Positions 1-64,000 of a DNA stretch of 64,000 bases are shown piece after piece. The DNA comes from Hygrophila difformis (taxonomy: Eukaryota; Streptophyta; Magnoliopsida; Lamiales; Acanthaceae): positions 4,569,431 through 4,633,430 of the forward strand of contig JAOANR010000005.1 of assembly GCA_030278955.1 (NCBI GenBank), given 5' to 3'. Each line of letters begins with the position of its first letter. The stretch's first letter is position 1. The notes below the pieces were generated by a model, which did not search any database, had not been told where the DNA came from, and was given only the letters and a program-made list of their open reading frames with translations. The translations under genes were made by a program, and so were the position numbers.

Positions 1-40
1 GAATAGCCTCCTTGTTATGGCCCTTTTTAACATTTAACCC
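1..40. mobile_element. Right terminal repeat of a TIR/EPRV-type element (rest lies outside the window)
   Basis: The first 40 bases match, base for base, the last 40 bases (47109-47148) of the large TIR element at 39319-47148, including the phrase TTGTTATGGCC and the terminal TTTAACCC. The following 9 bases (TAGTTTAAA) are the AT-rich kind of site expected for the target duplication. The body of this second copy would lie to the left of the window, so its content is unknown. Confidence 0.75.
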
Positions 41-390
41 TAGTTTAAAATATGCATTGGCCTGCATGCACTGTGTGAATGTTGCACTTTCACAAAAACA
101 GAGGAAGTATTTGTTAGATGATTATTATTTTTCCATTTTATATGAATTTAATGATGCAACTCTCAAGTAAAAAGGTAAAGATTTTATATACCACATGTTG
201 TACATTTATTACTTAATTTGATTAATTAATTAATATTTATTTTGACAATTATACCACATGTTGAACATTTATTATAGTTATTGGATAGGAAATAAAAATG
301 ATCAAAGGTCATGATATTCCATCAATAATATTGTTAGAATTGAGTCGCTCTTATCATTTTCTTATTAATAAAAGATTAAAAATATATTAT

Positions 391-569
391 TTTTGGTGAA
401 CAACCGGATATTCTCGTGCCACATTGGGCCCAAGACTAATCCATCGAGGATCTGGATGAGCAATTAAGGGCGTCTCTCCCAAAGCAGTTTTTTGCATACA
501 CAAGGCTCGAACCCTAGACATTGCTTAAGCGACTAGAGCCTGAATACACTCAAATCAACTGCTGTTGGT
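391..569 (-). repeat. tRNA-derived SINE with 16-bp target-site duplication
   Basis: A 179-bp insertion flanked by a perfect 16-bp direct repeat ATTAAAAATATATTAT (375-390 and 570-585). Read on the minus strand it has a B-box-like GGTTCGAGCC and ends in a short A-rich tail (AAAA) against the left duplication. Long perfect duplications are the signature of LINE-mediated retroposition. The A box is degenerate, so the parent tRNA cannot be named. Confidence 0.75.
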
Positions 570-1002
570 ATTAAAAATATATTATGAATTTTAATTGAAA
601 ATTTTTATTATTTTATAAAGTTCATAAAATAATGAAAAGTGTTACAAATTCAACCATGTCGATGCAATGTCAATGCTCTCAGTTCTCGTTGACGTAGACA
701 TGATGCAATAGGCTTTGTGGATGCTTTTACTCAATTCGGATCCGGTGCAGACATAGCATCGTTCTGCATTTGCAACTGATAGAATATTAGTAAAAAGTAA
801 TGGGGTTGATGACATCTCTACAAAAGTGATGGAATATTAATAAAAGTGATGGATTATACACATCATTTATTTATACGTAACCATCATTGATTTAGCACAC
901 ATCACTTTATTGGCTTGAGGCATCATTGGCTGCATATGGGTTTAGGGTTTAGCAGCTGCACCCAAGCCATTTCCGCTTCTACTATCCTCTATCTTATTAC
1001 TA

Positions 1003-1266
1003 CTCCCTCCGTTTCTTTTTAAATGTTACGTGTTGATTTTTTTTACTGTTCATTGTAGTATTTTAACTTCTATTTTTTTATAGTTATAGAAGACAAAATA
1101 TAGCCAAGTGAGATCTTGTTGGATTCGTCTCATCTTCTAGTTTTTAAATAAGTATCAAATTTTAAGAATTTTTACTTGTACCGAATCTGAATTATTAATA
1201 TTTTGAAAATGTACATTGGCATACGTGCAAATGAGAAGTGTAACCTTTAAAAAGAAACGGAGGAAG
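1003..1266. mobile_element. Stowaway-type MITE
   Basis: Terminal inverted repeats CTCCCTCCGTTTC and GAAACGGAGGAAG with TA on each side (1001-1002, 1267-1268). The internal sequence (about 260 bp, AT-rich) is shared with the other Stowaway copies in this window. Confidence 0.85.
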
Positions 1267-2839
1267 TATTATATTTGCCATAACCTTCCTTAATGGTGAA
1301 GGAAGGTTATGGCCAATAGAAATAGATTACAACTCATTTTCTACCATCATTTCTAGTGCATAAGTACACCAACAATTACAGTTTCTCTCTTGTCATCTGT
1401 TTCCAATTTCTGCCCTACTACTTTAATTACTAAAATATACTTCCTATACGCCGTATACATATCTTATTATATAATCATATATTTATAGCTAATAGGTATT
1501 GCTTCTACATAACAAAAAGATGGATTTTTCATAAAAACAAAGAGGTATAGTATTATTATAGTTAAACAATATATATATTGATGATGTACAATTCCGAACA
1601 CGATCTTGAGTTGATATTGAGTTCTGCAGGTCCGAATTGAATCCAGACCTCAAGTTGGGTTTTGAATCTTGCCTAACCTCGACTAATTGTGATATCCCAA
1701 CTTGGATTGGAGGGAAAGCAACCAATCCAAAACCATCTTTGCTAAAAAGTTGCAAGGAGTAGGTCTTGAATTTGGTTGGCCTTGATATGACAAACCAAGG
1801 TATTACGACATCCAAGTGGTTGGTTGGTTGGTAAATGTAGTGGATTGATTCTCTCTTTTCCCGATTCAAAACATAAGGTATACAAATAAGCCAAAAACAC
1901 AGATACCATCACCAATCAAAAGTGGTTTTCAAAAACCAACCGAGGTTAGGCAGTCGTACTAGTTGAACCACTCCCCAATCAATAAATAAAAAAAATAAAA
2001 AAATTTAAAAAAAATGCCAATACTCTCTACAAACCCAAGTGAAGTGGATGTCAATCCAGAGATCATCCTCATTCAGAAAGTATAATTACATCTATTCTTC
2101 CAAGAAATAAAAGTGATGAAAGAAGTAGAGATTGAGAAAAATGGAAATTGGGAAGTTGACAGACAGCAATGATTTTCAAGATGATATATATATACTTACA
2201 TTTTTAAAATAACCATCAACAACCAAATGGCTGTTTGTTCTACATCAATTTTGGCCCCAACCAAATGCAGCCAAAATTTCTACTATTAGATTTGTTGAGA
2301 ACTTGGGGAAGAAAAATAAATAAAGGGGGTATATTTGTTGGCACCGTTGGACTACTCAATTCTCCCAGCAAATCACTGCAACAAACCCCCAAAAGATTGA
2401 TGTAATAAATACAATAATGTCATGGTAGATGTAGTAATAATAATAATATCAAGGGTGAAACTTGAAATTACCACTATAAATACACTGGTTAAAACAAACA
2501 AACACACACACACACACACCAACATTCATCTACCCTCTCTAAATACCAAAAAGGGCTTACAACTCATACAACAAGCTGGCTGGCAGTGCCCCCCCCCCCC
2601 CCCCCCCCCAAACAAGAATTACAAGTCAGCATTTCTGTATCATATAAATCCTAACTTCCTGATGGCACCATCAAGATGTTACCCATATGTTTCATGCCGA
2701 GAGCAGGTGCACATTTGGAATGCTCTTAATCCCAAATTAGCCACACAAGATGAGATGAATTCATGGGTGTAAAGATGAAGTACCTTCGGAGCTCTGATGA
2801 TTTATACAACACTGTATGGTTAAAGTTAGAATGTTGGTC
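1267..2839. other. Intergenic stretch, no supported gene
   Basis: AT-rich sequence with a (CA)n run near 2501-2519 and a 21-base poly-C at 2589-2609. A 126-codon open frame on the minus strand (1489-1869) has no recognisable domain and biased, non-coding-like composition. The last few hundred bases probably include the 3' UTR of the PAT gene that ends at 2840. Confidence 0.5.
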
Positions 2840-4202
2840 TTAGAAGTCTTGTGCGTCCAGCTCAGGTTTTGATGGATATTCAAGGCCCTGAAGGGCAGGA
2901 ATTCGTCGCAAGTCTTCTTCTGAGTATGCCGGGATGAACCAGTACTTTTTGTCAGTCCCAAACACCTGTCATTCAATAAAACATATTCTATGTGATGAGG
3001 TGTGATTGTCAATTCGGATCTACTAGTCCTTTCAGGGAAGAGAGTAACAATAGAACAGCTTAAATTATTGCTCCTGCCTCAACAAGAGACAGATGTTTAA
3101 ACCTAAAGAGTCCTCACCTGCTCAAAATTTCTTTTTCTCCCAAGATCATAACGCCATTTTGGACTTGTCTTCTTCTCATAAGCCTAAGGACACAGTCAAT
3201 TAGAAACATGTCAATCCTCATCCACCAAAATTATGATTTTCTCAACAAAAGCAAGAAACAAGATGTGGATAAGTCAAGTGAATGAATGTCAACATCAATT
3301 ACTTAATATCAGCCTCACAAGACACCCCCCGTTCCCAACAACTGTTATGACTATGATGCACTGGAGCATATCCAAGAGAAATCAATTATGGAAGTGCTGG
3401 TAGAGAATGCAATGAGTTATGCCAAGATGCGGAAATAGTAAAGTTACAATGAGTCCCATAATATCCAACTTCAGATTAGGACAATAAAAGAACAAATAAT
3501 ACCTCAATTGTTGTGGTATTGCCACCAACCAATTGGATGTGCATAATCAGAAATCCCATCACACTCAACGCAAATGCCAAATTTAAAACTGCAAAAATAA
3601 GATATATCATCAATCAGTAACTAATAAAGAAGAATCAATAAGGAGAAGCAGTCAGGCCATGAAGCATACCAAAGGCAAGAAATGTTGTTGCAAGAGTTCC
3701 TGGAGTTCCAGGGATCTCTCCATCACCAAAGAATGCAATAAATTGAGGCAATAACGACAAAGTAACCACACAAGTTTCGAGGAACGTGTAAAACTGCACA
3801 ACAAGAAAACAACATCAACTAATTGCAATGGGACAAAATCCATACAAGCACACGACATCAGTTATTATGATTGACCCATGGTTGTCAGTGACACACATTG
3901 CAGCATTGCACAAAGCATGTGCCATCCATGCTGTAGGGCGAACACCATAGTGAAGAGATTTTTTTTTTTTTTTAAAAAAAATGACAATATACATGAAAAA
4001 TAAAAATACAAATACATTCAATTCAAAAGAAAGAAAAAACATTTAACTATCAATCCAAAGTAGAAATTTCAAACTTCAAAATACATCCCGAATTAAAGTT
4101 TATAACATGTTCAACATCCAAAATAACGCACATTCAATTATAAATGTATCCCACAATTCATAATTCCGTGTCACCTTTAAAAAAAATGAAAAAAAAAAGA
4201 CG

Positions 4203-4239
<37 letters not shown>

Positions 4240-5799
4240 CCTTTTCTAAGATGCACCACCACCACAGTCCCTCTCTCTGTCTTAAACCTCAATAGGGCTA
4301 TGAGAATAGGGGGGAGCTCAGTGCACAGTGGGTAAGGCTCACTAACTAACAACCCACAGGTTATCGCGCTGTAGTTCTGCCGCATGCACCATGAACCATG
4401 GCGCTGCATTTACAAATACGGATTGAAACATCCATGCATTTTAGAAATGCCACTATACATCACAAGTAATGATCAAGACCAAAGATGCACAGCCAATATG
4501 ACTCTAAATAAGGAACAATACTGTACCAGGAAGAGAAGGAAGTACTTATAGTTTAATGCCCCAACACAATTGACAACCCAAACACAATGATGGTCCATCT
4601 TCAGTATGCACCTCCCACCTGAGAACGCAATCCAATTATACATTACTCGATGAAAAACAATACGATCCAACAATTTCTCAAAAACTAGGTAAAAAACAAA
4701 ACTCACAAACAGAGCAGTGATGGCAACGAGGTGGTTTAAACTGGTTGCACTTTCTACAATATCGGATTCTGCCATTCTCTGAGTCAACAGGAAATTCTGA
4801 TCCAGTTAATGGAGTAGTATCTCCTCTTTCTTCATCTATTTCCGGCCTCCAATTTGATGGAACACTACCTGGGTCGGTAAACACAACTGAAAAATAACTC
4901 CATAATAGCATTGCTAGCTGCAAGGAAGTTAAGGATATTAAAATTTTGATTTATGAGCATAATAATAATGAAAAGAAAATAATTGAACAATCGAAACTGT
5001 GAGCTTTCCATGAACTAAAAATTTTACATTGAACAGTAGAGGAACCACTGATGACTACTTATTGAAATCCTTCAATAGCACAGAATTGAATAATCAAACT
5101 TATCACAGATCAAACTAATATCTACCTGATTATAAGATTCTAATCACATGATCAAACAAAATGCTATCCAATCAAACAAAATTTACTACACTAGAAGAAC
5201 CCGAAATTGAAATATTCGTCAAGATTCCAAAATCTCACATGACACATCAAATTGCAATTAATCAAACATTTAAATGATACACGTAAAACTTCAGATGTTA
5301 ACGAGCTAGTGACTCCAGAAAAGAAAGCAGATAACCTGAAATATACACCAAAAGAAAAATCGAAAATTTTAAAAAAAAATCAATAAGTAAATAAATATAA
5401 GTAAATGACAAAAGATTCCCCGATTGCTCATAAAACTAAAGCAGCAACATTCGGCTCAATCTCAAGCAAGCACCCAGATGTCTAGAGAGATGAAACACAA
5501 ACGATCTCCCATTCTAGAAAAATTCAAAAAACAAAGCAATTCTTAACTTCCGGAAAACTGCAAAGGAATGAATAAATTAAACTAATTACCAGACAATGAA
5601 ACAATATCAAAACAACGAGAGAGATAAACGAATCGAGGCCGCCGGTGGCCAATTCGGGGCCGTAAGTTGTAATGACCACCGCATAATAGGAGACGCCGAC
5701 GACGCCGAGAACCAACAGGATCATGATCGAGCCAAGCCCCCTCAAGGCGGTGCAAAACTTGAAGACGTTCCACGCCATCAGCGCTCCAGATCTATACAT
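2840..5799 (-). CDS. PAT13/14: DHHC-type protein S-acyltransferase (PAT13/PAT14 type), 7 exons, 304 aa
   Basis: An integral-membrane palmitoyltransferase that attaches palmitate to cysteines of target proteins through an acyl-enzyme intermediate. Exons on the minus strand: 5799-5590, 4917-4707, 4618-4527, 3793-3670, 3588-3503, 3183-3118 and 2965-2840. All have GT-AG borders and the phases join to exactly 304 codons plus TAA. Two hydrophobic segments (about residues 20-42 and 56-84) precede the cysteine-rich domain ([12 protein letters not shown]). The catalytic DHHC is at residues 149-152, inside [14 protein letters not shown]. Two more membrane segments follow (about 165-190 and 213-233), then the conserved TTxE (TTIE, 238-241) and a C-terminal NFEQVFG stretch. 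From memory, the whole sequence is close to Arabidopsis PAT13/PAT14, which act in the Golgi/trans-Golgi and in senescence control; which of the two is orthologous cannot be decided here. The start at 5799 is chosen because homologues begin M-x-RSG; an in-frame ATG at 5832 would add 11 residues. Intron 3 holds a 34-base poly-G. No break is seen. Confidence 0.95.
4204..4237. repeat. 34-base poly-G tract in a PAT intron
   Basis: An uninterrupted run of 34 G on the plus strand (poly-C in the PAT transcript), inside the intron between the DHHC exon and the fourth exon. It may be a real microsatellite or partly a sequencing/assembly artefact. Short open frames that read through it (poly-Gly or poly-Pro) are not genes. 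Confidence 0.9.
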
Positions 5800-6103
5800 A
5801 GTCGGATCGAAAAAATCCAAATAAAAAATCAACGCATCCGAAGCTGAATTAACAGAGAAAATTTCTCAATCGAGCGACAGGAGCTTCCAAATCGTGCCTC
5901 GATTGTGGGGCAAGGTTAGGGTTTATGGATTCCCCGCTGTCGCGTATTGCACTACTATTGTATTAGCACGAATACGGTGGAATCCATAAAAGTGAAATTT
6001 ACGGAGAGAAAGAAATAAAACAAACAGAAGAATGATCCAATTACATTTCCTGTCGACAGGTTAAACCTTTTTCATCACACATTTCCTTCCTATTTTTACC
6101 GTA
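5800..6103 (-). promoter_or_regulatory. 5' UTR and proximal promoter region of the PAT gene
   Basis: About 300 bases upstream of the PAT start codon, before the first transposable element. No unambiguous TATA box can be assigned, so the transcription start is not called. The upstream limit of host promoter sequence is set by the Stowaway/fold-back nest beginning near 6104. Confidence 0.4.
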
Positions 6104-7575
6104 TCTATATTTTTTTTTAAGTGCATGCGTCAAATACAGTCTAATACATATTTTTAAAGGAAAAAATGATAAATAGGTCCATTTTCTTTTCTAAAAATTC
6201 AAATCAGTCCTTTTTCTATTTTATTACCAAAACAGTCCTCTACAAATGCTAATTATGTTCAAATCAGTCCTTTTTTCCACTAATTATATTCTAATTGCTG
6301 ACGTGGCAAGGGTTTTAATTTAAACATGACACGTGTGCATAATATTAGTCATTTTTCTTTTATCTTTTGCCAATTCAGTCCTAAACTTTTGTTTTGTTCT
6401 ATTTATCCTCTACCACAATCACTCATTTTTATATTAATTGGCCTCCAACCTTTCAAATTATTTCATTTTGGGTCAAAAACCTTAAATTTTTTTATTGTTA
6501 CTTATCCATTTATCAAATAAATGCCCAACATACTTCCGTAAATAAAATTAAATATCAAACCTCATACATTGTGTTTGACCACCTTGTTACCGGGTCTTCG
6601 AAGTTCCGGATTTTACAGACTCTCTCTAACCACCCGACCGTAACCGATGGTTCATTAGTTCTGGTTTCCTTCAGAAACAATCAGCACAATCATACTTTGT
6701 GAACAATAAAATTCAGGCTATTTTTTAATATTTTTAATAATATTTTTTTCAATAAAACCAAGGCTTCCTGTATCCATAACCTTCCAAAAATTCAAGTTAA
6801 ATCATTTACTCAAACATTGCTACATCCCAAAGTAGGACGCAAAGTAAGATTATGTTGATTGTTGCTGAAGGAAACCAAAACCAATGAACCATCGGTTGCT
6901 GTCGGGTGGTTAGAGAGAATCAGTAAAATTCCGGTACTTGAAAGACCCGATAACAAAGCAGGCAAACCCAATGTATGAGGTTTGGTGTTTAATTTTATTT
7001 ATGAAAGTATGTTGGGCATTTATTTGATAAATGAATTGGTAATAATAAAAAATTTAAGGTTCTGGGCCTAAAATGAAATAATTTGAAAGGTTGGAGGCCA
7101 ATTAATATAAAAATGATCGATTTGGGTAGAGGACTAAATAGAACAAAACAAAAGTTTATGACTGAATTGGCAAAAGATAAAAGAAAAAGGACTAATATTA
7201 TGCCCACCTGTCAGGTTTAAATTAAAACCCTTGCCACGTCAGCAATTAGAATATAATTAGTGAAAAAAGGCATGATTTGGACATAATTAGCATTTATAGA
7301 GGACTGTTTTGGTAATAAAATAGAAAAAGGACTGATTTGAATTTTTGGAAAAGAAAATGGACATATTTGTCCTTTTTTCCTATTTTTAAATATCAATAAT
7401 TTAAATTATACATAATTAAAAAATAATATTATAAAACTGCGTAATTAGCTGAATCTAACAAAATTTCACTTGACTATTATTTATCTTACTGTATAATTAT
7501 GCTAAAAAATTGATTAAAATTATTTAATGAATAATGACTACTATGCTAATGGAGCACTTAAAAAAAACGGAGGTC
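6104..7575. mobile_element. Stowaway-type MITE split by a fold-back element
   Basis: The left piece (about 6104-6158) and right piece (7391-7575) together read like the interior of the other Stowaway copies. The right end is the typical AACGGAGG with TA after it (7576-7577). The 1222-bp fold-back at 6159-7380 sits in the middle with its own target duplication, so the Stowaway is older. The left terminus is degenerate and approximate. Confidence 0.55.
6159..7380. mobile_element. Fold-back (long-TIR, Mutator-type) element, 1222 bp, 10-bp TSD
   Basis: Starts GGAAAAAA and ends TTTTTTCC, flanked by a perfect 10-bp duplication TATTTTTAAA (6149-6158 and 7381-7390). The two halves are long imperfect inverted repeats of roughly 550 bp around a short loop near 6730-6800; for example TCAAATCAGTCC near 6190 pairs with GGACTGATTTGA near 7330. 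No coding capacity. The 9-10 bp AT-rich duplication and very long TIRs are features of non-autonomous Mutator-like elements. The inner arm (about 6570-6700) is clearly related to 39620-39745 in the left arm of the pararetrovirus-carrying element. Confidence 0.85.
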
Positions 7576-7700
7576 GTATTAAATTTATGAAACTTGAAAG
7601 AAAGAAAAAAATAAAAAAATAAAAGAAAAAGGATAAAAGAATGGGATAAAAAACTTGAAGGAATTCTAGTTTAGATTCTTTTTTATTACTATTATTTTTA

Positions 7701-8881
7701 GAGGTAATAACTAAAATAGGCCACCAGAAGGAGACATTTCCACTTTTAGTCCACGATATTTTGATTTAGGAAAATAGGCCATTAGAAGGATTTCGGGCCT
7801 AAATTTAGGCCATTGGGCTGGAATTCGGGCTGCTATGGCCTAAAAATGAAAATGACTCCTTCCGGTGGCCTATTTTAGTTTTTTTCAATTATTTTTTTAT
7901 TTTATGTAATTAAAATAAATAATACTCATTTTGTGTCATTATTTATCTCTTACTTTTTTCTTTCTTGTTCCAATATTTTTATTTTAAAAATAATTAAATA
8001 TTAATCGTCAAACCTATCCCTCATCTTACATTAATAAATAAATATATTAAACTTTCAAATTACTCTCTACCATTAATAATTTCAGTCCACCCCACAACCA
8101 TATATCAGTAAATCACACATAAATAAATAAATTAATATTGTAAACTCATTACAATCATATTATATAAATTTTTAAGTTACTTTTTTTTAACACTAATAAT
8201 GTGACGAATGGAGTAATATAAAAAATAAAATAAATATTAATTCAAATATATTATAAAATAAGCAAAACAAACACATATTCAAATAAATTATAAAGTAAAA
8301 AATTAACATGTTTTATTATAAGTATCCCAAAATTTTCGGACATGGTACTTTATGCAGGGATAATTAGTATTAAATACAAGGATATATTAGGGTTAAAAAA
8401 TGTAGCTTAAAAATTTATATAACATGGTTGTAATGAATTTACAATAATTTATTTATTTATGTATGATTTACTGATATATGGTTGTAGGTTGGATGAGAAT
8501 TTTTAATGGTAATGGGTTTGAAAATTTAATATATTTATTTATTAATACGATATGATAGGTATATTTGGTAATTAATATTTAATTATTTTTAAAATGGAAA
8601 TAAAAAATGTTGGAATAAGAATAAAAGAAAGTAGGACATAAATAATGTCACAAAATGAGTATTACTTATTTTAATTAAATAAAATAAAAATAATTCAAAA
8701 AAACTAAAATAGTCCACCAGAATGAGTCATTTCCACTTTTAGGCCATCACAGTCCGAATTCCAGCCCAATGGCCTAAATTCAGACCCGAAATCCTTATAA
8801 TGGCTATTTTCCCTAAATCAAAATATCGTGGCTAAAAAGTCGAAATGACTCCTTCTGGTGGCATATTTTAATTATTACCTC
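7701..8881. mobile_element. Second fold-back (long-TIR) element, 1181 bp, 9-bp TSD
   Basis: Begins GAGGTAATAA and ends TTATTACCTC, flanked by a perfect 9-bp duplication TTATTTTTA (7692-7700 and 8882-8890). The arms of about 500 bp are inverted copies (GGCCACCAGAAGGAG near 7720 against CTCCTTCTGGTGGC near 8850), with a less paired centre around 8190-8395. Non-coding. Its arm sequence differs from the element at 6159-7380, so it is a separate family with the same architecture. Confidence 0.85.
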
Positions 8882-8937
8882 TTATTTTTATAAAAGCACA
8901 TTCCATGAATTAATTAACATATCGTTCACTTAGAACA

Positions 8938-9193
8938 CTCTCTAGGTCACAATTAAGATTTCATATTTGACTTCTACATACAATTTAATTCATTTTTTAA
9001 TTATTAATATTTTAAAATATATACAAGTAAAAATTATATAAAATAAAATTTGAAAACTATACAATTAAGCAAATTTAACAAAACTGAACTCGAATATCTT
9101 TTTTCAAATATACTTACAATAATATTAAGTCAAAGTTGAAGAATAAACAATATCAGAAAGTCAAATATGACATCTGAAATGGAACGGAATGAG
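8938..9193. mobile_element. Stowaway-type MITE (degenerate)
   Basis: The right end GGAACGGAATGAG is followed by TA, and the interior (CAAAGTTGAAGAATAAACAA and similar) matches other Stowaway copies. The left terminus is degenerate and the coordinate approximate. Confidence 0.6.
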
Positions 9194-9327
9194 TATTAAT
9201 TATTACTTCATGTACGAAGTACATGATACTACAATTTAAATATGTATACATTATATTTAAATTAAATAATTTATTAAAGTTAATTATTTATGGTGAACCT
9301 ATTGTTAAAATTCAATAGAACAGGAGC

Positions 9328-9898
9328 TAGGGATGGCAATAGATTGGTGAAGGATAAAGTCAATTAATGTTTGAATATCATAAAGTCTAAAAAACTATAC
9401 CTATTTTTCAATATATGCAAGCGAAGTGTAAACGATATAATAAGAGCCAAAAGGTTAAAGAATCGAACGCTGATAATGAAAGGGTTAAACGGGAGAAGTA
9501 TAAAACATGTTGAAGAGTCCTGACATTAGGAAGATTAGTCAATAAGGCCTCCCTTAGCAATGAGTGATTGAATTATGGGGAAATTGGGAAAGGTTGGAAC
9601 AACCGAAGAGATTGTGGAATAGAAAAATGGAGGAAAAATTATGTTATATTTTTGACTAAAATATATTGAGTATATATATGTATATATTTGATAAAATATA
9701 ACGGATGATGGATTGTTTCGATAATGGGTTGGGTGATGGATCGGATGGTGGGTTGGATGAGCCTAAATCCATCTCCGACCCAATCCGTCACCCAATCCAT
9801 CCATCACCCTATAAGAATCCACATTTTGTCAGTTTTTCATCCATTTCAGGTCGAGTGGATTGGGTTTTGGGCGGATGCAGGTGAAATTGCTATCCCTA
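9328..9898. mobile_element. hAT-like non-autonomous element, 571 bp
   Basis: Terminal inverted repeats TAGGGATGGCAAT and ATTGCTATCCCTA. The flanking 8-mers ACAGGAGC (9320-9327) and ACAGGGAC (9899-9906) look like an 8-bp target duplication with two substitutions, as expected for hAT elements. The interior includes a hairpin-forming GGTTGGGTGATGGAT / ATCCATCCATCACCC segment. Non-coding. Confidence 0.65.
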
Positions 9899-10062
9899 AC
9901 AGGGACTTGACCCAGCCCCTATTCCCAACCTTTAAGTTTGGAATGTGATTTCCCATTTGGTTCCATATCCCTCTCATTTGTTTTTTGTAATTTGTGTGGT
10001 ATGGACTCCTACCACCATTTCCTAATCTGTATATGTTGTTCAGAAAAAAGTTTAAAAAAAAC
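9899..10062 (+). repeat. Degenerate tRNA-derived SINE, same family as 10838-10994
   Basis: The 3' half (CATTTGTTTTTTGTAATTTG then GTGTGGTATGGACTCC) parallels the SINE at 10838-10994. The tRNA-like head is eroded, and an A-rich tract follows. Confidence 0.5.
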
Positions 10063-10837
10063 ACAAAAAACCCAAATATAAAAAAACAAAAAAAAAAAAA
10101 CATGAAGATATCGCAAGTGAATTATATTCACCTCATTTTATTTTACAAATGAAATAGTACTACTATAAAGTTATTTGTATGAACTAGTCCAAATTGAAAA
10201 TGAACAGGAAAGGTCAAAAGTCAAAACTGACTCCTGTGATTAATAATACTAATACTCCTATAAAACTTGGAATTATTCCAATATGGAATAAAAGTAAAAG
10301 CAATTGAATTTCAGTGATCCGGCCAAGTCGATTAACTTAATTATTATGGAGCTTAGATATAGTATTAAATTAAAATAAAATAAATTCCATACGTAAGTTG
10401 AAAGTCCAAGAAACGATGTCTTCTAGAAATCGTGACCAGTTCTTCCTATGGACTCTGAATGCATTTTTGAATTATTAAAAGTTTAAAAAGAAACTAGTAC
10501 GTACGACCGTCAACACTATGGTTAACCAAAGAGGTTATTAAGTTTCTTCTAATTGAAAATAATAAGACAATAGATATAACTCCACAAAATCTATAACCAA
10601 AATCAGTTAGTTTAAGTGGATTATTAGGACTCTAGTCATTTAAGTAATTTCTCATATTTAAGCATTGTGTATGCAAAAAAATTATTTTGAAAAAGTACAC
10701 TTTTTTGTCCATACAAATATTCTAGAAATTAATTGGATTTTGGTCCAATGCGATTAGTCTTTTACAAAATATAGTATTTTTTTTTTTTTTTGCAGAACAA
10801 CCAATCCAGGCTAGAGAAGAAAACAAAAAAGGAAAAT

Positions 10838-10994
10838 AATGGGTTGGGGACTTACCCTAGTGGTCAAGTCCCCATCTCCCAACCATAGGTTGGGGTTCGA
10901 TCCCCACCAGGCCCAATATCCCTCCCCTTTTTCTCCATTTGTAATTTGTATGGTTTGGACTCCCACACACCTTTGCCGACACATGAGTGTTTTA
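10838..10994 (+). repeat. tRNA-derived SINE with A-rich tail
   Basis: The head resembles a tRNA gene: A-box-like TACCCTAGTGGTCAAGT and B box GGTTCGATCCC. A T-rich body then leads to an A tract (10994-11002). The flanks AAAAAAGGAAAA (about 10826-10837) and AAAAAAGGAAAA (about 10996-11007) look like a target duplication, though the tail makes the exact border ambiguous. It is not a functional tRNA because the acceptor and anticodon arms cannot be formed. Confidence 0.75.
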
Positions 10995-11007
10995 AAAAAA
11001 AAGGAAA

Positions 11008-11888
11008 AGAATTAGGCAAGCTGGAACCAAGTGCCCGTATAATCGGCCTCTAATAAAGGAACCACAGGATCGGGTGGGAAGATATATAAACTAAAAAAAT
11101 AAAATTGTAGTTTTCGTCATGGGCTGCCACTTGTCATCTGCACAAAATTGTTCTCTTCTAGTGAACTCTTTTCAAAAAATAATACGAGTACTTATGTCAT
11201 TTCCACTTTAACTTTTTTTCCATTTCCATTTAACTTTTTTCAAAGAATCCATATATTCTCCATCTAAAATAATACGATTACTTATTTTTTGAAAAAAAAA
11301 CTTTTTCGCCCATTTTTCATTTTGTCATTTCTTCGAAAGTTTTACTCCAATTTCTTTTTTCCAGAGCTTACTTTGAGAAGTTGCGCCAATTTATTCTTTA
11401 CTTCTTCCCACCAATTCAATGCATACATCAACAAATGTTAAAAGGTCAGGTGGCATCCAAAAAATTCTTCAGTCATGTTTTCGTTTCACAATCTATTCCA
11501 TCATTTTTTCAGTCAATGTCATTGAAAAGAGACACAAGTAAATGAAGTCTGAAACTATAACTGAAAACAAACAGAAATTCCATTCAGATGGACAAAGAGA
11601 GAGTAAAGGACTCGATACTTTCTCAACTGATGCTGGCCTGGCATTCATAACCATTAAACTATTTATAATAATGAACTCTTCAATTCAATGGGACAACCAG
11701 GCATTCAACTAATACAAAATGCTTACATTAATTAACACCGAATAAGAACAATATGGTAAGACCTGATCATCACTTCATACACAAATCAGATACTCAATGC
11801 CAAAATCTAACAACCACAAACAAGTTCATACATCTGTTGAATTAAACATCAATGACACACACGGAGAAATAAACCTTCTTTCGTACTG
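11008..11888. other. Non-coding stretch, possible 3' UTR of a lost gene
   Basis: I see no open frame with recognisable content. If the 49-codon frame at 11889-12038 is a real terminal exon on the minus strand, this stretch would hold its 3' UTR. Confidence 0.35.
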
Positions 11889-12038
11889 TTATCGCCGGAA
11901 TTTAGTTCCTTGACAATACCAATAGTTTGGTCCATTATGGCCGGTGGATGTTCCGATGGCCTGACCATAACTATTGCACATATAATACGGATTGTACTCA
12001 TATTTTGACTGTTGATAGCCATTGTAGTTGGAATACAT
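11889..12038 (-). pseudogene. Possible terminal exon remnant, Tyr/Asn/Gly-rich, 49 codons
   Basis: An open frame on the minus strand from ATG at 12038 to TAA at 11889 encodes a compositionally distinctive tail rich in Tyr, Asn, Gln, Gly and Ser (it begins MYSNYNGYQQSKYEYNPYY and ends KFRR). The frame remains open into the neighbouring Tourist MITE, which begins 7 bases upstream. This looks like the last exon of a gene cut off from the rest by MITE insertion, but I do not recognise the family and a chance frame is possible. No upstream exons were found beyond the two MITEs. Confidence 0.35.
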
Positions 12039-12044
12039 GATTAA

Positions 12045-12493
12045 GGGCCCGTTTAGATTAACTTTTGAAAAAAGCAGAAGCAGAAATGAAAGCCAAAAGC
12101 AGAAGCAGGTAACTTTTGTGTTTGGATGGAATATTTGAAAAGCAGCTTTTTTTCAAAAGTGTGTTTGGATGTGTAAAAGTGAAAATTGCTTTTTAAATGT
12201 ATAAATTACCAAAAAGGACATGCTACTTAATAAGATATATTTATAGTGCTACCAAAAAGGAGTATTAAGTAATGAGGGTATTTAAGTATTTGCATAATTT
12301 ATGAAGTGCTTTTGGCTTCTGCTTTTCGGAGAAGCACCCCCTGGGCTGCTTCTCCCAGAAGCACTTTTGCAGCTTTTCGAGGTGCTTCTGCTTTTTAAAA
12401 AAAGTCAAACCAAACGTTTCTTTTTCCCCAAAAGTGCTTTTGGCAGAAGCAAAAGCCAAAAGCACCTTGGTAGAAGCCAATCCAAACACCCTC
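12045..12493. mobile_element. Tourist-like (PIF/Harbinger) MITE, 449 bp, TSD TAA
   Basis: The left end GGGCCCGTTTAGATT and right end CCAATCCAAACACCCTC are flanked by TAA on both sides (12042-12044, 12494-12496). The interior is built from AAAAGCAGAAGC-type inverted and direct repeats, with a GGAGAAGCACC / GGGCTGCTTCTCC palindrome. Confidence 0.85.
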
Positions 12494-12506
12494 TAACACT
12501 AAATTA

Positions 12507-13033
12507 GGGCCCGTTTGGATTGGCTTTTGAAAAAAGCAGAAGTCAAAAGTGGAAGCAGAAGCAGAAGTCAAAAGCAAAAGCATGTAACTTTTGTGTTTGG
12601 ATGGAATGTTTGAAAAGCGGCTTTTTCTAAAAAATATGTTTGGATGAATAAAAATGAAAAGTGCTTTTGGAATGTAGTAATTATCAAAAAGGACGTGCTA
12701 CTTAATATGATAATAAGATATATTTATAGTGTAATTTATCTTAAGTAGTGGGGGTATTTAAGTCATTGCACATTTTACGAGGTGCTTTTGGCTTCTGCTT
12801 TTGGGAGAAGCACCTCCCGGGCTGCTTCTCCCAGAAGCACTTTTTTGGCTTTTCGAGGTGCTTTTGTTTTTTCTTAAAAGCCAAAACAAACACTTATCAA
12901 AAGTGCTTTTGGCAGAAGCAAAAGCCAAAAACACTTGAAAAAAAGTCATTCCAAACAGGAATTTTTATTAGAAGTGCTTTTGGCAGAAGCAAAAGCCAAA
13001 AGCACATTCCTAAAAGCCAATCCAAACGGGCTC
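12507..13033. mobile_element. Second Tourist-like MITE of the same family, 527 bp, TSD TTA
   Basis: GGGCCCGTTTGGATTGGC at the left is inverted as GCCAATCCAAACGGGCTC at the right, with TTA on both sides (12504-12506, 13034-13036). It lies only 13 bp from the first copy and in the same orientation, but has its own duplication, so it is an independent insertion rather than a tandem duplication. Confidence 0.88.
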
Positions 13034-13705
13034 TTAAACTAAGACTGAAAACTAATAAAGATAGGATAAAAGATAGTAAGAATAATTTGACTAGTTTTCT
13101 GATGATCTTTATTCCAACAAACTGCCTATTTATAGGACTAGTCAAGGCAGTTATTTTCTAAATACAAACCTTCCACGGAAAACCACTCATTCAAATACAC
13201 TAACCAACCCACTACTTGCTCAATGTAATAACCAATCCCCAATAAGGTTTTGGTACAGACGGGCCTTACAGCTGCATATGCAGCTTTGATGAGAAAAGGC
13301 TAAAAAATGATGTATTGCCATAAAAAAAAAAAAAAAAAAATCACCCCCAAATCTATTTAAAAAAAAGCAAAAAAATCATATCCCTAAAATCTAGGAGATC
13401 CGATAATTATCCTTTAATTGTGCAATTCATGAATTTAAAAATTATACCTAAATCTAATCCTCAAAAAGACGACAACAATATTTTCCCAATCATACGTATA
13501 TTGCAAAAAAACCTTCTACCTCCCCAAACTCTTCATGGCTGCCGACGGATCTATGGAGGCCAAGTTGTGGATTTGAATGACATGCCTCCGAAAACATGTG
13601 ATGGCAATGATGAGCTGCGGACACAGAGACTGATGGGGATGGTGCAGATGATGGGTTGCCCGACAGGATGCCGGAAAACCTTGTATCAATAGGTATATGT
13701 GATGT

Positions 13706-14105
13706 TTAAGCGGGCATAAGTGATGGCGGAATAGATAAATATTATGTGATATACTCAATATAATTTAAGCTCATTCCATTAGGAAAAGTCAAGTATCTTG
13801 TTCCCATATGAAAGGGTGAGTGTCATCGATTAAAGATACATAATATTTAATAGTTGGAAAACATGTTGAAGTGATCACATGTTGATGAAAAGATGCATGC
13901 CATTGTACATGAAAAAATTATGGAAAAAAATCCCAATGTATGAATGAACCCCACCGTCTATGTGATTTTTAAGTGGGCATAAGTGATGACGAAATTGGTA
14001 TAAATGATGTGCGCGACATAATATGTGATGTGCTCAATTTACGCTATTCCTTTAGAAAAATCCATGTTTCTTTGTGCCGATATGAAAGGGTGAGTGAAAT
14101 TGATG
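13706..14105. repeat. Diverged direct repeat of ~130 bp
   Basis: About 13706-13830 and 13968-14105 are diverged copies. Both contain GGGCATAAGTGATG, an ATATGTGATG/TATGTGATAT segment, GAAAAATCCATG/GAAAAGTCAAG and ATATGAAAGGGTGAGTG. No protein is recognisable in either copy. Confidence 0.5.
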
Positions 14106-14197
14106 AAAAACATGATAGAGGACAAAATTTTAAATCTGAAAAATATGGTCAATTAATTATGTATGGCAGACACAATTATTATATTTATTAAATGCTA

Positions 14198-14453
14198 TCT
14201 CTGTTTTTTAAAGATCGCTACGGACCCACCAAACACGCAGTCCAATGCACATTTTAAACCATTAATAACTCAAATTCGGTACAAGTAAAAAAATCTAAAA
14301 GTTCGATATTTAAAAACTAGAAGACAAGACAAATCTAACAAGATCTCATTTGGCAATATTTAAACTTATATAACCATGATAAAACTGTAAGTCAAAGTAT
14401 ATAAGTGAACAGTAGCATTTGTCAGACCGTAGCTAACAAAAAAACGGAGGAAG
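14198..14453. mobile_element. Stowaway-type MITE
   Basis: The right end AAAACGGAGGAAG is followed by TA; the left end (TCTCTGTTTTTT after TA at 14196-14197) is partly degenerate. The interior (CAGTCCAATGCACATTTTAA) matches the copy at 19031-19288. Confidence 0.75.
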
Positions 14454-15315
14454 TAGTTGATAACTGCCAAAAAGCAAATTTATTGACATGTTGACATATA
14501 TATTTTTTTAAAAAAACTAACTAAATTTAGGAAATAAAATCAATTTTCAAAATAAAATAAAATGAAAATGCTAACCTGAATTAAGGAATATGGAACAAAC
14601 TACTAAATATATAAGATATATACAACTGCTAATAAAATATAGTCAAAAAATTATTAATTTAATTACATTTGTCTATACATCACTTTTGAAGGCACACCAT
14701 CACTCCACCAATTGTCTGCATATGTTGTTGGCAGCATGGAAGCCATACCCACCAATCCCACTATTAATTCAAATACAATACCGGCTGTAAAACTTATCTA
14801 AAATATGTAATATCATTACTGTGTTAACGCGTACACAATCAGATGTTGTATTCCAACATTCTATCACTCGAATCGCTCAAATCAAAAAGTGAACTAGAAC
14901 TCTTCCCCAATGGCTATGGTGCAGATCATATTTAGTTTTCTCAAGTTTATGAATCATCTATGTTCCATCACCACACATGTCAACCACACCACTCAAGCCA
15001 AACCATCAAAAGACAGTTAAGAATTCATCCAAATCCTCACAAGTCACAACTTAAACTCAAACTTAAAACTCCTCCACAATCGAAGAGTGGTAATGTAATG
15101 AGACACTCGATGACCGAAGTTGTGAACAAAAACACAACCAAAACAGGCATTCCAACCTAATTTTTCAGCATAAACAAGACTGATAACTGGATCACCAGCT
15201 AGACAAACTACTAGGATAAAAATTTCCAAAACAAAACAAAGCACTCCAACCCTTCCAAAACATAGATGACAAAATATCAAGAATAAAAACTACAACACGA
15301 AACAAGAATGCACGT
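14454..15315. other. Non-coding stretch without recognised content
   Basis: Only short open frames with no domain signature. No terminal repeats or target duplications were found. Confidence 0.4.
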
Positions 15316-16602
15316 GTTAGGTCCAGGGATCCAGCAAGATATATTCTTTATGCAGAGGTTCAATAGAGTGAGTTCAATCTGACACAGTGAACACACAGAT
15401 TAACAAAACCAGAGTAAACCAGTAATCATGCACAGCGGAATAATATAAACAGCAAGCATAAAGAATATAAATGAGACACAAGGAGATGTTGACCTAGTTC
15501 GGCCTACGTCTGGGGATACTAATCCAGGAGGTTATTTTACTATGTGTTTCAAGATGGTACACAACCACACACACTAGTAAAATAAAGAGAATGACTTCAC
15601 CCTAATCTCCAGGCAGATAGTTGTTGTGACCAAAAGCTATCCCAAGTTCTGGTATAGGTTTCTCCACCTATTTCAACTTCCCAAAGCCGACCCGCCTTGA
15701 GTTTCCCCTGAAGAAGTCTGTGAAGCACCCCCTCTGCAATATGAAGATATGATCAATGTAAGCTTGTCTCCTGTAGAGCCTTAGGACGATCTCCTCAATT
15801 GATTTGATAATCTGCAAACGACTGGAGATGAGTCCAAGGCTTGATCGATCTTGCAGCAACAGATGGGATTGGTGAACATAGGGCTGCAAATCGATCTGGC
15901 TTCTCTTGGTTGATTCACCCAAGACTCAGTGGCATTCAAAAGATGAAATCAATGAAATCGGAATGTCACTGTGAGTTCTCCAGCCAAATGATATTATCTC
16001 AATGAAGGCAGCGCTGGAGAACCCATCTTTCACCTCACATCTGTGGATGGCTTGTGTATCTTTTTTATCCCTCTATCTTTCTCATCTCCTGAAATCCCCT
16101 TTATAAACCAATAGCTCAGTCCTTCTGTTTGAATTTCTTTCTTCAGTGGGAAAGAGCCGTTGAGATTTGACAGGTTGAGTGAGAACTTGATCAAACTCTA
16201 TTTCACTAATCTGGAAAAGGAGTCCTGTAATAAAATGTTAGTGTTCAACCTCCCCAGATTAAGAAGAGAGTCGTTGGGGCTGGAGCCAGTCTTTTAAAAA
16301 TATCCATGTCGCACAGTAGACTGCCGCTGAGGAGGTTCATCCATTGTGTTCAATCATCGGTGTTGAACTTCCGTCAAAACGCATTACCCATCAGCAAGAA
16401 CATCTTCGACATTAAATTAATTCCTCAAAGTAATAACAAAGTGTGTTCAGAATCGCAAAAGTGTATTTTAGTCACAATGAAATCATTAAATGCTCAAGAA
16501 ATATATTATCGACAAGAAATCACATATAGCATAAGAGTATTCATGTCGTTGACAAAAAATTAACTCAAAGCGCACAAATTCACCTAGGCAAAAGATCAAA
16601 CA
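15316..16602. mobile_element. Probable LTR-retroelement-derived sequence (LTR-like), boundaries uncertain
   Basis: Contains TGTTAGGTCC at the left and a segment ACCTAGTTCGGCCTACGTCT. That segment resembles the T-A-G-TTCGGCC-TACGTC phrase common in plant Copia LTRs and small LTR elements. No intact coding region, matching second LTR or target duplication is visible, so this is a tentative assignment. It is interrupted at 16603 by a later retroposition. Confidence 0.35.
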
Positions 16603-16615
16603 CTTTGTGGGCAAC

Positions 16616-18280
16616 CTCCCCACATATAGTGATTGATTGGTTACTGCTATATGACTCATATCTCCGAGTGATAAACAGACAGAATTATCCGACAAACTAC
16701 CCGGTCAGGTCAACGCTTTAAGGTACGGTTCAGTCCTCAATGGTTGCAATTGTGGTGCTCATTTTTGACATCCTAGATTCTTGCTTCATAATACACATTG
16801 AGCCTGCATACACTCACTTCAGTACATTGAAAGGATAAGGACATTCGGTTTTTACCCTGCCTGGTCTCTTTTCCCTCTATACTGCTATTTATCCCCCTTG
16901 CGAACCAGATTCAATCATAACTGTTTAAACCTTGTCCCTTAAACCATTAATTCCTTTCCCTGTCCTAGCCAGACAAGTCCTTTTGCTCATCAGGTGAGTT
17001 AGGATCGGTTTATGATGGTGGGCATGTGAGATTGTTTAGGAAAAGTAACAGCTGCTGATTTGAGGTGTTGTGCTTGTAGAAAAACAGAAAAATAGAAAAA
17101 AGAAAAAGAAAGAAAAAAAAAAAAGAGAAAAGGAAAAGAAGAAAGAAAAAAGAGAAAGAATTGAAAAAAAAAAAAAAAATTACATATATATATGAATAAA
17201 GAATAGTTTGGCTTCGGTTATGAAAGGTTTGGGGTAGTCTCTGGAAGCTATATGAATTGGCTCATGGAAAGTCTGGAGCTTAATAGTTATTCTGACTTAT
17301 TTATTAAGTTTGAAGGTTTTGGTTTTACAAGCTGAGTTTCTCTCTTTGCAACATGTACTGAAGTTAAATGCGATCATCATAGATGGTTCCTATATCCCTT
17401 AAGCCGCCCTTCCGTCCTTTCCTAACTCTAGCCTCGACCCGACATAACCTTATTTTGTCCTTATGTATCGATGTATTGGAGCTGAGTCTTATGTAGGGGA
17501 GAGTTGTGTATTGAGGCAAGTCTTTTAGGATTGTCTATTTTGATTTCACCACTCCTATTGCTGCTGCTGCTGTTTTGAGACGACGCATCAAAAACAACCG
17601 ATGAAGCAAATGGGACGATATATAAAGGGAGCAGGTTTCTAATTGAAGAGTGTGGTAGCAGGAGGATCAAAGCAAGATGGGATGAAGATTTTTAAGTCCT
17701 CTTTAACAAGAGTTAAGAGGCCTGGCCGATCCTTGTTTTTTGTGAAGGTGTAAAGGGTGAGTGGTGATCGTAAGTCTGATGCAGTTTCTGCGATAAAGGC
17801 GTAAATATGGCACAATTGAGGTTGAAAGCTTCTAATGGATAGAGAACTGCATCACCGTTCCAAACTGTTTCTGAGAATCATATTGGTCGGATACAAATTC
17901 TTTCATGGTATTTTGGATGCTGATGATGCTATGTTTTGCTGCTACTCTCTGGGGGCTGCTGCCACGCTATGCTGCTGGTGCGATTCTTGATTATGGTGAT
18001 TATGTTAATGGCTTTGCTGGCCTCAAGGTGCACTGCTGCTGAATACTACTGCAACCATAATACTTTGTAATGGTTGCAATGCTGCTCTATACTACAGAAA
18101 GCTCGTGTCCTCATGTTTTTGTCTCCTACCCTGATCTTTATCCTTCTCTATGTTGATTACTGTAAGCTTGTCGATTGGTAGGTGATGGTGGAGTATGACT
18201 GCTTCCACAAGAATATGTATTTTGTACTTTGGAAATGAAATAAAAACTCTTTCCCTCAAAAAAAAAAAAAAAAAAAAAAA
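16616..18280 (+). mobile_element. Retroposed polyadenylated transcript (~1.66 kb) with ~13-bp TSD
   Basis: The sequence ends in GAAATGAAATAAAAACTC, then TTTCCCTC and 22 A. Directly after the A tract comes ACTTTGTGGGCAA (about 18280-18292), which also occurs just before the left boundary (about 16602-16614). This is a typical target duplication for LINE-machinery retroposition of a plus-sense RNA. A potential AATAAA lies about 15 bases before the tail. I find no long ORF and do not recognise the source RNA; it could be a 5'-truncated LINE 3' region, a non-coding RNA or a processed mRNA 3' part. Confidence 0.65.
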
Positions 18281-18534
18281 CTTTGTGGGCAATCTTTGGC
18301 ATATACAATCATCCTCACAAATGAATAGGGAACATATTCTAAGGTGTAATTAGAGAACAGTTCGGGCAAATTGTCCATTTCAAATTGCATGGATGGATTC
18401 CTCTCTCAAATTTGGTACCACGGTAGTCATAGAGGACCAGAAAAATGGCTTCCGCGGTCCAATATCAAGGAAATCAGTGCGAATGATAACGAAACGCACA
18501 CAATCTACCACCTATGTCAGAAATTGATGATATG

Positions 18535-18948
18535 GAATAAATATCCAAATAATCTTATTATTCAATTTGGTCCATAAAGTGTTGAATTATCTCCAATAGT
18601 CGTATAAATTTCATATTTTAGCATAGTCCCAAATGCATTTAATCTTCTATTTTAGACCCATAAATTTTTAAATTATTCACTTTCACCCCAAAAAGTTTTT
18701 AATTTTTACAATTTAGTCCTTATTGTATTTTATAGTTTTAAAAATGAGGACTAAATTGCAAAATTTAGAAACTTTTTGGGATAAAAGTGAACAATATAAA
18801 AATTTAGGGACCTAAAATTGAAAAATAAATACATTTAGGACTATTTTTGCTAGAATATGAAAGTTATAAGATCATTTGGGATAATCAATTACTTTATGTA
18901 CCAAATTGGATAATAGCGAAACTTACAGGATTATTTGAGTATTTATTC
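18535..18948. mobile_element. Hairpin (fold-back) MITE, ~414 bp
   Basis: The ends GAATAAATATCCAAATAATC and GATTATTTGAGTATTTATTC are inverted copies, and pairing continues inward (CAATTTGGTCCATAAAGT against ACTTTATGTACCAAATTG; AAAAAGTTTTTAATTTT against the other arm). Arms are about 190 bp. No clear target duplication was found. Confidence 0.65.
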
Positions 18949-19030
18949 TTAGGGTTTCATACCCTTAAAGCCCCAGCGCTGAAGGAAGCGCAACAGATAT
19001 GTGGGAGTTAGGTGTTTCACTTTTAAAATA

Positions 19031-19288
19031 CTCCATCCGTTTTAAAAAATTGTAACGGACTCACAGTGCACGCAGTCCAATGCACGTTTTAAACCATTAA
19101 TAACTCAAGTTCGTTACAAGTAAAAATTCTAAAAGTTCGATATTTAAAAACTACTCGACGAGATAATCTAACAAGATTCCACTTGGCTATATTTTAACTT
19201 GTATAATCATGATAAAACTTTAAATTAAAATGCGTGTATGAATAGTATCAAAATTATAAATGTTACAATTATAGAATAACAGAGGGAG
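19031..19288. mobile_element. Stowaway-type MITE
   Basis: CTCCATCCGTTTT at the left and AACAGAGGGAG at the right, with TA on each side (19029-19030, 19289-19290). Confidence 0.85.
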
Positions 19289-21022
19289 TAAAAAAAAAAC
19301 CTTAAAATTCTATATATAATAATATTAGTTTCGATAACTGTTAAACTCCAACTTCTAGACATTTAAAAGAAAAATAGCTCGTGTCCCTAATGTTTAGATT
19401 TTCAAATTCCAACTTCTAAACTTTAATTTTCAACTCTAACCCCAAACAATATTACTCAAAATTATCTCAATTTAAAACTATTTTTTACCATTAATTTCAT
19501 ACTCCAAACTCTAAATTATAATTATTTTTCAAACGTACGGAATGTAATAGAAAATAATTGGGAAAGATATACTAATAATCAACCAAATTGTATTTTCCTT
19601 TGTTGCAAGACAAATCAGAAGAAGATTGGTGGGAGCCTCAACCTAATTATATTAGTAAGAACCGTTAGGAAGTATCCAAAAATAAAATTTTCTATTCTAT
19701 TTAATGGTTAGAGCTACAGTGCAGACACCTGCATTTGCTGGTATGATGAGAGAAAATGAGTTTTGTAGGTGTCTATGTAGTATGTATTATTCGGTGATTA
19801 CTAGAGGTAATTATGTGATGTCCCCATCATATTGTGTGATGTCTAGGAATGCATAAGTAATGGTACAGTGATATCTACATTTGTTGGTTTTTTTGTATTG
19901 ATATTGATTACGAGATCTGATTGACATGCTCTGTAGATGGTGCTATCATATACGAAGTATATAAACAAGGGGTTGGTTGATGGCGCGGTTTATTAAATTA
20001 TGTAGTGTGTTTTGATATAGATGAAATACTTGTTGCGTTTGGAAATTTCATTCCTGTGAATGTATGCATTGTGCTTTTGGTTTTTATATGTTGATTACAC
20101 TGTTATATGATGCATTATGGGATCACATATGGACCGTTAATTCTCGTTGGTTGTTGCTTATTGTTTGCTTTATGTTGTTGTAATTATGTGATGTGTGATG
20201 GATGGTATGTGATGTCCACAAGTGCTTTTGTGATGTGTATTGATGTTCTATTGTACAAGAATTAGTTTGGATTCATTACTTATCACAAAAATCTTTTCTC
20301 ACAATATATATGTAGTCTGCACTCTTTTTACCTGCTATTTAACACCTAAAACGTTAGCTACTTGACCAAAGTATCAATACTGTCCATTTTCTTAATAAAC
20401 CTAGTACCTCAAGAGGCAAAACTATAAACTTTGTACTAAATAGAAGAGAGATTATACCGCGGTACCAAAAAGAAAATTTTCCAATTTTTTTTGACATTTC
20501 TACTCAAAATTCTAAAAAAAAAAATCAACAATAAATAAATAAATATTTAATTTATCATAAATTTCTACCCAACGGTAATATAAGAGTATCAAATTTTCAC
20601 AACTAAGGATCGAGGTTTGAGTTAATGGTTAAACCTTCACTTCCCAATTCAATGGTTAGAGATCGAGCCTTTTGGCAGAGACCCCTAATTTGCGGATAAA
20701 GCAAAGCGAATATGGTAGTGATGCCCTTTTTTCTTTTACTTTTTTTTTTAATGCTAAGCAAGGAGCGAGCTCAACAAAATAGAAAGATGAACAACGGAAG
20801 CTTCTCAAAAGGGCCCAGAGAGAGAGAGAGAGATGATTCACCATTTGAAAAAAGCCTATAAGGCTATCTGGTTTTTGGTTCTTAGTCCTGATTTGTGTAC
20901 TTGTGTTTGTACAAAAAGAAGATGATTCAATTCTGATCGGACCCCTATCTCCTCCCATAATGTTTAGTGTTTACTTTTTTAAATTCTAAAAATATCTTTT
21001 AAGAAAAACTATGAACTAGGCA
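19289..21022. other. Non-coding stretch, no supported gene
   Basis: AT-rich DNA with scattered TGTGATGT motifs (19800-20230) and a 100-codon minus-strand frame (20656-20958) that has no recognisable domain. No clear transposon termini. Confidence 0.4.
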
Positions 21023-21027
21023 GTACG

Positions 21028-21430
21028 TGTTGTAAAAATAATACTAATAACTTCAATAATAATTATATGTATGGATATATATGTGTATATATTTTAGCAA
21101 TATTATTGTTGTATGAAAAGAAAACCGAAGAACAAGAGCAAAGGCAGAAAATATAATAGCAATACAGAGAGAGGATGGAAAATGTACTTATCCAATAGAC
21201 TTCTATATTACAATGATCTGCTTAAATATATAAATACACACACACACATATATATATATATATAGCGGTTGAAGCTAGCCAAGTGGAAACACAAATAATG
21301 TGGAATGACAATCAAACACTTCTACCGACAAGGGATTGGTTGCGAAATTTAATTCCATGTCTCCCTCTCTCAATAGTAGTAAGGCGACATGTTGTCCGGC
21401 ATTCATAAATATGATTAGGACGTTTCAACA
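21028..21430 (-). repeat. 3' LTR of Copia element 1
   Basis: A 403-bp terminal repeat, TGTTG...CAACA, near-identical to 27647-28017 except for microsatellite expansion. The adjacent polypurine tract (minus strand AAGGGGGAG at 21439-21431) identifies it as the 3' LTR for a minus-strand element. Confidence 0.92.
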
Positions 21431-21561
21431 CTCCCCCTTGAATGCCTCTTCAATACAAAGAATATGTCTCGTTAAAATCTTACTTGAAAAAACCATGTGG
21501 GAAAAAAATCCAAGTCAGGAAAAAGAGTACATGATTCTTGTATTTTTACGTCTCCCCTTGA

Positions 21562-24500
21562 TCAAAACATCAGTTGAGATTCCTTAGTTGGCGCATCCCG
21601 ATACTTTTTTACCAACTTCTCGAATGTTGCTGTTGGTAGTGCCTTGGTAAACAAATCTGCAAGATTGTCAGCTGAACGGATTTGTTGCACATTTATTTCA
21701 CCATTTTTCTGTAGATCATGAATGAAGAAAAATTTTGGTGAAACGTATTTCGTTCTATCTCCTTTAATATACCCTCCCTTCAATTGTGCTATACAAGCTA
21801 CATTATATTCATATAAAATTGTTGGTGGTATCTTTTCTTTTGTAGCTATGCCACAATTTTTCAGTATATGGTGCATCAAAGATCGCAAGCATACACATTT
21901 TCGACTGGCTTCAAAGATTGCTAAACTTTCAGCATGATTTGAGGAAGTGGCATTCAAAGTATGCTTCATTGATCTCCATGAAATTGCAGTACCACCACAT
22001 GTGAAAACATAGCCAGTTTGAGATTTGGCTTCATGTGGATCTGATAAATATCCAGCATCAGCAAAACCGATTATTTCATGTCGAGAATTATTTAGGTAAA
22101 ATAACCCAAGATCAATAGTTCCTTGGAGATAGCGAAATATATGTTTAATTCCATTCCAATGTCATTTTGTAAGATGAACTGAATCTCGCTAATAAATTTA
22201 CTGCAAATGATATATCTGGTCTAGTGCAATTTGCGAGATATTTTAAAGCACCTATGACACTTAAATATGGGACCTCTGGTCCAATATTTTGTTTACCTTC
22301 CTCTTGTGGTCTAAACGAATCTTTTTTATATCAAGTGACCTTACGACCATTGGAGTACTCAATGGATGTACTTTATCCACATAAAATCGCTTTAATACTC
22401 TCTGAGTATAAGCTGTTTGATGGACAAAAGTTCCATTCTTTAAGTATTCAATTTGTAGACTAAGGCATGATTTAGTTTTACCAAAATTTTTTATTTCAAA
22501 CTCATTTTTCAGGTATTCAACAGCCTTTTGGAGCTCCTCTGGAGTTCCAATCAAATTGAGATCATCAACATAAACTGCAATGATTACAAACTCTTGTCCA
22601 TTTTTCTTAATGAAAATAAATGGAAAAATTGGGTCATCTGTATAACCCTCTTGTACCGAAGACTCACTGAGTCGGTTATACCACATTCGCCCGGATTGTT
22701 TCAATCCATATAAGGATTTTTGTAATTTGATGGAATACATATGTTTACGAAGTGATTCACATGTCTCTGATATTTTTAATCCCTCTGGGACCTTCATATA
22801 GATATCTGTATTTAAATTTCCATATAGATACGCAGTAATAACATCCATCAATCTCATTTCAAGATTTTGATGAATTGCTAAACTGATAAGATATCTAAAT
22901 GTTATTCTATCCATTACGGGGAAATATGTTTCATCATAATCAAATCCGAGTCTCTGTGAGAACCCTTGGGCGACTAATCTCGCTTTGTATCTGACAATTT
23001 TATTTTTGTCATTTCTTTTTCTTACAAAAACCCATCTGTATCCGACTGCCTTTATATTTTATGGTGTTTTGACAATCGGTCCAAACAATTTTCGTCTAGC
23101 CAGGGAATCCAATTCGGATTGGATTGCATCTTACCATTTTGGCCAATCTTTTCTTTTCCGACATTCATCAACCGAATTTGGTTCATGATCCTCGTCATCA
23201 TTTATGATGTCAAGTGCTATATGGTATGAGAATGCATTATCTATGATAATTGTATCTCGATTTCAAACATTTCTGCTTGTGACAAAGTTGATTGATATTT
23301 CATTATTTTCAAGTTCCTGCTCCTCTGGACCTGCAAATTCCTGTTCCTCTGGAGCTGTTTGCTCTTCAAGAGCTTCTTTTTCCTCTGGAATATTTTCTGT
23401 AGTTTTGTCACTTTCAATGTTTTGTGATCCTCTTTTCTTTCGAGGATTTTTATCTTTGGAAAAAGGTCGTCTACCACGCTTCAAGCGTGCAGTATATTCA
23501 TCTTTAGCACTTGTAATTGGTCCCTTTGGGACATTAATTTTGATTGGAACATTGACTGCCGGTATGAGATTTAGTTACTCTTCTAGAGTCACATAATGCA
23601 TCCGGCAATTGATTTGCAATATTCTGCAAATGTACAATTCTTTGTACTTCTAGTTTACAATCAATTGTACGAGGATCAAAGAAATCTAATGGTGTTTTCC
23701 AGTTAATTTCTTTTTCTTTCTTTGGTTGACTTTTATCTCCCCCTAATGTCGGGAAATTAGATTCGTCAAAATGACAATCTTTCAATTTCGCAGTAAATAA
23801 ATCACCAGTTAATGGTTCAAGATATCGAATGATCGACGGTGATTCATACCCGATATATATTCCCAATCTACGTTGGGGACCCATCTTTATGCGCTGAGGT
23901 GGTGCAATCGGGACATATACTGCGCAACCAAATATTCTGAGATGGTATATATTGGGTTCATGCCCAAATGTTAATTGTATAGGGGAGTATTCATGATAAT
24001 GTGTCGGTCTTATCCGCACCAATTTTGCTGCATGTAATATTGCATGCCCCCAAGCTGTCAATGGCAATCCGGATCTCATTAATAGTGGTCTGGCAATTAA
24101 TTGTAAACGTTTTATAAGCGATTCAGCATGTCCATCCTGTGTATGGACATGAGCAACATGATGCTCAACTGTTATGCCAATTGACATGCAGTATTCATCA
24201 AACCTCTGGTATGAATATTCACCAGCATTATCCAATCGGATATTTTTTATTATATAATCAGGGAACTCTACTCGTAATTTAATAATTTAAGCAAGTAACT
24301 TTGCAAACGCATGGTCGCGTGATGATAGCAATGTTATATTGGACCATCGTGTTGATGCATCAATTAGCACTATAAAATATTTAAATAGTCTACATGGTGG
24401 ATCTATAGGTCCACATATATCACCCTGAATTCTTTCAAGAAAACTAGAGCTTTCAATTCCCACTTTTGTTGGTGAATGTTTTGTAACCAATTTTCCTTGG

Positions 24501-25130
24501 GAGCAAGCAACACATATATAATCATTATGTTGCAGCAATTTTTGTCCCTTTAATGAATGGTCATGACTATTTGTAATAATTCACCTCATCATTGTAGAGC
24601 CAGGATGGCCTAGACGATCATGCCATATCATATATTCATCTGTAAGACTATGGCTTCTAATAGACCTCTGGCCTATTTTGGGATGATATCCATTAGTGGG
24701 TCTCTGGCCATCAATAAACCTCTGGTTTATTTGGGGAATATTAGACCTGTGGTCTAAGTGATAATTTTCAATTGTATTTATCTTTAAAAATACAATCCAG
24801 AAGACAGATCTGGTAATTTTTCCAATACATATTTCTTACCATGAGTGGTATTTGTAATTAATAAATATTCGACATTCTCTAAAATCGATGTCTCGATATG
24901 ATAACCATTTTCTCGAATATCTTTAAAACTCAATAAATTTCTTCAAGACTTGCGAGATAGGAGTGCATTTTTCATAATTAATTTTGTTCCCTCTGGGAAA
25001 ATAATGTTGGTTGTGCCAATTCATTGTAATATATTTGCACTACCACATATTGTGTTTATGTTTATATCTCTCATTCTTAAATTGAAAAAATACCTTATGT
25101 CTTTTAGTATCGTGTGCTTGAAGCACTATC
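21562..25130 (-). pseudogene. Broken Copia pol: protease-integrase-RT-RNase H
   Basis: Remnant polyprotein in several frames. The integrase core and C-terminal part (24538-23534) retains SFLERIQGDICG, VLIDASTRW and the RRLGIYIGYESPS region. RT (22914-22261) includes the AVYVDDLNLIG catalytic segment and the TAYLYGNL region. RNase H (21969-21562) includes TATSSNHAESLAI and the SADNLADLFTKALPTATFEK tail. Stops and frameshifts separate these blocks, so no functional polyprotein can be made. The protease region is represented by the minus strand around 25130-24900. Closely related to the blocks at 30403-33982. Confidence 0.88.
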
Positions 25131-25844
25131 AATAAGACATATATTATCACTTTTATAACTCATTTTTCTGAGATTAAAACAAGATATAATTAATACTAAA
25201 ATAATATTGAATATAAGTGAGACAACACAATGCATACATAATAATATAGCAAAAAATTATAAAAAAAAATAAAATCAAAGCGTAATAAAAATAATATAAT
25301 AAAATGTAATGCAGTATTTTAATAATATTGTATCGCTGAAGAAATTTATATATCTTTCGATGATATATTTAGTATATCAATAATGGCCTTTTGAAATATT
25401 TATATTGTCGTACTTTAGCAAGGTTTATTTCAACCTTTATTTGCTTTATTGTATCAATAATTCTCGGTAACTAGTACCAAATCATTAGTCATACGATAAA
25501 TTATGGGACTATGTCCTCCTGCCATATTGATAGTATTTCTCTTCAATTACTTTGCCTTTTAGAGGCACAATTTCTGGCAATTATTTTGCCATTTAAGAAT
25601 CTGACTCTATCAGTACACATGACCAAACTAAAGACCACGAAATCTGTTGGTATAACCGAACTAAGATTTATGGACTTTGTTGGTATTCATGTCATTTTCA
25701 TTAATATCTTGTCACATATCTCAATTGTGACATTATTCTGAACATTACTGATTTATATCATTTACGGACTTATAGTCTTGCAGTCATTATGACGCCTCGC
25801 ATTTGGGATTTCAGCCAAAAATCTTTATTTTATCAAAGAGCTAC

Positions 25845-27176
25845 TGGCGTAGTCGCCAGAACCAATGGATTAATTATTCCAATAATCCCCGAAGGGCCAG
25901 TTTCCAAACAAAGGGCCAAGAAATTTTCTGATGCATTATATAAATTTTTCTTGCAGGAAACAAACAATCTGGAGCCCCAGGAAGCCCAAAGACTACAAAT
26001 AATGATCCGGATAGATCAAGCCCGGATAAGCTCGGAATCCATTAACATGGATTCCGAACCTCGGAGTTAAATAAAGCTGGAAGAACGCCTCAGGATGCAC
26101 AAAGGAGCCCACAAGCATGAAGAGGTCAAAAAACTCCAACACTTGGAAAATTTTCAGAAATGATGCGGTCTATCACATGCGGTCTAAACCGCATGCATGC
26201 GGTCTAGACCGCACCAAGCCAAACGCATCAAACCGCATCAAGTTATTCCAGGAAAAAGAGTCCAAATCTAGCACATACGGTCTAGTGCATGCGGTCTATG
26301 GGATGCGGTCTAAACCGCACCACCCTTAACCGCATGCCCCATTTTTGTGTTGAAGCAGCCAAGACCGAAAGATGCGATGCGGTCTCTCGGATACGGTCTA
26401 AACCGCATGCATGCGGTCTAAACCGCATCACATGACCTAGACCGCATCAGCTCAAAATGTGAAGACGAGTCCGAATTGAAGACATGCGGTCAAAGTCAAC
26501 GGATGCGGTCTGACCAATGCGGTCTAAACCACACCGCATCACCTAGACCGCATCATCCCCGGATGCGAAGGAGACTCCGTTTCCAATGCATGCGGTCTAT
26601 ATTGCCCTAATGCGGTTCAAACCGCATCACCCTCGTTAGACCGCATCACCGCATCACTTTTGTAATTTAGGCTATTTTGTGCTCAACATTATATTTTCTA
26701 TATTTTCTTGCTTTGCTTGTGGCTTGGACTATATATAGGTCCTCCCACACCATTGTACACAACTTTGCTTAATTTGAAATCAATCACTCTTATTTTCAAA
26801 GTTCAAAACCGAGAACACTCTCTCAAAGTGTTCTCTCCCAACCGTGTTTGTCTTGGGCATATGCTCATTTCCCTCACGCCATCAAGTTTGGAAGCTTGCT
26901 CGATGGATTTATCAATGAATGATGCACTTGAAGGAAGCCATTTGTCTTGAGCTCGACTCACTTCCCTTGGCAAGTTCGGGTCCCCTTCACTCATAAGCTT
27001 TCTTATCCTTCTCTTACAATTTAGTTTCATCATCTTATATTAATTCCATCTTTTTATGTGTGTTCTTGTTCTTCTTCATCCTCCATCTTGCTATTCCTCT
27101 AATCATCATTTACCTAACCCTAAAATTCATCACATTAATTCGGATATTGTCACTATACAAGTTTCGATCTACGGCA
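25845..27176 (+). mobile_element. Solo LTR (probably Ty3/Gypsy), 1332 bp, nested in Copia element 1
   Basis: Starts TGGCGTAGTC and ends TACGGCA, flanked by a perfect 5-bp duplication GCTAC (25840-25844, 27177-27181). Removing it would rejoin sequence that is continuous in the sister Copia copy (about 29740-29790). A TATA box (ACTATATATAGG near 26727-26738) places transcription on the plus strand. The upstream U3 part carries a dense array of palindromic GCGGTCTAAACCGC units. A coding-like frame inside the left part (EGPVSKQRAKKFSDALYKFF) resembles the short Gypsy polyprotein tail G-P-x-x-R-x-RAK. No second LTR or interior remains. Confidence 0.85.
26165..26660. repeat. Array of palindromic GCGGTCTAAACCGC units in the solo LTR
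   Basis: About fifteen units of (A)TGCGGTCTA and its inverse TAGACCGCAT occur as half-sites or complete palindromes such as ATGCGGTCTAAACCGCAT. They are separated by unrelated spacers and sit upstream of the TATA box at about 26727. Confidence 0.85.
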
Positions 27177-27646
27177 GCTACCATTTGCCCCCACGTTAAG
27201 GGAATTGTCACTATCTCTTATCAAAAATAAGAATTGACAAGATGCTTATTTCCCATATATAGATCAATATGATCTTTTAACCGTTTTTTTTTCGAGGTCT
27301 TGGCCTGTGGCCGTATTTTTTTTCTTTCTCTCTGCGGTCTAAGCCTGTGGCCGTATTTTCTTTTATAATAATCTTTTCTAGACCCATTGTTTCCAAATAA
27401 ATTTTAATATCTACATTTCAGGATAAATAATTAATCCCGGATCTTTCCAACGACATAGATTCATGTTTTGACAAATTAGTCATAATTGATATTGAAAATA
27501 GTTTGAATATATTACCTCAAGTGATTTTCTTCTAGATTTGAAAAATTTTGGCAGAACCCCTGTATGAATTAAATTTTCAACAGAACTCCAACAGAACCTT
27601 GGTAGAATTGGCAAACTCAAATAGGGCTCGTGGCGTGCTGATAACG

Positions 27647-28017
27647 TGTTGTAAAAATAATACTAATAACTTCAATAATAATTATATGTATGGATATATA
27701 TGTGTATATATTTGAGCAATATTATTGTTGTATGAAAAGAAAACCGAAGACCAAGAGCAAAGGCATAAAATATAATAGCCAGAGAGAGGATGAAAAATGT
27801 TTTTATCCAATATACTTCTATATTACAATGATCTGCTTAAATATATATATAGCGGTTGAAGCTAGCCAAGTGGAAACAAAAATATTGTAGAATAACAATC
27901 AAACACTTCTACCAACAAGGGATTGGTTGCGAAATTTAATTCCAGGTCTCCCTCTCTCAATAGTATTAAAGCGACATTTTGTCCGGCATTTATAAATATG
28001 ATTAGGACGTTTCAACA
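27647..28017 (-). repeat. 5' LTR of Copia element 1
   Basis: A 371-bp terminal repeat. The adjoining internal sequence, CGTTATCAGCACGCC on the minus strand from 27646, is the presumptive primer-binding region, also present next to the 5' LTR of Copia element 2. Confidence 0.92.
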
Positions 28018-28308
28018 GTACGTAATTTGTTTCACTCTAAACTCTAAAAATTATAAATCCATGTTATTTTTTTAAAATAAAATTTTCAAGCCCCAACCTC
28101 TAATTAAATTATGCTTTTAAAATACTAGCATGTTTTAACCACCAACTTCAAACTCCATATTTGAACTCGAATTATTCCAAAACACTGGCTGTTATAAACA
28201 ACTTTTATTTTTCTAAATCAATTTTTGGTTTTACTTTTGGCATTACAAATAAAAAATTAATTAATTAATCATGATATATAAATTGATTATATAGTGACTA
28301 CTTATATA

Positions 28309-28569
28309 CTCCCTCCGTCCCGGCTAATGTGTCTGGTTTGACTTTTTAACACTGTTCATTGTTTAGCTTTGACTCCATTTTATTATAAGTATATATTTAG
28401 AAAAAAAATAATCGAGTTGGGTCTTGTTAGAATTGTATGATCATGTAGTTTTAGAATATATATTTTGCATAATTTTTCATTGTATATATTTTGAGATATT
28501 ACCGATTGAAAAAGTGTATTGGATTGTATACAAAAATCAAATAAGACAAGTTAAATGGGACAGAGTGAG
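28309..28569. mobile_element. Stowaway-type MITE
   Basis: CTCCCTCCGTCCCGGC at the left and GGGACAGAGTGAG at the right, with TA on each side (28307-28308, 28570-28571). Confidence 0.88.
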
Positions 28570-28689
28570 TACTATTTTAACATAATTATGATGATCATGG
28601 TTTAACCAAATGTTCTAAATATTGAAAGTAAATATATTATTAATATTAATAAAATAATTTATCAAATTAATAAAATATATTGTGAAGTA

Positions 28690-29040
28690 GAATTGACAGG
28701 TCCAACCAAGTAGATTAAACTTAAAATACGTTGTCGATACGTTGTGTAATAACCTGCAGGCAACAACCAGAAGAGTATATACAAAACAGAGTGCGAAATG
28801 TAAAACATGAACATAATGGTTTGGTGACCCAGCTTCATCACAATCTGGGAGATTCCAATCCAAGCATCCTTTCACTAAGCATCATCAAACATGTTGAACA
28901 CATCTCAACCCATTTCCTATACCCTATTCACTATTGAACTCATCTAACACTCCCCCTGTCTAGATGAACAGATGTCTAGCTCTCACTGTCTAAACAACTT
29001 CTGGACAACCTCCAATTCAACATAAAATACAAAAATGGTG
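28690..29040 (-). mobile_element. Remnant of an antisense LTR retrotransposon (LTR end plus PPT)
   Basis: ATCTAACACTCCCCCT at about 28944-28959 reads on the minus strand as AGGGGGAG followed by TGTTAGAT, the usual polypurine tract and LTR start of a Copia element. An LTR-like block (about 28690-28951) lies on its left. The interior to its right is interrupted by Copia element 2 at 29046. The far boundary and second LTR were not found. Confidence 0.45.
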
Positions 29041-29045
29041 TTTAG

Positions 29046-29272
29046 TGTTATATATTGTATGTATTCATCTACCACCCACGTGATGCATGATTAGGTGGTA
29101 GTTGGCTTTCGAATTTGCCTATTATATCATCCAATTATATACTGCTCTTCCACTCATTTTCAGAGGGAAGATTTGGCAATTTGTAATTCTCAACCATCTG
29201 TTGCTTGTCACTATTTTCACCACTTACCAACTCTCAAATCGATAGCAAACACAATTATATACTATTACAACA
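29046..29272 (+). repeat. 5' LTR of Copia element 2
   Basis: A 227-bp TG...CA terminal repeat followed directly by the primer-site region CGTTATCAGCACGAG. Confidence 0.93.
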
Positions 29273-30402
29273 CGTTATCAGCACGAGCCCTGTTGGAGTT
29301 TGCCAATTCTATCAAGGTACTGTTGGAGTTTTGTCGAAAAATCCAATTCATACAGGGGTTCTGCCAAAATTTTTCAGATTCAGAAGAAAATCACTTGAGG
29401 TAATATATTCCAACTATTTTCAATATCAATTATGAAGAATTTGTCAAAACAGGAATCTATGCCGTTGGAAAGATCCTGGATTAATTATTTATCTTGAAAT
29501 ATGGACATCAAAATTTATTTGGAAACAATGGGTCTAGAAAAGACCATTATAAAAGAAAATACGGCCACAGGCCTAGACCGCATAGAAAAATAAAAATACT
29601 ACGGCCACAGGCCAAGACCTCGAAAAAAAAACGGTCAAAAGATCAGATTGATCAATATATGGGAAATGAGCATCTTGCCAATTCTTATTTTTGACAAGAG
29701 ATAGTGACAGTTCCCTTAATGTGGGGGCAAATGGTAGCTCTTTGATAAAATAAAGATTTTTGGCTGAAATCCCAAATGCGAGGCATTATAATGACTGCAA
29801 GACTATATGTCTGTAAATGACATACACCAGTCATGTTCAGAATAATGTCACAATTGAGATATGTGACAAGATATTAATGAAAATGATATGAATAACAACA
29901 GAGCCCATAAATCTTAGTTCGGTTATACCAACAGATTTCTTGGGTCTTTAGTTTGGTCATGTATACTGACAGAGTCAGATTCTTACATGGCAAAATAATT
30001 GCCAGAAATTGTGCCTCTAAAAGGCAAAGAAATTGAAGAAAAATGCTATCAATATGGCAGGAGGACATAGTTCCAAAATTGGTCGTTCAGACAAATATTT
30101 GATACAAGTTTACCAAAAATACTTGATACAAACAGGTTGAAATATACATTGTTGAAAAAAAAAACTGACGACACTATTGATATTACAAAAGGCCATTATT
30201 GATATGCTAACTATGCCATCTAAAGATATGCAAATTCTTCAATTATACAGTCTTATTTAAATACTGCATTACATTTTATTATACTTATTATTTTTATTAT
30301 GCTTTGAATTTTTTTGCTATGTTATTATCTATGCATTGTGTTGTCTCACTTATATTTAATCTTGTTTTGATATTAATTATATCTTGTTTTAATTACAGCA
30401 AA

Positions 30403-33400
30403 ATGAGGAATTATAAAAGTGATAATATATATCTTATTGATAGTGCTTCAACGCACACGATACTAAAAGACATAAGGTATTTTTCCAATTTAAAAATGGG
30501 AGATACAAGCATAAACACAATATATGGTAGTGCAAATATTATACAAGGAATTGGCACAACCAACCTTATTTTCCCGGAGGGAACAAAATTAATTGTGAAA
30601 AATGCACTCCTATCTCCCAAGTCTTGAAGAAATTTATTGAGTTTTAAAGATATCCGAGAAAATGGGTATCATCTCGAGACATCGACTTCAGAGAATGTCG
30701 AATATTTATTAATTACAAATACCACTCATGGTAAGAAATATATATTGGAAAAATTACCAGCATTGTCATCTGGATTGTATTTTTCAAAGATAAATATAAG
30801 TGAAAATTATCACTTAGACCACAGGTCTAATATTCCCCACATAGACCAGAGGTCTATTGATGGCCACAGGCCCATTAATGAATATCATCCCAAAATAGGC
30901 CAGGGGTCTATTGAAAGCCATAGGCTTACTGATGAATATATGATATGCAATGACCGCCTAGGCCATCCCGGCTCTACAATGATGAGGCGAATTATTACAA
31001 ATAGTCATGGCCATTCATTAAAGGGATAAAAAATGTGTTGCTTGCTCCCAAGGAAAATTGATTTCCAAACATTCACCAACAAAAGTGGGAACTGAAAGCC
31101 CTAGTTTTCTTGAAAGAATTCAGGGCGATATATGTGGACTTATAGATCCGCCATGTAGACCATTTAAATATTTTATGGTGCTAATTGATGCATCAACACG
31201 ATGGTCAATGTATCATTATTATCATCTCGCAACCATGCGTTTGCAAAATTACTTGCTCAAATTATAAAATTACGAGCACAGTTCCCTGATTATACAATAA
31301 AAAATATCCGATTGGATAATGCTGGTGAATATTCATCCCAGAGGTTTGATGAATACTGCATGTCAATTGTCATAACGGTTGAGCATCCCGTTGCTCATGT
31401 CCATACACAGAATGGACTTGCTGAATCGCTTATAAAGCGTTTACAATTAATTGCCAGACCATTATTAATGAGATCCGGATTGCCATTGACAACTTGAGGG
31501 CATGCAATGTTACGTGCAGCAAAATTGGTGCGGATAAGACCAACACATTATCATGAATACTCCCCTATACAATTAACATTTGGGCATGAACCCAATATAT
31601 CCCATCTCAGAATATTTTGTTGCGCAGTATATGTCCCGATTGCACCACCTCAGCGCACAAAGATGGGTCCCCAACGTAGATTGGGAATATATGTCGGGTA
31701 TGAATCACCATCGATTATTCGATATCTCGAACCATTAACTGGTAATTTATTTACTGCGAAATTCAAAGATTGTCATTTTGACGAATCTAATTTCCCGACA
31801 TTAGAGGGAGATAAAAGCCAACCAAAGAAAGAAAAAGAAATCAACTGGAAAACACCATTAGATTTCTTTGATCCTCGTACAAATGATTGTGAACTAGAAG
31901 TACAAAGAATTGTACATTTGCAGAATATTGCAAATAAATTGCCGGACGCATTATGCGACTCAAAAAGAGTAACAAAATCTCTTATATCGGCAGCAAATGT
32001 TTCAATCAAAAATTAATGTCCCAGAGGGACCAATTACAAGTGCTAAAGATGGATATACTGCACGCTTGAAGCATGGTAGATCTCCAGGTTCCAAAGATAA
32101 AAATCCTCGAAAGAAAAGAGGATCACAAATCATTGAAAGTGACAAAATTACAGAAAATATTCCAGAGAAAAAAAAAGCTCTTGAAGAGCAAACAGCTCCA
32201 GAGGAGCAAGAACTTGCAGCTCCAGAGGAGCATGAAATTGAAAATAATAAAATATCAATCAATTTCATCACAAGCAGAAATGTTTGGAACCGAGATGCAA
32301 TTATTATAGATAATGTATTTTCATACCACATAGCACTTGACATTATAAATGATGACGAAGATCATGAACCAAATTCGGTTGATGAATGTCGGAAAAAAAA
32401 AAGATTGGCCAAAATGCAAAGATGCAATCCAATCTGAATTGGATTCCCTGGCTAGACGAAATGTGTTCGGACCGATTGTCAAAACACCAGAAAATATAAA
32501 GCCAGTCGGATACAGATGGGTTTTTGTAAGAAAAAAAATGACAAAAATGAAATTGTCAGATACAAAGCGAGATTAGTCGCCCAATGGATCTCACAGAGAC
32601 CCGGATTTGATTATAATGAAACATATTCCCCGGTAATGGATGGAATAACATTTAGGTATCTTATCAGTTTAGCTGTTCATCAAAATTTTGAAATGAGATT
32701 GATGGATGTTATTACTGCGTATCTATATGGAAATTTAGATACAGATATCTATATGAAGGTCCCAGAGGGATTAAAAATGTCATAGACATATAAATCAAAT
32801 CTGAAATATATATACTCCATCAAATTACAAAAATCCCTATATGGACTGAAACAGTCCGGGCGAATGTGGTATAACCGACTCAGTGAGTCATTGGTACAAG
32901 AGGGTTATACAAATGACCCAACATGTCCATGTATTTTCATTAAGAAAAATAGACAAGGGTTTGTAATCATTGCAATTTATGTTGATGATCTCAACTTGAT
33001 TGGAACTCCAGATGAGCTCCAAAAGGCTGTTGAATACTTGAAAAAGGAGTTTGAAATCAAAGATTTTGGTAAAACCAAATCATGCCTTGGTCTGCAAATT
33101 GAATATTTAAATAATGGAACTTTTATCCATCAAATAGCTTATACTCAGAGAGTATTAAAACGATTTTATATGGATAAAGCACATCCATTGAGTACTCCAA
33201 TGGTCGTAAGGTAACTTGATATAAAAAATGATCCGTTTAGACCACAAGAGGAAGGTGAACAAATTCTTGGACCAGAGGTCCCATATTTAAGTGTCACAGG
33301 TGCTTTAATATATCTCGCAAACTGCACTAGACCAGATATATCATTTGCAGTAAATTTATTAGCGATATTTAGTTCATCTCCTGCAAGACGACATTGGAAT

Positions 33401-33982
33401 GGAATTAAACATATATTTCGCTATCTCCAAGGAACTATTGATCTTGGGTTATTTTACCCAAATAATTCTCGACATGAAATAATCGGCTTTGCTGATGCTG
33501 GATATTTTTCAGATCCACATAAAGCCAAATCTCAAACTGGCTATGTTTTTACATGTGGTGATACTGCAATTTCATGGCGATGAATGAAGCAGACTTTAAC
33601 TGCTACTTCATCAAATCATGCCGAAATTTTAGCTATCCATGAAACCAGTCGAGAATGTGTATGGTTGCGATCTTTGATGCACCATATATTGAAAAATTGT
33701 GGCATAGCTACTGAAGAAAAAATACCTCCAACAATTTTATACGAAGATAATGCAGCTTGTATAGCACAATTGAAGGGAGGATATATTAAAGGAGATAGAA
33801 CGAAACACATTTCAATGAAATTTTTCTACACTCGTGATCTACAGAAAAATGATGAAATAGAGATGCAACAAATCCGTTCAGCTGATAATCTTGCAGATTT
33901 GTTTACCAAGGCACTACCAACAGCAACATTCGAGAAGTTGGTTAAAAATATCGGGATGCGCCAACTAAAGAATCTCAACTGA
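30403..33982 (+). pseudogene. Broken Copia pol: protease, GAG-pre-integrase, integrase, RT, RNase H
   Basis: The protease block retains YLIDSASTHTI (about 30430-30462). The GAG-pre-integrase block retains RLGHPGSTMMRR (about 30954-30990). Integrase spans about 31058-31760, with GDICGLIDPP, VLIDASTRW and NGLAESLIKRL. RT spans about 32500-33214, with TAYLYGNLDTD and IYVDDLNLIG. RNase H spans 33584-33982, with TATSSNHAEILAI, LYEDNAACIAQ and ADNLADLFTKALP. Breaks include a TGA at 30625, a TGA in place of a Trp codon near 31495 (the sister copy still has TGG), a frameshift near 32400-32570 and stops at about 32783 and 33580. It cannot encode a continuous polyprotein. Confidence 0.9.
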
Positions 33983-34119
33983 TGCTTTGATCAGGGGGAG
34001 AAGTAAATATACAAGAATCATGTACTCTTTTTTCTAACTTGGATTTTTTCCCATAGGTTTTTTTCCAAGTAAGGTTTGAACGAGGCATATTCTTCGTATA
34101 GAAAACATACAAGGGGGAG

Positions 34120-34349
34120 TGTTATATATTGTATGTATTCATCTACCACCCACGTGATGCATGATTAGGTGGTAGTTGGCTTTCGAATTTGCCTATATAT
34201 ATATCATCCAATTATATACTGCTCTTCCACTCATTTTCAGAGGGAAGATTTGGCAAGTTGTAATTCTCAACCATATGTTGCTTGTCACTATTTTCACCAC
34301 TTACCAACTCTCAAATCGATAGCAAACACAATTATATACTATTACAACA
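34120..34349 (+). repeat. 3' LTR of Copia element 2
   Basis: A 230-bp repeat preceded by the polypurine tract AAGGGGGAG and nearly identical to 29046-29272. Confidence 0.93.
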
Positions 34350-34354
34350 TTTAG

Positions 34355-35350
34355 GATCTACTAGCTACTCTATCTCATTTTTCAGCTCGAAAATGAAAAA
34401 CAAAAAGTATTTTAAGCTCTCATTGTGTTATACAAAAGATGAACTCTCATAAAAGCATAAAACACGACTCCCAAAAGAAATGAATGAATCAAACTAGTAA
34501 TTGTATACGCATATCAACAACGGTTGTTTGGAGCTTCCTCATGCATTAACAATGAAGTCCTCCTATGTCCTTGATTCTTCTCCCTAGAAACCCAGAAATT
34601 CATTTCTCTCTTAAAGAACAACTTTGCTATTCTCTTACCCCCAAATGATGCAAGGAAGAGTCAGATATTTAAACCCTTTCTAGAGAATTCTAAAGCCTGC
34701 AAATTTGTCAGAGAGTAGTGGACACGTCATCTATCCTTTGGTCATTTCCGGTTGCAGCAACACTCTTGTTGAAGAATTATTTCAGCATTAGAGGGACACT
34801 GTGCATCTTCACAACTCTCTTAAGATAGTATCCCAACAAGTACAATTATTTAAAGGCATATGTGGACACCAACAAAAGATAATGAAGTTTTAGGGTTTCA
34901 CGTAGAGCTGCAGCTGCGATTTACAACTGTAGGAGGTTGTAGTTGTTATGAGTTGTAGCTATCAGTTTTCATATAAGTATCCGGTAGAAGTAATTGTAGC
35001 TATCATAAATTGTAATTTGAAGAGAAAAATAATTAATTGGAAAGTAGCTTTCGAAAACTCTTAAAAACTACTTAGAGTAGCTTCTGATTGTAGAACTTTT
35101 TCAGAACTGCAATTCACAGCTAAAGCCTTTAAAAACTAGTGTGCAGAACGTGACTATTGTTCTGATATAAAATCTAAAACTTCTCAAAGCTTCCAAAAGC
35201 TTCCAAAAATTACGTGCAGAACAGAACTAAGCAATTATTCAAATTAAATCGTATAAATCTAGAAAATTGTTTGGGGAAGGTTAATCAATTAAATCCCTAT
35301 ATTTCCAAATGGTGAAGTGGGAAAGGTTAATCAACTAAATTAACTAAATA
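34355..35350. other. Non-coding stretch, no supported gene
   Basis: May continue the older LTR-element remnant interrupted by Copia element 2. It contains several AGCTGCAG/TTGTAGTTGT-like short repeats (34905-35130). No ORF of interest. Confidence 0.35.
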
Positions 35351-35633
35351 CTACCTCCGTATTCCAAGGTTTGCTACATTTGGTAATATGTTATTATTCA
35401 TGCGCAGACTTTCACTCAAAGTTTTAACATAGTAAAATTAAAATATAAACAAGTGAGATCTTGTTAGATTCGTCTCGTCGTGTAGTTTTTAAATATCAAG
35501 CTTTTAGAATTTTTATGTTTATCGAACTTGAGTTATTAATAATTTAAAATGTAAATTAGACTGCATGCTAGGTGGGTACGTAGCAAAAAATCCAGCATAA
35601 GGTTTCAAAAATTAGTTCTGTTGACAGAGGGAC
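35351..35633. mobile_element. Stowaway-type MITE, right end eroded
   Basis: The left end CTACCTCCGTATTCC follows TA (35349-35350). The interior (CAAGTGAGATCTTGTTAGATT) matches other copies. The right terminus is not a clean inverted match, so the end is approximate. Confidence 0.55.
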
Positions 35634-35755
35634 CACGAGCATGTTTAATGTGGGCAGATGCCCCAATGTCAGGTGAGTAATGGCATTCAACAACCTCTCA
35701 TCAGAAGCCCACATGTCAAGTGGGCCCGATATTATGGTCCCAATTACTCATTTAA

Positions 35756-36010
35756 CCAATAAGTGATGATATATATAAAGCGAAAGAATAAAACACAAAC
35801 AAGACGAGGAGAGAAGAGAGCCACAGGAGGCAAGCCACCAAAATACACGGTGGAAAAAGAAGGGGCCAGTGACCAAGGCCGAAAAGGTAGCCGGGCAAGC
35901 GCCCAAAGATCTCCCCGCCGGCCTCGTTAAAACCCTTTCATGGTAAAACCCAGTGGGCAAAACCCATGGAAGGGAAAAAGAGTACCAAGCAGAAAAGGAG
36001 ATAAAAACTA
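35756..36010 (-). mobile_element. Short non-LTR retroposon, 255 bp, with 17-bp TSD
   Basis: Flanked by a perfect 17-bp duplication CCCAATTACTCATTTAA (35739-35755, 36011-36027). The insert contains CTCGTTAAAACCC and GGGAAAAAGAGTACC, phrases that recur in plant retroelement 3' regions. The length of the duplication points to target-primed reverse transcription. Strand is inferred from the resemblance of the minus strand to retroelement 3' tails and is uncertain. Confidence 0.6.
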
Positions 36011-36027
36011 CCCAATTACTCATTTAA

Positions 36028-37724
36028 AATTTTAAGATTAATCTCTCAAAATATTAGTGCACGTTAACTACATTGATTTTTTTCAAAAACATTTGTATAA
36101 TCTATATGTACAAGAATTCAAAGTTTATATATATTTATATATATATTGTATTTATCAGTTCAAAAATAATATATTTAGTTTGCTCCCAAAATTTGATTTA
36201 TATATCATTTTAGTCAATAATAATAGATTCAATCATTAAATAAAGCATACGGAGTACTATTTTAATTGATAACATTTTATTATTCGACCATCATATTATA
36301 AAAATGGTTAAATTATGGATATTTAATTAATTTATTTTTTTGGCATATCCATAAAAGCCTGAAAACAAAAAGAAAAAAACAAGAAGAAAAAGAAAATAGA
36401 AGAAACAAGCAAGGAAGAAAAAAAACAAAGAAAGGGGAAGAGCAGTTCAGTGTCGGGAGAAACGAACGCCGGATAAATCTGCCGCCATTTCCTCTCGTAC
36501 AATATTAGGCGGGAGAGCTCAGCATACAATATAAAAACAAACTTGGTCACAATAAAAAGTTTCACGGAAATCCTTTCATCGCCTGGCACACGAGGCGATA
36601 AAATTCGGTAGGCGACCACATCCGTCCTCTTTTTCGTCGCCTTACCACAAATTTCTTATAGTGCATGTTTTTAAAAATGATTTTATTCATACTAAGAAAA
36701 ATTATTTTTTGGCAACATAAATTTCTAACTTTAAAAAATCAAATTAAGAAAAGAACATAGAGCAAAAATATTTTCAAGAATAATATAAGTCATAATTTAT
36801 CAAAAATCCTAAAAAGATTGTTCAGTAGAGGAATTTTCTAGGATGTGGAGAGACTGTCCCACACAGATTTGTCACTTAGGATGTGAATTTTTCATGTACA
36901 GTAATTAAATTTTTAAAGTACTTTCCCTTCATTATATTGAAAAAGTTGCTTCATTAAATTAGAAGATAGTGGGTTTAGTAAAATATTTGGAAAAACAAGC
37001 TAAATTAAAATTAAAATATTTTCCATTCCACCCAATAATTTAAAATTTTAAAAAAATTTGCTTCATTAAATTAAAAGATGGTGAGTTTAGAAAAAATTTG
37101 GTAAAAATAATAATTATTGATAAATTTAAAACTAAAGATGAAAATTTTAATAATTAATGTCATAACTCATTCATTAATTTTAGTATAAAAAAAACAAAAT
37201 TTATTTTAAAAAAAAATGGGCCCTCTACTGTACATGGGCCTGGGCAAAGGCACATTAGGCCATGGCCGAGGGCCGGCAATGACCTTCCTCATTTCTAACA
37301 ACAAACCCGAAAACCGCTTTGTCCGGATTCCCCATCGAGCTCTCATCCACGTGGAAGATTGTATACATGTACCCCTTTATCATTACATTTCACATAGCGC
37401 AGGCCGTATGAGCAATGCCACTATGTTCGCTAGCTCTGAGGATATTGTTGTGAGTCGGTAGATCTCCCTTTTAATGTACCACGGGGAGTTGATTTTGCCT
37501 TTGAAAGTTCTAGAGTTCCTGTCTATCCATATCTGATATCACCAAGATGGTCACAACAAAAACCATATCATGCATGAACATTCTAATATCTATGGATATT
37601 TATTTTATTGCACAGAGTAATTATGGTTGATTAAAGTTTAAAATAAAAAGGAAAAAAAAATACTATTATACAAGAACAGGTTTGGAAAAAATACCTAGTT
37701 AAGATTAAAAAAAAAATCTTTTGG
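36028..37724. other. Non-coding stretch, no supported gene
   Basis: AT-rich sequence with some short frames (for example the minus-strand frame at 36332-36619) lacking recognisable domains. No terminal repeats were identified. Confidence 0.35.
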
Positions 37725-37850
37725 AGAAGCCATTGAAGGCCTGAAAAGTATGGTGGGAGCACATGCCACACAATTACAAAGGGAACAAAAGAGAGTGGAT
37801 AGGGGGCCGGGTGGGGATTCAACCCCCAATCTATAGGTAGGGAGTTGAGG
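37725..37850 (-). repeat. tRNA-derived SINE (minus strand)
   Basis: On the minus strand GGGGGTTGAATCCCCACCC (B-box region) is followed by TTTGTAATTGTGTGGCATG and CTCCCACCATAC. This is the same layout as the SINE at 10838-10994. Borders are approximate. Confidence 0.6.
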
Positions 37851-38100
37851 GAGTTTTTTTTGAGAAAAAAGTGATTTTATTTCGTTCAAACCAAGTACCT
37901 CATACAATGTTTAATACAAAACAATCTTGCCACCACAAAACAGCGCATGCCATCCACACAACAAAACAGAGGCAATGACAGTAACAAGCATGATCTATAG
38001 CACAAATATTCTAATACAAACTCCTACTCGATTTGCAGACACACCTCAATCTTTAACAGCCACACTTCAATCTGTATCAACACATACAACCTCCTCACAG

Positions 38101-38822
38101 CCAGTGGCAGATCCAAAAACTTTTATTTGGTAGGTCAAAAATTATGAAAAATGATCAACTAACATTAGGAAAAATATGTATTTAATTAAAATTTTGTTAC
38201 ATTTTTTAAACTCATAAAAATCGGTATATTTAAAAAAATCATAGACTTAACGTAGAGTTTGCTGACTTTTTATATTATACAGAATCCGTATAATCCATTA
38301 AAATTGATGGAGTGTAAGTCATTAGGGTGTTGAATACTTAAATATTATTAAAACTTTAAAATTTGTAAATACCTCAAAAAAATTTAAAAGACTTGGCTCT
38401 TTATTCTTGGTAAATATTGACATGTATCGAAAAAGGTGCATGAGAGCCCAAACAATACAAATTAAATAGAGGGAAAAAGAGGAAGGATAAGAGGCCGGGT
38501 GGGAATCGAACCCGCAACCATAAAGTTGGAAGTGGGAGACATGATCACTGGACCAAGTCCCATTCTCCTCTTTATTGAATAGATCTCCATTGGAGTTATG
38601 AAACCCTTAAAATTTACATATATTTATAATAAAAACAACCAACATGCTATTAGACTCCTACTCATATTACTCAACACTTATCATAAAATTGCCACAAAAT
38701 TCCTAATTATATCAAAATATTAGTACTAATATTTTATTTATTTTTTTATTTTTTTGGTTTGGTGGGTCAATTTAGTGTGTCAATTGACCCACCTTGACCT
38801 AATATAGATACGCCACTGCAGT
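38101..38822. mobile_element. hAT-like non-autonomous element containing a SINE
   Basis: Ends CCAGTGGCAGATCC and GATACGCCACTG form imperfect terminal inverted repeats of the CAGTGGCGGATCC type common in plant hAT relatives. The flanks (CTCACAGC / GTCACAAC) are a possible degenerate 8-bp duplication. The interior is non-coding and is interrupted by the SINE at 38406-38567. Confidence 0.55.
38406..38567 (-). repeat. tRNA-derived SINE nested in the hAT-like element
   Basis: A 162-bp insertion flanked by CTCTTTATT (38397-38405, 38568-38576). The minus strand shows A-box-like TTGGTCCAGTGATCATG and B box GGGTTCGATTCCC, then the family body. Same family as 10838-10994. Confidence 0.8.
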
Positions 38823-39816
38823 CACAACCTACCTCGCAGCAGAACGAATGTAGCAGTAGCAGCAGGCACGACCAATTCATTGCAAATCCATTTCCACGTG
38901 TGTTTAAACTCCATTCTGTCCAGCCATCTCAGCTTCCTCCTCTCCATGCAGCTCCAACTCCTGGTCTAGAGTAAGTCAGGTATCATACAGCGGACATCAC
39001 TGAACCTCCTTTGCCCATCCAATTCATAACCCTTGGATGGAGACTAACAAAAAAAAAAAAAAAAACTGCAAGCAGGGTGAGCATCATAATATTATTGATT
39101 AAAAATAAAGATGGTAAAATTATTTATTTCATTTTTAAAAGGTGCTTAACCTAAACGTAACATATTATTTCATCCTGGTTCTGTCACTATTTTTTCTTTT
39201 TCTTTTTTTGGTAGGGAAAATAAATAAACACCTCAATGAAAGTTCTGTCACTATTTTGTTAGTATGAGAAAAAACACAAACTGATAAAACTTTGAATTCT
39301 AAATCGCAAATTTTAAAAGAGTTAATAGTTAATTTAGGCCATAACAAGTAGTCATTTCCACTTTTGAGCCATAACAAGTTTGAGTTATGATTTTAGGCCA
39401 TAACAAACCACTTTTGTTCAATTTTGGGCCATTTAGACTTTTTAAAATAATAATTGAGCCCACCTACTTTCCTTTATTATATTTTGACCCCATCAGTTGA
39501 CTTATCAACTTTTGCCCTTTTACACTTTGACCCCAAACTTTAGATTTTTCATTAAATTTAATCCAATAACCGCCCATCATGCTTCCGATAATTAAATTAA
39601 GCACTAAACTTCATACCTTGGCTTTGACCGCCTTGCTGCCGGGTTTCCTAAGCTCCGGGATTTTACGGACTTCCTCCAACCACGCAGCCGCGACCGATGG
39701 TTCACCGATTCTTGGCTCCTTCAGCAACAAACAGCACAGTCCTATTTCGTTTCCTACCTTAGGACGTATCAAGATATGAATAAAGGGTTTTAATTATATT
39801 ATCGGGATATTTGGGA

Positions 39817-39893
39817 TATTTGGAAGCCTGGATTTTACTGAAGAAATATTAAAAATATTATTTAAACATAATTTCCCCTAATGGAGAAGACAG
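39817..39893 (+). repeat. Inverted copy of the viral leader in the left arm
   Basis: The plus strand here (AGCCTGGATTTTACTGAAGA ... CTAATGGAGAAGA) parallels the minus-strand leader just downstream of the primer site (46880-46809: AGCCTAGGTTTTATTGAAGA ... TTAATGGAGAAGA). The leader is therefore present at both ends in opposite orientation. Confidence 0.7.
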
Positions 39894-40045
39894 ACACTTA
39901 GTTTCTCATGGAGGATACAAGACTCTTGGGGGAATACCCCATACTTTTACAGACTTGAAAGGAAATATGCAGAAAGAGAAATATTACAAATACTTTGAAG
40001 AGTTGGGAGGAATTTTCGATGCCTTCCATCTGCTTCAAACTCCTT

Positions 40046-40122
40046 TATTTATAGGCGCCCGCGGACTTCAGCCCCGGATTCCAATCTTCCTCTAAATCCT
40101 TGTGACGTCACTGCGTTCGTCA
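40046..40122 (-). promoter_or_regulatory. Putative viral pregenomic RNA promoter: as-1-like element plus TATA box
   Basis: On the minus strand two TGACG motifs (40122-40118 and 40110-40106) are separated by exactly 7 bases, as in the as-1 element of the caulimovirus 35S promoter. A TATA box TATAAATA lies 52 bases downstream (40053-40046). The proximal motif is a full TGACGTCA palindrome. It lies 3' of the last viral ORF, where the pregenomic promoter of a circular pararetrovirus is expected. Confidence 0.65.
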
Positions 40123-40302
40123 CTTGGCCTTAATTTTCACCGGCTACATTATTGTCCTTTTTTGAATTATTGCGTTAGGTGGCTTTTGTCAACTTTCCAC
40201 CTTTTCTTGTCGGCCACTTTCTGCCAGCCACTCTGCCCTTCTTTGTCGGCTTTTAATTATGAGTGTTGCCGACACCTCTTTTTCTTTTACATCCAGCTAA
40301 TC

Positions 40303-41595
40303 TTACTTTGGCTTGTGAAAGTTTTTTGGACGTTTCTTCCCTTTGTCCTGTTCGGGTCCGGATTTTTTCTGGGTTACCCGGATCTTTGTGCCGAATAGGG
40401 GTTTCTCCTGCTCTGCACAATATGGGCATATGTGGTTATCCCATTGGCCAACATGCATCATATTGCATGCCTTTTTTCTGGTAGACTCGGTTGCTGGCAA
40501 CTTGTTTTCCCAGATGAGTAACCTCTTCTTCTCAAATGAGGTTTCCGCAAACTCTGTGCTTTTCCCTGTTAAAGAATTAACCAGGAACGATCCATTTAAA
40601 TTGTTTGAGAATATTTTAAACGGATATTTAACCTTTTCCATCTCGGTGAGACAGACCCAGAATCCCCATGCTCGTCGGGTGGAGATTTCATCTTCGCTGA
40701 TTGAAGATACCAATGGTGCCTTCTCATCCATAGACTTAACTCTGTTGAAGGCAATCATATCAGGTCTCTGTAATTTAATAAATTGAAAGACCGGATAAGA
40801 ACCTTTTCCGACTATCTCTGGTGCCGCTGAAATGAACTTAAGCTCCAGAATATCTCCTCTTTGCAGGTGCGGGTTGTTCTGCCATGATTCGTGCACCGCA
40901 CTACTTATCCATCCCGGAAGTTTTTCGATTTCCGGAAACCCTGGTGATGTAGTATGAACAGATGCTAATGCTCCAAAGTCATACCACTTCCGAACTTCTT
41001 CTGGTTTCGATCCTTCGAGCATCCATACCCTGTTGTATCTCCCGGATGTCTCGATTACTGTTTTGCTAGGGTTAATTCCCTTTTTGGAAACCAGTTGTTC
41101 CCATTTTCCTTGGTAGTCCAGCCAGGCAGTAGATAGGACCTTCTCATCTGAATTAACCTTAGAGGTGCCTGTCATTGGCCTAAGGTTAATTTCTTCCTCT
41201 TTCACCCCAGAGGCAGTGGGTTGACTTGAGCTTTCGGAAATGTGACTTTCCTCTTGCTCAACATTTTTGTCGGTATCCGACAATGGTTCCTTTGAAGCAG
41301 TGCTTGAATCTGCTTCTTCATATGTGACCACTTTAGCTTTTTGGGCACATTTCTCTTTGTTTACCAGGGAAGCTGACGCTTTCCTGATTGGCTCTAATAC
41401 TGTTTCCCATAGTGCTGTCATTGCTATATGGGAGGTTCGTATATTGTTGCGGACCATGTCCACATCGCTCTGTTGTATTTGGCCAGCTGCTCGTGCATTG
41501 ATCTCGAGCTGTCCAAAATGCTTTGATAGCTCCTCTAGGTTTTCTCTGAGGTGCCTGAATCTCGTAATGATGGAATCAGCTTCAAATGCTTCCAT
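40303..41595 (-). CDS. Pararetrovirus last ORF (position of transactivator/inclusion-body protein), 430 aa
   Basis: The last of the five viral frames. Its ATG at 41595 overlaps the end of the RT ORF by 14 bases. Its position matches the translation transactivator/inclusion-body (TAV) gene of several Caulimoviridae genera, which lets later cistrons of the polycistronic pregenomic RNA be translated; I assign the role by position only. Visible features are a helical N-terminal third, an acidic Ser/Glu-rich middle, a GKWEQLVSKKG block, a possible zinc-binding CNMMHVGQWDNHICPYC near the C terminus and a very basic tail ending KKRPKNFHKPK. The frame is unbroken. Confidence 0.7.
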   Translation of the reverse strand: MEAFEADSIITRFRHLRENLEELSKHFGQLEINARAAGQIQQSDVDMVRNNIRTSHIAMTALWETVLEPIRKASASLVNKEKCAQKAKVVTYEEADSSTASKEPLSDTDKNVEQEESHISESSSQPTASGVKEEEINLRPMTGTSKVNSDEKVLSTAWLDYQGKWEQLVSKKGINPSKTVIETSGRYNRVWMLEGSKPEEVRKWYDFGALASVHTTSPGFPEIEKLPGWISSAVHESWQNNPHLQRGDILELKFISAAPEIVGKGSYPVFQFIKLQRPDMIAFNRVKSMDEKAPLVSSISEDEISTRRAWGFWVCLTEMEKVKYPFKIFSNNLNGSFLVNSLTGKSTEFAETSFEKKRLLIWENKLPATESTRKKACNMMHVGQWDNHICPYCAEQEKPLFGTKIRVTQKKSGPEQDKGKKRPKNFHKPK

Positions 41596-43642
41596 CTCTC
41601 GTCAAGAAATCTGCAAGAACATTTTCATGAGATTTTATAACATCAATATCATAAGTATAATATTGACATTCAGCTTGCCATCTGATAATACGAGCTTTTT
41701 CAATTTTTGATTCAAGTTTATTTTTTAAAAAAGCCCTAACATTAGTATTATCAACTTTTAATACAAATTTCTTTGCAAGTAAGAATAAAGGCCATTTTTT
41801 AAATGTTTTCCATACTGCAAAGAATTCCTTCTCGTTAATATGCCAAAGTTTGGCTTGTTGTTCAGTGAACAACCCTCCTGTGTATCTGCAAGGTTCTTGA
41901 CCCGTAGTGGTTTTTCTCATGAGCACTCCTGCCCATCGAAAATCATTGGCGTCTGTGTAGACTACCAGCTCATCCTCATCCTGAGGTATCGCGAGTTTTG
42001 GCAAGCTATTACAGACTTGCTTTAGTTCACGAATTCTCTTGGTATGGATTTCTTCCCATTTCCATCTAGAGCTTTCAGTCTCTTTCAGGAGTGGTCTAAA
42101 ATCCTTTCTATATTTTGCAAGGTCTTTAATAAACATACCCGCAAAATTTACAACTCCTAAGAAACTCTGAAGTTGTTTCTTGTCTTTTAATATATCAGGA
42201 AAATTGCGGATTTTCTCCACAATGTGTTCCTGTAACTCTATTCTTGCTTCATCAATTTGAACTCCTAAGAATTCAATTTTGTTAGCAGCGATAGTGGCCT
42301 TTTTCTCAGAGAGAACTAGACCTTCCCTGTGACATGCATCAGAAAATATTTCAAGATGTTTAATATGCTCTTTAATATTTCGAGATGCAATCAGAATGTC
42401 ATCTATGTAGACGAACATAAACTCTAGATAATCCTTAAATAGATTATCCATCTTTCTTTGGAATATCTGAGGGGCATTAGAAAGCCCCATTGGCATAACA
42501 TTCCAAATATATTGCCCTTGTGGGGTGGAGAATGCTGTGAATTTCTTCGACTCATTCTCCATCTTAATCTGATAGAAACCAGATTTGCAATCAAATTTAG
42601 AAAACACTTTAGCACCTTTGATGCAATCAATTAAGTGTTCTCTACTCGGAATGTAATAACCATCAAACTGTATTATTTTGTTAATACCTTGATAGTTTAT
42701 TACCAACCTGGGTTTACCTCTCTTTATTTCACCGTGGTTTCTTACCAAGAATCCAGGGCTACTATAAGCTGAGACTCCAGGCTCGATGAGTTTAAGATCA
42801 ATATGCTCCTTGATAATTTGCTGCATATCTTTCTTATCCTGCATATTCATTAAGATGGGTTTGTATCGAACATACTCATATTTATATTGTTCTTTTACCT
42901 GTAGAGTGGCTTCGATCTTGTTTTTATCCCACCATGCCAGAGGATCCTCGTTAAAGTTTCTCTGGATAAGTCTTTTGACATTTTCGAGGGACAATTTAGT
43001 TTCCCCATCAATGTCTAGTGAAGTTATATTTAATGACTTCATTTCCTGCATTGCTTCTTTGAGGTTTATAATTTTCTCAATAGAAGCTTCATCAAATCCT
43101 TGCTGTCTAAAAGACAACAAAGCCTTACCAAACTTTCTTTTATCCTGCATTTTTGGATGGGTTAGTTTGGCATCATTATCACCACGTTTGCTGCGAAATA
43201 ATATAGGCATTAACCTGTTGAATGCCTTTTCCCTGCGCAACACCTGTATCTCATTTCCACAACTTGTGGTAAATATTAACAAATTTCTTTTGTTATCTTG
43301 AACATATTTTGTAAAGGATTGTATAAAATTGTTTCCTAACAAAATATCCGCTCCTGTGTCATGAAAGTAAATAGGAGGCGTTTTTACCTTATACCAAGGT
43401 GTACCAAATGCTCCTCCAATCATGATATTGGCTTGTCGAATACCCTTATTTAGTACTAAGATTTTTTGGGAAAAATCTCTTCCTGCAATAATGGGTAATG
43501 ATTCCATAGCTTCGCTAGGGAAAACTCCTGGTTTTGCCGTGCAAATACCTGATCCTGAATCAATATAAGCTGCGAAATATTCTGACTTATATTCTTCATA
43601 TATTATCCCTACTGAGATATAAATGGAGAATGGACTTGTCAT
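41582..43642 (-). CDS. Pararetrovirus protease-reverse transcriptase-RNase H polyprotein, 686 aa
   Basis: Replication polyprotein that converts pregenomic RNA into DNA. An aspartic protease site DSG is at residues 28-30 (context AAYIDSGSGI). The RT domain spans about 230-480, with LVINYQGINK, FDCKSGFYQI, MPMGLSNAPQIFQ and the catalytic YIDD (about residues 411-414). RNase H follows, with TDAND near 560, the EKEF Glu, the KVDNTN Asp and DFLTRD at the C terminus. All key catalytic residues that can be checked by eye are present and the frame has no stop or frameshift. The ATG overlaps the stop of the upstream ORF as ATGA (43642-43639). No integrase is present, as usual for Caulimoviridae. Confidence 0.93.
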   Translation of the reverse strand: MTSPFSIYISVGIIYEEYKSEYFAAYIDSGSGICTAKPGVFPSEAMESLPIIAGRDFSQKILVLNKGIRQANIMIGGAFGTPWYKVKTPPIYFHDTGADILLGNNFIQSFTKYVQDNKRNLLIFTTSCGNEIQVLRREKAFNRLMPILFRSKRGDNDAKLTHPKMQDKRKFGKALLSFRQQGFDEASIEKIINLKEAMQEMKSLNITSLDIDGETKLSLENVKRLIQRNFNEDPLAWWDKNKIEATLQVKEQYKYEYVRYKPILMNMQDKKDMQQIIKEHIDLKLIEPGVSAYSSPGFLVRNHGEIKRGKPRLVINYQGINKIIQFDGYYIPSREHLIDCIKGAKVFSKFDCKSGFYQIKMENESKKFTAFSTPQGQYIWNVMPMGLSNAPQIFQRKMDNLFKDYLEFMFVYIDDILIASRNIKEHIKHLEIFSDACHREGLVLSEKKATIAANKIEFLGVQIDEARIELQEHIVEKIRNFPDILKDKKQLQSFLGVVNFAGMFIKDLAKYRKDFRPLLKETESSRWKWEEIHTKRIRELKQVCNSLPKLAIPQDEDELVVYTDANDFRWAGVLMRKTTTGQEPCRYTGGLFTEQQAKLWHINEKEFFAVWKTFKKWPLFLLAKKFVLKVDNTNVRAFLKNKLESKIEKARIIRWQAECQYYTYDIDVIKSHENVLADFLTRDGSI

Positions 43643-44886
43643 TTAATTCTGATGGTGTGACCCTTCAGATTAAATTCTATACCATTATCCTTTCTTACCC
43701 ATGGTTTATGATTTTCGAGAAAACTTAATCCCAAAATCATAACCCCATTGTCTTTTCCGGCGGTGCCTAAGACTCTGATCTCGTGTCCTGCAATTTCAAT
43801 TGTTCCTTCATAGGTTCCAATTGATGGCTGCTGCAAGTAGTATAAGTCATCACATGGAAAACGGTTAATCTTTTCAGTGATGTCGAATATTACTCGTATT
43901 TCTTTCCATCCTTCAGGGCATTTTATCTTTATATTATCTACCCCAATGGATTGAGGAGTTAGATCTTTGATGAACTCCTTCCCTTTATATGCCATAATTC
44001 TGTCTTCCGAAAAAGACATACGGCTTGCGTACTCAATTCTAGCACTCGTTGATCTGTCTAGAATTGGATGATCTCTTATTTGTATGTCTACTCCTCCTAA
44101 CCTTGGAATTTGGGTAGGATTTGGAGTCATGACTTTAGCAAATTCCTTGAAAATTCTAGGAATTTCTATATATTCTTTCCTGAGAAATAAGTCAGAATGA
44201 TGACTATTGGAAAGTGCATAAGAGATTCTATAAGTTATAGAATATGGTTTGTTCCCTTCTTTCATCAGATCTTTTCTTTTAAAATCCTGATGAAGGGTTA
44301 GAACTCTACTAAAATCTTGGTCAGCTAAGTTATAGGAAATTCTGGGATGTATGTCAAACATTAATTTCCCAGCATATAAATTTCCCACCATAGTTCCAAG
44401 AAGACCATCTCTAAGGTTATTGATTCTTCTATCAGTGACTGATAGATGCAATTCAGAATCAATGCCTTCTTTGAAGGTTGCCTTAATTACTACTTCAATG
44501 GCTCCTATGTGGATCCATTTCATAGTAATGGCGATTTCCTCCTTCATTCTGCTTAATTCCTCAAGAATTTCTTCTTTAGGAATTAATTGCATATCCATAA
44601 CATTACAAGTAAGTTCCATAGGAATTGCAAACTCACCTGCACTTACCTTGTAGATGATGTTATGTCTTCTCTGGTTGAGTCCCATCTGGTTAAGAACTCG
44701 TCCAATCCCGCCAATTCTGAATCCGTCATATGGGCTGAGGTTGGAATCTTGTCGCATTATTCTTTCCATGGTTCGATTCGAGATCGTCATTCTTGAAAAG
44801 AATCCAGACAGGTTTTCAGTGGTCTGAATACTGTCTTCTTCAGTCAGACTCGGTTGAAGATCCATCTGAATATGAGTCCGAGTCAC
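43639..44886 (-). CDS. Pararetrovirus movement protein (30K superfamily) with C-terminal extension, 415 aa
   Basis: The central region (about residues 100-250) matches the caulimovirid cell-to-cell movement protein: WIHIGAIEVVIKATFKEG, then a SVTDRRINNL segment, LLGTMVGNLYAGKLMF and a SYALSNSHHSD block. Movement proteins form or line plasmodesmal tubules. The start overlaps the coat ORF by 47 bases and the stop overlaps the next start as ATGA. The last ~120 residues (including EIAGHEIRVLG and VMILGLSFLENHKPWV) look like the C-terminal half of a retropepsin fold but lack a D-S/T-G site. The frame is uninterrupted. In related genera coat and movement proteins can be fused; here they are separate ORFs. 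Confidence 0.85.
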   Translation of the reverse strand: MTRTHIQMDLQPSLTEEDSIQTTENLSGFFSRMTISNRTMERIMRQDSNLSPYDGFRIGGIGRVLNQMGLNQRRHNIIYKVSAGEFAIPMELTCNVMDMQLIPKEEILEELSRMKEEIAITMKWIHIGAIEVVIKATFKEGIDSELHLSVTDRRINNLRDGLLGTMVGNLYAGKLMFDIHPRISYNLADQDFSRVLTLHQDFKRKDLMKEGNKPYSITYRISYALSNSHHSDLFLRKEYIEIPRIFKEFAKVMTPNPTQIPRLGGVDIQIRDHPILDRSTSARIEYASRMSFSEDRIMAYKGKEFIKDLTPQSIGVDNIKIKCPEGWKEIRVIFDITEKINRFPCDDLYYLQQPSIGTYEGTIEIAGHEIRVLGTAGKDNGVMILGLSFLENHKPWVRKDNGIEFNLKGHTIRIK

Positions 44887-46288
44887 TTCTTAATTCTTCC
44901 TCGTAGATGCTTTCATCCGAGGGGATGTCCTCAAACTGATAGACTGGTACCAGCTTTCCATGGTAGACTGCTTCCACGATATCCTCCGTGGCTTCATACA
45001 TTCGTACCTCACGATTCTGAGGGCAATCGGGTGAGATATGACCTCTGGCTCCACACTTCCAACAGTTGCAGTCCTTGAAACTTTCGTTGGCTCGGGTATG
45101 GGCTCGTCTAAATGTTCTCTTGGACGTCGTTCTCCCCGTGCTCCTTGCTGCTGAGCTAGTTGAACCTTGGGATGAACTCTTCGCCGTTCCCGTTCTTTGT
45201 CCAGTTTTGTATGATCTGGCCTTGCTCTTGGACCACCATGCTCTTCTTCTTCGGAATGGAGGTCTTCTGAAACTCCTACTGTATGAGCCCCGACTCTTCT
45301 TCTTTTTCCTCTTTTCTCCTGATTCTCCTATAATTGTTGGAAAATCGTTATTTTCACAGCAAAGAGGAGTTCTTTTTATTTTACCTCTTAGTCTCTTGAT
45401 GTTCTTTTGGGCTGCTGCCTGTTGACACCATTCTCTGAGTTTATCCTTTAAGAAGGACATTCTTCGAGCTATTGAGTCCACTGTACCAGAAGGTACTGTG
45501 TACGATTGGATCAACATTTCTCTCCATGGGCTGCAGATCTTTGCAAAGAACATGGGACATGCTACTTCAGCTGTCATTTCGCTCCGAAAATAGTATTTAC
45601 GAAACCAGTAGATGTATTCGTCTACTGCGCAAATACTTCTTAACTCCATACCCAATAATGCTTGGGTATAGACCTTGATTTTTTCGGTTCTCTGTTCTTC
45701 AAAATACCCATCTCCTACAAAATGGGTTTTGAATAAGAGACCAAATCTTTCACAGATTGTGCTTTTGGATTCTCCCTCGAGTATTTGCTCTTTTAAAGCA
45801 GTTGTGGAGTTTTTCCAGCCCAGCTTTGCCGATCCTTCGAGACTCAGCTCTATTAATCTGACAAAGTTTTCTTTATCGAGTTCCAGGGTAGTTGCTGCAA
45901 TCTTCATTGAAGCTACCCATTCATCGATCAGGTCTTCGATGTTTCGGAAGTCGATAACGTCGAGGTTTAGTGTTATGCCATATGGATTTAATGGTTGTAA
46001 CATCGTCTTGGCCCACGGTGTGGATTCTGGTGCTCTACTTGGGTTCCGTCCTGGGTTTCGTCTTGCATTGAGATGCACCTCAGGATACCTGTTCATGTAG
46101 AAGTCTGTACTCTCTCTCATTGGAACATCAGGCGGTCCATCGTGGGTCACGTTGGATCCTGATCCTTCCGTATAACCCAATTGAAGGACTTCATTGGGTT
46201 TTACATTAACCAGATCCATAATCCCAAGTTGGGAAAATGATTCTGCTAATTCTTGTAGATCTGATAGATCTGCCCTGGAAACACTCAT
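44840..46288 (-). CDS. Pararetrovirus coat protein with zinc knuckle, 482 aa
   Basis: A capsid-type protein: a central helical region (about residues 100-290), then a strongly basic Arg/Lys/Ser-rich stretch (about 320-400). A retroviral zinc knuckle CWKCGARGHISPDC (CX2CX4HX4C, about residues 406-419) follows, with an acidic Ser/Asp/Glu-rich C terminus. This layout (helical core, basic nucleic-acid-binding tract, CCHC, acidic tail) is characteristic of Caulimoviridae coat proteins. The ATG overlaps the stop of the upstream small ORF (ATGA at 46288-46285). The frame is uninterrupted. Confidence 0.88.
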   Translation of the reverse strand: MSVSRADLSDLQELAESFSQLGIMDLVNVKPNEVLQLGYTEGSGSNVTHDGPPDVPMRESTDFYMNRYPEVHLNARRNPGRNPSRAPESTPWAKTMLQPLNPYGITLNLDVIDFRNIEDLIDEWVASMKIAATTLELDKENFVRLIELSLEGSAKLGWKNSTTALKEQILEGESKSTICERFGLLFKTHFVGDGYFEEQRTEKIKVYTQALLGMELRSICAVDEYIYWFRKYYFRSEMTAEVACPMFFAKICSPWREMLIQSYTVPSGTVDSIARRMSFLKDKLREWCQQAAAQKNIKRLRGKIKRTPLCCENNDFPTIIGESGEKRKKKKSRGSYSRSFRRPPFRRRRAWWSKSKARSYKTGQRTGTAKSSSQGSTSSAARSTGRTTSKRTFRRAHTRANESFKDCNCWKCGARGHISPDCPQNREVRMYEATEDIVEAVYHGKLVPVYQFEDIPSDESIYEEELRSDSDSYSDGSSTESD

Positions 46289-46707
46289 TCGACTGTTTTC
46301 AGGAGATCGATCATAAGCTCTTCTTGTGATTTCTGCTTTGGAACCATAGTTGCTTTACCCTTTTGATGTAAAGCTTGTACTGGTCCGAATGCATCTCTAA
46401 TATTGGCTTGGTTATTCTTGGAAGATCCAGGAATATCCTTCTGCCTTTTCTTGATATCCGAAATGTCAAATTTCAGATTTAAAATTTCTTTCTTTAGATC
46501 TTGAAATACTTTCAAGATCTCATCTGTTGTCTGATTCAAGTTATCTATTTTTCCAGGTATAATTAATACCCGGTTACCAAAATCTTGAATCGTCTTTTGG
46601 ATTTCTCTTAAGTCTTTTGATAACTTAGAGCTATCCGGATCAATTTCTTTCCAGTCCGTTCCTCTCATTTTTAGGAAAGAAACTGATTTTGATAATATCT
46701 TGTCCAT
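46285..46707 (-). CDS. Pararetrovirus first ORF, small coiled-coil protein, 140 aa
   Basis: First frame after the primer site, starting 169 bases downstream of it. Predicted to be largely helical with heptad-like spacing (KIDNLNQTTDEILKVFQDLK and following residues) and a Lys-rich C-terminal third. The position and character resemble small virion-associated or aphid-factor-like coiled-coil proteins of other caulimovirids, but sequence identity to a named protein is not recognised. It overlaps the coat ORF start by four bases. Confidence 0.65.
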   Translation of the reverse strand: MDKILSKSVSFLKMRGTDWKEIDPDSSKLSKDLREIQKTIQDFGNRVLIIPGKIDNLNQTTDEILKVFQDLKKEILNLKFDISDIKKRQKDIPGSSKNNQANIRDAFGPVQALHQKGKATMVPKQKSQEELMIDLLKTVE

Positions 46708-46875
46708 GGGACAAGTTCAAGAAATTCCTTTGGAATTTTCTATTTTTTATTTCCAAAATTTGGAAATAACTTGTGGGTTTCAAATTAATTGAATCCATTA
46801 AATAATTAAATCTTCTCCATTAAGAAATAAAATATTATAAATAATATAATTAATATGTTCTTCAATAAAACCTAG

Positions 46876-46887
46876 GCTCTGATACCA
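46876..46887 (-). promoter_or_regulatory. Pararetrovirus primer-binding site (tRNA-Met type)
   Basis: The minus strand reads TGGTATCAGAGC, complementary to the 3' end of plant initiator tRNA-Met and standard for Caulimoviridae. It lies 169 bases upstream of the first viral ORF. Confidence 0.92.
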
Positions 46888-47157
46888 ATTTTCAAGCGCA
46901 TTGGGTGTCATTTATATAATGAAAAATTAAGTATATTGAGAAAGGACTAAAGTAAATAAAGTCAAACTTCCTTGGGGTATGAATGAAATAAAGGAAAAGT
47001 TGTTGGATTCCTTCATTAATTTCAAATTGGTCCTATGGCCTAAATTTTACAAAACTGTGTTTGTTATGGCCTGTTTTCATAATTGCAACTTGTTATGGCC
47101 TAAAAGCGGAATAGCCTCCTTGTTATGGCCCTTTTTAACATTTAACCCATTTTAAAA

Positions 47158-47880
47158 ACATAGAGTATATATTTAGTTGGGAATTCATGATTCCTATATT
47201 CATTGGCGGATGCAGTCATGCAGACTTGCAGAGCATTAGGTTTGGGTCGAAAGTTTTTTACCAAATATTTTCACTTTAATTTATCTCTAGTTTAATAGTA
47301 CGAAAATCATAAATTAATTTTTATTTCTCCAAATCACCAACAATGTTACTTTTTTCGTCTAATTCTACTTTTTTTTTTTTTAACTAATCTTGCTAATACC
47401 ACTAGAATTAGAATTTATAGAGCTGGCATTATCATTACATTTTCATTTTTGTCCTAAACAATAAACATGTTAAAATATTTCAATTATAATTGACAAAATC
47501 AAAATATTAACAATTTAACATAACCTAGTAGACAAATAAATTTATTAAGAATGCAATTAATTACAACAACAAGATGTGTCTTAATTACAATTCTAGATAG
47601 CATGCCCAAATTTATTATTTTATTTTACTGAAAACGAACATCTTCTTTCCTCTTTCTTCCCCATAGTGTAAATTACATAAAAATATATTCTATCATAACT
47701 AAAATTCATAAAATTATATAAAAAATTAATGACAACTTTAAGTTTGGAAAAAATCTCTTGTACCATATGTAAAAATTGATACATCTATATAAAAAAAAAT
47801 TTGAGCTCGGGGTGGCCGCCACCGCAAGCCCCCCTACGTCCGCCGCAGCCCTATATATTGGTTTTGTTATATTGGGGTTT
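47158..47880. other. Spacer between the pararetrovirus element and the MULE
   Basis: AT-rich, no supported gene. A short GGGGTGGCCGCCACCGCAAG segment (47810-47829) is the only GC-rich island. Confidence 0.4.
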
Positions 47881-48529
47881 TTATTAAAAAAGGTCAGCAC
47901 CTCAAAATACTTCAAATACAAGACCAGCATACCTAATACATTATGTATTAACACCAATTTACGGAATACATACCAAATCAGGACCTGGCCATTATTTTTA
48001 AATGAATAATGAAATTAAGTTGTGAATAGACAAAACTACCCTTGCTTTTTGAATTTTTCTGCATAAATGATGTGAAATGTGGAGTGGAGAGAGAGTGAGA
48101 CAAAAAGAATTTTTGTTTTGGGGATTCAAAGCATTTGGCTCATTTTTTCTTCCTCGGACCCGTCAAAGAAGCCATTAATGAGGTGAGAAGCTCCAAAACT
48201 TGGCTTGGAAGCAAGAACGGGCAGAAGGGTGGGGACGGCGGCGGCGACCTGACGTCGTCGTTCTCTGGCGGAAGAGCGCAGCAAGCGGGTCGGCTTCGAT
48301 TTCCAGGCGCACAGGGTGGGAAGCTTGTTGAAGAAGCCTTTTTTAGGAGGCCGAAAGCGCGCACAGTGGGGGTCAAGCGGCGGGGAGTAGATTAGGGTTT
48401 GGTGGGTGGAAGGAGAAGGCTTTAAGAGGGGTTAGGGCTGTTATTTAGGGTTTGGTGGCTGGAAGAAGGTTAGGGTTTGGGGAGACAGTTATTTAGGGTT
48501 TTCTACAGGGTTTTTGGAAGTGGGTAGGG

Positions 48530-51175
48530 GTGAGGAAGATGGCAAGCAGGGAGCAAGGGGGTGGGCGAGATGTCATGTTATTTTGCCATTACAACGGACA
48601 AGCCCATCTCGTGCGGATAAGGGATGACGAAGCCCTTGCGGATGTGTACGGAAAGGTGACGGAGAAGTGGGGTAATGTATGTGCAACAACACATACGCTC
48701 CACTACGATGAACCCGACGGGGGCTACACAATGGAGATAAAGAATGATGACGATGTGAGACGGATGTCGAACTTGAATCGAGCAAAGGGACTGGCATTTG
48801 GGAAGATGACAGTGATGGAACGGGAAGCAAGAAACACGATCGTGTAAGTCTTTTAGGAAATTGCATTGAGTTCCTTACCGTTTAATATTTGGTTGTATGC
48901 GAGCGTATGAATGATATTATTTGCGTTAATGATACCTGGTTGCGATCATAGCTATATCTTTTAATAGTATCTGGCAATCTGCGAAATAGGACCATGATTC
49001 TTGAAACAGGGAAGTGGTTAACAACATCGGTGTTTTCTGTACACAACACTAGTATAGTATACGCATAAGAATAATGTTATACTTGCAAATCACTGGTACG
49101 GCTACTGAATTTAACTAGTATTTAAGTTGGAAGTAACTTGTACTTCAGGGAACACACTGTAGTACAGGATGACATGGACGACGAAGATACCGAGGACGAG
49201 GAGGATCAGAGGGTTATATGGGCCAATGCAATAAAGGGAGTAGGACAAAGGTTTAGGAATCAGGATCATTTCCGGAAGGTGGTGGCAAATCATTGTATTT
49301 CTCTTCGGCGTGGATATGAATTCGTTCACAACAACAAAAGCAGAATATACGTAAAATGCACGACGGAAGGTTGCGGTTGGCGCATATATGCATCATTACA
49401 CAAGTCTGACAACTCATTTGCGATCCGCACATGCACGTTGACTCACCGTTGCGGCGTTAATAATCTGCAATCGAGGACTCACCCAAATGCGAATGCGACA
49501 TGGGTAGCGGCTTTCATAAAAGATAAAGTGCGGCGGAACCCGAATTACAATCCGAACATGGCTATCGCGGACATTCACGCCGCATTCAAAGTGGACATTA
49601 GCTATCGCACAGCGTGGAACGCACGGGAGATGGCGATTAAGGAGTTACATGGAGACGATAAAGATTCCTTTGACAAGCTCCGGCTATTTTGCAGCCGCTT
49701 GACAGCATCGAACCCCGGGAGCGTGGCTGACTTGGAGGTGTTTCCTGAATCAGGAAAGTTCCGAAGGGTTTTCATTTCAATAGCAGGTTGCATTGAAGGG
49801 TTCAAGAGAGGATGCCGTACGCTTATTGAGCTCGATGTGACCCATATAAAAAATAAGTGGAAAGGCACAATACTTGCCGCTGTTGGTAAGGATGCAAATG
49901 CTGGGTTCATAACGCTGGCATTCGCAGGTACGTAAATTTCATGATATTGAAGTTTTTGAAGAGAAGGGGTGTCGTTTGGGATTTGTGCTCTCCTCACCGT
50001 GGTGTTTTTTTTTTTTACAGTTGTTGACGGAGAGACGGATGAGAACTGGGAGTGGTTTTGTCTCCGGCTGAGGTCTATACTAGATGGTGATACAGAAGAG
50101 AACTGGTCCGAATACACTTTTTACACTGACCGGCACTCGGGTCTCATGAAAGCTATCCCAACCATTTTTAATTGGAGTCACCATGGCGTATGCCTACGAC
50201 ACCTCGTTGATAACTTTAAAAAGGATGTGAGTTTTACTAGTACTATATCATATAACTATAATCTAGAATGATACATGGTTTTATATAAAATTGGTACTAT
50301 CCTTTTCAGTGGCTGGTATATATGAACTACGAATACAGGTGCTTCGTAAGTACCCATACAAGAATAAGGATCACTGGACAGGGAGGCTGGAGGCTGTTGC
50401 GTACGCTCCGACATATAACGAAATGTTCAAGCATCTCAATACCATCCTTGAAGCAATGCCCTCAGCTGGTACGTTCCTTGAAAATTCAGAACCCGAAAAT
50501 TGGGCGAATGCGCTGTTCACGGGCAAGAAATGGGGTGTCATGAACACAAACCTCATCGAGAGTTGAAATAGTTGGATTGTGAAAGCAAGGGGCTACGGTC
50601 CGTATGCAATGCTCGATGAAATTCGAAGACAGGTTATGAAGATGATGAACGATAAAAGAGAGGAAGGTGCTAGAATGGAAGGAAGATTGGCTACGGTGCC
50701 GGAGAAGATATTGAACGGTAATTACCTGGCATCCGGCGAACTTGAGCTGCAGCGCGCAACGGGCTCCTTGTTTGAAGTCCGGGAGAGGGCCACCCTACAC
50801 GCCGTTGATGTGGAAAAGTGGACATGCACGTGTGGCTACTGGCAATTATTCAGGTTGCCCTGTAAGTACAGGTGTGCTGCGATCGAGAAACTGCAGTGCA
50901 ATATTTATGACTACTGCGATGCTTACTACACCACTGAGTATTTCAGGGCGACATACGAAGCAGTGATATATCCTTTGATGATGGGTGGTGATAATGTCGT
51001 AGATGAGAATGACGAAGACTTTATACTCCCACCGGACGTTCGGGTGCAGCCTGGCCGGAGAAAGAAAAAGCGAATCCCATCGCAGGTGCAATCGGGCAAG
51101 AACACCTGCCACATGTGCGGAAAATCAGGTCACAACAAACGCACCTGCAAGGAATCACACAGATATGTCGGGTGA
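48530..51175 (+). pseudogene. MULE (mudrA-type) transposase, 4 exons, one in-frame stop
   Basis: Exons 48530-48843, 49149-49927, 50021-50226 and 50339-51175 join in phase to 712 codons including the final stop (an alternative start MASREQ is at 48539). Domains in order: a PB1-like N-terminal region (about residues 10-105), an acidic linker, a MuDR-type zinc DNA-binding domain (CTTEGCGW ... CTLTHRC, about 180-220), and the MULE DDE domain. The DDE domain includes LIELDVTHIK, AFAVVDGETDENW, FYTDRHSGLMKAI and GVCLRHLVDNF. A SWIM-type zinc finger (CTCGYW ... LPCKYRCAAI) and a CCHC knuckle (CHMCGKSGHNKRTC) follow. Defects: a TGA at 50564-50566 in the IES-x-NSWI segment, where a Trp (TGG) would be usual, and Tyr in place of the SWIM His ligand. 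Otherwise remarkably preserved. It converges with the minus-strand gene. Confidence 0.85.
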
Positions 51176-52509
51176 TTCAGCTGCGTCGTTTCATTATGCC
51201 AAGACTGGTGTTATTTTTTATGTCAACTGATGTTTTGTTGTTGATGCATATTTTTGTTGACGAACAAGTATTGTTTTGGGTTTTGCATGGTTTCAGTACT
51301 TGAATCTATCCTGTATGAGGTGGTTTCGATATATGATACCATTTTGAATGCAATGAAATGATCGGTTTCAGATGACGTGGTTCACGAACAAGAGTCGCGC
51401 AAATCATATTTACAATTTACAGGACAGAACAAAAAAAATACAAGTCAATTGGTTAAGAAAACACTAATGTAATGGAGAAATAATACCAACAATTGTGTGA
51501 AAATACGGATGTTGTTCAACACATCAAGAAGTCAAAATTAATCAAGTCATTGTTCAACATGCATGGTCATAAGTGATCACCCCAAAATGGTCACAGGAAA
51601 AAAATGGCATGGTCACTCATGAACAAACAAATAAAGTAATAATGTTTATTGCATTAATGTTTTGAATGAATGGGAACTTATGAATATGAATGGAAGGGTC
51701 ACACTTATAACATCTTACTCACTCACACATGATATCTTACATTATTTGATGCCACTAAATCGCTATTATTATTGAAGACGAATTAAACTACAACGTTGGA
51801 CCACGTAAAGATGCAATTGGGCGCTGTTTCGGCGTTTTATAAGATCAACTATGTGGATCAGCTAGTATACCAATAATATTAGATTCGGATACCATTATGT
51901 AGAAAAACAAATACCATTGTCGTTCTTGATCTATATCATTGACTTTCTGGATTCATACCGTTATAATGTTTATTGTTGTTAAGGTTGTTGTAGAAGCTTA
52001 TTGTTGCGAGTTTACTGAGAACTGCTTCATTTTACAGATTTCCAACCCTTGTAGAACACCGCCCCCAACCATTAGCCATATCGAAACTAATGAACATCAC
52101 TTAGCCATTTTCAACTCTCTTACTTTCTCAATTTATGCAATATACCAACACTTATATGAACCATTATAGGAACATCACTTTGTTGAACATAGTGAATTGT
52201 GTTCCAAGATTACTTAGTTTAGTCCAATACGTTACTTTGGTTTCAAGATTATACACATCGTTTAGCTCAACATCAAACATAATGGTACAAGATTATCCAA
52301 GTCATTAGGGGCGAATGCGATTGTTCAACATAAAATACCATTCATCACCTAGGTCAATACCAACAAAGGAACAACATCACCACAATTGTCCAGCTACAAC
52401 CATGGAACATTCATCAAAATGCAAAATACCAACAACCATTCAAAAGTTGAAACAGTACTATCAATCCATCAACCCATAAAACTGTATTAATACAGGATAA
52501 ATAATTAAA
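51176..52509. other. Interior spacer of the MULE between the two convergent genes
   Basis: AT-rich, no ORF of interest. It should contain the 3' UTRs and terminators of both convergent MULE genes. Confidence 0.5.
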
Positions 52510-55500
52510 CTAGTGATCATAATCGATCATCCAATTCAGGTCATGACAGGAAGAGGGATCATCGTCATTAGGCTTGGAAGCATCAGTGGTGGGCGCGGGT
52601 GCAGGAACTGCTGGGGCATCCGGCGTGGGTGCGGGAACTGCTGGGGCATCCGGCGTGGGGGCGGGAATAGCTGGGGCAGCCAGAGTGGGTGCGGGAACTG
52701 CTGGAGTATCCGGCGCGGGTGCAGGAATAGCTGGGGCATCCGGCGTGGGTGCGGGGACTGCTGGAGCATCCGGCACGGGTGCGGGAATAGCTAGGGCATC
52801 CGGCGTGGGTGCGGGAACTGCTGGAGCATCCGGCGTGGGTGCGGGAACTGCTGGAGCATCCGACGTGGGTGCGGGAACTTCTTTGACGACTTTTCGCTTG
52901 GGACGGGGCCATGCAGGGAATCTAGACGGTACGGTCAAGGCTAGGACGGCCGGAGCATATGCAGCTAGGGGAACAGGAGATAGAGCACTCTCACGATCTG
53001 CCCTAGCATGATCAATGGGATCCGCAACCTTCGTCCTAGGCGGCACCTGGACTGTTGTCTCCTCCTCCATGGGCTCCGTCCGAGCCTGCTCCATCCCAGC
53101 ATGCTCCCCCATCGTCATAGCCTGCTCCACAGCAGTCGGCTCCTCCTCCATCGTCTGTGCGTGCTCCTCATTAGTGGCATCCGTCCCCTGCTCTATGTTA
53201 ATGGGCTCCTCCTCCGTCGTATGAGTCTCCTCCATGCCAGTCGGCTCCTCAACATTGGGAAGTGTCGTGCGCCCCTCATCGATGTCAGTGGGCTCGACCT
53301 CCAGTCCCCGATCTTGCTCCTCAACCATGGGATCCGTCGTCCGCCCCTCATCGATGCCCGTCGGCTCCGTAGTACGCCCCTCATCGGTCTGAACAATGGT
53401 CTGGGCCGATTTAGCATCATTCAGGAGGCGAAGCGCGGCCCTAGCCCAGTACGTGGGTATATCATTGGCTTGGCGAAATCGATCGCTGCACAACAGAGAA
53501 ATGTATGCCGAAACTAGGTCGTTGCATACCGCTTCCTCAAACAGAAGCAGAAGAATACTTGATGGTAGGACGGCGAAGATGCCCTCGCTCCATATGTGAC
53601 CACTGCCAGAACAACAATCCATGAACAAAATAATACCAGTCAACATACTAAACAATACCATTCAGGTAGTTAAAAAATGCAAGTTCTACACAGAAAGTAA
53701 ATACCTCGTGCCAGGTGCATCGATGAACTGTTCCAGCATTATTCTTTCTTCCTCCGAGAGACTATTCACACCGGCGTATCCCCTTCGGTTCGAATACCGA
53801 TAGCACAATTCCTCCTCCAAGTCCCTTCGCGAAGCATAATTTTTGGGAAGAGGAGGAGGGGCGTCAAGTTCCAACTTTCTGTTAACAAGCTTTTTCTTAC
53901 TGCGAGTCTCCGGTGAATAAAGTGGGGGATCCGCTTTACGCTTTCCCCGTTGTGTAGCTGTGGACAATGGATAAAGTGTAAGCGGATCAACATGTGATGA
54001 TTTAGATTTAGAGAGAATTAACATGGCCTCGATTGCCACTGCCACCTCGTCATGAAATGGCTCATAAATTTTCATCGTCTCGCCAATATTTCTCCCATCA
54101 ACCTTACCTTTTTTCAATTTCGCCATTGATTCATCATTCCCATATGCCACTGCTTGGGCAACCTTCTCGCTCACGTAGTTTTCGCTGTCGCCGGTGCTCT
54201 CAGAAGAATCAGCCACATACTCCGAATGGTCACTGCTAGCTCCCTTCGTGGCGGGCTTCTTCTGCACGACCACCTTCACCTTCTTATGCACGGCCAAATT
54301 ACTATCAGCCTCGGACACAGAATCCTCACCCTCCTCGTCACTGCTGCTTGTCTCCTCACTCGCAGCCTCTTCCTCATTCTTCGCGTGTACCAGAAAATAC
54401 AATCATTCGATCAATGCATACCAGTGTAACATGCATTCAATACTAGTGCAGTGTCATAATCATTATTACTAACATATAATACTACGTATTTACCTGAACC
54501 GTTCGCTTTTCAAAGCCCACCTTGTTTTCCGTTTTCTCCGCGTTCACCTCCCCCCGCTGAACATCCTCCTCATCCTTCTCATCTTCATTCTTCTTTGGCC
54601 TCCTCTTCTTTTTCTTGATCCTGAGGGGAATCTCATCCTCGACCTCGGCGTCATCATCTTCTCAACAGCATATGTTTGGGGGACGGTCGTCACAGGGACC
54701 AGAAATTTCCTCTCCCTTAAGCTTATTTTCAGAGGCCGACACTGATGTTTCCTAAGCTGTGTGAGATCCGCACGACACTCGTTCAGTTTCCCGTATGATT
54801 CCTTACACCGCACGAACCTGGGTATCACTGGTTCAAGGAGTGGTTCAGCCATGTGAGGGAATCGCTCGTAGAACCAGCCCTACAAAATAACACCATCGTT
54901 CAGCGTCACATGAGGAGAGGCGTAATATGAAGTTGATATTGGTGTTTTGTATGCATGACACTGGTATTACAAGATAAATATTGAAAACTTACCACCACGC
55001 CGAGGGTGCAGCCATCGATATAAGTCTTGTTTTCCTCATTGATCCGCCGCATCGAGTCTACGACGAATTCGTACACCGCAAGGCCCCAGGCGTACTCACT
55101 AAGCATCTTCAACCTGTCCACGTGGTGGACCAGAAAATCAGGAAGGGTGTAGGCCAACACCGGGAAGCGGATGCAGCTGAATACCGCCAATACGAACGCT
55201 CTTGCAAAATCAAGGCAGTTCTCGGTGCCAGCCAAGCTACCCATGAGATCCAGTATCTCTTGTCTTTTTAGTGCCCCGCTCGCATTGAAATACTTTTGCC
55301 TGAACGGCGATTTTGGCACACACCTCGTGTGCACGTGCATGCCCTCGTGCTGTAGCCCCAGCACCACAAAATATTCCCACGCTTTGAACTTCACTGTAAA
55401 TCCTTCTCCGAAAACAAAGGCTCCCAAGTCCGCATTGAAGCACTCCACCAACGACTGCAGCCTCGCCTTGCTGCTGTAGATCGTATCGATCTTCGCAAAG

Positions 55501-55709
55501 TGGTAGAATGGAGTGGACTTGATCGCCTTCCATTGTTCGTCAGTTATTCTATCTCGTATGCTGCTCATTGCATCTTGTAGCACACTCATGGTACAACGTG
55601 AAATAATGGTTGCCTGTCCGCTTGTCTTTGCATTGTCCTCCTTCTTTTGCATCTCTTCACTTTCATTCTTCCTCGATCTCTTCCCTTCCGAACGACGTCT
55701 CGGGGCCAT
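52510..55709 (-). CDS. MULE second gene: DUF1985/Ulp1-associated-like protein with Pro-Ala repeat tail, likely frameshifted
   Basis: Likely exons on the minus strand: 55709-54993, 54879-54494, about 54382-53705 and 53602-52510, with GT-AG borders at the intron edges I could check. The first part (MAPRRR basic start, then an AFVFGEGFTVKFKAWEYFVV...LGLQHEG block and a DGCTLGVVGWFYERFP block) resembles the DUF1985-type regions found in plant MULEs that captured Ulp1 protease sequence. The middle is acidic/basic low-complexity. The last exon has GHIWSEGIFAVLPSS and VSAYISLLCSDR, reminiscent of the start of an Ulp1-like domain. It then diverges into TDEGRTT repeats and a Pro-Ala decapeptide array, with no His-Asp-Cys protease core visible. 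A one-base shift near 54661 breaks the second exon, so the gene may be dead. Function unknown. Confidence 0.55.
52580..52880 (-). repeat. 30-bp tandem repeat encoding Pro-Ala-rich decapeptides
   Basis: About ten copies of a 30-bp unit (plus strand GGGTGCGGGAACTGCTGG-type, then GGCATCCGGCGT), in frame with the minus-strand gene as (V/I)PAPTPDAPA. Confidence 0.9.
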
Positions 55710-57168
55710 TTCTGAATACCTGCCAACACATTTCAATTATACCAACGTCATGCGCAAATCATACAGGTGTAATAGTTTACCAAGTTCCTAAAATTGATTT
55801 CACTGCTATGAAAATTACAGCAAATTCAAAACTCCCAACATCATCCGCACCAAACAAGAAATAATTCACCCTATAACCAATCCTTCCAATCTCGCTTCAT
55901 TCGACATCAAATAGCACACATCAAACATAAACATGGGCTGCTAGTATATTTTAAAAACGGTACTGGTATGAAGAAAAAATGGGCACTGGTACCACGCAAC
56001 AAACATAAAACAGGGCTTCCTGGCGCTTCCACTAAATTGAAAATAACGAATCACAAATCATAAATCCCAACAAGCATACCGAATGCATATCACCGGTGTA
56101 TCGTTAAAATGGCACTTGTATGAAATTCAAAATAAAAAACTTCAGAAACCTAAAATCCATTGCAACGACAAGAAACAATTTGAACCAATAACCTAGCTTC
56201 TCAATCTCACTTCAAACCACATAAAAAACCACATAATAAACAAGAAATATGGGCTGTTAGAAGTAGCCCCAAATCGCTACACACAAATTGCAAACCCTAA
56301 ACCCTAAATCTTCATCTTTCAACATCAAACAAAATAAAACAAATCAAATAAACTAAAACCCTAACTCCACAAACTGAATGCTATACCTGTTCTCGTCTGT
56401 TTCGCGAGCGGGAGTGGCCCAAATGAAGACCCGGTGTCGTCGGAATTTCGCGAAAGGGAGTGGTCTGATTCGTCAGTTCCGCACGCTCAAATAATGGGGA
56501 ATTGGAGTGTCGTTTGGGGTGAACGGTGTAACTCAAGAGAAGGAAGTGGGGGCTATCTTCAGTTACAAAGAAAATCGGGAGGGCTTCAGTTATTGGAGAT
56601 GAGACGTGGGGGAGGGGAATGGAGAGAAGGAAGGGGGGAAACGGAGAGGGTGAACGGCGTCGGCGAGTGGGGGTGCATTGATTGCACTGCGGTGGCAGTC
56701 CTCGATAACCGGTGATGACATGACCACCATGTGATTTTTTTTTTTGCCCTCCATTCCATACCTTGTAGTTATTTTTTAATAGGGACTGTTTTGTCATTTC
56801 AGGATTTGTATATTGAAAACTAATGTTAAATACAATTGGTGGCCTTACATTGGGAGTATTTTGGTATGCTGATCTTGTATTTGTAGTATTTTCTGGACTT
56901 GGCCTTTTCTTTACATTTCCGTACAATTAATGATCAAATATCGATAAATGCATAATTGAAGTACATACTATACAGTATACAACGTTATGAAATCATTGAC
57001 TGACTACGCGATAGGCATCAAATTTTTTTGCAGCCCAAAATAATAAAAAAAAAAAGGCATATTCGAATATATTCTTTGAAGGGAAAAAAAAATGACCACG
57101 CAATGCATGCATTGTGTTGAAAAATAATAATCTGGCCAGGATTGTCGGGATATCAATCTAATTTTATA

Positions 57169-57415
57169 CTTCATCACTTCCTTATTTATTGACACAGATA
57201 AAGTTTTGACACTGTTCATTGACTAACTTTAATTTGACATTATAATACAATTATATAAAATAAAATATAGTCAAATAGAATTTTATTGGATTCGTGTAAT
57301 CGTATAGATTTAGAATATCAAATTTTCATTATTTTTACTTGTATGCAATTTGAGTTATTAATAATTAAAAATATATATTAGATTATGTGAAATGTGGGTC
57401 CGTGACAATTAAAAA
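57169..57415. mobile_element. Degenerate Stowaway-type MITE
   Basis: The interior (GATAAAGTTTTGACACTGTT then CAAATAGAATTTTATTGGAT) is like other Stowaway copies. Both termini are eroded; borders are approximate. Confidence 0.45.
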
Positions 57416-57831
57416 AGAACTTTGCATGTGAATAATTTGAACATGGACGATGCTATTACCTAATCATTATTCAGAAATCAATAATCGTATTCCCTACATT
57501 ATTGTACATTGTTAAGAAATTAATACTCTTTTATTTATTTATTTATTTATTTTCAACCTATAGTTTAAATTTCAATTTCCACTGGATCTTTATTAATCTC
57601 TTTTATCCTTTTTCTGTAATTTTCATTACTTCGAGTCAATACTAAAAATAATAAAAAAAAAAAAAATACAAACAATCATCAGGGTAATAGGAATGGAACC
57701 CCACTATTTTTTAATCATGAGGGCCCATCATTAAAAGAATGATTCCCATCTGTACCCAGTCAGTAAATTGGCAATGAATGCAATAAACATATGAAGTACT
57801 CGTGCAAGTTAGTTGTTTGATTTCTGCACAC

Positions 57832-58048
57832 AATTCTACATAATTTTTAATCCTTAATATTCAAAATATATACAACTAAAAATTATGGAGTATATACTAT
57901 ATATTCTAAAACTATACGATTAGACGAATTTAACAAGATCGGACTCGATTATTTTTTCCAAAATATACTTACAATAATATTAAGTCAAAGTTGAACAATC
58001 AACAGTGTCAAAAAGTCAAACAGGACACTTTAAATGGGACGGAGAAAA
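57832..58048. mobile_element. Stowaway-type MITE (left end eroded) upstream of the SDR gene
   Basis: The right end AATGGGACGGAGAAAA is followed by TA (58049-58050), and the interior matches the family (GTTGAACAATCAACAGTGTC). It lies about 175 bp upstream of the SDR start codon, in the presumed promoter. Confidence 0.6.
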
Positions 58049-58222
58049 TACTAAGTAATAAAAATACAAATAAAAACATAAGCAAATGACCAAAAAGCCC
58101 TGGCCATGATTATTTAAGATAGCTATAGGGCTACATGATACACACCATTCTCTCACTCTCACTGGATACAACAGAGTAAGTTCAAAAAAACACAGAAAAT
58201 TAAAAAAAAAAAAAAAAACAAA

Positions 58223-59990
58223 ATGGTGAAGGAAAGCAACAAAGGAAGAGTGTGTGTAACAGGAGGAACAGGTTTTCTCGGTTCATGGATGATCAAGAAG
58301 CTTCTAGAAGACGGCTACACCGTCAACGCCACCGTCAGAATCGATCCAGGTTTCCTTCCTTCCTTCTCCTTGTCCGTAATTCCTCTCGAAAATTACTGTT
58401 TTTCGGTTTTGAAACTGTAACATAGTAGTAGTATAATTTTACTCTCATCAGAACACAAAAGGGACCTGACCTACTTAACAACCCTGCCGGGCGCATCCGA
58501 GCGGCTCCAATTGTTCAATGCCGACCTGGACAATCCGGGCAGCTTCGCCGCCGCCATCCACGGCTGCGACGGGGTGTTCCACATGGCGCATCCGCTGGAC
58601 TTCGAGGAGAAAGAGACGGAAGAAGTGAAGATCAAGAGGGTCACCGAGGGGCTGCAGGGCATCCTGCAGGCGTGCGCCGACGCCAAGACGATACGGCGCG
58701 TGATCTACACTTCGAGCATATCGACCGCCTGTTTCGGCGCCAGGGCCGCCGAGTCGGGGCTCGTCGACGAAACCTGCTGGACCGACGTGGATCTCATTCG
58801 GAGCCTGAAAACGTTCGGAGGGCCGTACATTGTCACAAAGGTTTTCGTCGAGAAAACGGCGTTGGATTTGGCCGAGAAGCTTGGGATAGATCTTGTCTCG
58901 ATCGTTCCCACTTGGGTTCACGGCCCGTTTATCTGTCCGAGGATTCCTGAGACGGTTTACATCTTCATGTCGTTGTTCTTCGGTACGATATACTTCCTCC
59001 AGTTTTTTTGGTTTGCTATGTTTCACAAATAAAGAGTACTGTTCACACACATACTTTGACTTAAAGTTTTATCACAAGTTAAAATATAGCCAAGTAAGAT
59101 CTTGTTAGATTCGTCTCGTCTTGTAGTTTTTAAATATCGAACTTTTAGAATTTTTACTTGTGCCGAATTTGAGTTATTAATGATTTAAAATGTGTATTGA
59201 ACTGCGTGTTGGGTGGGTACGTAGCAATTTTTAAAAAATAGAGGAAGCATTTCTTTGATCCCTAGAGTTTATTTGTGAGTATATAATGGGTTCACATAGT
59301 TGTTAAAGGAAAAATTATTTCTATTTATAGAAAATTGAGACATTCAAAAATAATAAATAAGATATTTTTGTTGGGACAGGGAGTAGTATTTTGATAAAAT
59401 ACAAGTTATGTACCAATTTATAGTAGTACAAGTTTATTGATCAAGTCCTTTTTTGTAATTGTAGGTGACGACAAACACTATAGCCATCTTAAGGATACAA
59501 GTTTGGTACACATCGATGATGTGGCTCGAGCGCACATACACTTGTTTGAGTATCCGGAGGCGAAAGGCCGATACATTTGCTCTGCAACTGAATTCACAAT
59601 ACAAGATTTGTGTGACCTTATTTCGGCAAAATATCCCGAATACAAACTGCCTGACCCAGAGTAAGTTTTGGGTTGGCCCCTTAAGTGTATAAATATGTGC
59701 AAGCGAATAGGGGATGACAATGAATCAGGACTAGGTCCTGAGGCTGGGGTTATGTTGTTCGGTTTTGGGTTTGACCTGGACTCATTGTCATCCCTATAAG
59801 TAGAAGCAAATGGAATGGCGTTATGATTGTCTCTTTTTATGTTTGTAGATCTTGGAAGGATGCAGTGACGGTTAAAATCGCGGGATTTTCGACGAAGAAG
59901 CTGGAGGGGACGGGATTTGAGTATAAATATGGGCTGGAGGAGATGTACGAAGGGGCGATGAAGAGCTGCAAAGAAAGGAGCTTGCTCTAG
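58223..59990 (+). CDS. NAD(P)-dependent reductase, vestitone reductase/dihydroflavonol reductase-like (extended SDR), 4 exons, 331 aa
   Basis: Exons 58223-58349, 58452-58982, 59465-59660 and 59849-59990 join in phase to 331 codons plus TAG, all with GT-AG introns. The Rossmann dinucleotide motif TGGTGFLG is at residues 13-20, followed by an ATVR segment. The SDR catalytic residues are present: the YTSSIS serine region (128-133) and YIVTK (Y168, K172). The substrate-side blocks [15 protein letters not shown] and [12 protein letters not shown] are typical of vestitone reductase, anthocyanidin reductase and cinnamoyl-CoA reductase relatives. The family reduces ketone or aldehyde groups of phenylpropanoids/flavonoids with NADPH in the cytosol. 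The closest match from memory is the vestitone-reductase-like group, which in non-legumes has no settled substrate, so no symbol is given. Introns 2 and 3 contain MITEs, but the coding sequence is intact and of normal length. Confidence 0.95.
58993..59247. mobile_element. Stowaway-type MITE inside SDR intron 2
   Basis: The left end CTTCCTCCAGTTTTTTTGG, after TA at 58991-58992, pairs with AAAAAATAGAGGAAG at the right end. It begins only 10 bases after the exon-2 donor site. Confidence 0.75.
59706..59799. mobile_element. Small hairpin MITE in SDR intron 3
   Basis: TAGGGGATGACAATGA at the left is inverted as TCATTGTCATCCCTA at the right, about 94 bp in all. The ends resemble the TAGGGATGGCAAT termini of the hAT-like element at 9328-9898. 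Confidence 0.6.
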
Positions 59991-60345
59991 TTTGTTTGGA
60001 GAATTGTTGTTGTGGTGTTTGGAATATGTACTAGCATGTTGTCTTGTTTAGCTCGTCGCTTTTGGTGTGTTTTTGAGTTGAATAATTTTTGTTATGTGCC
60101 TGCAATAAGTTTGACATGGGTAGGGCAGGTAGGGGTTGTTGCGTTTGTGGGGCAATAATGTGAATTAGAATGTTATTGGTTTTTGTCCTTGTTAAGATAT
60201 GGAGTAGTATTATTGCTGTCTGTCTATTTATGACAATAAAATACGGAGTATTAAATATGGGGTATCCAACAACTATAATGCATCGGTCAGGGCACCACAT
60301 GGTTCAACAAACAAAGGACATAAAAAATCAAGAACCAAGATGATA

Positions 60346-60549
60346 GTCCCTCCGTACTTTTTAGTTGTCTTTTTAAAAATCGAAAAGCATTTCAAAATAG
60401 TTGTTATTTTTAGGTTTTTACTATATTGTCCTTCACTTTATATAAATGCTATTTGTTGGACATTTATTAAGAATGAGTTTAGATGAAGGGTAAAAATGTA
60501 AATTTATGAGCTAATTAATGCAAACTTGGGTTATTAAAATTGAGATGAA
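60346..60549. mobile_element. Stowaway-like MITE, truncated on the right by the LTR element
   Basis: GTCCCTCCGTACTTTTTAG after TA (60344-60345). No matching right terminus occurs before the LTR begins at 60550. Confidence 0.5.
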
Positions 60550-63219
60550 TGTAATACCCGCCATCAAAAATTTAAATCCAAAAATAAAGAATTGGATTTA
60601 AATTATTAAAACCGAAATAATTCCGAGAGAGCGGAATTTATTATTTATCGGAAGATAGCAACTCGAAACGAGTTTATCGAATTGTCCCAACGATCACGGA
60701 TAATTCCCACATTATGATTTTTATTTTTTGAAGATAAGAAATCTTAATATAAAAAAAAAATTACTGTAGCACGTGGCTACTGTAGCACGTGCGGCTACTG
60801 TAGCAGCCGCTCCTTGTCGGATTTTTGTCCCCTTAATGGCCAAAATACACCCCCAACACCCCATTATCATCCTTTCAAATCCCTTCCTCATCCCAAACTC
60901 TCCCAAAAACCAAAAACACAAAGCTTTACCTTCCGACGACTTTCCGGCGACTTTCCGGCAACCAAATCCGACCGAGGAAGTGTGTAGATCAAGGATTGCA
61001 AGCTTTGGATTGTTGGTAAGATGTAAATCAAGTTTCATTATGGTTTTAAGATCATAACCATCATCCTAACTTACGAATCTTCATATTCAAACACAAATCG
61101 GAGCCAAAGGAAGAATAAATCGGGTGGAAGAGATTCGTTCGTGACATCCCGTGGATTCCGGACGACCCCGTGACCTCCTAGACATTATCCCCACTGTAAG
61201 TTAACCTTACTATGGTTTTGGGTGACTTAAAATGCAACCAAACATAGAGATTTAGAAACTCTAAAATCTATCAACACGAAAACCCCCGGCGCAGCATTTT
61301 CGTATGAATTTTTCGAACCCTTAAAAGTCTTCAAACGAGAAAACTCAAAACATGAAAAACATTTCTAAGACATAGATCTAACTTCTGTAAATTTTCATAA
61401 TTTTTCATTGTGTTTTGATATCCGAAAATGGCCTCCAACAAACCTGCCCTAAAAGTCAAACTTGAAACTGTGACAAATTTGAAATTGGACCAAAACCCCT
61501 ACTTCAAGAGTTCAAACCAAAAAACTCAAAACTAAGATTTTGATCCTAAGATCTTAAGCTATACTGTGTAAAAAGTTCAGAGATTTTCATCGAGTTTTGG
61601 TAACCAAATCGTTTCGGACATATTCTGCGTTTTTAAAGAATTTTCAAAAGTTGACAGTTTCCTTAACCGAACTTGATGAGCATATTTCTATCATTTCTAT
61701 TCCGAACTAATCTTTGTGATCTAAACAAAAGTTGTAGATAATCATGTCTAGTATGTGTCTGTAAATTTTCAGAATTTTTGGAGTCCATTTGGCATGTTAA
61801 AAAGTCGAATCTTTGAACAGTGTCAAATACCTGAATCCTGGCAGCATACTATTTGTGTAGAAAACTTGATTTTTGACATGCTTCCCATCGTTTTTCCGAA
61901 AAACTCAAAACATGAAAGTTGTTCATTGGGATGTTTTTGAGATACTGTGAAAATTTCAGATCAATCGCCTAAGAAATGGATTTTTAAACTGAAAAGGCGT
62001 AAACTGTGACATCGATCGGTTTTAAGCTTGTGAGATCTTGAAATTTCTAAACAAACGGTCGAAATCTTGTGATACGATAAAGCTATATTTTTGAAAATCC
62101 CGTTATACTAAAGTTGAAACGATATCGGTTACATTGGTTACATAAAATTAGGGGGTGAGTGCTCTGCAGGGTGCCCTCCTAATTATTCATTTCGTGCCAA
62201 AACGGCAATGATTACTACGCGCGAAAGATTGCCAAAACGGCATCTTATTTTTGGGCCTATCCTCTCGGGTGTATCCGTATGGGTTACTCGAGGCTCGACG
62301 GAGTGGTACTGGATATGGCGGATTTGGCTACAAGAGCCAACGGGCCTACCCTCTCGGGTGTATCCGTATGGGTTACTCGAGGCTCGACGGAGTGGTACTG
62401 GGTATGGTAGATAGGCTGCGGCCGCCGGGCTACCGGCTAAATGAGATATGATACTTATGAAATTGGCTGAGGCCGTCGGATCACCGGCTAAATGATATTT
62501 ATGAAATTGGCTGCGGCCGCCGGATCACTGGCTAAATGATATTTATGAAATTGGCTGCGGCCGCCGGATCACCGGCTAAATGATATATTGTTGAAATGGC
62601 TACGTAACGGGAAAATAAAAGATTTAATGTTTTTAAGTATTTATTTATTTATGCCTTGCAAATCATTTTACTATGTAAGTTGAATTATGATCACGTGGAA
62701 ATCCTTATTTTAAATTATGCCATTTTATTTATTAGTGGATGATTAAATTAATTTGTGTATTATCTACAAACATCTTTTTATTAAATTTAATTAAAGGCTT
62801 TGAAACCCCTAAATCATGCTAAGTGTTAACTTACTCAGCACGTTTTGCTGACCCAAACCGTTTATCCCCTTTTTCTTTCAGAGTATGAGGATTATGCATC
62901 ATCATATGCATACATGGGAACATTTGGGGAAATCTCTATTTTAAATTCCTGCATTTAATTACGACTTGCATGAACGGGCCTGTTTAACCCGTGTTTTGGC
63001 CATGTCGGCCCTTATACTTTATTTCCGCTGCACAACTTATATTTCCGCTGCAACTTTGATGTATTATTTTTAAATTATTTATGAATGGGCTGTTTGAATG
63101 TTTTAAATTCTGAAAAACCATAGCCTTGCATCTCTTTAGTGAGCTCGGAGAAACCGCGTCTTGCTAGGGAGGTGTGGCGGTGGCATCCCGGCCTGGGTTA
63201 CCAAAACCGGGGTGTTACA
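60550..63219 (+). repeat. Long (2.67 kb) 5' LTR of the Gypsy-type element
   Basis: TG...CA-bounded LTR placed by the adjacent primer site. It contains CTACTGTAGCACGTG repeats (60762-60800), two copies of an ~86-bp unit (about 62255-62410) and about four copies of a ~46-bp unit (62415-62585). Confidence 0.75.
62255..62590 (+). repeat. Two tandem repeat blocks within the LTR
   Basis: An ~86-bp unit containing CTCGGGTGTATCCGTATGGG occurs twice (62268 and 62353). A ~46-bp unit containing GGCTGCGGCCGCCGGATCAC then GGCTAAATGATA occurs about four times. Confidence 0.85.
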
Positions 63220-63222
63220 ATG

Positions 63223-63234
63223 TGGTATCAGAGC
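63223..63234 (+). promoter_or_regulatory. Primer-binding site (tRNA-Met) of the Gypsy-type element
   Basis: TGGTATCAGAGC just after the 5' LTR, complementary to the tRNA-Met 3' end. Confidence 0.9.
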
Positions 63235-63602
63235 CCGGAATATTTTAAAACTACTATTTTAAAGAGCCCGGAATATTTTTAAACTATTATTTTTAAGTAT
63301 TATTATTTTTAAAGTTATTATTTCTAAACTAGTAATATATTTTAAAGAGCCCAATTATTATTTTGAAGTTAAAGCCCAAATTTTTAGCCCAAAAATTTTT
63401 AAGAAGCCCAATAAATTATTTTTAGCCCAATACCTGTATTTTTAAATAAAGCCCAAATGTTTATTATTTTGGCCCAATATAGAGGCCCAAGACTTTTATC
63501 TACTATTATTATCTTTAAATTTTAAAAATATTACCTCCATGGAATAAATTTATTTTTAAAATCCATGGAAGATAGATATAAATAAAATATACATTAGCTT
63601 CG

Positions 63603-63641
63603 GGGGGGGGGGGATTGCATTGCATTGCATTGCATTGCATA
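63603..63641. repeat. Poly-G and (GCATT)n microsatellite
   Basis: About 11 G followed by about five units of GCATT inside the leader of the Gypsy-type element. Confidence 0.85.
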
Positions 63642-63923
63642 TATACATAAGTATTTACACTAACTCTTTTTATTATCGGTGATAAGAAACACTCCTACCT
63701 CAGAACTCGACATGACCTTCACTTAGGAGCGTTTGCTAAAGACTAACTTTGCCTTAGTCCTAGATCTTGATCACTTAGGAACTCATCTTCGCGTGCTTCT
63801 ATAACAGAAAATGGCACCTAGAAGAAAACTGAGGAAGGATCATATGCGATGATACCCGAACCTGGTTGTGAATAATACATAGGCAGTTATGGGGACATAA
63901 CTGTAATCTTAAGGCGGGGAGGA

Positions 63924-64000
63924 TGTAACAACCCGAATATTATGTATCCCAAATAATATCAAACAACAAAACACAATGATACAATCGCAATTAATCAATC
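63924..64000 (+). repeat. Start of a 3' LTR, cut by the window edge
   Basis: TGTAACAACCCGAATATTAT directly after a polypurine tract (AAGGCGGGGAGGA). Only 77 bases are visible. Confidence 0.65.

Follow-up and report, generated by a model that had tools for sequence, protein, structure and literature searches.

A caulimovirid of about one genome length between the inverted arms of a Mutator-like fold-back in Hygrophila difformis

In the 64-kb window (the whole stretch of DNA that was analysed), the unit at 39319-47148 is made up of a caulimovirid, oriented on the minus strand, between two inverted arms with a 9-bp repeat on each side. The reading that we favour, with a probability of about 0.55, is that break repair joined the virus into a Mutator-type fold-back that was already in place, at its inner tip. 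The initial annotation had described a recent caulimovirid within a Mutator-like fold-back, and this part stands. It had also taken the virus to be aboard when the fold-back moved, which the locus does not demand: the outer duplication attests to an insertion of the fold-back at this site and is silent on whether the virus was already inside. Insertion into a resident element, unmoved since, accounts for the locus as well as the two options proposed earlier (a virus that landed in a fold-back which then moved, or a fold-back family spreading a captured virus). The fold-back features of the window are as follows.

39310..39318, no strand: target-site duplication, left copy, ATTTTAAAA, flush with the arm
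39319..39557, plus strand: left fold-back arm, which contains three GGCCATAACAA-type repeats at spacings of 30 and 29 bp and aligns with the right arm up to 39557
46914..47148, minus strand: right fold-back arm, aligning with the left arm
47149..47157, no strand: target-site duplication, right copy, ATTTTAAAA, a 9/9 match, flush with the arm
1..40, minus strand: right end of a further member of the element family, with a different flank, TAGTTTAAA; the window edge cuts this copy
6159..7380, no strand: second fold-back, with a flush 10-bp flanking repeat, TATTTTTAAA, and homology to the viral leader
7701..8881, no strand: third fold-back, with a flush 9-bp flanking repeat, TTATTTTTA, and related terminal arms

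The unit bears the marks of a Mutator-like fold-back, namely long terminal inverted arms and a 9-bp duplication; Mutator-like target duplications measure 8-11 bp, mostly 9. The outer inverted repeats noticed earlier are confirmed by 175 identical positions out of 225 aligned (78%), plus 25 gap columns (73% over 219 columns by BLAST), and by a local score of 190, above all of 500 dinucleotide shuffles (maximum 74). The perfect duplication claimed with them was likewise found, matching at 9/9 bp. By itself it is modest evidence, because A/T-only 9-mers of the window match with a probability of 0.0037 (1.6e-5 for any two 9-mers drawn at random) and there are 10 occurrences of ATTTTAAAA in the window, both flanking copies counted. 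These same figures, in an A/T-rich sequence, are what would favour taking the arms as unrelated neighbours, with terminal and 9-bp repeats that are coincidental or come from two separate insertions. We regard this as highly improbable, given that the arm score exceeds every shuffle and that the arms are inverted, lie flush with the repeat and include a right end that recurs exactly beside another flank. Indeed, 47109-47148 is identical to window positions 1-40 at 40/40 positions, and since that copy has a different flank, the fold-back family has probably moved not long ago. The third fold-back, 7701-8881, has arm scores of 88 and 103 (shuffle maxima 64 and 68; 0/500 each) and gave no viral match at the DNA or protein level. 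An assembly join, in which mis-assembled repeats united virus and fold-back, draws on the fact that both belong to repeated families; it is very unlikely, the window containing no N and the arms and 9-bp repeat matching each other across a 7.3-kb virus, an agreement not expected from a random join.

The viral genome carries five open reading frames.

46285..46707, minus strand: ORF1, 140 aa, weakly coiled-coil-like, all Pfam matches below cut-off
44840..46288, minus strand: ORF2, 482 aa, coat protein with a CCHC zinc knuckle (PF22909, 25.6 bits, cut-off 27; PF00098, 21 bits, cut-off 20.8)
43639..44886, minus strand: ORF3, 415 aa, GTG start, movement protein (Pfam PF01107, E 4.9e-32)
41582..43642, minus strand: ORF4, 686 aa, aspartic protease, reverse transcriptase (RT) and RNase H (PF02160, PF00078, PF17917, PF17919)
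40303..41595, minus strand: ORF5, 430 aa, Pfam matches below cut-off only, homologues found

All five are free of stops and frameshifts, and the open frames and Pfam domains bear out the Caulimoviridae-type genome with five intact ORFs recognised at the outset. The domain set of the family (movement protein, coat, protease, RT and RNase H) is present: the movement protein, A3 protease, RT and RNase H matches exceed their cut-offs, the zinc knuckle barely does so, and the caulimovirus coat domain of ORF2 is slightly under it. ORF4 has a YIDD-type motif at residue 412, and ORF5 occupies what we take to be the transactivator position. The Pfam matches of the five ORFs include no integrase domain, and no transposase was found among the five. 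No named virus appeared among the 120 matches listed for ORF4, nor among those listed for ORF5. In IMG/VR, none of 9 stretches found by RT protein and none of 31 found by RT alignment was confirmed as a relative, and the arm pattern returned none; Rfam gave no match in 39000-47500 up to E 0.1. The virus is recent, since the 6459 coding bases without a stop limit neutral divergence to about 1.1% when stops alone are considered, or to 0.33% under an assumed 0.1 disabling indel per substitution. The open ORFs thus agree with the earlier view of a recent event.

The position of the virus/arm junctions depends on the extent of the viral leader, for which the features are listed below.

39563..40020, minus strand: putative upstream viral leader, from homology to 7032-6719 and a duplex with the downstream leader, the outer part by contiguity; its start near 40020 is inferred from the TATA box
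40046..40054, minus strand: TATA box, CTATAAATA, of a predicted viral promoter
46708..46890, minus strand: downstream viral leader, spanning primer site to ORF1, in duplex with 39815-40030
46876..46887, minus strand: initiator tRNA-Met primer binding site, TGGTATCAGAGC

The right junction had been expected near 46890 and was placed at about 46890-46913. The left one, first set near 39890, was some 330 bp too far in and probably lies at about 39556-39563. This correction reads 39556-39890 as viral leader, which seems the best reading on account of the pairing of its inner part with the leader stretch from the primer site to ORF1. The duplex test was picked after the alignment score for the leader match to 6159-7380 (71) had failed to exceed the shuffles (500 in all, maximum 74). 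Pairing of 39815-40030 with 46708-46895 reached -96.6 (shuffle mean -47.8, minimum -71.6, 0/200 as good). Most of it is carried by 39800-39871 (0/500 as good), 39872-40030 alone being weakly better than shuffles (11/300 as good). No pairing with the downstream leader was seen for the outer part, 39556-39799 (166/200 shuffles as good), or for a fold-back arm used as a control (116/200); the outer part is called viral from its contiguity with the paired part, here and in 6159-7380. Alternatively, the inner inverted repeat could belong to the transposon and not to the virus, but the primer site would then fall inside transposon DNA. A captured host exon at 39556-39870 was rejected, as the inner end of this block pairs with the viral leader; its 60-aa open stretch matched nothing in Pfam up to E 1 and had no homologue among candidates restricted to similar length.

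The left viral end is ATTGG (39567-39563), resembling the start of the primer site, and the right end is ATTGGTATCAGAGC, which suggests that the viral genome was opened at the primer site. Positions 39558-39562, between the left arm and the viral end, and 46891-46913 (about 23 bp), between the right viral end and the right arm, are assigned to neither arm nor virus. Once 39556-39890 is counted as leader, the arms are of nearly equal length, about 239 bp (left) and 235 bp (right), and the virus measures about 7.33 kb (39563 to 46890), about one genome, provided that the left junction is correct. Caulimoviridae genomes span 7.1-9.8 kb and are primed by Met-tRNA (PMC7660458); the present genome falls in this range and has a Met-tRNA primer site before the first ORF and a large leader stem-loop. 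The part of PMC7660458 consulted names no genus with five ORFs, though five would fit its 'three or more' for badnaviruses. According to the part consulted of PMC5902531, the primer site lies downstream of the leader stem-loop in most genera, whereas here it would lie inside the paired leader. Endogenous caulimovirids such as florendoviruses and endogenous solendoviruses share the movement protein, coat, protease, RT and RNase H domains, the Met-tRNA primer site, a leader able to form a long stem, the lack of an integrase domain among Pfam matches and transposon-rich surroundings (PMC10377300, PMC7660458 and PMC5902531, each in part). Unlike them, this virus is about one genome with all ORFs open, between repeat-flanked fold-back arms.

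Searches at the DNA and protein levels found two viral stretches in the window, both at the inner ends of repeat-flanked fold-back arms. In 6159-7380, homology to the viral leader (73% alike) covers the centre and the inner 190 bp or so of each arm, with arm-to-arm identities of 323/348 in the outer part and 168/191 in the leader part. BLAST aligns 39556-39870 with 7032-6719, and 46 bp of the downstream leader within 6719-6765 (E 1e-4). The leader copy forms a duplex with the viral leader at -36.5 (shuffle mean -18.6, 0/500 as good) and its opposite strand does not (329/500 as good). The outer arms are not clearly related to those of the virus unit (scores of 72, 64 and 64, which 8, 13 and 52 of 500 shuffles attain, respectively), so that the viral piece there is probably a separate event. 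The arm-side flank of the left junction resembles the right arm of 6159-7380 (9, 16, 1 and 13 of 1000 shuffles for 40, 60, 80 and 120 bp) and, more weakly, the left arm (34, 51, 23 and 77 of 1000 for the same lengths); this likeness is borderline against shuffles and was not counted as homology.

Under the favoured reading, a non-autonomous Mutator-like fold-back would have inserted and created the 9-bp duplication. Caulimovirid DNA of about one genome, opened at the Met-tRNA primer site, would then have reached it, and host end-joining would have ligated this DNA into a break at the inner tip. The product would be arm, virus and arm within an older target duplication, with no need for the virus to transpose. 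Long inverted arms are able to form hairpins or cruciforms by extrusion, and such structures are a known type of break site. The flush 9-bp repeat with long arms, the two viral ends at the primer site and the nearly equal arms under the leader reading all argue for repair insertion. The state before viral insertion is assumed, because no empty copy of the same fold-back subfamily was seen in the window. Against this reading, both viral stretches sit at inner arm ends, which transposon capture would give as well; the viral piece of 6159-7380 is in both arms, unlike the product of one simple insertion; and the junctions searched have no (TA)n tract of four or more units, (TA)n tracts being the published integration bias. 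In the part of PMC10377300 consulted, the integration mechanism is termed speculative, and of two widely held hypotheses one is the repair of breaks at palindromic, hairpin-forming sites and the other LTR-retrotransposon machinery; the suggested use of a transposon-derived integrase is also mentioned. For grapevine florendovirus components, and in favour of repair insertion, the part consulted of PMC4241990 reports very little flank redundancy and rejects transduplication.

The main competitor, which we hold to be possible though distinctly less probable, is that the fold-back captured the virus in a Pack-MULE-like manner, perhaps from nicked episomal viral DNA, and that the composite moved at least once. 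The virus lies wholly between the arms, 6159-7380 with its 10-bp flanking repeat bears leader on both arms, and the exact recurrence of the right end beside another flank suggests recent family movement. Set against this, the composite is known from one copy, the viral piece of 6159-7380, with outer arms not clearly homologous, is probably a separate event, and the content of the copy at 1-40 is cut off by the window edge. A 7.3-kb cargo would also be large for a Pack-MULE, which weakens capture further. The leader in both arms of 6159-7380 nevertheless keeps open the options in which a fold-back moves with virus inside. Pack-MULEs and non-autonomous Mutator-like elements share the long TIRs and the 9-bp duplication. 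They also have foreign DNA between the TIRs, and Teratorn, a fish piggyBac-herpesvirus fusion, likewise has a virus genome enclosed by DNA-transposon ends (PMC6431247, in part). Pack-MULEs carry pieces of host genes, whereas the content here is a whole virus, seen in one copy; Teratorn has its own active transposase, whereas none was found among the ORFs of this unit. It is a doubtful extension that Mutator-type fold-backs here repeatedly capture caulimovirid DNA cut at the primer site and spread it as cargo. If true, it would let endogenous caulimovirids reach high copy number without a viral integrase or repeated infection. How they build up in genomes is posed as a question in the part consulted of PMC10377300, and a cluster of 951 identical RT sequences is reported in pepper (PMC9794742, in part). 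The locus gives a sharp test between fold-back tips as integration sites and fold-backs as carriers; in the latter case it would be a plant counterpart of Teratorn. Titles and abstract openings among the matches listed, with subscription literature mostly outside this scope, describe no case of a caulimovirid enclosed by a Mutator-like element.

A non-autonomous element of this kind would be moved in trans by a MuDR-type transposase; the window has a MuDR-like gene at 49138-51175, and the termini around it gave no match to the arms of the virus unit. Although ATTTTAAAA is nearly palindromic, the duplication as an extension of the TIRs was rejected, the flanks being offset by one base when read inward and the copy at 1-40 being flanked differently.

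The caulimovirid unit at 39319-47148 is bounded by inverted arms that agree at 175/225 aligned positions (another 25 columns are gaps), and their score of 190 (at most 74 in 500 shuffles) bears out the outer repeats of the initial annotation. The perfect 9-bp duplication that it reported is also present, as ATTTTAAAA at 39310-39318 and 47149-47157. By itself this is weak evidence, since A/T-only 9-mers match by chance within the window with a probability of 0.0037, but it gains weight from its position flush with the arms and from the two other fold-backs examined, 6159-7380 and 7701-8881, which likewise bear flush perfect repeats (10 and 9 bp, respectively). The duplication indicates that the fold-back reached the locus by transposition. 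In each arm a GGCCATAACAA-type motif occurs three times, at intervals of 29-30 bp. The termini of 7701-8881 are related to those of the unit (scores 88 and 103; shuffle maxima 64 and 68, none of 500 as good in either case), and neither DNA nor protein searching gave a viral match there. Window positions 1-40, a right end truncated by the window edge, are identical to that of the unit (40/40) with a different flank, and the family was therefore probably active not long ago.

Features of the unit at 39319-47148
39319-39557, left arm, from the arm alignment
40054-40046, minus strand, TATA box, past ORF5
ORF5, minus strand, 430 aa, no function assigned
ORF4, minus strand, 686 aa, protease-RT-RNase H
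ORF3, minus strand, 415 aa, movement protein
ORF2, minus strand, 482 aa, coat
ORF1, minus strand, 140 aa, no function assigned
46887-46876, minus strand, Met-tRNA primer site, upstream of ORF1
46914-47148, right arm, from the arm alignment

The five successive minus-strand ORFs are all uninterrupted, free of stops and frameshifts as first described. RT homologues number 862 at E up to 0.001; among the 120 listed, 115 are named, all from Sesamum species. ORF5 has 135 matches, and the named ones among 120 listed come from Sesamum, Perilla, Phtheirospermum and Phlomoides. The host plant probably belongs to the Lamiales. The 6459 coding bases (ORF overlaps counted twice) contain no stop, and 4.1% of substitutions would create one; the 95% bound on neutral divergence, which applies to the virus only, is about 1.1%, or 0.33% if each substitution is assumed to come with 0.1 disabling indel. 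With a rate of 7e-9 per site per year assumed, these bounds correspond to 1.6 and 0.5 million years, respectively. The perfect 9-bp repeat is almost uninformative on age.

The left virus/arm junction, formerly placed near 39890, does not hold there: we read 39556-40020 as upstream viral leader. Block 39556-39870 has a second copy, 73% alike, at 7032-6719, which might suggest transposon DNA, but 39825-39890 inversely matches the leader stretch that runs from the primer site to ORF1 (79% over 68 columns; score 92, at most 64 in 500 shuffles). Paired as two RNA strands, 39815-40030 and 46708-46895 give -96.6 (200 shuffles: mean -47.8, minimum -71.6, none as good). Most of this signal lies in 39800-39871 (-43.0; shuffle mean -19.7, 0/500); 39872-40030 alone gives -52.5 (mean -43.0, 11/300 as good), and neither the outer block 39556-39799 (166/200) nor the left arm (116/200) pairs with the leader. 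PMC5902531 states that all genera retain the shunt configuration, of which a large leader stem-loop is part, and details the exceptions; for most genera it places the primer site downstream of the stem-loop. Here, in contrast, it would fall inside the stem, which counts against a textbook leader; we still read the block as leader. The virus would then extend from about 39563 to 46890 and the two arms be nearly equal; about 23 bp on the right (46891-46913) and another 5 bp at the left junction are assigned to neither virus nor arm. Within the block, 39614-39793 stays open for 60 codons in the viral sense, up to a GTATG that resembles a splice donor, and is partly retained in 6159-7380; neither a homologue nor a Pfam match turned up for it.

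The left viral end stops at ATTGG and the right begins ATTGGTATCAGAGC, which suggests opening at the primer site, where PMC7660458 places the minus-strand discontinuity of caulimovirid DNA. We favour, at a probability of about 0.55, a repair-type event: the fold-back, whose transposition would have made the duplication, would already have been resident, and viral DNA opened at this discontinuity would have been joined at its inner tip. No new step is needed, the viral ends fit, and so does integration through breaks at hairpin-forming palindromes, one of two published hypotheses (PMC10377300), although the junctions of the unit carry no (TA)n tract.

The repeat-flanked fold-back 6159-7380 has, built into both arms, a leader about 73% like that of 39319-47148: the arms agree at 323/348 positions in the outer part and at 168/191 in the leader-like part, and pairing between the centre (6719-6790) and the viral leader reaches -36.5 (shuffle mean -18.6, 0/500; opposite strand -20.0, 329/500 as good). 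This, with the repeated association of virus and fold-back, leaves room for capture of the virus by a fold-back that then moved it as cargo, which we consider rather unlikely; for grapevine florendovirus components, the flanks spoke against transduplication (PMC4241990). The outer arms of 6159-7380 show at most a weak resemblance to those of the unit (in three comparisons, 8, 13 and 52 of 500 shuffles did as well), and we therefore regard it as an independent union of virus and fold-back. It is the only other virus match in the window by DNA and protein searches.

Near the unit, a MuDR-type gene (49138-51175) is enclosed by other termini, those of a ~9-kb element at 47888-56908 (47888-47939 / 56908-56856, 81% over 53 columns) with no target duplication clear by eye. 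MuDR DNA-binding and SWIM domains lie at 49138-49935 and 50579-51175, the second ORF being preceded by an in-frame TGA (50564-50566). Its ORFs at 52510-56926 lack a Pfam match at E 0.001, and tandem repeats in 30-bp steps (52592-52879) lie within a minus-strand ORF. A 4.4-kb inverted repeat (21427-25844 / 34123-29734, 90.6% alike), with a copia-type RT in the first part and retroviral SH3-like domains in both, is probably two retrotransposon copies in opposite orientation. Short dispersed repeats of one family at 1044-1233, 14190-14455, 19040-19263, 35376-35586, 57204-57410 and 58991-59252, matching over ~120-270 bp at 72-88% in either orientation, are probably another miniature element.
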